A DNA stretch of 64,000 nt from Crambe crambe (taxonomy: Eukaryota > Porifera > Demospongiae > Poecilosclerida > Crambeidae), in NCBI GenBank assembly GCA_963924555.1, contig OZ004582.1, positions 5,146,001 through 5,210,000 of the forward strand. The letters are read 5' to 3'. Both the position numbers and the translations under genes were made by a program. Positions 1 to 64,000 of this stretch are shown piece by piece (within the stretch, counting starts at the first letter, position 1; the number at the start of each line of letters is the position of its first letter). The notes under the pieces were generated by a model that worked only from the letters and a program-made list of their open reading frames with translations, was not told the origin of the DNA and ran no database searches.

Positions 1-1477
1 AATTGCACTTCCTAGACCTAGACTTTGGGCAAGAATGATAAGCTCTGGCATTCATGATAGGGCACTGAGATTTGGCAGAGTGAAGTTCTTTCTCTAGCTA
101 ACAGTTTAGAACAATGGTTTAGGTTGAATTAGTTATACTTGTGACAAAGAGCTAGAGGATACTAGGCCTTGGCACATTATGCTCAAAAAATTGGCTATTA
201 TGCTATTTCACTCTCTTGTTGCCGAATTTTTTTGAACTGCACACAGCCATCCCTACTTTTCTTTTTTTACCTTTAGCTACTTGTTACAAAGAAGAAACAG
301 GAGGATTATGTAGTTTTTCTGACAATTTATTATTACAGACCTTTTTAGGGTTGAATAATTAATTATTTAGAGCACTAGTAACATTTCATCCTCCCATAAA
401 GCTGAAATCTAGCTTTAGCATTACTATTATCTTTCAAGGGGTAGGAATGGTAGTATGCATAGCTAATTTGTCAATAATATTATTTATAATTATGATGGTA
501 AGTATACTTTTAGTCTGCATGTTATCATTAGCTATCTACATTACATTATTACAGCAAAAAATGTTGCTCAGGGAAGTGAATGTAGAGTTGGAGGGAGACC
601 ATGTTCAATTGGGTAATTCTATTTGAAAAAATCTTACTCATGGTGCACCAGAAGAATGGTAGCAGGGCACACATTTACATTGGACACACACATTTATTAA
701 AGCCCTTTGCGCAAAAAATTTTTTTAAAAAAAATAGCTTGATGACTGGCTGTCATTTTATTGTTTTGTATTTCTCCTGATATAGCTAGCTAGCTGATGCT
801 TCATATATACCACTCATAACCTATTTACCTGCATTGGAGAACTGGACAAGCTTTATAGTCATAACTTTTATTTATAACGATATAGCTAACGAAATGAAAA
901 TGAACCAACATACAACACTGACAGGTTGAAGTTGTGGCCCAACCCCTACATCATGGTCAGGTGTTATGCCCATATCTCAGTGCACCCTGCAAATATAATA
1001 GTGAGCACGTGTGCACGTTATAGCTATGGAGTATTATACGTAAGTAATAGTACAGGCTCCTTCTATCAGGAATAAAGCCTTTATCCAAAAATTGTTAAAC
1101 ATTGAAAAGTATCGCCTAGACATCTGCTTTCATCCATGCAGCAACTATAGGGTGCATCATCGTTTCACAAATTCTTACCTTTTGGATATAGTCATCACAT
1201 AATATGTTTCATATGAAAAGTTTTTATTTTAGTCTCATAGGGTTTAGTTATGAATATTTTGGGAAAGACTTATACTAGCTATAGTAACAGTTCTAGGAAC
1301 ACAACAATCGAATAGAGTGAAAATTTTAAGCCACAATTTTCTCTGTGGTTGTGGTGTTGTATGACACTAAATAGATAGTTCATCAATGGAAAGTTGATTT
1401 TTATGACAACAAAAATATAACTAATTATCATGAAGCAAACATTGAAAGTGCAATATTTATCAGCTGAAGATGAATGA
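1..1477. other. AT-rich intergenic stretch
   Basis: No coding exon is recognised. Around 195-260 there is a piece of a dispersed repeat (text of the form ctctcttgttgcc... cacacagccatccc) that recurs at about 50280-50330, so part of the stretch is mobile-element debris. Nothing else is identified. Confidence 0.5.
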
Positions 1478-4400
1478 ATGGATAAAAAAGATCAGCGTGG
1501 AAAGTGCTGCACTGCTACTTCAAGTCAGCATGGAAAGTGCAGCAATGCTACTTCATGTCAGTATCTTGGTGATTTTTATTGGCTTCCTCGAGAGGTATTC
1601 CTTATTACATTACATCTTCAGCTGACATCAATGGTAATACTACTTGTGTCTTTAAAGAGAGGCTACTGCAACCATGTAGCAGTCTAGAAACTCTGGTAGT
1701 GAACCAAAATTTTGATGAGAACCTGACACTATTGTTTTTGCCTGGAAGATATGTTGTGAGGAACTCTACGCACCTTAATTTTACATCATTTCAGGTGATT
1801 ACTTTAAGTCCTCTAAATCAAAATACTTTGAGAATAATATGTGAAACTAAAATGTCAATCACCTTCTGGTATGTCAGCATAATAGTTATAAAATCCCTTG
1901 AATTTGATCACTGTGGATATGGATACAACAGGCATATCATTGGAATTTTTGGCAAGATAAATACTGTATATATATTGAACTCTTCATTCACTTATTTCTC
2001 TCAACATTGATAGTAGATTTCTAATACTAAGACTTATTGGATCTGGATGTGACTATATTCCAAAGCAGAGAATTTTGGGTCTTCCCAATTGTGTGTATCT
2101 TCCCAAGATCAGTGTGCTCACAGCTATTATCAGAAATAACATTTTTTCCAGATCTGTTTATGGAGGTATCTTTATCAAGTTGCATAATATGGATATGCGT
2201 TTCATTGGCTCCATATTCACTAACAATACATCAGAAAAAGAAGCAATACTAATCTTTGGTAGTCTTCAATATTATGCTGTCTCGATTAACTTGATAAACT
2301 GCACATTTTATGGCAATAGTGCCAACAGTACTGGTGGAGCAATTCACATGGCAATTTATAAATCTAATCAAGTCACTATTATTAATAGCAGTTTTGTAGC
2401 CAACACTTGTAAAAGAGGAAGTGGAATGTATGTAATCTTTCACAGCAAATATACCAGAGGATTGAAATTAATAAATGTTACATTTCAAGAAAATTCAGCT
2501 GAGAATGGGGGTGGAGTGTTCATAGATAATGACAATAACCAACAAATAATCATATTTGAAAATGTAACATTTAGAGATAACTCAGCAGTTAACGGTGGTG
2601 CCATAGATATGTTACATTTAAGAGAACACTCAATATTTATCAATAACAGAGCTAATTCCACAGCTGGAAGTATAAGAGCTACAATCTTATTAGAAGGCAG
2701 TGTACACCTTTTTGAAAACAACTCTGCATGGAGGAATGGTGGTGCAATCCTTCTATCAAAGTCGTTTCTTATCATTGCAAACGGTGAGACATATTTCACA
2801 AAAAATAGTGCTTCATTTGGGGGAGCATTATTTGTGAAAGATTACAGTGATCTCTGCAATATGAGCAATTATTGTTATTTCAGAGGAATTACAGAGTTTT
2901 GGCAACTAAGCCATTTCTATAATAATGTAGCTATTGGGGGACCAATTTTGTACGGAGGTTTCATAAATAACTGTAAATCAGGAAGTGGAATCCAAATCCT
3001 TGCAAAACAGTTAGCATTAAATCAGACTAATAAACATTTCGATTACATCAGATGTGGTCAATGTCTGTTTTTGTGATGAAGGAATACCTGATTGCTCTTT
3101 AAGATACAAGAATCTTCCAGCTTTCCCAGGTGGATCAATATCACTCAGGGTTACAACTGTTGATCAAGCTCATCATTACAAGTCAGCATTCATATGGTAT
3201 TGTGACGAAGCAACGACAGTAAATCTTCATGCAGAGGAGTGTAAGCATTACATCATTTATGAATGTGAACATATTGATTTTCGTGTTTACTCAAAACAAG
3301 AATCGGAGTATTTAATCTTGAAATCTGAGGGACCCTGTAAAGAAATAAAAAAACTGAAGGTCAAGATCTCATTTCAGCCATGTCCACGGGGTTTCCAGCT
3401 AACTCCCAGTAAAGATAAATGTGACTGTGATAAAAGGTTAGAGGGTTTTTCCATGTGGATAACAAGACAGTAACAAAACAGGGACGGTGGTGGTTTCAAT
3501 ATTACAATACTACACTTCAAGTGTGCAAGCACTGTCCTTTGGATTACTGTGATGGTGAGGTGACTTTCATACATATACCAGACATCAATGACAGTCAGTG
3601 TGCCAATTATCGTGCAGGAGTTATCTGTGGAGCTTGTAAGGACTTCTTTAGCCTAGCTCTGGGCAGTTCTAGATGCCTCAAATGTTCTAGTTCTCGCAAA
3701 TATACATTCATATGGCTAGTCCCCCTGTTTGCAGTCATGGGCTTGCTTCTAGTCCTTACCATACTGTTTATAAACTTAACTGTTTCAATTGGACTTATCA
3801 ATGGTTTGATATTCTATGCCAATATTTTATCAATCAGTGGCTTGATAAATAATTATGACTGTTCTATTCACCCTCAACTTTCAGTTTTCATATCATGGGT
3901 GAATCTTGACTTTGGGATTGAGACATGTTTCTATTCAGGAATGGACATGTACCAGAAAGCATGGCTACAGTTTGCCTTTCCCCTCTACATATGAAAAGTT
4001 ATCCCCGTATTGGCAACTCTATTCATGCTGTCTTATGCTAAAATACTATAGTAACATTCACTTTCATTGAAGTTTTCACAGGTGATGCAGATAATGTAAT
4101 GGTTCCTCGCAAGGTCTGGACTCACGATGGAAATGTAGACTATCTCAGTGGTAAACACATCCCTCTTTTCATAGTGGCCTTACTGTTCCTAGTTTTCCTC
4201 TTTCTTCCATACACACTCTTGCTCACCTTTGGACAGTGTCTTCATTCCATATCTAGGAAGAAGCGGTTGAGGTGGTTACGTAGCGTAACTTTCATTTCCA
4301 TAATGGATGCATACCATGCCCCTTTCAACAGAAAGCATCGCTACTGGACTGGATTCCTCTTGCTAATGCGCTGCATCCTTCTCTTAATATTTGTTGCTAT

Positions 4401-4843
4401 TTACTACGTATGATGACAACTCAATGGCAACCAACATGTTTATCATCCTCATCATCAACACTGGACTATTTATGCTCAAAGCTTCTTTCAAGGAGAAAGT
4501 TTATAAAAGATTTTTCGTGAACATTCTTGAAAATATCTTTTTTCTTAATCTGGGATTACTAGCTGCTACAGTCTATTATCTAGAAGGACATAAGACACCT
4601 AAAGTATGCGACTGCCTTACTGCTTCCATTTCAGTGGCATTTATGACATTCTTTGCCATCACAGCATGTCACATCTACTACAAAGTGGGAGGCTGCAGTG
4701 CACTGCAGAAGTTCATGAGCAAGATTAATGGTATAAGAAAAGTAAAAGGTTCTGTTCAGAAAATTCCACCTGAAACCACTCCAACAAATACGATAACTTA
4801 TATTGAATTGCGTGAAGCTTTACTAGAAAGTGATGATCATTAA
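1478..4843 (+). pseudogene. Broken beta-helix (Pmp-like) plus multi-TM membrane protein gene
   Basis: Successive open pieces at 1579-2010, 2075-3076, 3054-3473, 3455-3994, 4099-4413 and 4391-4843 fall in different frames but read as one protein. The N-terminal part has many N-glycosylation sites and beta-helix repeats with GGAI, GGGVF and GGAL turns, typical of polymorphic-outer-membrane-protein-like repeats. Next come Cys-rich motifs (CFC, CDC, CGAC...CLKC), then hydrophobic helices with a MDAYHAPFNRKHRYW segment matching MDAFQGCYRH in the short paralogues of this window. Lesions: frame changes near 2010-2075, 3054-3076, 3440-3473 and 4391-4413, a TGA at about 3992-3994 where TGG is expected, and a stop near 4050. 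With six or so breaks a functional gene is unlikely. Short introns could explain one or two junctions but not the overlapping ones. The function of the family is unknown. Confidence 0.75.
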
Positions 4844-5248
4844 TAATTTATTGAGTGAAACTTAATTATTGTCATGTAATTACATGCATAACATCTGTAT
4901 CATGAATAATAGATAGAAATTTCAGTTGCAGGGAAGTGATAGTTATATCTATGACCTCCCTTTGGTGACCACAGGTTAACCACACCACTACAAGAAGTCA
5001 TTGCTGACATTTTCAATGGTGACCTGGTTCACACGTATACATTTTTAAAAGCAAGCAGATGCTTGGCATATAGCTAAAGAACATAGATAGCCAGCAAATA
5101 ATAAAAGGAGGTGGGTCACAGAGGCCCATGTGGCCAGCCGAAACTAAACATGTACACAATTCTTGGAGCTAGCTAGGTGAAATCAAACCGTACCAGAAGC
5201 TAAGTTGATGGATTACAAAATCTTTGTATAGCTAATGTTCTGAATTGT
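4844..5248. other. Intergenic space between convergent relatives
   Basis: This AT-rich stretch separates the broken beta-helix gene (plus strand) from its short relative (minus strand). The two 3' ends face each other. No gene or repeat is recognised in it. Confidence 0.5.
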
Positions 5249-6923
5249 TCATTTTAACAGTGGAGAATATTCATTCTGGTGTTCAAATCGATGAGGGAGT
5301 GAATCTCCATTGTGACTTTCCTTTGAAAAGGCCCATCTGTAGCATTCTTTTGTCTTTGAAATTATCTTCTTTGGTAAGACCTTTTGTAAAAATAAAACAG
5401 TCACATACACTATTGGAAAGGTGCCCAGCACATAAAGAACTGCTATATGCCCATTGTACGATATCTGAGGCTCGAAAATATATGAGGATATATTGGTACT
5501 TATTGCAAAGTATACACATGCATAAAAGAGAAAAAAAGCCCCGTCTATTTTGTAGAATTTTTTCCTGTATGGTTTTATGAAAAGAACAAGACCAGCATAA
5601 ATTATGAAGTAAATCCCTGTTAGCGGCAAAAAGAAGAGATCCCTGGTGATGGCAAAAGTCAGAAGCTGGAGAATTCGTAAGAAGATGTAAAAAGAGGCAA
5701 AATATCTGCAATCCTTTGGATGATGGCGGTAACATCCTTGAAAGGCATCCATAAAGGTGTGGAGGGCTTGGCTAGAAAATCCAGTACGCCTAAGACAAGT
5801 TTGAACACAGTGGCATGGATACAATACTAGTAGGAGAAAAGGAAAGATACCAAATACAGTTAGCATTATTAAAGCTAATATGCCATAGGGTTGATGCTCC
5901 TTTCCAAAGTACTCAACCTCTCCATCGTTAAATAGGTAAAGTTGTTTCAAATGCTTGCCTTCACTTGTTTGTAAGTAAACTGGCATCAGAAGATCAAATG
6001 AAATATTGAGAATTTTGACATAAGAGAGTACCAAGAACGTAACAAAGGCTTGGATCAGAGAGCCACTAATATTCCACTCTTTTCTAATCAAACTCAAAAT
6101 TGTGTATACTGGCCTCCATATTCTGACTACAAGTGAGTATCGATCATGTAACATCACTGCAATGTATGTGATGAGTATCAAGAAAAGAGGATAAACTCCT
6201 ACCAAATAATCCAGAGCAAGTACTTGAAGTGTATTCAGTTTCGGATGGATGCAAAAAGGTGCATACAAGGAACGAAAAATATCCAGATTCCATAACGTAT
6301 AATGAGACCAATAATCTGGTAATCAGGGAGTTGTTATTCGATATTGAAACCAATCGCAGTTGGGTTGGAGAGGTTATGATCTGACAAGTCAGAATATAGG
6401 CTATCATTGAACCAGAAGTAACAGAGAGTTTGAAAATCATAGCAAGAAAGTAAAAGACTGTCAGTGGAACAAAGGCAACTGTGATGTACTTCAATAGATT
6501 TCTCTTGTAATCTTCTTTACGACATCTCACACAGTGTTGGGTATAGGAGTAAACTGCTACTCCATAGTCACTGATACACTTTCCACAAAGTTGACCTCTC
6601 CTGTTAAAGATGTGGCATGTCTCATTGTTAATCTGATGAGGGTCTCTTGTGTGTATTGCATTGTGACTATCACTAGGATTTTGATCATGTGAGATAGAAC
6701 ACATGAAAAGGCATTGAGCTATCAGAGTTTGATTCATCTTGTCATTGTATGTCATGCAATAGCAATAGAGAACTGACACTTTCAAGGTCTCATTATCACA
6801 ATGAACGATTCCTCGTAAACTATTTCCACATTGACACTGTCCAGTAATGTTGCTGTGCAGTGTCCATGGAGGGCAAGCAACACTGAGAGTAGCAAACGTT
6901 GAAGCTAGTGAAAGTAGAAACAT
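5249..6923 (-). pseudogene. Short Cys-rich multi-TM family member with one frameshift (copy A)
   Basis: The protein starts at the ATG at 6923 (MFLLSLASTFATLSVACPPW), which gives a signal peptide followed by the family's ACPPW start. The Cys-rich ectodomain ends with CGKCISDYGVAVYSYTQHC. About nine to ten membrane helices follow, with the conserved ALDYLVGVYP, YFGKEHQPYGILAL and MDAFQGCYRHHPKDCR segments, and the tail ends LPHRFEHQNEYSPLLK. The reading frame breaks once near 6290-6305, just before the LWNLDIFRS segment: the upstream frame runs on to 6144 and the downstream frame carries the rest to 5249. Everything else is intact, so this is either a very young pseudogene or a single-base assembly error. 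It is intronless like its paralogues. The ExxxLL in the tail fits endosomal/lysosomal sorting; the biological role is not known. Confidence 0.75.
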
Positions 6924-7275
6924 TGTGCTGAGAAATTCTGTCAGCTGACATTGTAGCAATGGTTATGAAGTAAACTATTGCTTGCTTGGTGCTATTTTAT
7001 AGGTCCTTGTAGCTGTTTCCTGGCCTTCACTAGCTACATCAGATAAGTAATGTGCATACACTGAAAACCATTTGTCCATTAGTTGAATTCTAGGAAAGTG
7101 TGTAGCTAACATAATACTTTTAATTTCCTTCTGATAAGCTGATATTAGCTACACATTGGTTGGGAGAGGTGTGTTAATAATTAACATGGAAATTAGTTAT
7201 CATGATAGATCATAAAAAACTTGTATTATTGTATTAGTAATCTTATGACAAACAATTATAACAACACTTGAACCA
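6924..7275. other. Intergenic, promoter side of copy A and 3' flank of the LDAH-like gene
   Basis: About 350 bp without a recognisable gene. It must hold the 5' region of the minus-strand family member that starts at 6923. No convincing TATA box of the kind seen in the 52-61 kb array is visible. Confidence 0.4.
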
Positions 7276-8223
7276 CTACAACTTAGAATATACGTATTCA
7301 GCCATTTCATTTGATGCACACTCAACAAAAGCATGTGGAAAATTGTTTTGACACAAATGTACCCCTTTGCCAGGATATCTAGCAGCCATTTCATCATATA
7401 AATCCTCCATATTCCATCCATCACCCACTCCATAATAGAAGACTATCTTGTCAATATTAACATCAATAATATGCAATGGAGGATCTGTAACTTCATTCAT
7501 TTCTTGCTTGGCCATTTTCAGAATGTTATACATGCTCTTTTCATCGATATTGATAGCTCCTTGTGTGATGAATTCCAGATGGTTGTCGGGTGTGGTATCA
7601 AAGTGCCTTCTCAAAACAAACTTTTTGAAGGAATTGGGTATTAGTTTGGAACAAATCCATATTAAACCGGTAAAGGGTAGACGTAAAGAAGACCACAGAT
7701 AAGACTGTGATGACTGAGCATTTGGAGTCAGTGCCATCTTTTCGATAGTCGGAAATAAGAGGAATACATTTGACACTTTCGATGTAGGCAACATTTGAAG
7801 CATCTGCAATATCATCCAGCAACCAATAGAATGTCCAATGAGAATAATGGAGTCTCTATTTGATGCCGCTTCTTCCAGGAAAGCCATCTTGTGTGCAACT
7901 TGGTCTTGCAGATTGTACCAGTCAGTAACTGTCTTGCTTTCCTCTGAAAGATAATTCTTGTTTGCTTCCTTGATTTTCTCCAGTGATGTATCTTCCAGAT
8001 TTTTGTAGAATCCAGGTGAGTGACCAGCATGTGACACTACAGAGACGTCTAACTTGCCTTCCCCCAACTCAAACAGTTTACAAGCAAAGGGGATGTAGAA
8101 ATGACCCATTCCTGGACTCCCAGGTATGATGACCGCCAATGGAGGAGCAGCTCTGGCTGACTCAGTCTTGCATCTCTTAAAAAAGACATGAGTAGGAACT
8201 CCTCCAACCCTTCTCACTTCCAT
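7276..8223 (-). CDS. LDAH: Lipid droplet-associated hydrolase (LDAH/C2orf43-like)
   Basis: A single-exon alpha/beta hydrolase of 315 residues, close to the roughly 325 of vertebrate LDAH. The oxyanion-loop motif IIPGSPGMGHFY lies near residues 32-43, the nucleophile elbow GHSIG at 130-134 (Ser132), and the probable catalytic His is in NNFPHAF (His297). The segment YNLQDQVAHKMAFL ahead of the elbow is typical of the family. I chose the ATG at 8223 (MEVRRVGGVPTHVFF) because it lines up with the known start of the family. An upstream non-ATG extension to 8346 is basic, GC-rich and unlikely to be translated. LDAH proteins sit on lipid droplets and are implicated in neutral lipid and sterol ester turnover. 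The substrate here is not visible from sequence. Confidence 0.88.
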   Translation of the reverse strand: MEVRRVGGVPTHVFFKRCKTESARAAPPLAVIIPGSPGMGHFYIPFACKLFELGEGKLDVSVVSHAGHSPGFYKNLEDTSLEKIKEANKNYLSEESKTVTDWYNLQDQVAHKMAFLEEAASNRDSIILIGHSIGCWMILQMLQMLPTSKVSNVFLLFPTIEKMALTPNAQSSQSYLWSSLRLPFTGLIWICSKLIPNSFKKFVLRRHFDTTPDNHLEFITQGAINIDEKSMYNILKMAKQEMNEVTDPPLHIIDVNIDKIVFYYGVGDGWNMEDLYDEMAARYPGKGVHLCQNNFPHAFVECASNEMAEYVYSKL

Positions 8224-8983
8224 CGCAAACAAATAGAAGAAGGTAAAGGGTCCACCTTTTAAACCAATGCGTGGGCGGGCTCGGATCGATATCGGCGCGC
8301 GCGGCTGGATGTGCATTGGTAAAGGGTCGGCCTGAACTTGGTACAAGAAGCTAACCTTTTCTTTTTTTGTTCAGTGCAGTGCTATTCCATGAAAGAAATT
8401 ATTAGCTCTGCTTTTAGCTATGTCTGTGGTCAGCACCTTTTTCACGCCTAATGTTAGTTGGACTTGTACTAGGAAGAGTATGACCAGCAGTAGCTCTGAC
8501 CTTAGTCCTATGCTCTGCTAACTGTCATAAAATTTACATTAACCCTACATCGCTGCAAGGTGTAGCCAAAAAGGATAAAATTGCAGCAGTGATGTAGGAT
8601 TTGTCAACACAAATGCAGTCCAAGCAGTGATGTAGGGTTTATCAATTCTGTGACAGTTAGCAGAGCAAATGCAGTACATAGCCAGCAAGCTACCCCACCT
8701 TGTTTCCATACTTTTTATAGTCATGTACTCAAGCCTACACCACTCTTTCATTTTGAAGAAATATTTTTCATCAAAGCAGTAGCTACAGTAGCTAGTGGTA
8801 GTTATTAGCTAATGGCATAAAGATTAATACATGTATATACAGCCAAACAAAGTTAATACTAAGTACTGTAGCTAGCTAATAGCTAACAATAGAGCTAGCT
8901 ACAATAAAGCAGAATCAAATACATCTAACAGCTATGATTGACAGTTCAATGAGTCAAGTACAAATTGGATAGTTTGTTGATTT
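8224..8983. other. Upstream of LDAH-like gene and left end of segmental duplication
   Basis: From about 8540 onwards the text matches 29960-30360, the left flank of the second LMF2-like copy. At 8541-8640 a short inverted repeat begins with aaccctacatcgctgc and ends with gcagtgatgtagggttt, which suggests a tiny inverted-repeat element. The same end motif occurs at 56390-56470. No coding sequence is seen. Confidence 0.55.
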
Positions 8984-11900
8984 GTGTCTTTTGTATAGCC
9001 CTTTTTGTTTCATCTTGGAATTTTCCTGAGCTCGTGACTCTTCATCACTACTAGAATCACTGGAAAAAGTAGAACAACGCTAATAAAGCAATCATGCTTG
9101 AATTAAGATTTATAAAAAACTTGACTACAGTGGAAACTCTAAATAATGGACACATTTAATTTGGATGCGGGGTTTTGTCCGTTGTAGATCTTTTGGAGGT
9201 TATTTTTTATAGAGTGTATTATACAAAGACTGTCCTTTGTTGAAGGGTTTTTATCAAAGGTTCCACTGTACTACGTACATATATATCTTCCTTAGAGCCT
9301 TATCACAAGAATACGACTTACAAGGCTTCAAGGTACTGTTCTATAATTGGCACCATGGACAGCCGATTGTCTCTCATCTCTCTCAGGATAGAGTGAGGTA
9401 GATCACAAGGGCAGTAAAGAACAGAAGAACTGGAGCAGAAAGTTTGTTTGAAGTGTCTTGAAGGAAAAAGAGTAGAGGCAATAGTGGGGAAATGTGTGTT
9501 TTAATATAGACAAATACAGTGGGATATAGTGACTAAAGTTACATCTGGGGAAAGGAGACAAAGGTATATTGCCCCCTCCCCTCCTCCCCCCTAAAAACTA
9601 TGCTACTTGACTGCACTGTAAGTACTATTAGTGAAGTACTCAAGGAACAAAAAAAAAAAAAAATAGTAGTGTTTAAATGGGCGTGGCTAAGCTTAAAACC
9701 TGGTCCATAATCAATAGTGCTACCACTTTTAAGTGTTGCACCCATTTCAGTGGTTCGAGATGACATTTAAAAAGGAACCAAACCATAAAATTGGACCTCC
9801 AAAGAGTGGAAACCTCAAATGAGGAGCCAGCATCAATCCCACTTACTTTAGTTAAATAGCCATAGGAATGCAGGTATTCCTTCAATTTTTCATTATCCTT
9901 AGATAAAGGATAGAGAAAATCATTCTTCAGACTTCTTTCCCACCACATCTGAGCCAAAATATAAATTGATGACCACCACATTTGGTCCTATTGTATTCCT
10001 TTGTGGTATAGAACATGCATAACAAAACACGTACCATCTTTCTGGAGCTTATATGCCAAATGGACCAACCACGGATTGTTTTTATAGTTACCCAATGCTG
10101 CAAACCACATTTGCCAGTCCAGCCTGGGCTGATGAGGTGCTACAACGAGAGAACATCATTAGTGATTGTTACCCACAGGGTGGCACATAGTAACCAGAAC
10201 ATTAACGTTAAAATAATTGCCTAGAATTTCAAGCCATGTAATAGATATCATAATTATTATGAATAATAAACTACCTAAAATTAACCACTGCACATACCAA
10301 TACATAGTATTCTTCATTACTCCTTGGTTTATATTCAACCAAAGGGTAAAAATATACATGAATACATGGATTATTGTCCCTTGGTAAACTGAAACCTTGG
10401 ACCATAGAATTGAAGCTAAGATATTATCATCTTGATCATGAAAATTAATTTACCGACAAAAACTGGAGGAATGTTAACATGTCCTGGTTTATACAAGAAG
10501 TTATACTCCTATATTAAGAAACATAATGGTGATAATATTATGGGAAGCTGACTTTTAATTCAAGTTAGCGGAACCTACTTTCCATTGAGCACTGTTTGCA
10601 TCAGGTGGTTCTGAATTAGTTCCTTCAATGATGACCTCAGGGCGACCTTCAACTCCTGTCATTCTAGTGAGGGGATGGAACATCTCATCCATGTATAGTT
10701 GCTATGGAAAACTAAGTTATTAAGTATCATAAATACCACAAATGAAGGGAGACCGACAAATTATAACAAAATTGAGTACCACTAGCTTAAATATTTTATG
10801 CTTTAGTTGATACTATAATTATTAATTGTTACCTAAAGTAAGGTCGTTGGACCTTACTAGCATGCCACCTGTCCCAGGGTGCTCAAAGCATATTTAGTTT
10901 TGGTCTTGGGTTACAATGAATTAGTCGTTCAGCCACCTTCTCTTGGGTCAAGGGTATAAGGGGAACAATAGATATTCCCATGAACATCAATCCTCTAGAG
11001 ATATCAAGAGAACATGCCCCCAAGAATGATTAATACCTAGAAAAACAGTGAAGAAAAGGTTATTTGTATACATTACGGACCTCCTGAATAAACCATAAGG
11101 ACTGGTCACTGAGAATTGATCAATTTGATCATGAACTGTCTTCACTGAGGAAGGAATGGAGTTGTGAAATTTTTGGTCGAGCACACCATGAGAAATGAGA
11201 GAGATAGAGAACATGGCCACTACTATACCACAGTGCTTTATCAAGTATTCCAGGCTGTTGCAGTATCCTATAAAACATAATATTGTACATTTAATCAGCA
11301 TGTATAAATTATTAGCTCTGAAGAGTCCAGAAGAGTCCGGATCTTAAAGAGGTCTGAAGTACACATACAAATTTCTATTCAAATAATACAGTAACGGAGT
11401 GGGCTTTATTTAGACCTCTATGTGTGGTCCACTGAGGTTTCGATAATACATAGCTATGTAGCTGTACATCAAATCAAAGCTATGATTATAACTCACTCTA
11501 GCAAGGCATTTAGAAGTTCTATGGCCAGAGATATAGCAGCCATTATAGCCAGTACGGGGACAGCCACTGCTAAAGCATGCTCAAATCCTTCCTCCGAAAA
11601 ATCTTCATAAACAGATGACTAAATAAATAAAGTTTTCTAGCTACATGTTAGTGGTAACCTGAAATAGCAAATCACCTAGTAAAAAAGAAAATTTTGTTCA
11701 AAAGGGCAATATAAATTTAATTTCAGGATGTGTAGCTTGCTTTTAATACTAGATTAACACTATTCTATTTGCCAGGTTCCTTTGTAGAGGGATAAAATTC
11801 AGTAGTTGTGATTATTATTAGAAACATGGTTACTTACTGGTGTTGGATGAAATAGCAAAATTCTTAAAATCAAGTTTGATATCGAAGAAGTAAACAGTGA

Positions 11901-12495
11901 GTGCTAGGAGAGTTCCAGTGACTGTAATGAAAGATAGTATCCTCAAAGCCGAGGAAATACTTTTACCACAAATTGCATGGAAAAAGTTCGAGTGGATCCT
12001 AGAACGAAATTAATAATCGTCACTGAAAGAACTTTCTTTATAAAATAAAAGCAACTTAGCTACACTTTTTAAATTAGAGCACATGGACTTAAGAATTAAA
12101 CACAAAACTCACCCCTGGATTCAGACACTAGCCCCACCAGTATAAATAGGAGATGAAAAATTAATTGTGGCTCTGTGAAATATGACTTACCATAGTCATC
12201 TATCAAGGAAATGCTCAAGGTGATAGTGAGGAAGTTGAAGAAATTGTAATTGCCTGTGGCTATTATCAGGACTTGAAGGAATACCTACGGGGGTTAAACA
12301 AAGCACTCTTCAAGAGAAAAACCATAATATTATAATATAGAAGTAACCCCCACCCCTAGTCTATAGAATGCAGTCTTCCCTAGAACCTAACAGGCTTAGC
12401 TAATACCATACGTATAATATTATTCAGCCCACTTTCTTTCAACGATACATACAGTGGTGGGGTAGAGTGTCTAATAGACTTATACAGTGTACTGT

Positions 12496-12517
12496 GTGTG
12501 TGTGTGTGTGTGTGTGT
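12496..12517. repeat. (GT)n microsatellite
   Basis: A run of GT dinucleotides in an intron of the LMF2-like pseudogene. The equivalent place in the other copy (34203-34216) has a shorter run. Confidence 0.9.
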
Positions 12518-13073
12518 CGATCTGGTGCCCCTCGGGATATTGCTATAAGGCCAGTTGTATTACTAGAAGAAATTTGTGTGGGGTGGAGGATTATAAACAG
12601 ACAACAAGGTTTAAAAAAAACCAATAAATAAAAATGAAATAATGACACAAACAACAGCAATAAATAAAAAACAACAACAAAACAACACAAACAAAATAAT
12701 CTTGAAATACAATATAGCTACCTTGGATACTGTTGAAGGCATGGGCCTACTGTATATTTCTCTGTAGCTTATTACCCACATTAAAACTACTGGAAGGAAA
12801 AGCTGACATCTAGAGATACATGATAACTATGACCATGCATAGTAACCTGGGAGAGGAATCCAAAAATCCTGAGTGACCTGACGGGCAAGAAGAACAGGAT
12901 CAGTGTCACTATCTCAATGAAGAAGGTAGCCACCACACTCATCTTCTGGACCTATTCAGGAAACTGGTGGGCATACCATGATAATGGAGTAGGTATACAC
13001 TAGAAGTGAACGAAAATCTGTAAGAGTGGGGACATTAATTGATAATTATTCTGGACTAATCTATAATGAAATG

Positions 13074-13093
13074 GGGGGGGGGGGGGGGGGGGG
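13074..13093. repeat. Poly-G run
   Basis: About 20 consecutive G. The other copy of the segmental duplication has only a short interrupted G tract (about 35310-35318), so this run expanded after duplication or is prone to sequencing error. Confidence 0.85.
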
Positions 13094-13500
13094 AAGTAGG
13101 ATATGCATATAAAGCCTGTAACTATATGTCAGATATTGAAACCATGATTTCTTTCTTTTGTTCGGGCATAATTACCCAACAACAAAAAAACAACAAACGA
13201 AAACAACTATAACCACAACAAAAATAAGAACTGCTGGAGTTCTATAAGCAAGGTACATAGGCTCAATATTAGCAGCTACATAGTTAGACTAATAGTGATA
13301 AGATATGTATACATGTCTTCATGGAGAAGTAGCTTCTCTTCTTTCCCAAAAAATGTGCACATTTATCCATGATACTTCTACTTTATAACATACCCGACTT
13401 GTAGTGATAGTTGAGAGCAGTTAAGCCCCACCTACCTGAGACTCATAGTGATAGGCCCCACCTACCCAAGTCTTGTAGTAGAGCTAGATAGAGATAAGCC

Positions 13501-13879
13501 CTATTCATATGTGAAAATGGTTGGGCGGAGTTGTGTGTTAATACATTTTCAATGGGAAGTTATTAGAGGTGTTTCCAATAATAGAATTATTATCAACATG
13601 ATAGTATTCTAGCTATTACGTCGTATTCATAGTTATTAAAGGGTTCATCATGTCCAGTTCTTTGAGATGAATGAAGCACACCAGAGTTATGATTTTTTTA
13701 AATGCTCAAAATCTTCTAGTTATAAAAAAATTACGGGGAAAGGGCTAATGATTTGTATACAGTTAGTTATACAGTCATGTGTATGAACTTGCTAGCTACA
13801 TAAAGCATAGCTAATTATAGTAGCTAACTAAATTTTTGTCACCTAAAAAAATGTTTTCACTATAGCTACTCTGACTCAA
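13501..13879. other. Intergenic, breakpoint side of the segmental duplication
   Basis: Similarity to the second LMF2 copy fades at about 13500, inside the degenerate 'gccccacctacctgag' minisatellite. The rest is AT-rich without a recognisable gene. Confidence 0.5.
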
Positions 13880-14803
13880 TCACATAACATAGATATCAAT
13901 AAGATTCACCAATGTATCTTCATCATCACCACGGGGATTATTGGCACATATGCGTAATTCAATGTCATCATTTGTAGGCTGTGGGAGTATTGTACAGAAC
14001 CACGGAGGGTTGTTGAACTGACAACAGGCATTACTAGGACCACACCCTTGTCCGTCCCAGAGGGGATCATTGGAGTATACTATGGTATGGACAAATCCTG
14101 GTCCAGTACTTGCTGTATCACAGAAGTAATTATTGCCGATAAAAGAAGGCACTTGATGTGGCCAGTTAATGTTGGTGTTTGTGCAAGGACAGTTCCATAA
14201 TGTCCGATAGTTTGGATCTGTTTCATAGAGGGCAGATGGAAATGACCAGATGTGTTGACGTGAGCCTGCAGCACCATGTGTGAGGGAGACACCATCTAAA
14301 TATGGACCCTCCAAGCCAGGATTCCTCAAAATTGATGGTTCGAAAGCATCTGTAGATCCTTTTTGGTATCCTATGAGTCTTCCGCACACATGTGAATAGG
14401 AGCGACCATTGGAAGGGAAGATAGCCGAATCACACGAACCAACAAATCGTCGAGGACCATCAGTTGATCGACCACAAGCTCTGACTGGTGATATCCAACG
14501 ACTCCAATTAGGTGGACATTGTTGATTTGGATCTGTCATGTTGAGGAAGGCAATCCTAGTCCATTCTCCAAGACCACTACATGAACATGGAGGACGATAT
14601 CGATTAGAGAGTGCAGGATTGACAGTATTTCGCAGGAGATCTAGGATTTCTTGTTTTGTAGCATTCTTCTGTGCATCTATCATTTCAGCAGAAGGACAGA
14701 CTCCAGATGCTGTTCCTCGAACTATAGCTGGCGAGACTGTAGCTGGAAGTCGACAGCCACAATTGTGAGCACTCACTATAATGAAAAAAAGGAAAATAAA
14801 CAT
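13880..14803 (-). CDS. Secreted Cys-rich protein of unknown function
   Basis: A single exon of 307 residues. I chose the ATG at 14803 (MFIFLFFIIVSAHNCGC) because it begins a clear signal peptide; five codons upstream only a GTG is available. The mature part has about 16 cysteines, N-glycosylation sites (NAT, NMT), and a central block GEWTRIAFLNMTDPNQQCPPNW followed by RACGRS, CGRLIGYQKGS, a DGVSLTHG segment and a CGPSNACCQFNNPPWFC cluster. No membrane helix follows the signal peptide, so it is probably extracellular. Proteins with the W-T-R-x-A-x-L-N-M-x-D-P pattern are familiar to me from sponges and cnidarians as uncharacterised secreted proteins, but I cannot name a domain. No introns are seen. 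Confidence 0.8.
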   Translation of the reverse strand: MFIFLFFIIVSAHNCGCRLPATVSPAIVRGTASGVCPSAEMIDAQKNATKQEILDLLRNTVNPALSNRYRPPCSCSGLGEWTRIAFLNMTDPNQQCPPNWSRWISPVRACGRSTDGPRRFVGSCDSAIFPSNGRSYSHVCGRLIGYQKGSTDAFEPSILRNPGLEGPYLDGVSLTHGAAGSRQHIWSFPSALYETDPNYRTLWNCPCTNTNINWPHQVPSFIGNNYFCDTASTGPGFVHTIVYSNDPLWDGQGCGPSNACCQFNNPPWFCTILPQPTNDDIELRICANNPRGDDEDTLVNLIDIYVM

Positions 14804-16270
14804 GGTTGTTGCTCTCACGTGGTTTAATATAGAGCAAAAAATGCTTAAGTCCTGATTTGCAGTTGCCTTTTTATACTGCTATTCAAAGTACGTAGTTGAC
14901 ATTTTAGAGAATGTCAACTAGTACATAATTATCATACTTCAACCTCTGTGTACAAGATAGGGATTATCATCATGAGATTAATGATTGTGACTACATAGCT
15001 ATAGCTATACATTGTTGTTTTTGCTATCTAGCTAAATTGTTATCATTCTTTAGGGGGCCCCATCCCCTGGGATTGGGCTGATAGGCTATTGATATTGTAC
15101 TGGGGTTTCTCAAATCCCAGAGGGATAAAATATTATGTGCATTGTTCTTTCATAGCTATATAACTCCAAAAGGCTATGGATATTGTATTGGGGTTCCTCA
15201 AATCCCAGAGGGATAAAATATTACCTGCATGGTTCTTTTGTAGCTATAGCAATCTGAGGTGTAGAGAGCTACATCTCTCCTCTAAAAGGCTGTGGATATT
15301 GTATTGGGGTTCCTCAAATCCAAAATATAGCTAATATTGCATGCATGCTTCTTTCGTAGCTATAGCAATCTGAGGTAGCACTGTTTGCTCTGCTCAGATT
15401 CAACATTGATACCAATATCAGCATTTCCGGACCATTCCATCTGACGACAGTTGCATAGTTCCCAACTTTGAGAAACTAACTTCAGGGACACTAAATTCTA
15501 CCACAAGTCACACCTACTTTTTGAAGTCCACCCCTGTACCCATATTCTGGCCACTGACTGAAGACGGAGAAGAACAGTTTTCATGAACTGGACATTGAAT
15601 TATTTGACCTTGTGCACTGTTGATTGATACATGCAGCTGTCTTAGTCAGTGTGGTGCATTCATTAGTGGCTCTGGTTATGGTGTTAAGTAAACAAACTAG
15701 AAGCTTCCGGTAGCGATGTCAGGTCAAAAATCAAATCTTAATTATAGGATTCTAATTTTTGATATCTTTTTCTGCCAACTTAGAGAATTTTGAAGCGCTG
15801 AAATCGGCCAAGCCGTTGCGGAAATCCAGTCCTTAGAACATTGTCACTATTCGCGGAATTTGAAATAATTCTTAACGTAGTGGGCGGGACTTCTCTATTT
15901 AAATGAAAATTGTGTGTCATCTGGATTGAAGCCACCAATTCTCTTCAAATTTGAAATACAAATAAAAAATGGTGCACACTACTGAATCTGATAGACAGAG
16001 AATGATTATTACCTGATTTTAGCAGCTTGGGTAGATCATTAAAATAGTTCTTTAAAGCCTCTTCACTCATGCTTATACTTATGCCAGCATCAGCACAGAT
16101 TGCTCCAAGACACAACACTTTGCTCAGCAGTAGTTAAAATTGTTGCCCTGCCCACTTTTTCACGATCATTAATTTTCTCAGGTCAATCTGCGAAAAAGGA
16201 AGCTGGTAAGAGCGATTTTGTGCATCTAACTACTTGTAGATAGAGGTAAAGAATACGCAGTGACTACAGT
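14804..16270. other. Intergenic with degenerate tandem repeat
   Basis: At about 15085-15380 a unit of roughly 110-125 bp is repeated three times (each with 'ggatattgtattggggttcctcaaatcc' type text broken by 'gtagctatagcaatctgaggt'). The remainder, including 15380-16270, shows no recognisable exon or gene. Confidence 0.55.
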
Positions 16271-17659
16271 TCCGGTGTCAAGTAAAAATGGGGACCCCCA
16301 CAAAATGGGGACCCCCATCCCCATTTTTTTGTAATTTTGGGGACCCCCATCCCCAAATTTATCATAAATATGGGGATCCCTCAAGAATTTTAGGGACCCT
16401 CTAATTATGGCCATTTTAAAGTTATTTTGGGGATCCCTCAATAATTTTGGGGACCCCCTGATATGGACAAGATATTGATATTAATGATTTTTTATCTGTA
16501 GCTATAGCATATAATTACAATACCAATCCATTTTTATTTATTTTTTGTTCTTCCAGAAATCTGGTGGTACATGGGCACACCGATTAGGAAGGCTATCATA
16601 TATGTTGACAGTCCTCAGGAGAACTATCACCAGCTAGCTATAGTTATTCAGTGAGAGCCATACACATTCAGGCAGTCCCTTCTCTGAATGTCAAATCCAC
16701 TGCACTGCAAGTGAAGTGGGCTGTAATCCTTTCATATTTGGAAACTTTCCCTGAGAAACTCAGTACCAGCTGCATCAGTAAGCCACTTGCCTTGTAGTAA
16801 GGCAGTTTTGTCCTCGTCAAATCCTTCTTCCAATATAAAATAGGCTTATAAACAAGATCATTCTTTCTACAATAAAATTATTCATGAGTTTACTTTGATA
16901 TGTTCCAACCTGTGGAAAACTTCAATACAAATGAATTGCTTAGCCATGATAGCTATTATAGCTACATAGCTAGGTTGAAATATATAACCAGGCCAATAAT
17001 ATTTTTTACAGACTAGATCATTGATTCAGTGCGGCTATCATCATGAATAGTTGCAGCATGATCTTCAACCTTGGATTTAGCTCAAGAATTTGCCTTACCT
17101 ACTCGAATACAGTCATATAAATCGCCTATAGACATAAACGCCCTACACATGGCTATAACTCTACCCTCATAGCTATAGGGCTATGGAAATGTTAGTTGTG
17201 CACCAATTCATGGGTTGTTAATGCACCAGGGTCTCATGACTTTATTGAAGGGTCCCTCCCTCCCTCCCTCCCCCCCTCTCTCTCTCCCTCTCTCTCTCTC
17301 CATGCATGATCAATATATAAAGCCTAAGGGCTCATAGCTAGCTACATTATAATAATTATTATAAAACAAGGCTAGCATGCAACTGTTGCTTAATATTATT
17401 GCTTTATTTGAGTGTATAACTATTAGCTATGCCCCAGTTAGCCCACCAGTGCAGATCAGCCTCCTTCAGCATGAAAAATTTGGTTAGTTTGTCACCCTTT
17501 TTAAAGCCTTCAAAGCTGGCATACGCATGCGTGAATGGACGCGCGGTGAGCATGCATGCATGGGGTCCCTAATTTTACAGGGGGGACCCTGATTTTACGA
17601 TAATTTTGGGGTCGGGGGTCCCCAAATTTATGGGGTCCCTAAATTTACGTGACACCGGA
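16271..17659. mobile_element. 1.39-kb element with TCCGGTGTCA ends and GGGGACCCC-rich subterminal arrays
   Basis: The left end reads tccggtgtca and the right end tgacaccgga, a perfect 10-bp inverted pair. Inside both ends lie arrays of ggggaccccca / ggggtccct motifs in opposite orientation (16288-16465 and 17560-17645). Such subterminal arrays are typical of transposase binding sites in non-autonomous DNA transposons. No coding capacity is visible between them; a pyrimidine-rich tract at 17250-17300 and AT-rich text fill the middle. The target-site duplication is not clear to me, so the superfamily is left open. Confidence 0.65.
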
Positions 17660-17811
17660 TTCAACCCACATAATTATGTGGGTTCATTAGCCCGGTTTCT
17701 TATCCGGGTACGCTGCGTTTACAGGTACTCGCTTGTGCTTGATCCGGATTCCGACTCGAATTAGGACTCTCGTGTAAACGGGGCTTTATAATCAGATCCT
17801 CGGTCGCTGTC

Positions 17812-18069
17812 TACACAGCGAAAAATCTACAACTTGTAAGCATTTTGTAACAGGTATGTAACAGAACAAAAATCCGTAAACCCTAGGCACCGGAAGTACT
17901 AATTTTTGATCTGTAGGCAGTTGGTGGGGCAGCAGGTCTGATACAGTCCAAAAATACGGACCTGTTACAGACTTGTAGATTTTACTGACCTGTTACAGAC
18001 CTGTGTACAGGTCATAACTGGTATGTGGGGCAGTCCAGACCTGTTACAAGTTGTAGATTTTCGCTGTGT
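17812..18069. mobile_element. TA-flanked inverted-repeat element (MITE), 258 bp
   Basis: The ends are inverted repeats of about 27 bp (TACACAGCGAAAA-TCTACAACTTGTAA) with one length difference in the A-run. The interior is built of repeated 'acctgttacag' and 'cttgtagattt' motifs. Both ends are TA, consistent with a TA target duplication. There is no coding capacity. Confidence 0.75.
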
Positions 18070-18129
18070 AACTATTATTAGACTATAGCTAGTCACATGC
18101 CAGAGTTACCTGATTGGTCAGTTGGAGCA

Positions 18130-19223
18130 TAGATATAATAGGTTTACGGGATTGGAAACGGATCACGTGCTCTCGTTAGCAACTAACAACCGAGGCGCGT
18201 TGACAGCTGAATGACATAGCACTTTTGTCAAAGTTGCTGTTCTGACAAGATCCGTGAGGTAAGACTTATGCCAATGATACTATAATACACTAGGGCATAG
18301 ATTTACTGTATGAAATAAATTTCAGCTCAGATTTTCAAGTTTATTCCTACAAATACTACTGTAGTGGTTAATGGGACTGTAATCCCTCTCACGCTTGATG
18401 AAATCAATTGCTGTTGCCCATTTTCTGATCAAAAGGCATGTAAACTTTAGCTACATGGTGGTTTTTGTATTAGCTGACATATATTGTCTCTAGCATTTGC
18501 AAGTGGTGTTAAAACTGTAATCCCTCTCCCAAGAAATAGATCAACAATATTGCAACTGTATTAGTGATTTCAGGGAAAGGATAGAACAGTAAATGGAATT
18601 GGTGCATTTGTTTTCTATACAATAGTCATCCTATGGAGATGGCAAGCTTACTATATTTCCCCCCTATTATCCATAGGGTCCACAGGACAGCTGACTGAGC
18701 CGAATTCTTGAGGTGGATGGTGTCAAAACCCAACAGCCAAAAGTTGGAAGTATTGCAATAATGTTGATGAGGGAGAACTGAGCAGAAACTGGCGGATAAC
18801 TTTGGGGCAAAATTATCTAGCTATAATAATAATGAATTTATGTCTAATTTTAATACCAAAAGTCATTCTGGCCTTTCTTTCAAATCAATCACATAAAATT
18901 AATGTATAATGAGCAATGATAGGTACTCATAGTTATAATTACAAGGAAAAAAGTTATGAATAATTAATAACTTCCTTCCTCAGACTCTCCAACTTCAACT
19001 CTCTGACTCTTCACTTCTTCAATACCTTCCCCTTAGCTTACTAGTACTATTCTGTGAGCTGTAGGGGCAGAATATCACTTTAACTGCCTTGAAAGGAGTG
19101 AATATTGATCTCTTTTCACAACGATTAATATAATTAATGCTGCATGCGCGTGCGCATCTGTCAACGCGCCACGGTTGTGCAGTTCATTGGACGTTTCCAA
19201 TCCCGTAAAACCTCTTATATCTA
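18130..19223. mobile_element. Inverted-repeat element of about 1.1 kb
   Basis: Imperfect terminal inverted repeats of about 80 bp: left has tagatataataggtttacggg and, further in, a GGCGCGTTGACAG block; the right end is the complement (18130-18210 against 19145-19223). The same 'ggattggaaac... cacgtg' end motif appears at 22285-22310 and 59675-59705, so this belongs to a dispersed family. No protein is recognised inside. Confidence 0.6.
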
Positions 19224-19413
19224 TGGTTGGAGGGACTCTAAATCCCTCCCGAGTGAGTTTCTAAGTGCAGCTGGCACTTAGAAAACCCGGTAAAGATGGT
19301 CATTCCAATTGGTCCAATTCTAGCAACGCATCGCGGTGGCCACAGTTATTGTTTCTAGGTGCGCTCTGATTCATGTTTGTTGCACATGGTTATTGTTTCC
19401 AAGTGCCTGTTTA

Positions 19414-19867
19414 GCGATTTTTTAATTTGGGCTCAGTTTGGGGGTCAAAGGTCAACCAATTGTATGCGCATGCGCTAAGAACTTGGAAAAATTACCTGCC
19501 TGAAAAATAAATTCTTGTCTGGGGGGTGAAGGTCACTTTAACAAGTATCTCTGCTGACAACTGCATCTGTTGAACTTATGTAACGCTACTTTCTTGTTTT
19601 GCAAGCCTTCGGTTTGCAGTAAACCATTCGTGACCTTTGACCCCAGTATGTGCTGACAGCAAGTTTCAAGTTTCTGCTTCGGATCTAAAGCTTTCTGAGA
19701 CTGGAAACAGAGAAAGAAGGTGGCGAAGAGTCAATCCTGTAGCTTATGGACTCAGAGACAAGAATTTATTTTCAGGCAAGAAATTTTTCTAAGTTCTTAG
19801 CGCATGCGCATGCGCATACAATTGGTTGACTTTTGACCCCCAAACTGAGCCCAAATTAAAAAATCGC
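19414..19867. mobile_element. Foldback MITE, 454 bp
   Basis: Arms of roughly 100-115 bp are inverted copies: the left reads gcgattttttaatttgggct ... 'tgcgcatgcgctaagaactt', the right is its complement (19758-19867). The spacer of about 230 bp has no coding capacity. Confidence 0.7.
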
Positions 19868-19924
19868 GCCTGTTTAGGTAAGTTAAACAACTCCAGTGAT
19901 TGGCTATAGTCTAAATAAGTTAGA

Positions 19925-20026
19925 CACCTCGACCAACGGGATCTACGGTCTGTTTAGAAACCTTCGGGACGCTACAGCCCAGGGCTCTCAGGTTTCTAAA
20001 TAGACCGTAGATCCCTTGGTCTCGGC
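19925..20026. repeat. Short palindrome
   Basis: The left arm 'gaccaacgggatctacggtc...tttagaaacc' is repeated as its complement at 19990-20025, with a spacer of about 25 bp. A related palindrome with 'gatcccgttggtcgag' lies at 38733-38871, so this is a small dispersed family. Confidence 0.65.
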
Positions 20027-20214
20027 ATAGATATACCATAGATATACTTAGCCTCGTTCCCAGGCTCTCAGTGAAACGGGAAATGTGGGGGCGGAAAGGA
20101 GAGCCTGGTTTCTACTGCACGCACGGGCGTGTAAATTTTGACCACATAATTATATTCATAACACGATTGATGATGTAATTATTAAGTAAACGTCACAATT
20201 AGTACAAACGCGCG

Positions 20215-20450
20215 ATGGATGCATGTCGCTTGTGTGAGCAGAGTGCAGCTATTGCCTTGTTTAGCAGTTCTGGATTATCATAGAAGTAGGATCAACAAAC
20301 TCCTGGATGTCCCTGAGCTAGCTCCAGATGACCCCTTCCCATCACACGTCTGTCAAGCTTGCAAGAGGAGAATAGTTTCCTTGGAGAAGGCAACTGCAAA
20401 CATTACTAGCTTCAAAGAGCTGGCCAGATCTTCTTTGCGGAGATCCCTTG
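20215..20450 (+). pseudogene. ZAD-like zinc-finger domain fragment inside transposon
   Basis: Translation from the ATG at 20215 gives MDACRLCEQSAAIALFSSSG, then a stop. One frame over, the text continues RINKLLDVPELAPDDPFPSH then VCQACKRRIVSLEKA. Together they have the CxxC...CxxC spacing and the LF, DDxxP and hydrophobic positions of a ZAD (zinc-finger associated) domain. The frame break near 20275-20285 and the sudden end near 20445 mean it is a relic. It begins about 95 bp inside the left TIR, so the TIR could have supplied its promoter. Confidence 0.6.
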
Positions 20451-20454
20451 AGAG

Positions 20455-20645
20455 CAGGGGCACGAACACGAACATATCCTTGCCATCAAATACAGCTCGG
20501 ATAGCCAGCTTCTGCTCTTCCTTCAGCAACAGTTCGGGTAAACCAAGCATTGACAGGGCATGAGAAAGTGCTTGCGGATAGTGGGAACTTGAATCGCTTG
20601 AAGAAACGCTAGAAGAAACACTCTCAGAAACGAACTCGCCATCTT
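20455..20645 (-). pseudogene. RecQ-like helicase N-terminal fragment inside transposon
   Basis: On the minus strand a Ser-rich stretch leads into LGLPELLLKEEQKLAIRAVF then DGKDMFVFVP. In RecQ-type helicases the sequence just before motif I has the form 'LK..Q..AI.A...GKDVFV..PTGxGKS'. Here the reading stops matching exactly before the Walker A TGxGKS, where the fragment is fused tail-to-tail to the ZAD fragment. It cannot be an active helicase. Confidence 0.55.
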
Positions 20646-21518
20646 GCACAAAAAAACGCTGATTAGACAAAAATTATAATTATGATGAAATCAAAAACGG
20701 GAAAGTACGGAGGGAATCCAAATCCCCCGGAATGTGAGGGATCCGGTCTGCAGTAGAAACCAGGCTCTCCTTTCCGCCCCCACATTTCCCGTTTCACTGA
20801 GAGCCTGGGAACGAGGCTAATTAGACTACATACACAGAATTGGAAACAGGGCATGCGCGCGCGTAGAATTTATAGACCATCCGTGTAGGTACCTGGCGAA
20901 CAGAGAAATCTTACACAAAATAAGAAAGAGGGTGAAAGGCAAGGTATTTAGAGCAGCAATAATTATGATTATAAGTGAAAAGGCTCAATGACCTATAGCT
21001 GTAGTAGTTTATCGTGTCAGTTTAGTCTATTTACTGTTGCTATGGAAGAAAAGCGTGGAAATAGGTGACTGAAAAGTTTTGTGGCACTCCTACTAAAATA
21101 GAAGTCTAGCTGCCTTACTTTTGGTATAAAATGAAAGATACTAGTTGACCATATGTACTCAAGTAGTTTTAATTTTGTGCAGGGCTGGAGATGGCATGCT
21201 ATTTGCCATTGATGGTTTAAGAAGCCATTTCACTATGTTGTTGTTCTTATATGAGGAGATGAGATACCTTCTTGTATCAGGGGCAGGAAAGGATACACTG
21301 GGGCAGCTTTACTCTTCATCTTGATCCCTCAAAACAAGTATATCACAACAAATCTCTCGATGAATTGGATGTTCAGCAGTGCACTATCAGTACTTGTTAT
21401 TATCATTTTTTTAATTATAACATGAAAGGAAATATGTGTAAAGTGACAGTATTAGTTGCTACATTATAGTATCCTTCTTTACTATAGCTTTTCTTGACAG
21501 CCAGTCATGGGTAATCTG

Positions 21519-21906
21519 TAGTCTGGCACAGCACCGCCCACCGACTTGAGTAGGTGGTCTGGTGACATACAATACAACGAGTTGTGCCGGTGGATTCTAA
21601 TGCGCACGCGCGTTACTAACAGGAAGTGTTGTAGGAAGCGGTATTATAATCAGCCAGTGACATCACAGTTGTCATAGTTATTCTTAATTTAATTGGCACG
21701 CATGGCGCGATGGCAGGTACAATTTTAGTACGCGAACACTTACAGGATCTAGGAAAAGGCGCCAAGTGTTTGCATAATTTTACGTCATTAAACGTCATTT
21801 AATGATATTCATTGATTTAGCAGTTTTCCTGCTAAACGGCACAACTCGTTGTATTGTATGTCACCAGACCACTACTCAAGTCGGTGGGCGGTGCTGTGCC
21901 AGACTA
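21519..21906. mobile_element. TA-flanked MITE with 70-bp TIRs, 388 bp
   Basis: The terminal inverted repeats run 21519-21589 and about 21837-21906 and differ by one single-base gap. They begin TAGTCTGGCACAGCACC. The start TAGTCTGGC is shared with the element at 42755-43257, which suggests one superfamily. The interior of about 245 bp is non-coding. Confidence 0.85.
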
Positions 21907-21949
21907 GGTAATCTGAAGAAACAGTAACATCGACATGATTTTTTTACAG

Positions 21950-22335
21950 GCACCTTTAAAAAGTACATATGTACATATAAATGATCACTACCTAACAGAT
22001 TAGTGGGGGAAAAGAGACTATACTTTTAACATCCAAGCTCCAGAGGTCCACAAAGTCGAACTACCATTGTTACTCGCAATTATACCCTCTAACACTTGAG
22101 AAACCAGCCTTTTTAAGAACTATGCTTGTTTAGCACTATACTAGCCCACTCTTTGCATTCTTTGAACTTACCAATTGGCTATAGTTTAGCAGAAATTTGG
22201 CACACTACTTCTCCTCCCCTGTTTGTTTGGGGCAATTTAGCACGAACAGCTGCCGACACGGATTGTCAGTATTGTCGTTATGGGCGCACGTGACCTGTTT
22301 CCAATCCTGTGTACGTAGTCTAGTATATCTATGGT
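21950..22335. repeat. Dispersed repeat, inverted copy at 59650-60045
   Basis: Segments such as 'gactatacttttaacatcca', 'tttagcactata', 'gaacttaccaattggctata' and 'cacgtgacctgttt' occur in the same order, reverse complemented, at 59650-60045. The element is about 380-395 bp and ends with ctagactacgtacacagg. No coding capacity is visible. Confidence 0.75.
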
Positions 22336-22876
22336 CTCGGTGTCTAACATAATATTTAGGTAGCTACTGTATTCATTGCTTTTGATAGTGAGAGAAATAC
22401 CTGTATCATGTCACTAAATTTATAGGTCTACAAGGGCTCATGCAGAGTATAGCTATAGTCAAACTCATGAATAATTTTCATTTAGCTATGTATAGCCAGC
22501 TATATTTTCAATCTGTGCATGTTTTATGTGTTAAACACTGGCAAATATTTCATCAGTCTAGCAGTCGATCCAGACCAATAGCTAGCTAGTCCTCCAGTGA
22601 TACACTTCGGGTTTGTCTTTGTGGTGCCAAATAACAGAACATTAATCTAAGCATACAAACTATAATGTGTGCATGGTAGCTATTTTAAAATTAATGGCAA
22701 TTCAATAACAGCTCTTGGCATCACATCAAAATATTATTATATCAGTTAATAACTATAATCAAGAATGCAGCTAATCTGTTATCCATAAGTTGCTAATCAT
22801 CTATTTATGCTAATCAGTTGCTAATCATGCTAACTTAATCTAGTTCAACTTCATCGTTCCTTCATTGACTCAGTAG
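22336..22876. other. Intergenic
   Basis: AT-rich sequence downstream of the dermatopontin gene. A short duplication of 'gttgctaatcat' lies near 22790-22820. No gene is recognised. Confidence 0.4.
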
Positions 22877-23772
22877 CTACTTTCTTCCGTAACTGCAGAC
22901 TCCAAACCTCCACCTCCTGTCCCTACATTGCATGATAATTATAGCTACTCAACGAGAATCTTTGGTATTTTAGCTGATACTTACTCTCGGTGATTATTGT
23001 GGTAACTGTAGACTCCTGATATGACTTGACCGGGATGTGTTACTTCAAAACGCAAGTCACCATCCCATTTATTTACATATCCCGTATTAAAGCAACTCTT
23101 GGTTATAAAACCTGGAGAACCACAACAGTAGAAGCTCCACCTGCGATCTTCATGATGGTTGCTATGATGGCTCTTGATTCCTTTAAGATACATATTCTGA
23201 CCGCACATAAAAAACATAGGCTGATCAAAATCATTCACATTTTGATACCAATGGCAATGTTCACGCGTACGTGACGGTAGGACTCTCTTACACCCCCACT
23301 GCCAACGTCTATCTTCATGGTGATTACTGTGAAGACTGAAGACTCTGAACATTGCCCTTCCTTTGCCACACACTTTATGAAGCTTCTGATCGTAATGGTT
23401 GCTAAGATACCATTGGTATCGCAACATGGCAGATGGCAATTTTTCGTAATCCTTATGATCTGAGACTTGTGCAGAGTCATCCTTATAATCTGAGAGCTGT
23501 GCGGAATCGTCTTTATAACCTGAGGGCTCTGATAAATCATCCTTATAATCTGAGAGCTCTGCTAAATCATCCTTATTATCTGAGAGCTGTGCTAAATCAT
23601 CCTTATTATACAAGAGCTGAGTTAAATCATCCCTGGTCCCATAATCTGCATTGGATGACAGACACCAGGTAGAAGAAAGAAGTGCCAGAAGCAGCAGACA
23701 CGGAATTATACTGAGAGCCCTGTACAAAAAAAAAATCAAAAAAAAAATCAATGTACGTATTATTACGTACAT
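22877..23772 (-). CDS. Dermatopontin-family secreted protein, two exons
   Basis: Exon 1 (22985-23772) ends with a GTAAGT donor after NNHRE; exon 2 (22877-22916) completes the fold with RWRFGVCSYGRK and a TAG stop. The mature region has the dermatopontin repeats: HSNHHEDRRWQWGC, NDFDQPMFFMCG, HSNHHEDRRWSFYCC, CFNTGYVNKWDGDLRFEVTH. Dermatopontins are extracellular matrix proteins that bind collagen and proteoglycans in vertebrates and act as aggregation or lectin-like proteins in invertebrates. Unusual here is an acidic insert after the signal region: about six 10-11-residue repeats of the form (D)YKDDSAQLS. The ATG at 23772 gives a long T-rich-encoded start; a TTTTTTGTACAG just before RALSIIPCLLL looks like a splice acceptor, so the true first exon may lie upstream. 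Confidence 0.85.
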
Positions 23773-24061
23773 GAATAAGGTTGATTGTTGTTGTCTTTCT
23801 TATCCTAGTATAGCTACACACAAAGGATGACTGAGACTGAGGATGACCCTGATAAGCCTATGCACCACTTGCATTCAAACCCAGCTCTTTTATATTAATT
23901 TCTGGCTCTGAAACAGGACTGGGGGTCCATATTAAAGAAAATATAATTAGCCTCCACGCGCATGCGTAGCATGCAGGGTTACTATAATAGCCTGCATGGG
24001 CTATTCCCTCGTGTAAAAATCACAGATGTATTAAGTTGCTATGTGAAACCCTTAGAATATA
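23773..24061. other. Intergenic, upstream of dermatopontin gene
   Basis: This probably contains the promoter and possibly a first non-coding or short coding exon of the dermatopontin gene. None could be fixed. Confidence 0.4.
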
Positions 24062-24601
24062 TACCCTAGTTGTGTGGAATGCGGAAAGATATTTGATGTT
24101 GTACCAAGAGTATGGAAAATAGCTATTAGTCTCACATAGCCAGACCCGATTGTTATGCAAAATATATCAAAGGAAGAGGCTCTCATGTATGAACCCACTT
24201 GAGTATATCAAATGTCAATGCAATGCAGAAAGACATGGAAGAACTTTTCATGAAAGCATACTTGATATAGTATTCTGTGTCCTCAGCAGCTCATGAATGC
24301 GGAAAGAGCACTTAAGCGTTGAGTGCTCCAATTGTTGAGTGCTCTAATTGGAGCACTCAACGCTTAAGTGCTCTTTCCGCATTCATGAGCTGCTGAGGAC
24401 ACAGAATACTATATCAAGTATGCTTTCATGACAAGTTCTTCCATGTCTTTCCACATGATATACTCAAGTGGGTTCATACATGAGAGCCTCTTCCTTTGAT
24501 ATATTTTGCATAACAATCGGGTCTGGCTACGTGAGACTAACAGCTATTTTCCATACTCTTAGTACAACAAATATCTTTCCGCATTCCATACAACTAGGGT
24601 A
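24062..24601. mobile_element. 540-bp near-perfect palindrome (foldback element)
   Basis: The left arm from TACCCTAGTTG to about 24330 is repeated as its complement up to CAACTAGGGTA at 24601. The arms are about 260 bp each, with a minor internal difference near 24210-24230 against 24445-24455 and a spacer of at most about 15 bp centred near 24335. Both ends are TA. The structure could extrude as a cruciform or give a long hairpin RNA. No coding capacity is evident. Confidence 0.9.
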
Positions 24602-24954
24602 CGTTCGTGTAATAATTAGTATATACTTTATATTTACTAGAGTATGTTCGTGTAACATAGCTATTCAATCCGCGAGCGAAGCAGTTGGTGAAAGTCATTT
24701 GTACTTTGACTTATTGGGCTAAGATATTGCAGTGGTTGTGGCAGCTGCATACACAGGAGGCTGTATAAGGGTTTCATCTAGGAATTTCACCTGGGGGGGG
24801 GGGGCCGGGGGGAAGCGCACTGATCGTGTGGCCGTAGGCCACAGCGATGGAGAGGGTGTGGGAGGGGAAGTATCCCAAATTGGTCCTTAATTACCCCCTT
24901 TGGTGACTACATGTAACAACCTGTGGTCACCAAAGGGAGTAGTCTATATTAATA
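24602..24954. repeat. Dispersed repeat remnant and G-rich tract
   Basis: The text 'ctagggtacgttcgtgtaa ... gaagcagttggtgaaagtca' recurs at 37470-37550 and 51305-51370. At 24792-24812 there is a G-rich tract. At 24894-24940 a short inverted repeat 'ccctttggtgac...gtcaccaaaggg' is present. No gene is seen. Confidence 0.6.
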
Positions 24955-25790
24955 AATTACAGTTGTACCATGTGTTACAGTTGTTCCATGTGTTACAGTG
25001 GTACCAAATTGTTTCATGCATTACAGTGGTACCATGTGTTACAGATGTTCCATGTATTACAACTTGTTCCATGCGTGACATGCATTATGTGTTTACAGTT
25101 GTTCGATGCATTTTGTACCATGTGTTACAGTTGTTCCATGCGATACAGTGGTAGCTACCATGCATTATACAGTTGTTCCATGCGTTACAGTGGTACCATG
25201 TGTTACAGTTGTTCCATGCGTTTCAGTTGTTACATGTGTTACAGTTGTTCCATGTGTTACAGTTGTTCCATGCGATACAGTGGTAGCTACCATGCATTAT
25301 ACAGTTGTTCCATGCGTTACAGTGGTACCATGTGTTACAGTTGTTCCATGCGTTTCAGTTGTTACATGTGTTACAGTTGTTCCATGTGTTACAGTTGTTC
25401 CATGTGATATATACAGTGGTAGCTACCATGCATTATACAGTTGTTCCATGCGTTACAGTGGTACCATGTGTTACAGTTGTTCCATGCGTTTCAGTTGTTA
25501 CATGTGTTACAGTTGTTCCATGTGTTAGTTGTTCCATGCGATACAGTGGTAGCTACCATGCATTATACAGTTGTTCCATGCGTTACAGTGGTACCATGTG
25601 TTACAGTTGTTCCATGCGTTTCAGTTGTTACATGTGTTACAGTTGTTCCATGTGTTACAGTTGTTCTATGGGTTACAGTGGTAGCTATCATGTGCAGTTG
25701 TTTCATGTATTACAATTGTTTCATGTGACATGTGTTACAGTGGTTCCATATGTGTGTTACAGTTGTACAGTTGTATAATTGCAGCGAGCG
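24955..25790. repeat. Minisatellite of about 18-bp units with higher-order structure
   Basis: The basic unit is 'tgttacagttgttccatg' with variants (gtggtacca, gcgtttcag). A higher-order block of roughly 125-145 bp, marked by 'gtggtagctaccatgcatta', recurs about four to five times between 25130 and 25690. Open frames through it are low-complexity (CYSCSMRYSG repeats) and result from the unit length being a multiple of three. Confidence 0.92.
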
Positions 25791-26151
25791 AGCACAGCGA
25801 GCGAGCTGACTCTCAGGTCATGACTCATTGAAATTGTAAATATATAGCTATATAAGACTTATTACACGAGTCAGCGTGAGATACACAGCAAAATATTTCC
25901 CACAATGTAACAACCTGTACCAACCTTGTATCAGTAAGATATTCTGATAATGTACCAACCTGTTCTAACAGGGATGATACAGCAGTTTAGGCTCCTAAGC
26001 TGATACAGGCAAATAGTTTCAGGCTGGTACAATATTGCATTCTGGTTGATACAGTACTGTAATTCAGGTTGCACCCAGCATAATAATTATTTTGTAGTCC
26101 TATTGTATAATGAGAATGAGTATTATATCAGAAACAAGAATAAGTATTAAA
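25791..26151. other. Intergenic
   Basis: Contains repeated 'taccaacctgt' and 'gatacag' motifs reminiscent of the interior of the MITE at 17812-18069. No gene is recognised. Confidence 0.4.
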
Positions 26152-27277
26152 TCAAAAGTGAATTGTGCATGCAATAGATATCAAAACATTATTTTTTTGG
26201 TCATGTTTAATTGTTTTTCTGTTATAAACTGTAACGTTCTCCCTCTCCATGCATGCTGCCATATTTTTTTGCATTTCACATGACTGTCCACATTCATGAA
26301 TCAAAGAAACAGAGTCCAGAATGGAGATGGATGGAACAACTTCACATCTGTGGGATTCTTCCAACAGTGGACAGTCAAGTTCATTATTTATGATGCTGCC
26401 AGCAATACAAATATCCATTTTCTTGACTACACAATAAGAATTGTTTGTGTTGAGGTCTTTTATACATGCCTCTAATCTTCCAAATGAAATCTACAATAAT
26501 AATAAGTATATTGCTAGCTATTACAATGTCATAATAAATAGACTCACCTCTTCTTCTCCTACATATATAACATGATCTCCTTTTGAACATAAAAATTTTT
26601 TTCGACCCATTACAGCTTTATATATTTGCACTGGGGTTTCATATGTGATGTACTCATTGTGCAAATTTCCACCCAAAGTTTTGACTCTGGTTAGTTGTGA
26701 GGTAGCTAAGTTGGACATCTCCAAATAGCATCTTTGCTTTGGAATCCTATGATTAGAAGAAGAAATTTAAACTAGCTGTTAAAATGTTTAATAGTTAGAA
26801 GTATAATAATACTTTTCTTGGAACTCCTGGATCATAAATTGATTTTGATAAATCATTTCTCGTCCCATACAGAAACTGTTGTACTTCTGGCATTTTACCC
26901 AATTGCAGTAATCCACCTCCAACTCTATAGGATAACATTAGACTCATTATTTAAAACTGGGGTACCTAACTCTATATATATACCTAAACTGGCCACCATG
27001 CAGGACATGCCGCAGATGTTGTATATGTGCAAAATCATCTGCTATATCTCGACTTGAAGCCTGTCTATTACTGTGGATGTTGTGCAGCCTCATCAATCCA
27101 TTGAATGACTCACACCTATTGTAACAACAATAAATTTGAATTTTCTGGTGGAAATACTTAGCTATATCACCTTTCGGAATTAAAAGAAGATGTAGCTCCA
27201 AATTGCTCCATACACTCTGGTAAGTGCAATATCAGGTGGAATTTGGGTTTATTCAGCAGGAGATGATTCTGGAACCT
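26152..27277 (-). CDS. Multi-exon transposase-like gene (KDZ-like?), 5' part missing
   Basis: Five exons join with matching phase: 27171-27277, 26984-27115, 26813-26924, 26548 to about 26742, and 26152-26490. The product reads KPKFHLILHLPECMEQFGA, SERCESFNGLMRLHNIHSN, RQASSRDIADDFAHIQHLRH, VLHGGQFRVGGGLLQLGKM and so on, ending in an AACTIHF stop. The pattern 'K-x-H-x-x-x-H-L-P ... E-S-F-N ... R ... H-S-N-R-Q-A-x-S-R-D-I-A' resembles proteins I associate with fungal and animal KDZ-type mobile elements. That assignment is from memory of the pattern and is tentative. The splice junctions are clean, so the gene may be expressed. No start codon or N-terminal domain was found upstream, where a (tggact)n repeat and foldback DNA begin. 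Confidence 0.6.
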
Positions 27278-28349
27278 CTATAGTCTATGGTATAACTGGG
27301 TGTATACAATCAGTGGACTGGACTACTGGACTGGACTACTGGACTGCCCTTTCACCTGGCACATGCGAAATTATAGAAGCGTAGCTGCATTTGTTTACCA
27401 CTAGAAGTGCATATCCTGTTAGACACCCTGAACCTGTATGTACTTCCTAAGATAGTTTTGTGCGGGGAGGGAGGGAAGTGGAATGGAGTGGAGGGTAGAG
27501 TTTGCGGCAAACATGCATGCATACATTCATCTTGTAGCTATAGATTGTATGGCCTTACCATTTTTTGTGCAAGATAACAAGTATCATTCAGAGGTATGCA
27601 GGATGATATGCACTTCTAGTGGTAAACAAATATAGTGTAACTACCAGTAATTACTGCAATTACTAATATTACATCTTCCCTCATCAGTTCACATGTCAAA
27701 TTGCAGTAGTTTATAATTGCACTCCTACATCTGAGCATGTGCAGACTAAATGACACTTGTTGTCTTGCACAAAAAATGGTATAAGGCCATACAATCTATA
27801 GCTACTAGATGAAGGTATGTTTACCGCTCGTAAAAGCTATTCATATTAGTCTGCACATGCTCAGATGTAGGAATGCAATTATAAACTATGCATGCAAACT
27901 GATGAGGGAAGATGTAATAATATAATTGCAGTAATTACTCTAGTAATTTATTTACCACTAGGAGTGCATAGCGTAATGATTTCTTTCATTAATTTTATTA
28001 GCTCTGCTTTTAGTAGCGAGTCCAAAGGAAAAAATGATATCGAAGCATACAAGTTATAATCATTATTTTTTATGCTCAAAAGAAACTTACACCTTCTAGT
28101 AATAGAATGATATGCTACAGGCCTGCTTTGCTTGGAAATCGGGACCGTAAAATAATCAGGAAATTAATACGTTACGTACCCACTTTTTGACGATCTAGTT
28201 ATTAAAAAAACGGCACCGTACCATTATTATTGTCAAATAACATCTACAGTTTATGCCACAAAAACTCGAAGAAAACACCAAAAAACAAACTAAAAAATGC
28301 AAAATGTAGCTCAAGCTTTCCTCTTTAAAAAACAACAACTATTTATCAG
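27278..28349. repeat. Foldback and inverted-repeat cluster
   Basis: A short tggact-based repeat (27308-27345) is followed by nested inverted repeats. The block 'tttaccactagaagtgcat' at 27395-27415 is inverted at 27608-27630 and again near 27950-27970. 'ttgtatggccttacc...ttgtgcaag' at 27545-27575 is inverted at 27765-27805. 'gatgtaggaatgcaattata' near 27870 is inverted at 27715-27735. Insertion of one foldback element into another would explain this. No gene is recognised up to the Tudor-like exon. Confidence 0.65.
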
Positions 28350-28643
28350 TCACAATAATAATTCTAAGTCTCCATCATTATAATCTTGCAACAGATCAAA
28401 TTCATATATTTCTTCTTCTCCAAAGTATATTACCTCAAATAACTGGGGTTCTGGGGCACCAACTACTAGACCATGGTACCAGGTTGTGGTACTGTCTTGC
28501 TCATCAACAAACCGATGCTTGATTTGTTTCCCAATCCAACTGTTTGGCATGCTTAGAATATCGGCAACTTCTACTCTTGGACTTGAATCTATTAGCTCAC
28601 ACAAATTGGACATAAGTTGATCAGAAGATAGCTTTTTCTTCAC
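28350..28643 (-). CDS. Tudor-like domain exon
   Basis: The frame opens right after a strong acceptor (CTCTTTTTCAAAG at 28644 and above) and ends in a stop at 28350. The product VKKKLSSDQLMSNLCELIDS is followed by SWIGKQIKHRFVDE, TTTWYHGLVVG and LFEVIYFGEEEIYEFDLLQD. The W-x-G-x-x-I-x-H-x-F ... W-Y-x-G-x-V ... Y-x-G-E-E pattern fits a Tudor/royal-family-like beta barrel. It probably forms the 3' exon of the coiled-coil gene just upstream (separated by about 40-90 bp), but no donor there keeps the frame, so the link is unproven. Confidence 0.5.
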   Translation of the reverse strand: MKKKLSSDQLMSNLCELIDSSPRVEVADILSMPNSWIGKQIKHRFVDEQDSTTTWYHGLVVGAPEPQLFEVIYFGEEEIYEFDLLQDYNDGDLELLL

Positions 28644-28684
28644 CTTTGAAAAAGAGAAAATGGTTTTATCAGGATATGGCTGCT

Positions 28685-29530
28685 TCAGGACAAACTATCA
28701 CTTTCCTCCTCACTTAGACTTGCCTCAGAATCTGTAAAAGTTTTGCATGGTTTCAACCTTCTTTGTAAACGATAATACTTCACTTTGTACCTTGCTTTAG
28801 TTTTCTTGATTTTCTCTCGACACTTCCTCAACTTTTCAGTGTTTTTTGCTTCATGTTTCTCATAACGCCTTTGAAATCTTTGTAAAGTGTCTGCTAATTT
28901 CTTATTCTCTGACACCAAAGTACGGATTAATTTCTTTTTTTCCTTAATATTAAGCATTTTCCTTTTTTCCCTTTTATGGAGATTTCGACGATTAACTTCC
29001 TTCCTAAGAGAATGATACCTTTTCTGGATCAGTTCTGCTTCACTTTTGGCTGCTTGCAAATCTTTAGTCAAATCCTTGAAGAGTATTTTATATGCTTGGA
29101 ATTCTTCTTTTCTTAATATTGACCGCCTTTTGGCATGATCCTGTTGGGTAGGTGGTGCATAACATTCATTATCTTTTATACATACTGATTGTGGAAGCAA
29201 AAATTGACTCTCACAAAATTTATTTAAATTAACAGAGTTACGTTTAAGCACCAGACTACGGTGTTTTTGATTGACAGTGGTCAATGTCTTAATCAAGGTT
29301 AATTCAGCTGGCAGATTTTTAATTGGCCACTTCCTCCCATACAGTTGAGTCAACCAACTGATAGCAGCCTTCCAAGGTAACCTCCTTATTTTATGGAACT
29401 TTACTAATTCATTGATTAGTCCATTAGTTATTTTAGATGGCTGAACTTGAGGAATTGACTGGGAATTTAATAATAAAACTTCAGCTGAAAGATTTAGCTG
29501 CTGACAATATTTTCCAACAAACTCTGGCAT
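28685..29530 (-). CDS. Basic coiled-coil protein of unknown function
   Basis: A 281-residue open frame starting at the ATG at 29530 (MPEFVGKYCQQLNLSAEVL). Residues from about 130 to 260 are rich in Lys, Arg and Glu with heptad-like spacing (ELIQKRYHSLRKEVNRRNLH, KKLIRTLVSENKKLADTL), predicting a long coiled coil. The C-terminus is acidic and Ser-rich (SEASLSEEESDSLS). An N-terminal block with WKAAISWLTQLYGRKWP could be a small folded domain. Possible donors (CTAA-GTGAGG near 28715) suggest splicing to the Tudor-like exon downstream, but the phases do not match. The location beside a transposase-like gene makes a mobile-element origin possible. Confidence 0.5.
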   Translation of the reverse strand: MPEFVGKYCQQLNLSAEVLLLNSQSIPQVQPSKITNGLINELVKFHKIRRLPWKAAISWLTQLYGRKWPIKNLPAELTLIKTLTTVNQKHRSLVLKRNSVNLNKFCESQFLLPQSVCIKDNECYAPPTQQDHAKRRSILRKEEFQAYKILFKDLTKDLQAAKSEAELIQKRYHSLRKEVNRRNLHKREKRKMLNIKEKKKLIRTLVSENKKLADTLQRFQRRYEKHEAKNTEKLRKCREKIKKTKARYKVKYYRLQRRLKPCKTFTDSEASLSEEESDSLS

Positions 29531-30360
29531 GCTTCTAAATAGAAAACATAGTAGGAATTTAAAATTCCATGCCTATCAACCATCTAAATGCAAAATATTT
29601 ACTTAAATTATGTTATTCACACTCTCAATACTAATATTCACCTGAAAATAACTTCACACCAACAAAACTTCATAAAGCAAGGAGGATACATCAGGCTATG
29701 TAAGTATCAACGCTTCGGGGAACTGACTCCTAGGGAGGCTTAAATAGTTTATCTAAGGCAGTATTCAACGTACTGTTAGGGGAGGAAAGTTCTTACCTGC
29801 ACGAACGGAAAGAGCAACTCTAGAGCTCCAAAATGATATATTTTTGTGTAGACTTTGGTCCTACGATAGCCTGAGAAATTCAAATTGAAAATTTGACCTT
29901 TTCGGTGCCGCGCGAAAACGTATAATTTTAAAATTAAATGGTGACGTAATTTTGGTGACCTTTGGACTCGTAGGGTTTATGTCAATTCCATGACAGCACA
30001 AATGCAGTCCATGCAGCAATGTAGGGTTTGTGAATTCTGTGAGTTAGCAGAGCTAATGCAGTACATAGACAGCAAGCTATCTCACCTTGTTTCCGTACTT
30101 TTTATAGTCATGTACTCAAGCCTACATCACTCTTTCATTTAGAAATGTTTTCCCTCTCATAACAAAAGCAGTAGCTACAGTAGCTAGCTAGTAGTAGTTA
30201 TTAGCTAATGGCATAAAGATTAATACATGTATATACAGCCAAACAAAATCATAAGTAGCTAATAGCTAACAATAGAGCTAGCTACAATAAAGCAGAATCA
30301 AATACATCTAACAGCTATGATTGACAGTTCAATGAGTCAAGTACAAATTGGACAGTTTGT
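29531..30360. other. Intergenic; left flank of the segmental duplication (copy 2)
   Basis: From about 29960 this matches 8540-8960, including 'tactttttatagtcatgtac' and 'taatggcataaagattaata'. No gene is recognised in 29531-29960. Confidence 0.6.
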
Positions 30361-33300
30361 TCACTTGTGTCTTTTGTATAGCCCTTTTTGTTTCATCTTG
30401 GAATTTTCCTGAGCTCGTGACTCTTCATCACTACCAGAATCACTGGAAAAAGTAGAACGCTAATAAAAATAAGCTTCCCATGGAATTATGCTTGAATTAA
30501 GATTAAAAAACAAACAAAAACAAAACAACTTGACTACAACAGAACCTCCAAATAAGGACACACTTGGATGCGGGCTTTTGTCCTTCATTATAGAGTGGAG
30601 GTTATTTTTTTATAGAGTGCAATATACAAAGATACATTAGTAGACTGTCTTTTGTTGAAGGGTTTTTATCAAAAGTTCACTGTAATTACCTTAGAGCTTT
30701 ACTACAAGAATACGACTTACAAGGCTTCAAGGTACTGTTCTATATTGGCACCATGGACAGCCGATTGTCTCTCACTTCTCTCAGGGAATATTAGCGATAG
30801 AGTGAGGTAGCTCACAAGGGCAGTAAAGAACAAACTCCACAGAAGAACTGGAGCAGAAAGTTTGTTTGAAGTGTCTCGAAGAAAAAAGAGTAGAGGCAAT
30901 AGTGGGGAAGTGTGTGTTTTAGTATCCACCTATAAAGATAAATACAGTGGGACAATTTGGGACTATAGATTTTCATCTGGGGAAAGGAGACAAAAAACAA
31001 CAAACAAACAAAAAAACTATGTAACTTGACTGCATTGTATTAGTGAGGAAGAAAAAAAACAACAAAAAACAACAACTAAATGGGCGTGGCTTATGGAAAG
31101 TGGGTGTGGCCAAGCTAGAGAATTTTCTTACCATCATAAAACCTGCCATAGTTTAAGTGTTGCACCCATTTCAGTGGTTTAGGATTACATTTTTCAAGGA
31201 ACCATACTACTAACCTCAAATGAGGAGCCCACTTACTTTAGTTAGATAGCCATAGGAATGCAGGTATTCCTTCAATTTTTCATTATCCTTCGATAAAGGA
31301 TAGAGAAAATCATTCTTCAGACTTCTTTCCCACCACATCTGACTTTGATTAAATCTAAAGCAATATGTATAATAGTGAGTGTTATAAACCACCTTTGATC
31401 TCACCCATGCATGGGATATAAATATACATTAGACTTACATAGGTTTACTGATATTGTAGGCTGTGAAATGATAGTGGTATAGATGAGCTCTGATGTACTT
31501 TGGAGGAGAAGAGAAAGGAGGCACGTCCATTAATTGCAGAACTACAGGATCAAATACACTATAACTACACTGTTTATGCAATTGAATGGAAACTATTATG
31601 GATAGTTTGAAGTACTTTCCCTTTGATCCTTTGATATAAACTTTCCTATAGCATACAGATAAATAGAAAGAAATATTGAAAGTAGGGTACTTATGAGCAT
31701 GGAATAGATAGAAGTCTGCACAGTCATGTAGTTCATAATCATAGCCAAAATATAAATTGATGATGACCACATTTGGTCCTATTGTATTTCTTTGTGGTAT
31801 AGAACATGCATAATAAAACACATACCATCCTTCTCTCCCACTAGGAGCTTGTATGCCAAATGGACCAACCATGGATTGTTTTTATAGTTACCCAATGCTG
31901 CAAACCACATTTGCCAGTCCAGCCTGGGCTGATGAGGTGCTACAATGAGAGAACATCATTAATGGTTGCTACCCGCAGGGTGGCAGAACATTAACATTTA
32001 AATAGTTGGCTATTACCGACAAGATTTATTCACACCATGCCTAGAATTTCATATAGCAAGCCATATAATGGATATCGTATGAATAATAAACTACCACTTT
32101 TTAAAATTAACCATTGCACATACAAAATTAGTATTCTGCATTACTCCTTGGCTGATAGGGTAAAAATATACATGAATACATGGATTACTGTCCCTTGGTA
32201 AACTGAAACCTTGGACCATAGAATTGAAGCTATGATATTATCATCTTGATCATGAAAATTAATTTACCGACAAAAACTGGAGGAGTGTTAACATGTCCTG
32301 GTTTATACAAGAAGTTATACTCCTATATTAAGAAACATAATGGTGATATGGGAAGCTGACTTTTAATTCAAGTTAGTGGAACCTACTTTCCATTGAGCAC
32401 TGTTTGTATCAGGTGGTTCTGAATTAGTTCCTTCAATGATGACCTCAGGGCGACCTTCAACTCCTGTCATTCTAATGAAAAAAAATTAAAGGGGGATGGA
32501 ACGTCTCGTATGCATAGTTGCTATGGTTATTAAGTATCATAAGGGAGACTGACAAATTATAACAAATTGAGTATCACTATAGGATTCTGTAGCTTATTTT
32601 ATGCTTTAGTTGATACAAATTAATTGTTACCTAAGGTGAGGTCGTTGGACCTTACTAGCCTGTCACTTGTCCCAGGGTGCTCGAAGCTATGCATTCTATT
32701 TAGTTTTGGTCCTGGGTGCCTGAAGCTATGCATTATAACGCATTAGTCACATGACTAATGCATCACAATGACTAATGACTTGGGTCAAGGGTATAAGGGA
32801 TTTTCCCATGAACAGCAATCCTCTAGAGATATCAAGAGAAACATGCCCCCGAAAATGATTATAATACCTAAAACCACAGTGAAGTAAAGGTTATTTGTAT
32901 ACATTAGAGACCTTCTGAATAAACCATAATGACTGGTCACTGAGAATTGATCAATTTGATCATGAACTGTCTTCACTGAGGAAGGAATGGAGTTGTGAAA
33001 TTTTTGGTCGAGCACACCATGAGAAATGAGAGAGATAGAGAACATGGCCACTACTATACCACAGACAAACAGAGAAGAAAGAAGAGAGAGTGCTTTATCA
33101 AGTATTCCAGGCTGTTGCAGTACCCTATAAAAATAATATCGTATATTTAATCATTGATAATGTATGGATCATTAGCTCTGAAGAGTCTGGATCTTAAAGA
33201 GGTCTAAAGTACACATACAAATTTCTATTCAAACGATACAGTAACTTGGAAACAGGGTGGGCTTTATTTCACCTTTATGCGTGGTCCACTGAGGTTTCGA

Positions 33301-36300
33301 CAATACATATGTAGCCATACATCAAATCAAAGCTACGATTATAACTCACTCTAGCAAGGCATTTAGAAGTTCTATGGCCAGAGATACAGCAGCCATTATA
33401 GCCAGTACGGGGACAGCCACTGCTAAAGCATGCTCAAATCCTTCCTCCGAAAAATCTTCATAATCAGATGACTAAATAAATAAGTTTTTTCTAGCTACAT
33501 GATTAATCTATTAGTGGTAGCAAATCACCTAGTATAAAAATTTTGTTCCAAAGGGTCAGTTTGGCAATTCATGAGAACAGTATTCATGTCAATTTAATTT
33601 CAGGATGTGTAGCTTGTTTTTAATACTAGATTAACACAATTCTGTTAACTAGGTTCCTTTGTACGAGGGATAGTTGTGATTATCAAGAAACATGGTTACT
33701 TACTGGTGTTGGATGAAATAGCAAAATTCTTAAAATCAAGTTTGATATCAAAGAAGTAAACAGTGAGTGCTAAGAGAATTCCTGTGACTGTAATGAAGGA
33801 TAGTATCTTCAAAGCCGAGGAAATACTTTTACCACAAATTGCATGGAAAAAGTTTGAGTGTTTCTTGTTGGATCCTAGAATAAAATTAATAATCATCACT
33901 GAAAAGAACTTTATAGTATAAAAGTGACTTAGCTACACTTTTTAAATAATACTATTGAATGCTATACGGTTCATCACTAGATTCAGAGAAACATAGCCCC
34001 GGATGAAAAATTGTGGCTTTGTGAAACATGACTTACCATATCCCAAAAAATGGTCATCTATCAAGGAAATGCTCAAGGTGATAGTGAGCAAGTTGAAGAA
34101 ATTGTAATTGCCCGTGGCTATTATCAGGACTTGAAGGAATACCTACATGGGGGTTCAACAAAGCACTCTTCAAAAAACAGTGGTGGGGTGGTATACTGTG
34201 TACAGTGTGTGTGTGAGTATTGATCTGGTGACCTTCAGGTATCACTATAAGGCCGGTTGCATTATTAGAACAATTTTTTTGTGAGGATTATAAACAGACT
34301 ACAAGGTTAAAAAAACAACCAATAAACAGAAATGACAAACAACAACCACAATAAATAAAAACAAAACAAAAAACAATACAATCAAAATAATCTCAGGGTT
34401 CTCCCTAGGCATCTTAAGGCATAGCGGGGCGCTATGCCTCAGTTCTATCCGCTATGCTTTGCCCCTTACCGCTATGCCTTCTTCTTGTACCGCTAGATAG
34501 ATTATTCTTGATGTAGCACACCAGATTAGTCATGCGTGGTTTGCAATAATAACATAATTCCTTATAAGGCAGGTGTTGTTATTGTAGTACACGTGTAGGT
34601 TGCAATGCATAATTGCTCTAAAGATCTTTGTAGTCAGACCAAGGTTAGATGATAGTGGAAGTAGTAAGTGCAGCTCAGCCTCTAAACCTCTTGTGATTAA
34701 TAAGCTGTTATAGTGCAAATAGAGCTAATCTGGGACCTTATTGGATTCGCTATATTTCAGCTTCTGCACTATGCATGGGAGGGGGAACATCCCCCTCCCG
34801 CACCCACCCCCTGTGGATGCCATACAAGCTCACCCCTATGCCTTAAGAAAATCCTGGGGAGAACCCTGAATCTGATATTGTTTCTGCTTGAAATATGATA
34901 TAGCTACCTTGAATACTGTTGAAGGCATGGGCCTACTAAATTTTCCATGTAGCTGCTAAATTAATACAGAATTTTTTTACCCACATTGATTAAATTATTG
35001 AATATTGGAAGGAGAAGCTGACATGTAGGATACATGATTACCATGACCATGCATAGTAACCTGGGAGAGGAATCCAAAAATCCTGAGTGACCTGACTGGC
35101 AAGAAGAACAGGATCGGTGTCGCTATCTCGATGAAGAAGGTAGCCACTACACTCATCTTCTGGACCCATTCAGGAAACTGGTGGGCATACCATGATAGTG
35201 GAGTAGGTATACACTAGAAGTGAATAAATCAGCAAGAGTGGGGACATTAATGTTACATTCATCAGACATTTGGACATAAATATTCTGATTCTGGACTAAC
35301 CTAGAAATTGGGGGAGGGTTTAATTCTTAAAAGGATATGCATATAAAGCCTGTAATTATGTCAGATAATGATTTCTTTCTTTTGTTTGGCATAATTACCT
35401 AATTGCTTAGAATAACAACAAAAAACAACAAACAAAACAACTACAACCACAACAAAAATAAGAACTGTTGGAGTTCTATAAGCAAGGTACATAGGCTCAA
35501 TATTAGCAGCTACATAGTTAGAGTGATAAGATATGTACACACTGTCTTCATGGAGAAGTAGTTTCTCTTCTTTCCCAAAAATGTGCATATTTAGCCATGA
35601 CACTTCTACTACTTTATAACATACCCAACTTATAGTGATAGTTTGGAGCAGTTAAGTCCCACCTACCTGAGATTCATAGTGATAGCCCCACCTACCCGAG
35701 TCTTGTAGTAGAGATAGAGATAAGCCCTACCCTACCTACTTGAGTCTTAGTTAAGCCCCACCTATCTGAGTCTCGTAGTGATAGTTAAGCCCCACCTACC
35801 TGAGTCTCGTAGTGATAGTTAAGCCCCACCTACCTGAGTCTCGTAGTGATAGTTGAGAGCGGTTAAGCCCCACCAAGTGGGACAGAGTGAGGTCAGTTTC
35901 ACTATTCCAGATGCAAACATCAGACGAAAGAGAAGCCAGCGGATCAACCATAAGGTAAGTCCATCATGGCAACTACCAACCGGTCTGCATAAAAGTTGAA
36001 ATAGTAGTAACCTGTTACTTAATAGTACCACTACATGCAAAGCATTGTGTGGCAAGCACGCATGCTCAAGATATAAACTACAATTGTTAGATATGAGGGA
36101 TGAAGGATGGAAATGGGATCAATCTTTGTTCTGTATATCCAGCCAACAATCCCAACACGTCCTATAATTCAAAGCTACCCAACATATATGTAGGGATTGT
36201 TGGCTGGATATACAGAACAAAGATTGATCCCATTTCCATCCACCCTTGTTTCCTTACTTTTTTGAGCAATGGTCATCATTTCATGGATGTTTTTTCCTCA

Positions 36301-38383
36301 CTTGTTCTTGGTCTTTTTTTCTCTCTCTCTCTCTTTATGGTTTTATGTATGTATGTATGTATGTATGTATGCATAAATACAAGAGTTCAGTGTATGCAGG
36401 GACAGATGAAGAAGTTTCTGGAGTATGTATAGTTCAGCTTCTAGCAGCCCAATGATTATTTATCAGTGAGTAAAGGCTTGAAGTGTTGAGCTATACTTGG
36501 AGGTCGAGGATGCAGATGAATCTGAAAAGTCTACCAGTGGTGAATCAGAGTAGTCTAAGCTACAGCAAGTATTTCTGGATAAATCCACTCCAAATTCTAC
36601 CAGCTACAATCTTTTCTACTCATCGATAGAAAGGAGACACTACGGTTGCCATATTTCTGAAACGGTAAGCACCCTGGTCCTGAAACCTGGTTTGTATTTT
36701 GTAGTAGGCTCTATAATAATTCACAGTAGCTTCTGTTAAGTCTAAGTGGGGGAACTAGAATTTCACTTTTATATGTGGCACGCACAGGTGTTCGCATATG
36801 CCACTGGGTGTATGGTACCATCCTCCTGCTCTTGGGAAAGAACAGCTCCAAGACCCAGAGAACTTGCATCGGTCTCAAGCATAAAGGTGCGGCCTGGACC
36901 AAATCTAGGATAAGCTAGAACTGGTGCAGTAATAAGTAGTTCCTTCAATTTCTGAAATGCACTCTCACATTCTGGGCGTCATTCCTAATACCGCTCTCTC
37001 TGATATATATATTATATCAGTACATATTTATATGTCTGTATATGAGGGTGAAAGGTCATCATCACTAGTGTGGGACACCCCAATGGTAATTACGTATGTA
37101 TATGTACCATAATTAACCTACAACAACAAATAAATAAAAACAACAAATGAAATCCCCCAAGATACTAACTTTTTCCAACAGGAGATGGTTAAACCTGGAG
37201 CCAGCAAAATAGTCAGAAAGCCTGCCTCAAGTAGTAAACTGTCCCTAATAAAGTGAGGTATGTACGTATTACATAGTATGACACCAGGGCTCACAGTAAC
37301 ACTCTATTATTGCCAGGACAACGATTATCTAATAGCAGTTTTAAATTTATAGTTAAAATAGAAAAATTGGTCAGATAAAGGCAGAAATGACTGGACAAAT
37401 GAAGAAATTGACCGGAAAATGTCTTGTGACTGAGACACTAGTAAGCAGGGTTTCATAGATCCCCCTGAATAACTAGGGTATGTTCGTGTAACATATTCAA
37501 TTGGTGAGCGAGTGAAGCAGTTGGTGAAAGTCATTTGTACTTCAGCTATTTTGTTCTAAGTGCTATGGGCACGTTTCATTTGTGGGGTCAAAGGTCAAAC
37601 AAACATGCGCATTATTAACTATGCCCGCTAGCTATGACGTATGTATATAAATATATCTTGAGCTCCCGTTGACATGACCAGAGAGTGGCTCGCTTCGCTC
37701 GCCAAATATCATGCACGCAGAGTAAACACCTGCTAATTAGCTTTGAATGACAGTCATTAAAAGTAATAGGTGTGATCACCAAAAAAATTTCATGCTCAAC
37801 AAGCAGCACAATAGTCTCCCTTATCCAAATTCCTGTATGAAACTTCAATTAGTCATGGTAAAACATCAGGGAACACTTTAAAAGTCAGTCAGTTTTAAAA
37901 ATGATAATTATATCCAGATAACTATAGAAGGTTATTGTGAGCTGTGGTTATCCATTTGGGACAGCTATAGTAATAGTGTTATAGACTTTTAACACAAACC
38001 AAAAAAATTATATATAACCAAAAATCGATGAATATTGCTAAGACTTACCACTGAAACCACAAGAATACTTGGCCAACCTACAGAAGTATACAACAGGTAT
38101 TTTCAGTGACGGATGTAATTGAATATAGATATGTAATTTCTTCCCATTTCAGTACTTACACAGAAGAGCCATGCACATACCTTATATACGGACAGGTAGA
38201 AGATCCACAGGAGAGCAAACATAAAATTGCATCTTAAAACTCTGAAAATCATCATGAGGAAGGAACAGAGAACACCCAATGCACAACTCAACTCCATGGC
38301 CAGAGACGGTGAGAGATTGAGTTCACGATAGTAGATCAAAAGTGATGGAAACGCCTTAAGACGAGCAAACCAAGTCAGATGAC
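30361..38383 (-). CDS. LMF2: Lipase maturation factor (LMF2-like), 16 exons found
   Basis: Exons with phase-consistent GT-AG joins: 38181-38383, 38049-38077, 37170-37244, 35834-35972, 35061-35213, 34037-34142, 33704-33874, 33350-33455, 32912-33124, 32387-32471, 32268-32322, 31822(or 31826)-31939, 31439-31564, 31237-31354, 30721-30929 and 30361-30442. The product, about 665 residues, has family hallmarks: [87 protein letters not shown] and [16 protein letters not shown] proteins are multispanning ER proteins needed for folding of dimeric lipases. The C-terminal tail is charged ([20 protein letters not shown]). The expected N-terminal exon (the LYGxxGILP region) was not found between 38383 and the TRIM-NHL gene, so the 5' end is incomplete. 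Introns host a Ty3/gypsy relic, a CAGGG element, a minisatellite and a palindrome. Confidence 0.88.
34394..34868. mobile_element. CAGGG-ended non-autonomous transposon in LMF2 intron
   Basis: The ends are inverted repeats (CAGGGTTCTCCC ... about 35 bp with gaps, including cttaaggcatag). The flanks are direct duplications AATCT (34389-34393 and 34869-34873). The homologous intron in the pseudogene copy (about 12698) shows 'aataatcttgaaatac', an empty site, so the insertion followed the segmental duplication or was lost cleanly. No coding capacity was found. The CAGGG ends recall hAT-type elements, but hAT target duplications are usually 8 bp, so the superfamily is uncertain. Confidence 0.8.
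35645..35870. repeat. Minisatellite derived from an LMF2 exon-intron junction
   Basis: About six imperfect copies of a unit of roughly 34 bp (gccccacctacctgagtctc gtagtgatagttaa). On the minus strand each good copy contains the end of the 35834-35972 exon (codons for YHYETQ) followed by its CAG-GTAGGT splice donor. The array therefore arose by tandem duplication of a coding/splice junction. A degenerate version occurs in the pseudogene copy at 13415-13500. Confidence 0.85.
36104..36241. repeat. Palindrome with 50-bp arms
   Basis: The left arm 'ggatggaaatgggatcaatc...ccagccaacaatccc' (36108-36155) is repeated as its complement at 36191-36240, around a spacer of about 35 bp. It lies in an LMF2 intron and is probably a foldback MITE. 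Confidence 0.85.
36308..36372. repeat. (TC)n and (TATG)n microsatellites
   Basis: A (ct)n tract at 36321-36334 is followed by seven tatg units at about 36345-36372, in an intron of the LMF2-like gene. Confidence 0.85.
36775..36988 (-). pseudogene. Ty3/gypsy retrotransposon RT/RNase H relic
   Basis: On the minus strand the frame reads [20 protein letters not shown], then [20 protein letters not shown] and IHPVAYA. This is the classical junction between reverse transcriptase and RNase H of Ty3/gypsy elements, with the ETDAS active-site motif. Only about 70 codons remain; no LTRs or other domains are visible nearby. It is a dead fragment in an LMF2 intron. Confidence 0.85.
37470..37710. repeat. 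Dispersed repeat (copies near 24600 and 51310-51665)
   Basis: 'ctagggtatgttcgtgtaac', 'gaagcagttggtgaaagtca', 'catttgtggggtcaaaggtc' and 'ctcgcttcgctcgcc' occur in the same order at 51310-51665, and the first part at 24594-24712. A separate mobile family; no coding capacity. Confidence 0.7.
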
Positions 38384-39733
38384 CTGTAACAGATTCAAAC
38401 TCGATATAAAAGGTGTTCTGATATTAACAGAGGTGGACATTAACAGAGGTGTCCTGATTAACAGAGGTGTCCTAATAACTCAAGACAACAACTGCCTTAC
38501 ATACACTTATAGGGACAGTGCCAGGTGTCCTGATTAAAGAGATAAAAGAGGCATAATAAGGAAAGAGTTGGGCAACAGAGAGTGCTCATAATCTCACTTA
38601 TTATTTAACAGGGAGCCAGGAGTTTCCATGGTAAGAATAATATATGATAGTCCCATGAAAAAGTAAAACAGTCTCCAATTAGTTTAATTTGCTATTTCTC
38701 AAAATATGCTTGATAAATTTGTCCCAAAAAATAGTTAGACAGCGAGACCGAGGGATCTAAGTTATTTAGACACCCGAAGGCCCGAGGCTGTAGCATCCCA
38801 AGCGAAGCAAGGGTACTAAGGGCCTGAGGGTGTCTAAATAACTTAGATCCCGTTGGTCGAGCTGTCTAACTTATTTAGAACATAGCAACAACTACCTAGC
38901 AACAGCAAACCTTCCATATCTTCACAGCAGGAGCGATAGCTAGCTAGAGCTATAATGCTAAGATTCTAGCTACGACGTAAATAACAGAGATATTAGCTAC
39001 TGACGAGTACACCTTCTCTAGTTTTGAACGCTGCAGTGACCCGTCTTGTTTGGGAGAGCCTCGATGCAGTGTGAAGGCGGCAGCACCTGCTGCGCGCGCA
39101 GGAACCAGCAAATGAGGGGAGGGGCCAGGTAGCTTGTAATTGTAGCAGTGAACCTTCGAATGAAGAAACGGATGAATTTACTTCAACAACTACAATGCTG
39201 GATCAGCTCAGTAACTTAGTTAGAACAAACTTCGATCATATTATAGCTATGTATGTAGCTAAATCTAGCTATCTTAATCATTCCATGATCATGATTATAC
39301 TTATAGCTACAAAACACAAAAAGAAACAGTGAAATACTTTTTTCACATCTCCTTGGTGATCACATTAGTAGCTATAGTAACATAAACAAGATAATGCCTA
39401 ACAGTAGGTTTTCTAAGAGCCTGGGGCACTTAGAAAATCTACTGTTAGGCACTTAGAAAACCTGAAGTCAGTTAGAAACACTGTAAAACCACTGAACTAT
39501 GTTCTAAACTTGGTTAGACCAGCTCTATACCAAATTTCCAGACCACGGCACACTTAGAGTATTAGTACTGTAGTTTTCGTGGGATTAAATTTTTGTATAA
39601 TTGTTCAGTGATGTGATAATAAATTGTTACTAATAATATGAAAGTTTACGTGTATAAACTCTTGAGTGACAATGAAGGCTAAAAAAAAAAAGCTCTTAAA
39701 ATTTGTAATTCAACACTAGCTACGTACTGTCAC
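38384..39733. other. Intergenic/5' region of LMF2 with repeats
   Basis: Contains a short tandem repeat of 'taacagaggtgtcctga' (38420-38480), a palindrome at 38733-38871 (see separate entry) and an inverted repeat 'cctaacagtaggttttctaa' near 39396-39460. The missing first exon of the LMF2-like gene should be here but was not recognised. Confidence 0.5.
38733..38871. repeat. Palindrome with about 43-bp arms
   Basis: The arm 'agttagacagcgagaccgag...tttagacaccc' is inverted at 38828-38871. The spacer contains a second, imperfect inverted pair (cccgaaggcccgagg / gggcctgaggg). Related to the palindrome at 19925-20026. Confidence 0.75.
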
Positions 39734-41503
39734 TCAAAAGAAGACCACTCTATTATTATCCGTGTCGCATACACAAATGAGACCACTTCTGTCAACAAAA
39801 ATACCACGAATATTGCCAAATTCCCCTATGCGATGTCCCTTGCGACCGAATCTTTTCAAATACTGACCATCGGATGTAAAAAGTGACACTCGTTTATTGC
39901 CATAATCACTGATATGAACGATGCCATCGCTGCTCACAGATATTCCAGTGGGCCAGAGGAGGTTGCCGTCACCATCCCCTGGACTTCCAAATTCTCTCAA
40001 AAACTTGCCTTCCATCGTAAAGACTTTAACGGAACAATTCCCACTATCTGTTACGAATACATCACCACTTTCATCACAGGCTACACCCCATGGATAGTGG
40101 AGACAAGCAGACTTATCACCTTCCTTCCCAAACATGGCATAAAAGGTAAGGTCTGGATTAAGAACTTGGATACGATGTGCGTTATTGTCAACCACGTATA
40201 TCTTCTTGTTAATAGGATTGATAGCAATTCCATCAGGTTCACAAAATTGTAACAATCCATTTCCTTTGCCCCCTACAGCAGCGAGGAATTTCCCATTGGA
40301 TGTGAACTTCTGAATTCGGTGATTGCAACCATCCACTACTAATATGTCACCATGATCATCAATGTCCAACTCACAAGGACAGCTCAATTGACCCAGATCT
40401 TCACCACTAGTTCCAAACGATCGTAACTTCTTTCCACTTTCATTGAATACAGATATGCAGCTTGCACAACCCTCAGCAATGAAGATTTCTCCCTCACGGC
40501 TAATAGCAACGCCACAAGGACCTAAGACACCAGATATTGTCAAGATAGGTGTTCTGAGACGTTGGGTCAAAAGATTTGTAAATCGCCTGTTGTTAGGCAG
40601 CTTTCTTGTGGATGTGAGAGAGTGGTCCACGCTAGAAGGATCATCACTAGGAACAAGTATCCTTGCAAATTCAGAACACTGCTCCATCAGGTCTTGCGGT
40701 GAGGCCGATACTTTCAGGTAGAACCCGTCACCGGCTTCTAAAGAGGACTTATCGTAGCCATCAAGAAGTATCCTAACTTGTTTTTGTATAAAGTCTCTCA
40801 TAGATAGGATATCCTCATTGCTACTAGTCCTTAGGCTTTCTTTGATGAAGCCAAGACAACTGCTGAGTTGAGCCTGGACAATGCTTAGATGATTCTTCCG
40901 CACAGCTATATCTCCTAGCCTATTTTGAACGATAGCACTCAACTGCTTCAGCAACTCGTTCTGCCTCGAATCAAGAGTGTCGTGTATTATCCCAATCATA
41001 TTTGCTATAGCTGCTTCAGCCTGTACCTTTTTTTCTGGTATCTCAGTCTCAAGTGAGTTTAGTCTTATAACTGCCCTACTAACAGCTGCGAAACAGTCAC
41101 TGATGGACTTCATGCTAGCCATCACATCCTCTCTAACTGTAGGATAGACTTCAGTAACAGACACACACTTGTGATTGCTGTGGCTCCCCAAGGAGCACTG
41201 GAAGCAAATGGGTTTCTCACATGTTCGACAGTACGACTCCAACTTACTTGATTCGTGCTCATCACAGTGAAAATTCAATCTCTTCACAGTTTGCAAGGAC
41301 TGCACTCCACCAGCAGGTACGAAGGTCACAAGTGTGCATATTGGACAAGATATGAAGGGATGCTTCTGCTCATCTGCATTTGCCCTCTTTGTTAGGCAGT
41401 CATAGCAGAATGTGTGAAAGCAGTTGAGCAACTTTGGGTCCGAGGAAAACTGGAGACAGTGGGCACACTTGAAATCCTTTGCTGGATTTTCAGCTTGATC
41501 CAT
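39734..41503 (-). CDS. TRIM-NHL protein (RING, B-box, coiled coil, NHL repeats)
   Basis: A single-exon gene of 589 residues from the ATG at 41503 (MDQAENPAKDFKCAHC). A C3HC4 RING spans Cys13-Cys56, a B-box type 2 runs from about Cys80 to His117 (CDEHE...CRTCEKPICFQCSLGSHSNHKC), and helical coiled coil covers about 120-270. Six NHL-type repeats follow from about 310 to the end (LGPCGVAISREGEIFIAEGC, DLGQLSCPCELDIDDHGDIL and so on). No filamin domain is seen between coiled coil and NHL, so it resembles TRIM32 in layout more than TRIM2/3/71. Such proteins are E3 ubiquitin ligases whose NHL propeller binds substrates or RNA. The exact orthology cannot be decided here. Lack of introns suggests an expanded, possibly retroposed, subfamily. 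Confidence 0.9.
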   Translation of the reverse strand: MDQAENPAKDFKCAHCLQFSSDPKLLNCFHTFCYDCLTKRANADEQKHPFISCPICTLVTFVPAGGVQSLQTVKRLNFHCDEHESSKLESYCRTCEKPICFQCSLGSHSNHKCVSVTEVYPTVREDVMASMKSISDCFAAVSRAVIRLNSLETEIPEKKVQAEAAIANMIGIIHDTLDSRQNELLKQLSAIVQNRLGDIAVRKNHLSIVQAQLSSCLGFIKESLRTSSNEDILSMRDFIQKQVRILLDGYDKSSLEAGDGFYLKVSASPQDLMEQCSEFARILVPSDDPSSVDHSLTSTRKLPNNRRFTNLLTQRLRTPILTISGVLGPCGVAISREGEIFIAEGCASCISVFNESGKKLRSFGTSGEDLGQLSCPCELDIDDHGDILVVDGCNHRIQKFTSNGKFLAAVGGKGNGLLQFCEPDGIAINPINKKIYVVDNNAHRIQVLNPDLTFYAMFGKEGDKSACLHYPWGVACDESGDVFVTDSGNCSVKVFTMEGKFLREFGSPGDGDGNLLWPTGISVSSDGIVHISDYGNKRVSLFTSDGQYLKRFGRKGHRIGEFGNIRGIFVDRSGLICVCDTDNNRVVFF

Positions 41504-42754
41504 GATAACCCACACTGGAGGTAGCTAGCTAATACTGTAACTCAGGTTAAATTGAATACTTCATGCCTTGTGTCCATGCTGCTTAAAAAGTAGAAATCAA
41601 GCCAATGACTCAACTAGTTAGTTCAATATGATACTTCTTCTGTGTCTGCACAGTTTGAAATGACTCTGGTTTATACAACTTACAGCGCAGCTACAACTTT
41701 CAGTTGAATCGAGCACATACACTACATGTAATAAACAATCAGCCTCCATGTTACAACTGTACACATCAACACGGAATGTTATGACAAGGCCATATGTCCT
41801 AATGTATCAACAATGGTGGATGTATATTTTCATTTTGCCCTTGGATACACACTAAAAGCTCATCAATCATAACTAATCAAAGCTAAAGCACTAGAGAAAT
41901 ACACTATCGTACACACTGCATAATGACATATAGACTTATGTAGGTACATATATAATTTTTATGTGTGTATACCAGTCTATCATAACATTGTGCTTCTGAG
42001 TATGTGCATGCTTGCATATAAGCTGACTGTAACTGGAGTGTTGCTATAAGATAACAGAGCTCTCTCTGAGTAGCACCACAGACCTGATACCAAAGATCAG
42101 CTCCCACAAAAACACTACTAGCACCTTATTAATGCATGGGATTTTGTGAACCATGTGTACAGTGTACTTATCAGTAAATATACATAGCTAGGCTATTGGG
42201 CAAACTAACTTGGATTATAATACGGCAATTTACAATTTTATACTGCAGGAAAAAAATGAAGTCATGATCAAACTATTTTCTACTGTCCAGGGCCATCAAA
42301 TCCCCTCAATTCACTTAAAAACAGCTGCTCACTTAACCACTAAATACATGGTAACAGTATGCAGTGTGTAGTTATGGTAACAGTATGCAGTGTGTAGTTA
42401 TGGTAGTTTCATGGATGTGCTCCTATGAAGTCTTAAATATCCACAAACAGTAATTTATGTGGGCCAGCATACGGTTGTTAGCTCTGGAGAAACGCTATTA
42501 TAGTCAAGCCAATTCTACAACATTTCCATAGGAATAATTTACGTACTGAATATTTTTTGCTGACCACACCCTAGCCACACCCATTTTCAGGCACTTGTAC
42601 ATGATTTTTTTCTTCAGGTCTATCATGGTCACTTAAAATGCCAGAGGGGTTGATAGGTGCGGGAGATCAAGCTATTAAATTTTCAAAGACTTAGTTAGAG
42701 ACCAATGCCCACACCCTGTGCTCATAGCGTCTTGTTTCCATGCACATAGCTAAC
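41504..42754. other. Intergenic, upstream of TRIM-NHL gene
   Basis: No gene is recognised. A 26-bp sequence (gtaacagtatgcagtgtgta gttatg) is directly duplicated at about 42351-42402. Confidence 0.5.
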
Positions 42755-42969
42755 TAGTCTGGCGTCGCCAGCCCAGCTTTTCTTTTTTTTTTTGGGACGG
42801 GGAAGAAAAGTGGTCTGGTAGCTCTAGCATCAACTACTTGTGTCGCCCGCGTGCGCAGCTATGTCCCAATCAGATTGCTCTATTCAGTCACGTGAAGTAG
42901 TATTAATGTTGGCGAGACACACCTACGATTTATTCCAGGTTGGCAGAGCTAGAGCTATGGAGAAGTAAC

Positions 42970-43090
42970 CAAGAGCTGTGTTTAAAGAGCTAGGAATACC
43001 TGGCCTGAAGCCTGAATGGCTGGAAGTTGTATCAGTGATTTTCAAGGGCGATATGTTTGCAATTCTACCGACTGGCTTCGGAAAATTATT
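42970..43090 (+). pseudogene. RecQ-like helicase fragment with Walker A
   Basis: The frame reads AVFKELGIPGLKPEWLEVVS then VIFKGDMFAILPTGFGKLF. The 'LKPxQ' zero-motif position has W instead of Q, and the Walker A reads PTGFGKLF, where a Ser or Thr normally follows the Lys. The match ends a few residues after motif I. It is a short relic, flanked by stops, enclosed by the TIRs of a transposon. Confidence 0.7.
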
Positions 43091-43187
43091 CAACACGCAT
43101 GGATATTGCAATTTAAATTATTTTTGAGAGAGCGCGCAGGCGTCACAAGTAGTTGATGCTAGAGCTCCCAGACCACTTTTCTTCCCC

Positions 43188-43188
<1 letters not shown>

Positions 43189-43218
<30 letters not shown>
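43189..43218. repeat. Poly-C run
   Basis: About 30 consecutive C followed by an A-run, inside the right TIR of the 42755-43257 element. The left TIR has only ggga here, so the tract has expanded. Confidence 0.9.
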
Positions 43219-43220
<2 letters not shown>

Positions 43221-43257
43221 AAAAAAGAAGAAAAGCTGGGCTGGCGACGCCAGACTA

Positions 43258-44631
43258 ATAGCTAACTGACATGTGGTTGAGCCATGTGGTTTGCAGGACA
43301 GCATTAGGTGCTGGCCTTGACTTTGTGGCTGGGGAAAATGTTTTCATAGCCCCATTGTCTTAGCTTCCAGAGCTGGTACCTATCTTATGCATGACAAGTA
43401 TTCTGCTAAGTGCTATATGTGGTTGATATGCAAGACTAGTGCTGTTTATACAGGACTTGGTGCAGTGTGGTTAGGGTCTATTCGGTTCAAAAACAATTAA
43501 GATTTACCTTGAAATTATTATTAACAAAATTTCCCAATATTCATAATAGCTGATGTGATGTATAAATGCAAACAAAAAATAATATTGCAAACAAATTATC
43601 ATTAATTTTTCCAACATGTACGGTGCTTAACCATGGCACTATGCTCTTGCCTGTGTGGGTGAGTTAGAGCACAGTGCATGGATGGGTTATAGCACACAAC
43701 GTCACACAATTTATGGCTTATTTGATCTACAGGCTGGGCATAACACAATAAGTCTTTGAAAATGTTATTCCTTCATTTACAGCAATAGCTGACAAACAGA
43801 AAGCAAACCTACACCAAACATGTGAAAATAAATATCACACAGTTCTCACAGTATAAATTTGACACTTAATCAAGCCAATAATGACAACTGTCACATTTAT
43901 CATTATAAAGTGTCTGTTTAGATTGAAACAATTTCAGTAAGCATGGGATAGATTGAGCACCAACACTTTCAGTCAGGATGGGACAGGTTGAGTGCCAGAC
44001 TTATGGCTACAGGCTGGCTAAATAGAAAGTTTATGGTTGATCAGCCCAAAGTCCAGAAGTCTTATCAAAGTTGTACAATAGAAAAAACAAATCACCCTTT
44101 TTGATGTAATGCAAACTAATAACAAACAACATCTGGTGGACACAAAAATTAAAATAACTTTCAAAATGAGATGCATTGTATAGTTAAAAAGAGATTATGT
44201 TATTATAGGTAAAATAATAACATAATCCTCTACTTGGAAAGCTAGAATTACATAAGAATTCACATATAGCTCCTGCAATCTTACCTGTGGCCATGGTAAC
44301 TACATATTACTGCCTCATGATTAAAAGAATCTGTGTTCACTAGCTATAGCTATGATATGTGATATTAGTTGGAGGCGTTTATAATTCACCTGTTGAGCTA
44401 TGATTGTTTAAACTGAACTTTCTCCTCTTCATTAAAATATTACTGATCACTACTGATACAATTTTGATTGACTACTGACCACTGAAAGGCTCTCAGTGCG
44501 AGGTATAGTGCCCATAGATTTTGTCAGTGAAAGAATTGCCTGAAGATTTGTCTCAGGAGTGAAAAGGATTAAACTCAGGCTGTATCCTGTAATGATTTCC
44601 TAACATATAGCTAAAGCCAAACTGGTTGAAA
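43258..44631. other. Intergenic, promoter side of copy B
   Basis: AT-rich. No exon or mobile element is recognised. The 5' region of the intact family member at 44632 must lie at its right end. Confidence 0.4.
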
Positions 44632-46377
44632 ATGGTGATATTTATACTCTTGGTGATGATACCAATGGTAACCTCATATGGAGCCTGTCCTCCATGGACG
44701 CTATACAACAGTACGTTGGATCAATGTCAGTGCGGCTCCAGCTTGGGAGGAGTGGTCAGGTGCAATAAAGAGACACTCAAGGTATCAGTGCTGAAATGTT
44801 ACTGCATGACATTCAGCACAAGGGCTCATCAGGCTGTGATCACAAAGTGCCTGATCAGCTGCACTAATAGCAAACGTGACCATGACTGTGGTGTTTACCA
44901 TCACATTGTGAATACTAATGACACTACACTAATAAATAACAAGACTTGTGGCTTGATGAAACGTACTGGTCAACACTGCGGCAAATGTGTCAAGGATTAT
45001 GGATTTCCTGTATATTCGTACTCAACGATGTGTGTGAAATGCAAGCACTCTGATATGACACGTAATGCACTGAAATACACAGCAGCAGCTTACCTTCCTC
45101 TTACAATTTTCTACTTGATTGTCATCATATTCAAAGTCTCAGTTACTTCAGGTCCTATGGTGGTATATGTATTGCTAAGCCAGGCAATCACTACGCCATA
45201 CTCATTAATGGCCTACAACAATCCTCACAAGAAACCAAAAATTGCAACTGAAGTATTTCTAACCATGTTTGGAATATGGAACTTGGATATGTTCCGTTCC
45301 TTGTACACTCCATTTTGCATCAGCACGAAAATGACAGCCTTACAAGTAGCTGCCCTTGATTACTGTGTTGGTATCTATCCAATTCTCCTTATAGTTCTTA
45401 CATATATCACAGTGTGTCTGCATGATCGATTCTCACTGGTTGTAAAGATATGGAAGCCAATGTCCCGAATCTGCCTGTATATTCGTAAAGAGTGGAATAT
45501 TCGCAGCTCACTAGTGCAAGCATTCACTACTTTCCTAGTGCTGTCATATGTGAAAATCCTCAACACCTCTTTTAAAATCTTAACTCCAATACGACTACAA
45601 ACAGCCCATGGGAAGTATTTGAATGAAACCTACCTTTATCTTGATGGAGAAGTTCTCTACTTCGGAGAGGAACATCTACCATATGGAATTCTAGCAATTC
45701 TAATGCTTCTTATATTTAACATTCTTCCCACACTTTTGATTTTTCTTTACCCCTGCAGCTATTTTCGGAGATGTCTAAATCAGTGTGGACTACAAGAACA
45801 GGTTCTATACACCTTCATGGATGCTTTCCAAGGATGCTATCGACATAAGCCACTTGACTACAGACACTTTGCAGCTTTCTATCTCTTCTTAAGGATTCTC
45901 ATCCTTTCTACTTTTTTCATTATCGGAGATTATACCTTTTTGTGCATACTTGCTCTAATCTCTCTAACTGTTGCCATTTTGATTATTTTCGCAAAACCAC
46001 AAAGGGTTAACATTCTCAATCAAACAGATGCAGCATTATTTCTCATATATTCAATGCTCTACTTCCTGAATGTCATGAAATCGTATGTTGAAGCTTACGA
46101 ACCAAGACCTCTACACAAACACTACATCTCCATATTTTCTACAATGGAAGATCTTCTTTTGCTGATAGTCTTTCTGTATGGAAGTGTGTACATGATCCTT
46201 AAAGTTATACCCACAAATATCCAGATAAAAATCAAGAAATGTTTTTACTCTAGTTTTGATTATTGTATAAGGAGAAAAAGAGATGAAATCTCCCCCGATA
46301 GAAGATTCCTGGAAGAATCACTTCCTCATCGATTGGAACATTATCAAGAATATACTCCATTGCTACAGACTGAATAA
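44632..46377 (+). CDS. Cys-rich ectodomain multi-TM protein, intact (copy B)
   Basis: A single-exon gene of 581 residues. The ATG at 44632 begins a signal peptide (MVIFILLVMIPMVTSYGACPPW); two codons upstream there is only a TTG. The ectodomain (about 20-150) has around 15 cysteines and N-glycosylation sites (NST, NDT, NKT) and closes with CGKCVKDYGFPVYSYSTMCVKC. Nine to ten helices follow, with family blocks ALDYCVGIYPILLIVLTYI, YFGEEHLPYGILAILMLL and MDAFQGCYRHKPLDYRHFAA. The tail carries LPHRLEHYQEYTPLLQTE, in which EYTPLL fits an acidic dileucine sorting signal. No known receptor or transporter family is recognised. The layout suggests a cell-surface or endosomal protein. Its nearest neighbour, copy C, lies 1.1 kb downstream on the same strand. 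Confidence 0.85.
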   Translation: MVIFILLVMIPMVTSYGACPPWTLYNSTLDQCQCGSSLGGVVRCNKETLKVSVLKCYCMTFSTRAHQAVITKCLISCTNSKRDHDCGVYHHIVNTNDTTLINNKTCGLMKRTGQHCGKCVKDYGFPVYSYSTMCVKCKHSDMTRNALKYTAAAYLPLTIFYLIVIIFKVSVTSGPMVVYVLLSQAITTPYSLMAYNNPHKKPKIATEVFLTMFGIWNLDMFRSLYTPFCISTKMTALQVAALDYCVGIYPILLIVLTYITVCLHDRFSLVVKIWKPMSRICLYIRKEWNIRSSLVQAFTTFLVLSYVKILNTSFKILTPIRLQTAHGKYLNETYLYLDGEVLYFGEEHLPYGILAILMLLIFNILPTLLIFLYPCSYFRRCLNQCGLQEQVLYTFMDAFQGCYRHKPLDYRHFAAFYLFLRILILSTFFIIGDYTFLCILALISLTVAILIIFAKPQRVNILNQTDAALFLIYSMLYFLNVMKSYVEAYEPRPLHKHYISIFSTMEDLLLLIVFLYGSVYMILKVIPTNIQIKIKKCFYSSFDYCIRRKRDEISPDRRFLEESLPHRLEHYQEYTPLLQTE

Positions 46378-47462
46378 CGTAGAGCAGACTTATACGTAGC
46401 TATGAGATTAAATATAACACACAGAGACTTGGCTAGCTTAAACAATTTACTTTTGCTGCAATTATGAGTTAAATCTGATTTGTTCAATATCCACAGCACG
46501 AGCAGGGCTGTCCTCGGAGCGCACTAGCGCTGTGCAACTATAAAGCTTAGAAAGACTTCAAATCAAGCTCTAAAGCTATGGCTATAGATTTATGAGGGTC
46601 TGGCTCAGCTAGGAGAGAATCCAGCACCAGCGGTAAGGTAAGGTAAGCTTTTAAGCTTATGCGCTTGGAATAACAAACTAACTAAAATACTTTCACTACC
46701 TCTTCAATACCTTACTTGACTCTAGCTTTATAGTTAGTTTGAAACTCAGCCCATCCACACTGTACCTGTACTGTACTGACCGACGATCCTGCATGCGATC
46801 GATTACAAGCATGCGCAGTGACACAATTTACCGCTCTACTTTTTTTTTCTGGGGACAACCCTGCATGAGATATTTTTGTGCCACTTCATGAGGAAAATAC
46901 CAACAAGAGATATTCATTTTTTTTTGTAGATTCATTTCTATGAGAGATACTCTCTGCAACTTTATGCACAATAATAACAGCAAAGTATAGCATCATATGT
47001 AGCACTTAAACTTTGTGTCTGCATGCATGGCATTACATGCACAAAAAGCACAAACACCAGAAAAGGTGTAGTACAGTAATTAAGTCTTGAATGCATGTAA
47101 GCATAAACACTCAAAGAGCATGCACAATGCAATATAGTAGTTTGCAGTGCCTTCAAAGCTATATCATAATATTTACTATATCACACTTTCAAAGCTACAT
47201 TTTGTGTTGTAATAATAACAATGATATAACAGCTCTTGCTATCATGTGTTTTATCACAATTATGAAGTAGCCACTGAATAATGAAACCAAAAGTATTAGG
47301 ATAATGCTTATTTTTAATTCTCAGGCGATACAGAGATTAGCACATTTCTAGTATAAATAAATGAAAGTTCAAATAACAATAGTATAGGAACAGACTGTAC
47401 ACAGCTAGTGCTTTATACATAATGTATATACTTTAAATCTTTGACTTATTATAGGTATTATC
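46378..47462. other. Spacer between copies B and C
   Basis: AT-rich with short T-runs (46840-46850, 46918-46926). No exon is recognised. The text just before 47463 (ttgacttattatag) resembles a splice acceptor, so a 5' non-coding exon of copy C is possible. Confidence 0.4.
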
Positions 47463-49148
47463 ATGTTTTTGCTATTGTTAGTCGTGATGATAGGTATCTG
47501 TGCTGCTTGCCCGCCGTGGACAGTATATAACGATGAAACTGGACAATGCGACTGCGGAAACGACTTAAGAGGAATAGTTCACTGCAATGCTGAAACCAAG
47601 AGCGTATCAGTGCTGACCTGCTTCTGCATGACTTACAATAGCAAGACCAATCAAACTGTGGTAGGTCACTGCATGATAATGTGCAAACGAAAGAGAAATG
47701 ATGCAACCTGCAAACTGTATAACAGGATCGAAACCAATGACACCAAAGAGATAAACAATGATGTGTGTGAATCAACTAATAAAACAGGTCAGCTCTGTGG
47801 AAGATGCAAGGAGGGATATGGAATTCCGGTATACTCTTATACATTAAATTGTGTGAAATGCAATGCAACTGATTTCACACATTCCTTATTCAAGTACATT
47901 GCTGTGGCTTTCCTTCCATTAACACTATTCTATTTCATTGTGATAGCATTCAAAGTATCCGTTACTTCTGGTTCGATGGTAGCTTACGTTATGATCTGCC
48001 AAGTTGTGGCCATACCAGTAACTACCAAAAGAGTCATGATGAGTGATCAATCATTTGGGATTAAATTAATTGTAGCTATTTTTTCACTGTGGAATCTGGA
48101 TATTTTACGTTCAGTATACACACCATTTTGTATTCATCCTAAAATGACAGCCATGGATGTACTTGCTCTGGATTACTTAGTAGGCGTGTATCCTTTAGTT
48201 CTGATTGTTCTCACATATTTTGCTGTGATGCTGCACGATCGACACTCACTAGCAGTCAGGATATGGAAGCCTGCTTACAGATTTTTCCTTATGATCAGAC
48301 GAGAATGGGACATTCGAGGTTCACTCATTAAAGCCTTTGCCACTTTCATGATCTTGTCCTACGTTAAGATCCTGGACGTTTCATTTGATATACTGACTCC
48401 TGTAAACTTGCTAACCATTGAAGGAAAATATTTGAATCAGAAGTACCTTTATAATGACGGAGAGGTTCCTTACTTCGGAAAACGGCATCTACCTTATGCT
48501 ATACTAGCAATTGTAATGCTAACAATCTTCAACATCTTTCCAGTAATTTTACTCCTTTTGTATCCTTGCAAAACATTTCAGAGATGCTTACACACATGCA
48601 GACTTCACAGTCAAGTGCTTCATACATTCATGGATGCCTTCCAAGGCTGCTATCGCCACAGTCCCAAGGACTGCAGATATGTTGCTGCCCTTTACCTCAT
48701 AGTGAGAATCTTACAACTCGGAGCATTTGCAGCACTCAGAAGTCTCGTTTATCTATCGATTATAGGGTTCTTCTTCATTGCTCTTAGTATCATGATACTA
48801 TTCACTGAGCCATACAAAAGGAAAGTGCACAATAAAATTGATGGAGGACTATTCCTTATATACGCATGTGCCTCCCATATCTTAATCAGTTCTGAATACA
48901 CTTACATTTTCGAGCCTAATGAACAGGATAGAAGATACACAATTCCCCTCGGAGTAGTTTTGTTTATTTTAGTGATGTATGGGTGTGCGATGGTTATTAA
49001 CATATTCATACCTAAGAAAATTTTGCTAAAGATCAAGGATTGTTTCTTCCACAAGAAAAAGAAGGATGGAACAGGCTTGGAAGAATCCCTTCCATATCGT
49101 CTTGAACATGAGCAGGAACACGTTTCATTGTTGCAAAATCCCAAATAG
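47463..49148 (+). CDS. Cys-rich ectodomain multi-TM protein, intact (copy C)
   Basis: A single-exon gene of 561 residues beginning at the ATG at 47463 (MFLLLLVVMIGICAACPPW), with a signal peptide of about 15 residues. The ectodomain to residue 133 contains 15 cysteines (including CDC, CFC and CGRC...CVKC) and four N-glycosylation sites (NQT 63, NDT 92, NKT 106, NAT 134). Nine to ten helices span about 140-520, with ALDYLVGVYPLVLIVLTYF, YFGKRHLPYAILAIVML and MDAFQGCYRHSPKDCRYVAA. The tail ends ESLPYRLEHEQEHVSLLQNPK, where EHVSLL is a dileucine-type signal. It is closest to copy A in the ectodomain. The function is not known; the family appears to be sponge-expanded. Confidence 0.85.
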   Translation: MFLLLLVVMIGICAACPPWTVYNDETGQCDCGNDLRGIVHCNAETKSVSVLTCFCMTYNSKTNQTVVGHCMIMCKRKRNDATCKLYNRIETNDTKEINNDVCESTNKTGQLCGRCKEGYGIPVYSYTLNCVKCNATDFTHSLFKYIAVAFLPLTLFYFIVIAFKVSVTSGSMVAYVMICQVVAIPVTTKRVMMSDQSFGIKLIVAIFSLWNLDILRSVYTPFCIHPKMTAMDVLALDYLVGVYPLVLIVLTYFAVMLHDRHSLAVRIWKPAYRFFLMIRREWDIRGSLIKAFATFMILSYVKILDVSFDILTPVNLLTIEGKYLNQKYLYNDGEVPYFGKRHLPYAILAIVMLTIFNIFPVILLLLYPCKTFQRCLHTCRLHSQVLHTFMDAFQGCYRHSPKDCRYVAALYLIVRILQLGAFAALRSLVYLSIIGFFFIALSIMILFTEPYKRKVHNKIDGGLFLIYACASHILISSEYTYIFEPNEQDRRYTIPLGVVLFILVMYGCAMVINIFIPKKILLKIKDCFFHKKKKDGTGLEESLPYRLEHEQEHVSLLQNPK

Positions 49149-51761
49149 ATAGTGTTTATATTTCTGTGTGCACATTTGGTTTTTAGTAGCAGATTACTTC
49201 TGATTAACAATGTTTATATAATTATTTCCTAGTACAAGGGAAGCATTATTAAGTATAGTGAACATTTCTTAGTGAACTCTCTATATTCAAGAAAAAACTC
49301 ATATTATCGATATTGCTAATACAAATTGAACCTTTGAAGAATGGAAACCTTGAATAAAACAACAACAATAACAATAATTAACAACAAAAATAACAAACCA
49401 TTACTTTCAAGGGTGTATGGCCCTGGCACTTCAAAAAGAAAAGAATTTACATCCTTCATAACATAGATGCTGTCCTTCATGTACATTATATAAAAGCTTG
49501 CAGTCCAAAGTGCTGATATAATTTGCCTGCAATCCAAAGTGCTTTTACAATTTATATCACTTTTCTAGCCTGAGGGAGTGTGATATGATGCACCCCTGCT
49601 CAATTGGAATGAATGTACGTAGGCTATCCTTAGCAGGCCTACTTTTCTATCCTCTAACCGATTTGCCAGTCCTTCTCGAACTACTAGAACTTCACACTAA
49701 CTCGTGAATGCATGTATATCATGAACATGATTACCAACAGATAACATTGACTTGTACTAGTTTAAATATCTTTCAATAAGACCATAAGTTATCAATGGAA
49801 GGACTGCACCATAAGCACTGGTATGGCTATCAAATAATGGTCTAAGCTAATCTATATAGCTTTGACATAGGTAGCATGAGATGACGTCACCTTATCGCAA
49901 AGGATGTTGGACGGAACTGAAAGAATGTATGTACATACATATATAATAGCGCCGACCCATAGTTGGCTCGTTTCACTCGCAATTAATCCTAGCTTGTAGA
50001 AGACACCTGTTGGTAAATCTGTTGGCACTTAGCTAACTATGAATCCTATAGTTTACAAGTAAAAGAAAAAAAATATTCTAAAAAAGAAAATAGGATTGGC
50101 TGTGTGCGGTTCAAAAAGTTCAGGAACTTCAGTCAAATAACCCCTTACCCATCACCAATATTACCAAACTACAAGCTACTTCACTTCCTCTATATTTCAT
50201 CCTGGCCTGTCATGGGAGTTAAGTAGCTCATAGTTTGATGACATTGGTGATGGGTAAGGGGTTACTTGACTAAAGTTCACTCTCTTGTTGCTGAACTTTT
50301 TAAAATCACACACAGCCATCCCTAAAATAAATATTTTTTCCTATACTTGTTTATCACCTTTTTAAAAATGTGTAATGCTCTATTATTTTAGGCCACTGGA
50401 TGCTGTAATCCTGTTATCCAAATTATTGAAAGTTCTGTATTGTAGCTATGTAGTTTATTGGAGGTCTCATCATAATATTGTATGAGCCGAAATAAATCTG
50501 ATTTGAAAGGATAAATGCTGATGAAGCTCGTATCTATACAGTTAATAACAAGATTGCCATTGACCTAATTTCGTATGGCTTTTATCGGTGTTATATATGT
50601 GTACCTGATGTACATGATTAGTGTTGCATCAAGGCTTGATTCATAACCAGACTTGTGCCTTAATTGGGTTTACGCTCTGAGCATCGAGAGACCAAGAAAA
50701 TGACAGATTTGCTAGTCAGTTGTGAGGTCAAGGTCCAAGTTTCACAAGTACATGGGCGGGGCATAATTATTATTCTATACAAAAATGTCTGCCACGTTGA
50801 AAGCTAGCAAGTTGGAAAATGACATGCTATATTTGAACATGGTATTAATGAACAATTTCTGAAATAAGTTGTTTGATGATGAACGACCAGATGGAAATGG
50901 CAAATTTAGAAGTCGCTGTAAAAATTAATGATACTGCTTTGTCTTCTGCTCTTCATACTTAAGTCCTAGCACATTGAAGGTGTTCTGTCTTCAAGTTAGG
51001 AGTTGATGACTGTAGGAGGGAGATTTATGAAATATTAGTCCAATGGGGCAATCTGTGCCATCCCTACTTAGAGAGTACTATTGTACTCTCTGATAATTAT
51101 TATGCCATGTGACTCTATGACAAATCACAAGATATGAGTTCATACATACATACTCCTTCATGGAGAGGCCGGCTAGTTCATGTCTAGATATTATTATTTT
51201 AGCTCATTCCTGGACAATTTCACCGGCTGAAGAGGTTCTGGTGGCTAAAAGTACAAATGTTCATGCTCATGTCCACATATGTATGCACCACCCAGACATA
51301 TCATACAGCTAGGGTATATTCGTGTAACATTCAATTGGCGAGGGAAGCAGACGGTGAAAATCATTTGTACTCTAACTTCTTAGGCTGTCAGGATGAACAG
51401 CTGCATACACAGGAGGCCGTATAATGCTTACCACAAGTACTTAGAAAACCAAGCACCTACAATCCAGCCTAGGCCTCTATGACAAAATGTTGTAGAAAGC
51501 CATGAGCTCTAATTGCTGTTGGTTGCTAAATGTTGTGGGCACATTTCATTTGTGGGGTCAAAGGTCAAACAAATGTATGCCGTATGCACATGCGTATTAA
51601 ATATGACATACTTATCGAAATCTCGATTTGCATGAATAGGGGGTAAACTCGCTGTGCTCGCCAATGACATGGAAGTACTTTTTATCAATTAAGTGTGTGG
51701 ATTTACCTTACTTGCATAATAAGTAAGACTTCAAAGACTATGAGATCAGGAGTGTTTCCTT
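49149..51761. other. Intergenic with dispersed repeats
   Basis: A foldback repeat at about 50095-50330 has arms containing 'ccccttacccatcaccaat' and its inverse, plus outer 'ggctgtgtg' / 'cacacagcc'. The text 'gccatccctacttagagagt' with a short hairpin at 51057-51095 recurs at 63428-63470. The repeat shared with 24600 and 37470 covers 51305-51665. No gene is recognised. Confidence 0.6.
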
Positions 51762-51871
51762 GTGTGAGAAAAACTGTTGAGTTACATAACGCATCACTAT
51801 AGCTTACTTATCACTTAATGAAGAAACAAAGGAAATGAGAACAAAAACCTCTTGTAAGTGAAATATGTACT
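51762..51871 (+). promoter_or_regulatory. Conserved upstream block of array member D
   Basis: About 110 bp ('gagaaaaactgttgagttac', 'catcactatagcttacttat', 'cacttaatgaagaaa', 'cctcttgtaag') is retained upstream of all four array members: here, 54933-55030, 57295-57400 and 60552-60660. It lies about 210-330 bp before each ATG. Whether it is regulatory or just part of the duplicated unit cannot be told from this window. Confidence 0.5.
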
Positions 51872-52026
51872 ATATACGTACATACACGATTATCCACAAA
51901 GCCTACAAAGATGAGAAATATGTAAGTCCTCTATAAATGAAATAAATGCTAATTTTACGCCAGCCTATACAAAGACGAAAAAGAAATATGATATACTCTA
52001 CAATACAAACCATGCACTCCCTTTCA

Positions 52027-52034
52027 TATAAAAG
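52027..52034 (+). promoter_or_regulatory. TATA box of array member D
   Basis: TATAAAAG within the conserved context ccctttca-TATAAAAG-gg, 52 bp before the ATG at 52086. The same box occurs before members E, F and G. Confidence 0.7.
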
Positions 52035-52085
52035 GGAGAAACAATCCAGTTATCCTACAAAAGACAGCTGCTATATCACTATAAA

Positions 52086-53811
52086 ATGTATGTGTGTGTC
52101 AGTCTACTGTACCTCATCAGTACGAGCTTCTTTCAAGTAAGTAAGTCTGCAACAGATCGCAAGATATGCTCTATTCGTGATAGTAATGGATCATACACCT
52201 GTGGAAAAAATCTGACGGGAGAAGTAGTGTGCCAGAATGACAAAGATTTCCTTTCAATGCAAAATTGTTACTGCATTTGCTACGAGAAAGATGAAGATAA
52301 GATAGTAGTTGGTACTTGCTGGATCACGTGCTTTCGATTTACACTGAGTTATTCGATATTCCGCTACTCCATGGAAAATGCAACAAAGGTAAATGATGAT
52401 GTCTGCAGTAAACAAACCTCCGTCATTGACACCCACCGTGAGGGACGTTTCTGTGGGAGATGCAAAAAGGGTATGGACTAGCTGCATATTCCTATCACTA
52501 CACAAACTGCATACCATGCAAAAACTATGGATACAAGAACTGGTTGATTTACTTCACAGTTGCTCTGCTTCCACTAACTCTCTTCTACATCTTCATGGTG
52601 ATGTTCAGAGTGAGTTTCACGTCTAGTTACATCAATGGTTATGTGTTTGCCATTCAATGTATACTGTCACCGATTGCACGACGGACCATTGATGCCTGGG
52701 TGACAGCACGATATACTGAAATGGATGACAGAAACATTGTTGTTACTGCATTAAAACTATATACTTCCATGTATGGAATTATGAATTTGGATTTTTTTCG
52801 AGACGTTTATTCACATTTTTGCCTCCACCCACAAGCAAATATGCTTCATATTATTTCATTGGACTATATCGTGGCAGCATACCCCTTTCTTTTAATCTTC
52901 ATTACACATTTGGTAGTAAACCTCTATGACAGGAGTTATCTCATCAAGTTAGCATTGAAATCGTTCAAACGGTACTTAGAACGACTTCAGAGGCAGTGTA
53001 ACATTCAATCATCTCTTATACAGACCATTGATACCTTTATCTTACTATCCAATGTCAAGATACTTGGGGTTTGTTTTGACCTCTTAACATTCACTCGTGC
53101 TTATGACAGCACTGGTGCACAAGAGAGCAAATTGTATTTTTACTACGATGCAAACAGAGTACTTTGGTCGTGAACATCTTCCATTTGCTTTGCTTGCCCT
53201 ATTCATGGCTTTCATATTCGCTTTCCTTCCTTTTCTGCTCCTTGCCCTCTATCCCTGTAGATGTTTCCAAAAGCTTCTCAACTTCTTGGGATGGAGATGC
53301 CAAACACTACACACATTTATGGACATCTTTCAAGGAAGCTACAAGATAGAACCATATGACTTGCGTTCTTTCTTTTCCCTCTATTTCTTGATGCGTTTCT
53401 TAGTTCTACTAACAATGGGAAATATACGATTGATATTTGTATTTGTAATGTTGGATGTCATAATGGTAGCATGCACTTTAATTCTTGGCATACTTCAGCC
53501 CTACAAGAATAACATCCACAACAAACTAGACATGGTTTCTGTGTTCTTGATGGGTTTCTTCTTCATTGGACTCACTGCTAACATCATTGCTATGTACATG
53601 GACACAAAAAATGGTTATGCACAGCCACCATTTTACTTCATATTTCTCTACTTATTTATTTCGTAAACAGCTACGACATTTAGCATCAAAATGCTTCATC
53701 TGCAAGAGAAAAGAAGAGTCACTGCAAGTTGTTGTCGTAGACACCAACAGAGGTCCAAATGAACATTCTTGCCTATTACACCCTCGCTTATTGCAGTCTC
53801 AAAGTCATTGA
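52086..53811 (+). pseudogene. Array member D, frameshifted
   Basis: Homologous to the intact copy F along its length: signal peptide MYVCVSLLYLISTSFFQ, ectodomain with CGRCKKG, helices, and a dileucine-type tail in another frame (EHSCLL). Lesions against F and G: one A lost from an A6 run near 52468; two bases lost near 53155 (aacagagtac for aacatagagtac); a two-base gain in an A-run near 53607; and a deletion of roughly 45-50 bp near 53645 that removes the last helix. The first two together restore the frame, leaving the middle 230 codons out of frame. No single translation covers the protein. Confidence 0.88.
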
Positions 53812-54932
53812 ATCTTCATACTAATGACTGACTATTCATCTTCATATCTGTCCATCTTAATATTGTAGTTTATTTCTGTGACAACTTTGGGTAATCTGAG
53901 CATACATACTTGCCCAACAATGCTTTGCATTTCCGCATATTATATATTTCAATGAAGGAATTTCCATTCATGTGGTTATTAAGTGTTGCATTATTTATTG
54001 ATGCTTTTTTTCACTTAGCTATTATTTTTGTGATACAAAAAAAGAATTTTTATTCTATGAGTGTGCACACACACACTTAGTTCTCTCTCTATGTAAGAAG
54101 GTATTATTTGGGGAATTAAGGAAGAAATGACATTGTCATGGGCCCAAGAAGAGGTGGAGAGACCAGATGTCAGGAAGACTGCAAATTTTGAAACTAAAGG
54201 AGTGGTACCAGCTGTGTCAGGACAGGAAGAAGTGGGCAGTGCAATGCAGGGAAGGAGTGGATGAAGTAACCAAAGACACGTGTGCTGCAAACAGGCAAAG
54301 ACCTTCGTATGAGTATGTGTGTGTGTGTGTGTGTGTGCGTGTGTGTGTGTGTTTGGAAGGAGCTTCAGGAGACAGGGGGACCTCACTAGACACCACGGCA
54401 GAAGTTCTGTGGGGGTTAGATGTTGCCAGCCCAGGCTATTTTGCTGAGCTATAACGGCTTTCCAAGCCGTGAGCAGTTTCAAGGTTGGAATAACATGGAC
54501 ATGCCAATTCCAGTTTTCCCACTTGGACTTAACAAAAGCTACAGGGAAAGATCGTTCTGCCTACTATAATAAATTTCAGGATAAGGGAACTTACTGTTTC
54601 AGAAATACGGTATGTTGCTGGATTTCTCTTCTCTATCATTATCTTCCCAAGCTCTCACGAACTATTCAAGCTACAGCAAGTATTTCTGGAAAATCCACTC
54701 CAAATTCTACTGGCTATAATCGTTGATCCTCGAAAGAGTCAATGTAAAAAAAGATACTACAGGGCACCATACTATACTGTTCATGCAAATGTTCATGCTC
54801 ATGTCCACGTATGCATGCACTACCCAGACATATCATATGACATGGCAGTAAAATGATTAATGTGTGGACTCACCTCGCTGGCATAATAAAATACTATGAC
54901 ATATACATGTACAGAATCAGGAGTATTTCCTC
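53812..54932. other. Spacer between D and E with retroelement tails
   Basis: The first 250 bp include the text 'aagtgttgcattatttattg', which reappears at the right edge of the window. A (GT)n run lies at 54317-54352. Two mobile-element pieces (54130-54300 and about 54640-54715) are present; the second, 'agctacagcaagtatttctg', also occurs at 36553-36603. Confidence 0.6.
54140..54300 (+). pseudogene. LINE-like retrotransposon ORF2 C-terminal relic
   Basis: The frame starting at 54140 reads GPKKRWRDQMSGRLQILKLK then EWYQLCQDRKKWAVQC. The pattern 'RW-x-D ... W-Y-x-L-x-Q-D-R-x-x-W' is typical of the C-terminal end of RTE/Jockey-type non-LTR retrotransposon polyproteins. The piece is about 50 codons. 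A second copy, shorter and in the same orientation, lies at 57130-57235. Confidence 0.6.
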
Positions 54933-55194
54933 GTGTGAGAAAAACTGTTGAGTTACATAACACATCACTATGGCTTACTTATCACTTAATGAAGAAATAA
55001 GAGCAATGATATCCTCTTATAAGCGAAATATGTATGATATACATGTACATACATCCTATGATTATCCACAAAGCCCACAAAGATGAGAATATGTAAGTCC
55101 TCTACTATGAATCTATGCAAACCTATACAAAGACGAAAAAGAAATATAATTAAGCCAGATATACTCTACAATAGAAAACATGCACTCCCTTTCA

Positions 55195-55202
55195 TATAAA
55201 AG
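55195..55202 (+). promoter_or_regulatory. TATA box of array member E
   Basis: TATAAAAG, 57 bp before the ATG at 55259, in the same context as in D, F and G. The promoter has survived although the gene is dead. Confidence 0.65.
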
Positions 55203-55258
55203 GGAGTCATAATCCGGTTATCCTACAGAATAATAACTGCAGTTATTATCACAATAAG

Positions 55259-56395
55259 ATGTATGTGTGTATCACTATACTGTACCTCATCAGTATGAGC
55301 TTCTTTCAAGTAAGTAAATCTGCAACAGATCGCAAGATATGGTCTAATCGTGATAGTAATAGATCATACACCTGTGGAAAAGATCTGACGGGAGAAGTAG
55401 TGTGCCACAATGACAAAGACTTCCTTTCGATAAAAAATTGTTACTGCATTTATTACGAGAAAGATGAAGACAAGATAGTAGTTGGTACTTGCTGGATCAC
55501 GTGCTTTCGATTTATATTGGGTTATTCAATATTCCGCTACTCCATGGAAAATGCAACAAAGGTAAATGATGATGTCTGCAGTAGATAAACCTCCGTCATT
55601 GACACCCACCGTGAGGGACGTTTCTGTGGGAGATGCAAAAAAGGGTATGGACTGGCTGCATACTCCTATCACTACATGAACTGCATACCATGCAATGAGT
55701 GAAGAGATGGAAGACAGGGAGTTTTTGGTACATGAAGCGATGAGGAGAATCCCATCGAATGTTGATATGCCAATTGATCTCCGGCCTTCTGACATCAAGG
55801 ATGATCAGAATTTGATGGATACTGGGTGTGGCTGTACCAAGTGGAATGGGAGGGGAATATGAATACAAGAACTAGTTGATATACTTCACAGTTGCTCTGC
55901 ATGGTTCCACTAACTCTCTTCTACATCTTCATAGTGATATTCAGAGTGAGTTTCACATCCAATGGTTATGTGCTTGCCATTCAATGTATACTGTCACCGA
56001 TTGCACAACGAACAATCGATGCCTGGGTGACAGCACTGAAATGGATGACAGAAGTATTGTTATTGTATTAAAAATATATACTTCCATGTATGGAATTGTG
56101 AATTTGGATTTTTTTCGAGACGTTTATTCTGCCTCCACCCACAAGCAAACATGCTTCATATCAATCTTCATTACACATTTGGTAGTAACCTCTATGACAG
56201 GAGTTATCTCATCAAGTTAGCATGGAAACCATTCAAATGATGTTTAGGACAATTTCAGAGGCAGTGCGACATCTGATACAGACCATTGCTACCTTTATCT
56301 TACTATCCAATTGATGTCAAATACTTGGGGTTTGTTTTGACCTCTTAAAGAAAGCGAATTGTATTTTACTATGATGCAAACATAGAGTACTACAT
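55259..56395 (+). pseudogene. Array member E, degraded and truncated
   Basis: Starts with MYVCITILYLISMSFFQVSK like its neighbours. A CAA to TAA change at 55586-55588 ends the first frame after 109 codons. A foreign segment of about 165 bp sits at about 55696-55861 inside the CIPC region. Multiple small deletions follow (for example the HPQANMLHIISLDYIVAVYP segment is mostly missing near 56150-56165). Homology stops at 56395, exactly after the IEY codons, so the 3' third is absent. Clearly non-functional. Confidence 0.9.
55696..55861 (+). other. Foreign open segment inserted in pseudogene E
   Basis: This segment has no counterpart in D, F or G. It is open on plus from the preceding ATGCAATG: AMSEEMEDREFLVHEAMRR then IPSNVDMPIDLRPSDIKDDQ and NLMDTGCGCTKWNGRG. 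The composition looks like genuine coding sequence (acidic, balanced), as if an exon of another gene had been copied in. I do not recognise the protein. Confidence 0.5.
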
Positions 56396-57044
56396 CACTG
56401 CCTCTCACCAAGCTGCTTTAATTGTTCATGTCAGTATAAAAGTGTTCTGCTTGGTTTAGGCAGTGATGTAGGGATTATTATTGAAGGCAGCATAATTTTG
56501 ATTTTTGTTGACATGAACTATTAAAGTACAGACTAACCTTATACATGGCCTTTTTATTTTTCCTTTCACTTGTTTACTTTTTGTACGACCTTTGAAAAAT
56601 TAATAGCTGGTTGGCACGCGCGTACGTGTACGTGATAGTGACAGACGCGCATGCATGACATTTATGTCATTTTAAAATGGCTGACATAGTTATAATGAAC
56701 GATACGAGTGATTATTTTGAAGGGAAACTGTGGATATAACGATGGTAAAAGCACATTGTGTGGTTATAACTGCACAAGTTGATATGAATTTCATTGTTGT
56801 ATATGAAAGGATCATGGAGCTACAGCAGTCAAAGAAGATGATGAACGAATCATAAAAAATTTAGATTTAGGCGGCGGCTGGAGCTGATTGTTGACGTTGT
56901 TCTGGAGGAGCTTGAGCAGTCATATCATCTTCTGCATTGTTTTCCAGATGTAAGAAGTTTAGTTGAGCCTGTAGCAAGAATACAGAGAGTCTATTTCGTA
57001 TTGTTCTAATGAGAGAAGCCACGCCCATTCAATACTAACCCTAC
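56396..57044. mobile_element. Insertion replacing the 3' end of E
   Basis: Begins 'tacatcactgcctctcacca', with its inverse 'ttggtttaggcagtgatgta' at 56451-56471, and ends near 'aaccctacatt' at 57040. The same 'gcagtgatgtaggg' end motif is present at 8595-8635. This is probably an element or remnant with hairpin ends. No protein was recognised. Confidence 0.5.
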
Positions 57045-57535
57045 ATTATGAGTGTGCACACACTTAGTTCTCTCTCTATGTAAGAAGGTACTATTTGGGG
57101 AATTAAGGAAGAAATGACATTGTCATGGGCCCAAGAAGAGGTGGAGAGACCAGATGCCAGGGAACTTACAAGTTTTGAAACTAAAGGAGTGGTATTAGCT
57201 GTGTCAGGACAGGGAGAAGTGGGCAGTGCAATGCATGGACTCACCTCGCTGGCATTACTATGACATAATTATACTGAATCAGGAGTATCTCCTAGTGTAA
57301 GAAAAACTGTTGAGTTACATAACACATCACTATAACTTACTTATCACTTAATGAAGAAACAGAGGAAATAAGAACAAAAACCTCTTGTAAGCGAAATACG
57401 TACTTATTCACTAAGCCTACAAATATGAGAAATATGTAAATCCTCTATAAAACACTATTATGAATCTACGCAAGCCTATACAAAGATAAAAAAATCCAGA
57501 TATACTCTAAAATAGAAAACATGCACTTCCTTTCA

Positions 57536-57543
57536 TATAAAAG
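57536..57543 (+). promoter_or_regulatory. TATA box of array member F
   Basis: TATAAAAG, 59 bp before the ATG at 57602. It lies inside a longer open frame starting at 57521, which shows that the 57521 ATG is upstream of transcription initiation and not the translational start. Confidence 0.75.
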
Positions 57544-57601
57544 GGGAAAAATCCAGTTATCCTACAGAAGAATAACTGCAGTACACTATTATCACAATAA
57601 G

Positions 57602-59338
57602 ATGTATGTACGCATCATTCTACTGTACCTCATCAGTACGAGCTTCTTGCAAGTAAGTAAATCTGCAACAGATCACAAGATATGGTCTATTCGTGATAAT
57701 AATGGATCATATACCTGTGGAAATGATCTGGCGGGAGATGTGGTATGCAAGAATGACACAAATTTCCTTTTAATAAGAGATTGTTACTGTATGTACTATG
57801 AGGAAGATGAAGATAAGATAGTAGTTGGAACTTGCTGGATCACGTGCTTCCGATTTAAACGGAGTTATTCAATATTCCGCTACTCCATGGAAAATGCAAC
57901 AAAGGTAAATGATGATATCTGCAGTGGACATAACTCTGTTATTGACACACACCGTGAGGGACGTTTCTGTGGGAGGTGCAAAAAAGGATATGGACTGGCT
58001 GCATACTCCTATCATTACACAAACTGCATACCATGCAAAGACTATGGATACAAGAACTGGTTGATATACTTCACAGTCGCTCTGTTTCCACTAACTCTCT
58101 TCTATATCTTCATGGTGATATTCAGAGTGAGTTTCACATCTAGTTACATTAATGGTTATGTGTTTGCCATTCAATGTATACTGTCACCAATTGCACGACG
58201 AACAATAGATGCCTGGGTGACAGCACAATATACTGAAATGGATGACAGAAGCATTGTTGTTACTGTATTAAAAATATACACTTCCACGTATGGAATTATG
58301 AATTTGGATTTTTTCAGAGATGTTTATTCACATTTCTGCCTCCACCCACAAGCAAATATGCTTCATATTATTTCATTGGACTATATCGTGGCAGTATACC
58401 CCTTTCTTTTAATCTTCATTACACATTTGGTAGTAAACCTCTATGACAGGAGTTATCTCATCAAGTTAGCATGGAAACCATTCAAATGGTGTTTAGGACG
58501 ATTTCAGAGGCAGTGCGACATTCAATCATCCCTGATACAGACCGTTGCTACCTTTATCTTACTATCCAATGTCAAAATACTTGGGGTTTGTTTTGACCTC
58601 CTTGCATTCACTCGTGCTTATGACAGCACTGGTGCACAAGAGAGAGAACTCTATTTTTACTATGATGCAAACATAGAGTACTTTGGTCGTGAACATCTTC
58701 CATTTGCTTTGCTTGCCCTATTCATGGCTTTCATATTCGCTTTCCTTCCTTTTCTGCTCCTTGCCCTCTATCCCTGTAGATGTTTCCAAAAGCTTCTCAA
58801 CTTCTTGGGATGGAGATGCCAAACACTACACATATTTATGGACATCTTTCAAGGAAGCTACAAGATAGAACCTTATGACTTGCGTTCTTTCTCTTCATTC
58901 TATTTCTTGATGCGTTTCATATTTCTATTAGCGATGGGAAATATATTATCTCCATTTGTATTTGTAGTGTTGGACGTCATACTGGCAGTATGCACTTTAA
59001 TTCTTGCCATGTTTCAGCCCTACAAAAACAACATCCACAACAAACTAGACATGATTTCCATGTTCTTGACAAGTTTTATCAGCATTGCAATCACTGCTGT
59101 TACCATTGGTATTTATATAGACTCAAAATGGTTACATACGGCCACTATTTTACTACACATTTCTCTTGGACTGACTGTCATACACACCATTAATTTAACC
59201 ATTTACTTGTTTCGTAAACACCTACGATATCTAGCATCAAAATGTTTCACCTGCAAGAGAAGAGAAGAGTCACTGCAAGCCATTTTCATAGAGACTGACA
59301 GAGGTCCAAGAGAATGCTCTCACCTTTTGCAGTCCTGA
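57602..59338 (+). CDS. Cys-rich ectodomain multi-TM protein, intact (array member F)
   Basis: A single-exon gene of 578 residues. I chose the ATG at 57602 over the in-frame ATG at 57521 because it begins a signal peptide (MYVRIILLYLISTSFLQVSK), aligns with the starts of D, E and G, and lies downstream of the TATA box. The ectodomain (about 22-146) differs from copies A-C: the ACPPW start is gone, but CGNDLAGDVVC, CYCMYYEEDED and CGRCKKGYGLAAYSYHYTNC are kept. Helices follow, with LHIISLDYIVAVYPFLL, YFGREHLPFALLALFMAF and MDIFQGSYKIEPYDLRSF. The tail CFTCKRREESLQ ... RECSHLLQS retains an ExxxLL signal. It is the only fully intact member of the array, and the function is unknown. Confidence 0.88.
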   Translation: MYVRIILLYLISTSFLQVSKSATDHKIWSIRDNNGSYTCGNDLAGDVVCKNDTNFLLIRDCYCMYYEEDEDKIVVGTCWITCFRFKRSYSIFRYSMENATKVNDDICSGHNSVIDTHREGRFCGRCKKGYGLAAYSYHYTNCIPCKDYGYKNWLIYFTVALFPLTLFYIFMVIFRVSFTSSYINGYVFAIQCILSPIARRTIDAWVTAQYTEMDDRSIVVTVLKIYTSTYGIMNLDFFRDVYSHFCLHPQANMLHIISLDYIVAVYPFLLIFITHLVVNLYDRSYLIKLAWKPFKWCLGRFQRQCDIQSSLIQTVATFILLSNVKILGVCFDLLAFTRAYDSTGAQERELYFYYDANIEYFGREHLPFALLALFMAFIFAFLPFLLLALYPCRCFQKLLNFLGWRCQTLHIFMDIFQGSYKIEPYDLRSFSSFYFLMRFIFLLAMGNILSPFVFVVLDVILAVCTLILAMFQPYKNNIHNKLDMISMFLTSFISIAITAVTIGIYIDSKWLHTATILLHISLGLTVIHTINLTIYLFRKHLRYLASKCFTCKRREESLQAIFIETDRGPRECSHLLQS

Positions 59339-60125
59339 TATGTAAACTATTAATTTTGTCAGTAAAAGTTTTTATGAATGATTATCGTAGGTAGTCTTAA
59401 TGTTTTAAAGTGGTTATATAAGCATTAAATAATAGTAAATAATTTGCTTCAATTTCTTAGAAAAGTCTGACCAAGTTCCAATCATTTAAAGCTAAACATC
59501 CAAATAAAGGACACGTTGTGCTCCCAATAGCTTTCTATGGAGTACACGCAAGGGCTTTCTTCTTGCTGCTGTGTGAACTGTACAAGCGCATGTCAATAAG
59601 ACTGTAATTATGCAAATTAATGAGGGTGAACGTACTACTATGGAATAGTTAATGATTATAGCGACACAGATGTACTAGACTACGTACACAGGATTGAAAA
59701 CAGGTCACGTGCTCCCATAACAACAATAAAATACAATCTGTGTACGTAGGTAGCTGTATGTGCTAAATTGCCCCAATCAAACAAGGGAGGAGAAGTAGTG
59801 TGTCATCTTTGTGCTAAACTATAGCCAATTGGTAAGTTTAAAGAATGCAAAGAGTGCATGGGGTAGTGTACAGTGCTAAACAAGCATACGTAGGTCTTGA
59901 AATGGGAAGTGTTAGAGGGTATTATTGAGAATAAACACAGGTAGTTAGACTTTGTGGACCTCTGGAGTCTGGATGTTAAAAGTATAGTCTCTTTTGGTTA
60001 GTGATCATTCATATGTACATATATGAGGTGCCTGTAATATCAATATCACTGTATAGGGATCATTATTTTGCATGCATGTCAATCTATCATTGAATATTGT
60101 AATATCAATATTATGTGCCTGTGCA

Positions 60126-60174
<49 letters not shown>

Positions 60175-60551
60175 AAACAACAATAACAAACAAACAAAAA
60201 CAAAAAAAACAACAAAAAACAAACAAACAAAAATAAAAAATTTAGAAAAAACAAACAAAACAACAAACAAACGACAACAACAAAAACGAAAACAAAAACT
60301 TAATTAAAATCCACAAATGTATTTCCAAATCTGGAATACGAGGTTTCAAAGTGCAGATAACCAAGGTTACGCTGTATCAGCAAACCAAGGTTACGCTGTA
60401 CCTGCAAAAAAGAATCAGTGAAAAGGTATATAACCCCACATCATAGCCAAGTGTACTACGTGCTGAGGCATTGAACAAACTTGTTTCATCTAACATGATT
60501 AGCATGTGGCTCGCCAAGACTTGATCACTACAAAGCAAGAGTATTTCCTCA
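59339..60551. other. Spacer between F and G with dispersed repeat
   Basis: 59650-60045 is the inverted copy of the repeat at 21950-22335. A (CT)n run at 60131-60171 is followed by an A-rich tract with 'aacaaacaaa' motifs (60175-60300), which resembles the tail of a retroposed element. No gene is recognised. Confidence 0.65.
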
Positions 60552-60817
60552 TGTGGGAAAAACTGTTGAGTTACATAACACATCACTATAGCTTACTTAT
60601 CACTTAATGAAGAAACAGAGGAAATGAGAACAATAATATCCTCTTGTAAGCGAAATATGTACTATATGTACATACTATGAATAAGACTATACAAAGATGA
60701 AATGAGAAATACGTAAGTCCTCTATAAATGAAATAAATGCTACTATCATGAATCCCATACAAAGACAAAAAAGAAATTATGATATACTCCACAATACAAA
60801 CCATGCACTCCCTTTCA

Positions 60818-60825
60818 TATAAAAG
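60818..60825 (+). promoter_or_regulatory. TATA box of array member G
   Basis: TATAAAAG, 34 bp before the ATG at 60859. The spacing is shorter than in D, E and F (52-59 bp) because about 20 bp (the 'cctacagaa...ctgc' stretch) are missing from the leader. Confidence 0.7.
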
Positions 60826-60858
60826 GGAGAAACCATCCAGTTATAATATCACAATAAG

Positions 60859-62553
60859 ATGTATGTACATATCATTCTATTGTACCTCATCAGTACGAGC
60901 TTCTTGCAAGTAAGTAAATCTGCAACAGATCGCAAGATATGGTCTATTCGTGATGATAATGGATCATACACCTGCGGAAAAGATCTGACGGGAGAAGTAG
61001 TGTGCCACAATGACAAAGACTTCCTTTCGATAAAAAATTGTTACTGCATTTATTATGAGAAAGATGAAGACAAGATAGTAGTTGGTACTTGCTGGATCAC
61101 GTGCTTCCGATTTATACTGGGTTATTCAATATTCCGCTACTCCATGGAAAATGCAACAAAGGTAAATGATGATGTCTGCAGTAGACAAACCTCCGTCATT
61201 GACACCCACCGTGAGGGACGTTTCTGTGGGAGATGCAAAAAAGGGTATGGACTAGCTGCATATTCCTATCATTACACAAACTGCATACCATGCAAAGACT
61301 ATGGATACAAGAACTGGTTGATTTACTTCACAGTTGCTCTGCTTCCACTAACTCTCTTCTACATCTTCATGGTGATGTTCAGAGTGAGCTTCACGTCTAG
61401 TTACATCAATGGTTATGTGTTTGCCATTCAATGTATACTGTCACCGATTGCACGACGAACAATTGATGCCTGGGTGACAGCACAATATGCTGAAACGGAT
61501 GACAGAAGCATTGTTGATACTGCATTAAAACTATATACTTCCATGTATGGAATTATGAATTTGGATTTTTTCCGAGACGTTTATTCACATTTTTGCCTCC
61601 ACCCACAAGCAAATATGCTTCATATCATTTCATTGGACTATATCGTGGCAGTATACCCCTTTCTTTTAATCTTCATTACACATTTGGTAGTAAACCTCTA
61701 TGACAGGAGTTATCTCATCAAGTTAGCATGGAAACCATTCAAATGGTGTTTAGGACGACTTCAGAGGCAGTGTGACATTCAATCATCTCTTATACAGACT
61801 GTTGCTACCTTTATCTTACTATCCAATGTCAAAATACTTGGGGTTTGTTTTGACCTCTTAACATTCACTCGTGCTTATGACAGCACCGGTGCACAAGAGA
61901 GCAAATTGTATTTTTACTATGATGCAAACATAGAGTACTTTGGTCGTGAACATCTTCCATTTGCTTTGCTTGCCCTATTCATGGCTTTCATGTTTGCTTT
62001 CCTTCCTTTTCTGCTCCTTGCCCTCTATCCCTGCAGATGTTTCCAAAAGCTTCTCAACTTCATGGGATGGAGATGCCAAACACTACACACATTTATGGAC
62101 ATCTTTCAAGGAAGCTATAAGATAGAACCATATGACTTGCGTTCTTTCTCTTCATTCTATTTCTTGATGCGTTTTATAGCTCCACTAATAATGGGAAGTA
62201 TACCATTGATATTTGTATTCGTGGTGATGGATTTCATAATGGTAGCATGCACTTTAATTCTTGCCATACTTCAGCCCTTCAAAAACAACATCCACAACAA
62301 ACTAGATATGATTTCTGTGTTCTTGATGGGTTTCGTCTGCATTGCACTCACTGCTAACATCATTGCTATGTACATGGACACAAAATGGTTACGCACAGCC
62401 ACCATTTTACTTCACATTTCTCTTGGACTATTTGTCATACACACTATTAGTCTAATCACTTATTTATTTCGTAAACAGCTACGACATTTAGCAACAAAAT
62501 GCTTATCTGCAAGAGAAAGAAGAGTCACTGCAAATCGTTGTCGTAGACACTGA
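60859..62553 (+). CDS. Multi-TM family protein with altered C-terminus (array member G)
   Basis: An open frame of 564 residues, single exon, ATG at 60859 (MYVHIILLYLISTSFLQVSK). Ectodomain and all helices are intact and very close to F: CGRCKKGYGLAAYSYHYTNC, LHIISLDYIVAVYPFLL, YFGREHLPFALLALFMAF, MDIFQGSYKIEPYDLRSF. Two single-base losses near 62504 and 62518 (compare 'gcttcatctgcaagagaaaa' in D) shift the frame, so the tail becomes KCLSARERRVTANRCRRH and stops at 62551-62553. The ancestral tail, with EHSCLL, stays visible in another frame up to 62602. The product could still insert in the membrane but would lack the dileucine sorting signal and gain a basic end. Confidence 0.8.
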   Translation: MYVHIILLYLISTSFLQVSKSATDRKIWSIRDDNGSYTCGKDLTGEVVCHNDKDFLSIKNCYCIYYEKDEDKIVVGTCWITCFRFILGYSIFRYSMENATKVNDDVCSRQTSVIDTHREGRFCGRCKKGYGLAAYSYHYTNCIPCKDYGYKNWLIYFTVALLPLTLFYIFMVMFRVSFTSSYINGYVFAIQCILSPIARRTIDAWVTAQYAETDDRSIVDTALKLYTSMYGIMNLDFFRDVYSHFCLHPQANMLHIISLDYIVAVYPFLLIFITHLVVNLYDRSYLIKLAWKPFKWCLGRLQRQCDIQSSLIQTVATFILLSNVKILGVCFDLLTFTRAYDSTGAQESKLYFYYDANIEYFGREHLPFALLALFMAFMFAFLPFLLLALYPCRCFQKLLNFMGWRCQTLHTFMDIFQGSYKIEPYDLRSFSSFYFLMRFIAPLIMGSIPLIFVFVVMDFIMVACTLILAILQPFKNNIHNKLDMISVFLMGFVCIALTANIIAMYMDTKWLRTATILLHISLGLFVIHTISLITYLFRKQLRHLATKCLSARERRVTANRCRRH

Positions 62554-62632
62554 CAGAGGTCCAAGTGAACATTCTTGCTTATTGCAGTCTCAAGGTCACT
62601 GAATCTTTGATTGACTATTCATCCTCATTATG

Positions 62633-62669
<37 letters not shown>

Positions 62670-64000
62670 TAGGTGTGGGTATTAGTAGTCAGCTAGGGAT
62701 TATTGGTCTTTTCTTGGAAATGGACTATCTTAGAATGCTGAAAATTGCTCCAGATATAAAATAGGTCATGTAGAACTAATGTGTGGAGAAAGTAATAGAA
62801 ATATTGCATCTTGTAGATAGGAGTTATGATCTTATATGACACAAGTGAGCGCAAAAAATTTCTTCTAAATAAAAAGTTAAGTAGGGATAGCCATAAAATA
62901 TAGCTGCATTATTACTATTCCTATCACTCTCAGCCCTCCTAATTTCAGTAACCACACCTATATCCAACTTAAATCCCTACTTCACCCCCCCCCCCCCCCC
63001 CCCCTTCAGCAACAACAAGTGAGTCAAGTAACCAACCATCCATCACCAAACTCAAGAACCACAGCAATATTACCAAAATATTATTCCTACTTCACTCCTA
63101 GGCCTAATAGGAGTGAAAACTAATAGCAAAAGATCAGCCTCTAGGTGCCGCTCTATCTGATCGCCATGTTATAATTGTGACAACTATAGCCAGTTAGTCA
63201 GTACGCCGATCTGATCATTATTATTATTATGTTGAAAACTAGAACAAAAGTCGATTTTTGAAATCGTTTTTTGTTAATGTTATAGAATGAATTTTAGATT
63301 ATTATACATTGTCCTGTCTTCTGTGTAGATGTAGGGATAGGGCCATGACTTGTGAGAACCTGTAGAGTAAGGGTAGAAGAGAAAGAAGAGTTTTTAGTTT
63401 ATACAGTCTTAATGACCTTTGACCTGCCATCCCTACTTAGAGAGTGCTACCGCACTCTCTGATACTCAGGAAGGTATTATGAGTCAAAGGTATGAATTAT
63501 GAGTCTCTGGCTTGGTTTTTGTCTCTACGAATTGATAATGTAGTTAAGATTTCTACAAAATAAACTTAGATTACTTTGAAATTCATTTTTTACTCCATCT
63601 TGTAGCATTATTCAGATTGGTCACGATTACACCCATTTTTAAACGTTCTCATTTAAGATTATGCTTATGCATGAATAAGGCATTTTCTGGATGGTTTTAT
63701 TTGATCAAAAGACCAAAAAAATGATTAAGTTTTCATATCTAAGGTATCAACTCTTGTAGATTCCTATCAAGTGGTGAATCCATAATAGGGACTGACTCAT
63801 AACACACTCGATGGAAATTTCTTCATTGTAGTAGGTAATATGCTAATGTAGTACTAGGGGCATGCTCAAAATAACTGCAATGTTAGGACAGACGAACAAT
63901 ATAAATATCATTACATAGGGTAGGTGTAGGTATTATAAGTGTTGCATTATTTATTGATGCTTTTATATATTTGTGATGCAAAAAAGAATTTTTATTCTAT
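62554..64000. other. Downstream of array, with repeats
   Basis: (TA)n at about 62636-62666 and a poly-C run at 62985-63004 are present. A repeat shared with 50100-50330 and 51057 covers about 62870-63060 and 63425-63470. The last 80 bp match 53980-54058, the 3' flank of member D, which suggests that the array or its spacer continues beyond the window. No gene is recognised. Confidence 0.6.

Follow-up and report, generated by a model that had tools for sequence, protein, structure and literature searches.

The Crambe crambe DNA analysed here (64,000 nucleotides, hereafter termed the window) contains at positions 20048-20820 a unit of 773 bp that has perfect inverted ends and is inserted into an older repeat. 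We consider it probable, at roughly 60%, that this unit is a non-autonomous derivative of a DNA transposon carrying two convergent genes, generated by an internal deletion. What would be left of these genes are two relics, one ZAD-like and the other resembling the start of an SF2 helicase, which point inward from opposite ends and meet in the middle of the element (Table 1).

A preliminary description of this DNA, based on its letters alone, had reported exact 72-bp inverted ends and two inward-facing coding relics meeting mid-element, and on both counts it was borne out. The two arms are inverted copies of each other at 72/72 bases, and when they are widened outward by 3 bases the agreement is 74/75. 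With up to 3 mismatches allowed, the 22-base tip of the terminal inverted repeat is found at only 2 sites in the window (0.00 expected), and a BLASTN search of the window with the whole unit returned no second copy. The relics are approximately 40-76 residues long and meet at about 20441-20458. The distance between an ATG in good context (purine at -3, G at +4) and its own end of the element is 167 bases on the left and 178 bases on the right; the only other ATG of this kind, at 20342 on the minus strand and thus within the ZAD relic, opens 16 codons. No transposase was recognised among the ORFs of the 773-bp unit and, since it is absent from the unit, the superfamily is not assignable.

Table 1. 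Coordinates of the inserted unit, its predicted parts and the host repeat that it interrupts (positions in the window).
Feature	Position	Strand	Remark
Left terminal inverted repeat, 72 bp	20048..20119	+	100% identical to the right one
ZAD-like (zf-AD) N-terminal relic	20215..20440	+	Good-context ATG at 20215; cut off within 20441-20458
Putative deletion junction between both relics	20441..20458	.	Predicted from the reading frames
SF2-helicase-like (possibly RecQ) N-terminal relic	20458..20583	-	Weak profile support
Putative helicase-gene start codon	20640..20642	-	Context good; 178 bases inward of the right end
Right terminal inverted repeat, 72 bp	20749..20820	-	
Interrupted host-repeat arm, tip left of the insertion	20035..20047	+	
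Interrupted host-repeat arm, remainder right of the insertion	20822..20865	+	
Opposite, uninterrupted host-repeat arm (element-free site)	22279..22335	-	
Second copy of the host-repeat end, without the insertion	59665..60022	-	79.6% identical to 21967-22333

That the unit, about 0.77 kb long, is a true insertion can be concluded more firmly than from its ends alone, because the host-repeat arm that it interrupts also exists in copies that continue across the insertion point without the element. Read together, the flanks of 20048-20820 make up an arm of an older inverted repeat; once 20048-20821 is removed, 2 differences in 42 bases separate them from the arm that is uninterrupted. The second copy of the host-repeat end, at 59.7 kb, also runs through the insertion point without the element, the dozen bases left of (outside) this point being diverged in that copy. 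The host repeat (20035-22335) carries in addition a nested short element at 21519-21906, whose 71-bp inverted arms are 98.6% identical and have the tips TAGTCTGG..., and a hairpin element with 26-bp arms (96% complementary) is located directly left of the unit at 19931-20021, with a diverged relative at 38743-38886.

The element-free arm was also used to evaluate target-site duplications, by scoring symmetric boundaries of this single copy of the unit in extra edits. An asymmetric cut with 774 inserted bases (20048-20821) served as the zero-cost baseline and is among the best-scoring parses. One extra edit each is required by a duplication of 0 bp (ends TTAGCC or CTTAGC), by a mismatched duplication of 1 bp (C/T) and by the 3-bp parse ACT/ATT, which has ends TAGCC and one mismatch. 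Duplication lengths of 2, 4 and 5 bp cost at least 2 extra edits, the best 4-bp parse being TACT/ATTA, and lengths of 9 and 10 bp cost 4 and 5. The TA noted earlier at both borders is indeed present, but as a target-site duplication it requires 5 extra edits if the ends are GCC...GGC and 3 if they are CTTAGC. Furthermore, TA is self-complementary and is situated inside the inverted repeat, and is thus expected at the borders whether or not a duplication took place. A TA duplication was consequently rejected as evidence: it is not favoured by the element-free arm, and a duplication of 0 bp, or of 3 bp with one mismatch, fits better.

These parses bear on whether the unit belongs to a family that is already catalogued, for example of the Kolobok, Academ, Harbinger/ISL2EU or Tc1/mariner type, a reading that is compatible with an internal deletion and touches only on newness; we hold it to be possible, with the odds against it. 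Helicase-bearing DNA transposons have been reported, as the preliminary description had stated. In the excerpts of the cited papers, KolobokH is described as encoding a RecQ helicase, which in Kolobok-1_CCri is found on the complementary strand (PMC9587614), and "RecQ Helicase in Academ" is mentioned (PMC3627910); Kolobok is moreover listed in sponges and cnidarians. The position of RecQ opposite the transposase strand in Kolobok-1_CCri provides a precedent for an arrangement that may hold here too. Kolobok elements are reported to have TTAA 4-bp duplications and 5'-RR ... YY-3' ends (PMC9587614), whereas no TTAA pair flanks the one copy of our unit. Kolobok (KolobokH) is also characterised by a DDD/E transposase with a C/DxxH signature; the unit's ORFs, in which no transposase of any kind was recognised, do not bear on this trait. 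For Academ, duplications of 9-10 bp in AcademH and of 3-4 bp in AcademX are given, a difference tied to helicase and nuclease (PMC10045372). The flanks of the unit show no convincing duplication of the AcademH type, with 4-5 extra edits at these lengths where the best symmetric parses need 1. The PHIS group (PIF/Harbinger, ISL2EU, Spy) has duplications of 0 to 4 bp (PMC12730594, PMC10045372), a range that includes the best parses of the unit. Harbinger-related elements are described whose duplications measure 0, 2 or 3 bp and whose layouts comprise two proteins (PMC12730594), and Nuwa, a PHIS member, combines a transposase with a Myb/SANT DNA-binding protein (PMC12730594, PMC10045372). The excerpts on PHIS mention no helicase, in contrast to the helicase-like relic of the unit.

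None of the literature matches listed, as represented by their titles and abstract starts, concerned a ZAD-bearing or ZAD-plus-RecQ transposon. The term ZAD has 0 occurrences in the main text of PMC9587614, its single occurrence in PMC11008031 is an author name, and two 16-base pieces of the inverted-repeat tip gave no occurrence in a text search of the literature. It is tempting to envisage an animal lineage not described so far, defined by a ZAD-headed protein (possibly the transposase), a convergent RecQ-type helicase, ends of about 72 bp and a 0- or 3-bp duplication; a proposal as specific as this one is doubtful.

The left relic is composed of a 22-codon frame opened by its ATG, a break near 20282 and a second frame that extends to about 20440. 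Translation reveals two CxxC pairs (CxxC ... CxxC), an N-terminal arrangement that the relic has in common with ZAD zinc-finger proteins (PF07776). Searched against Pfam, a single frame matched zf-AD with E = 0.03, and the two frames joined by an X matched it with E = 5.4e-5 over profile positions 2-57 of 75. The truncated, X-joined relic scores 23.8 bits, below the PF07776 gathering score of 28, and was therefore labelled ZAD-like. Its weaker matches are unrelated (ArlX, E = 0.062; Gin, E = 0.048) and none was obtained in NCBIfam or PDB. The ZAD fragment announced in the preliminary description is accordingly retained in a reduced form: the similarity to zf-AD is there when the frames are joined, but it remains under the Pfam cut-off and the domain is incomplete and interrupted. 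We regard with moderate confidence the left relic as ZAD-like, an incomplete domain in a broken frame. ZAD proteins are known as host transcription factors, mainly in insects; unlike these, the present relic resides within a transposon and is truncated and frameshifted.

The similarity of the right relic to helicases was assessed with profiles ranked over the 2769 stop-to-stop stretches that the window contains at a length of 15 aa or more. A first RecQ profile of 26 sequences was assembled from 32 scanned loci (L002-L033), of which 22 were usable and 10 were dropped, together with 4 PDB stretches. Later profiles, from L002-L063, comprised 18 DEAD/SF2-type and 23 RecQ-type stretches, a further 2 stretches being too few for a profile; the DEAD/SF2 set is mixed, as 5/18 belong to a different SF2 kind with P before TG, and it includes one stretch twice (L004 and L037). 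The relic ranked first of the 2769 stretches with four profile builds, namely the two RecQ profiles (E = 0.09 with 26 sequences and E = 0.15 with 23), the DEAD/SF2 profile (E = 0.035, 18 sequences) and the combined profile (E = 0.034, 41 sequences), the latter having its core match at 20467-20514. The scores of 11.1 bits for DEAD/SF2 and 9.3 bits for RecQ do not separate RecQ from other SF2 helicases. None of 5000 shuffles of the stretch (3810 scored) reached its score. The candidate ATG on the right is not in frame with the helicase relic, which would imply that a second frame loss occurred on this side.

It could be argued that only the ZAD relic is real and that the helicase stretch arose by chance, the unit being then either a one-gene, ZAD-headed derivative or a MITE that captured a single fragment. 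Consistent with such a scenario, no helicase was matched up to E = 10 in Pfam, NCBIfam or PDB, the sole library match being an unrelated dehydrogenase model (E = 0.13), the E-values within the window are 0.03-0.15, and 1 of 30 shuffled windows, which preserve base composition in 200-base blocks and not dinucleotides, gave a higher best score (13.4 versus 11.0). Against it, the best of 2769 stretches for four profiles falls inside the 773-bp unit, and its similarity to helicases extends as far as the putative deletion junction, stopping just ahead of the expected Walker A position. We find a chance origin unlikely. The right relic weakly suggests the start of an SF2 helicase, possibly RecQ; the RecQ fragment of the preliminary description thus ranks first with both RecQ and SF2 profiles but loses its exact assignment.

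As each relic looks N-terminal and points inward, and the two end at one junction, a single internal deletion accounts for the layout, and the large internal deletion of a two-gene element suggested at the outset is still the best fit to the anatomy, even though its RecQ component is reduced to SF2-helicase-like. Gene capture, by which a short inverted-repeat element would have acquired, as a Pack-type MITE, the 5' ends of two host genes unrelated to each other, would agree with the fact that the ZAD and helicase relics look unrelated to each other, that no parent element is seen in the window and that ZAD and helicase genes also exist as host genes, but two inward gene starts at similar distances from the ends and sharing one junction are not expected from capture whereas a single deletion would yield them all, and we rate capture as unlikely.

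Under the internal deletion reading, an autonomous parent would have possessed inverted ends of about 72 bp and two converging genes, each starting approximately 170 bp inside one of the ends. The product of the first gene would begin with a ZAD-like zinc-binding domain, which might be the DNA-binding head of the transposase itself or belong to a separate DNA-binding protein. The second product would begin like an SF2 helicase, perhaps RecQ, and could unwind DNA in excision, insertion or repair. One large internal deletion of this parent would have generated the 773-bp unit, whose coding stubs would subsequently have lost their frames while its ends stayed intact. Most likely, the parent's transposase then mobilised the short form in trans, inserting it into the older repeat: the presence of a broken frame beside perfect ends suggests that movement in trans followed the deletion.

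Relatives of the unit were also searched for in other sequence collections. The 20-base tip and an inner 22-mer had 0 exact matches in viral contigs, and of the 18 and 52 pattern-matching stretches retrieved by protein searches of these contigs none was confirmed by tblastn. Phages yielded no protein match to the helicase-relic ORF, and plasmids no DNA match to the whole unit. One tip match was detected in a collection of genome contigs, on a cyanobacterial contig (L001) that has 21 bases in common with the unit and carries neither relic. Chance alone would give about 0.5 exact matches to a 20-mer in 257 billion bases on both strands, and this match was therefore treated as a coincidence.

The window in which the unit resides looks eukaryotic, with a dermatopontin-like ORF (DERM, E = 8.5e-39) and a RING/B-box/NHL ORF; its G+C content is 38% and it has no Rfam match at gathering scores. 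An ORF at 1979-3073 of this animal-like window matches a Chlamydia-PMP-type repeat with a whole-protein E of 3.9e-12, no single stretch being significant. Several duplicated regions were observed. A segmental duplication links 8602-13503 and 29991-35729 (78-81% identical); a lipid-droplet-hydrolase-like ORF (7279-8370, E = 1.7e-56) adjoins the former copy, and an ORF of the latter (31438-31881) has a sub-threshold match to lipase maturation factor (E = 6.1e-6). A tandem array is formed by stretches at 51747-53845, 54856-56348, 57277-59334 and 60536-62628 that are ~79-90% identical. Its longest ORFs measure 624 and 568 aa, the four ORFs scanned have no Pfam match, and the product of 60847-62550 is membrane-protein-like with a cysteine-rich N-terminus. 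The regions 44611-46377, 47445-49148 and 5249-6962 (minus strand), with ~66-67% mutual DNA identity, contain ORFs of 588, 567, 357 and 272 aa, none of which matched Pfam at E 0.001; the product of 44611-46374 is multi-pass-membrane-protein-like and resembles by eye that of the tandem array. Closer to the unit, a nested palindrome (24062-24601) has inverted arms of 134, 111 and 38 nt around a centre of 12 nt, and a second tandem array (24957-25727) is built from the 18-bp unit TTACAGTTGTTCCATGTG, with a 132-bp period at 25113-25692 (95% match).

At present, the window provides one well-anchored non-autonomous copy, nested in an older repeat and bearing two coding relics, of which one is moderate and the other weak. 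If the parent that we infer exists, it would add a ZAD-plus-helicase architecture to the few transposons with accessory helicases. THAP and BED domains are known to travel with transposons; the ZAD domain, if our reading is true, would be linked to a mobile-element source, which would suggest that it travels likewise.
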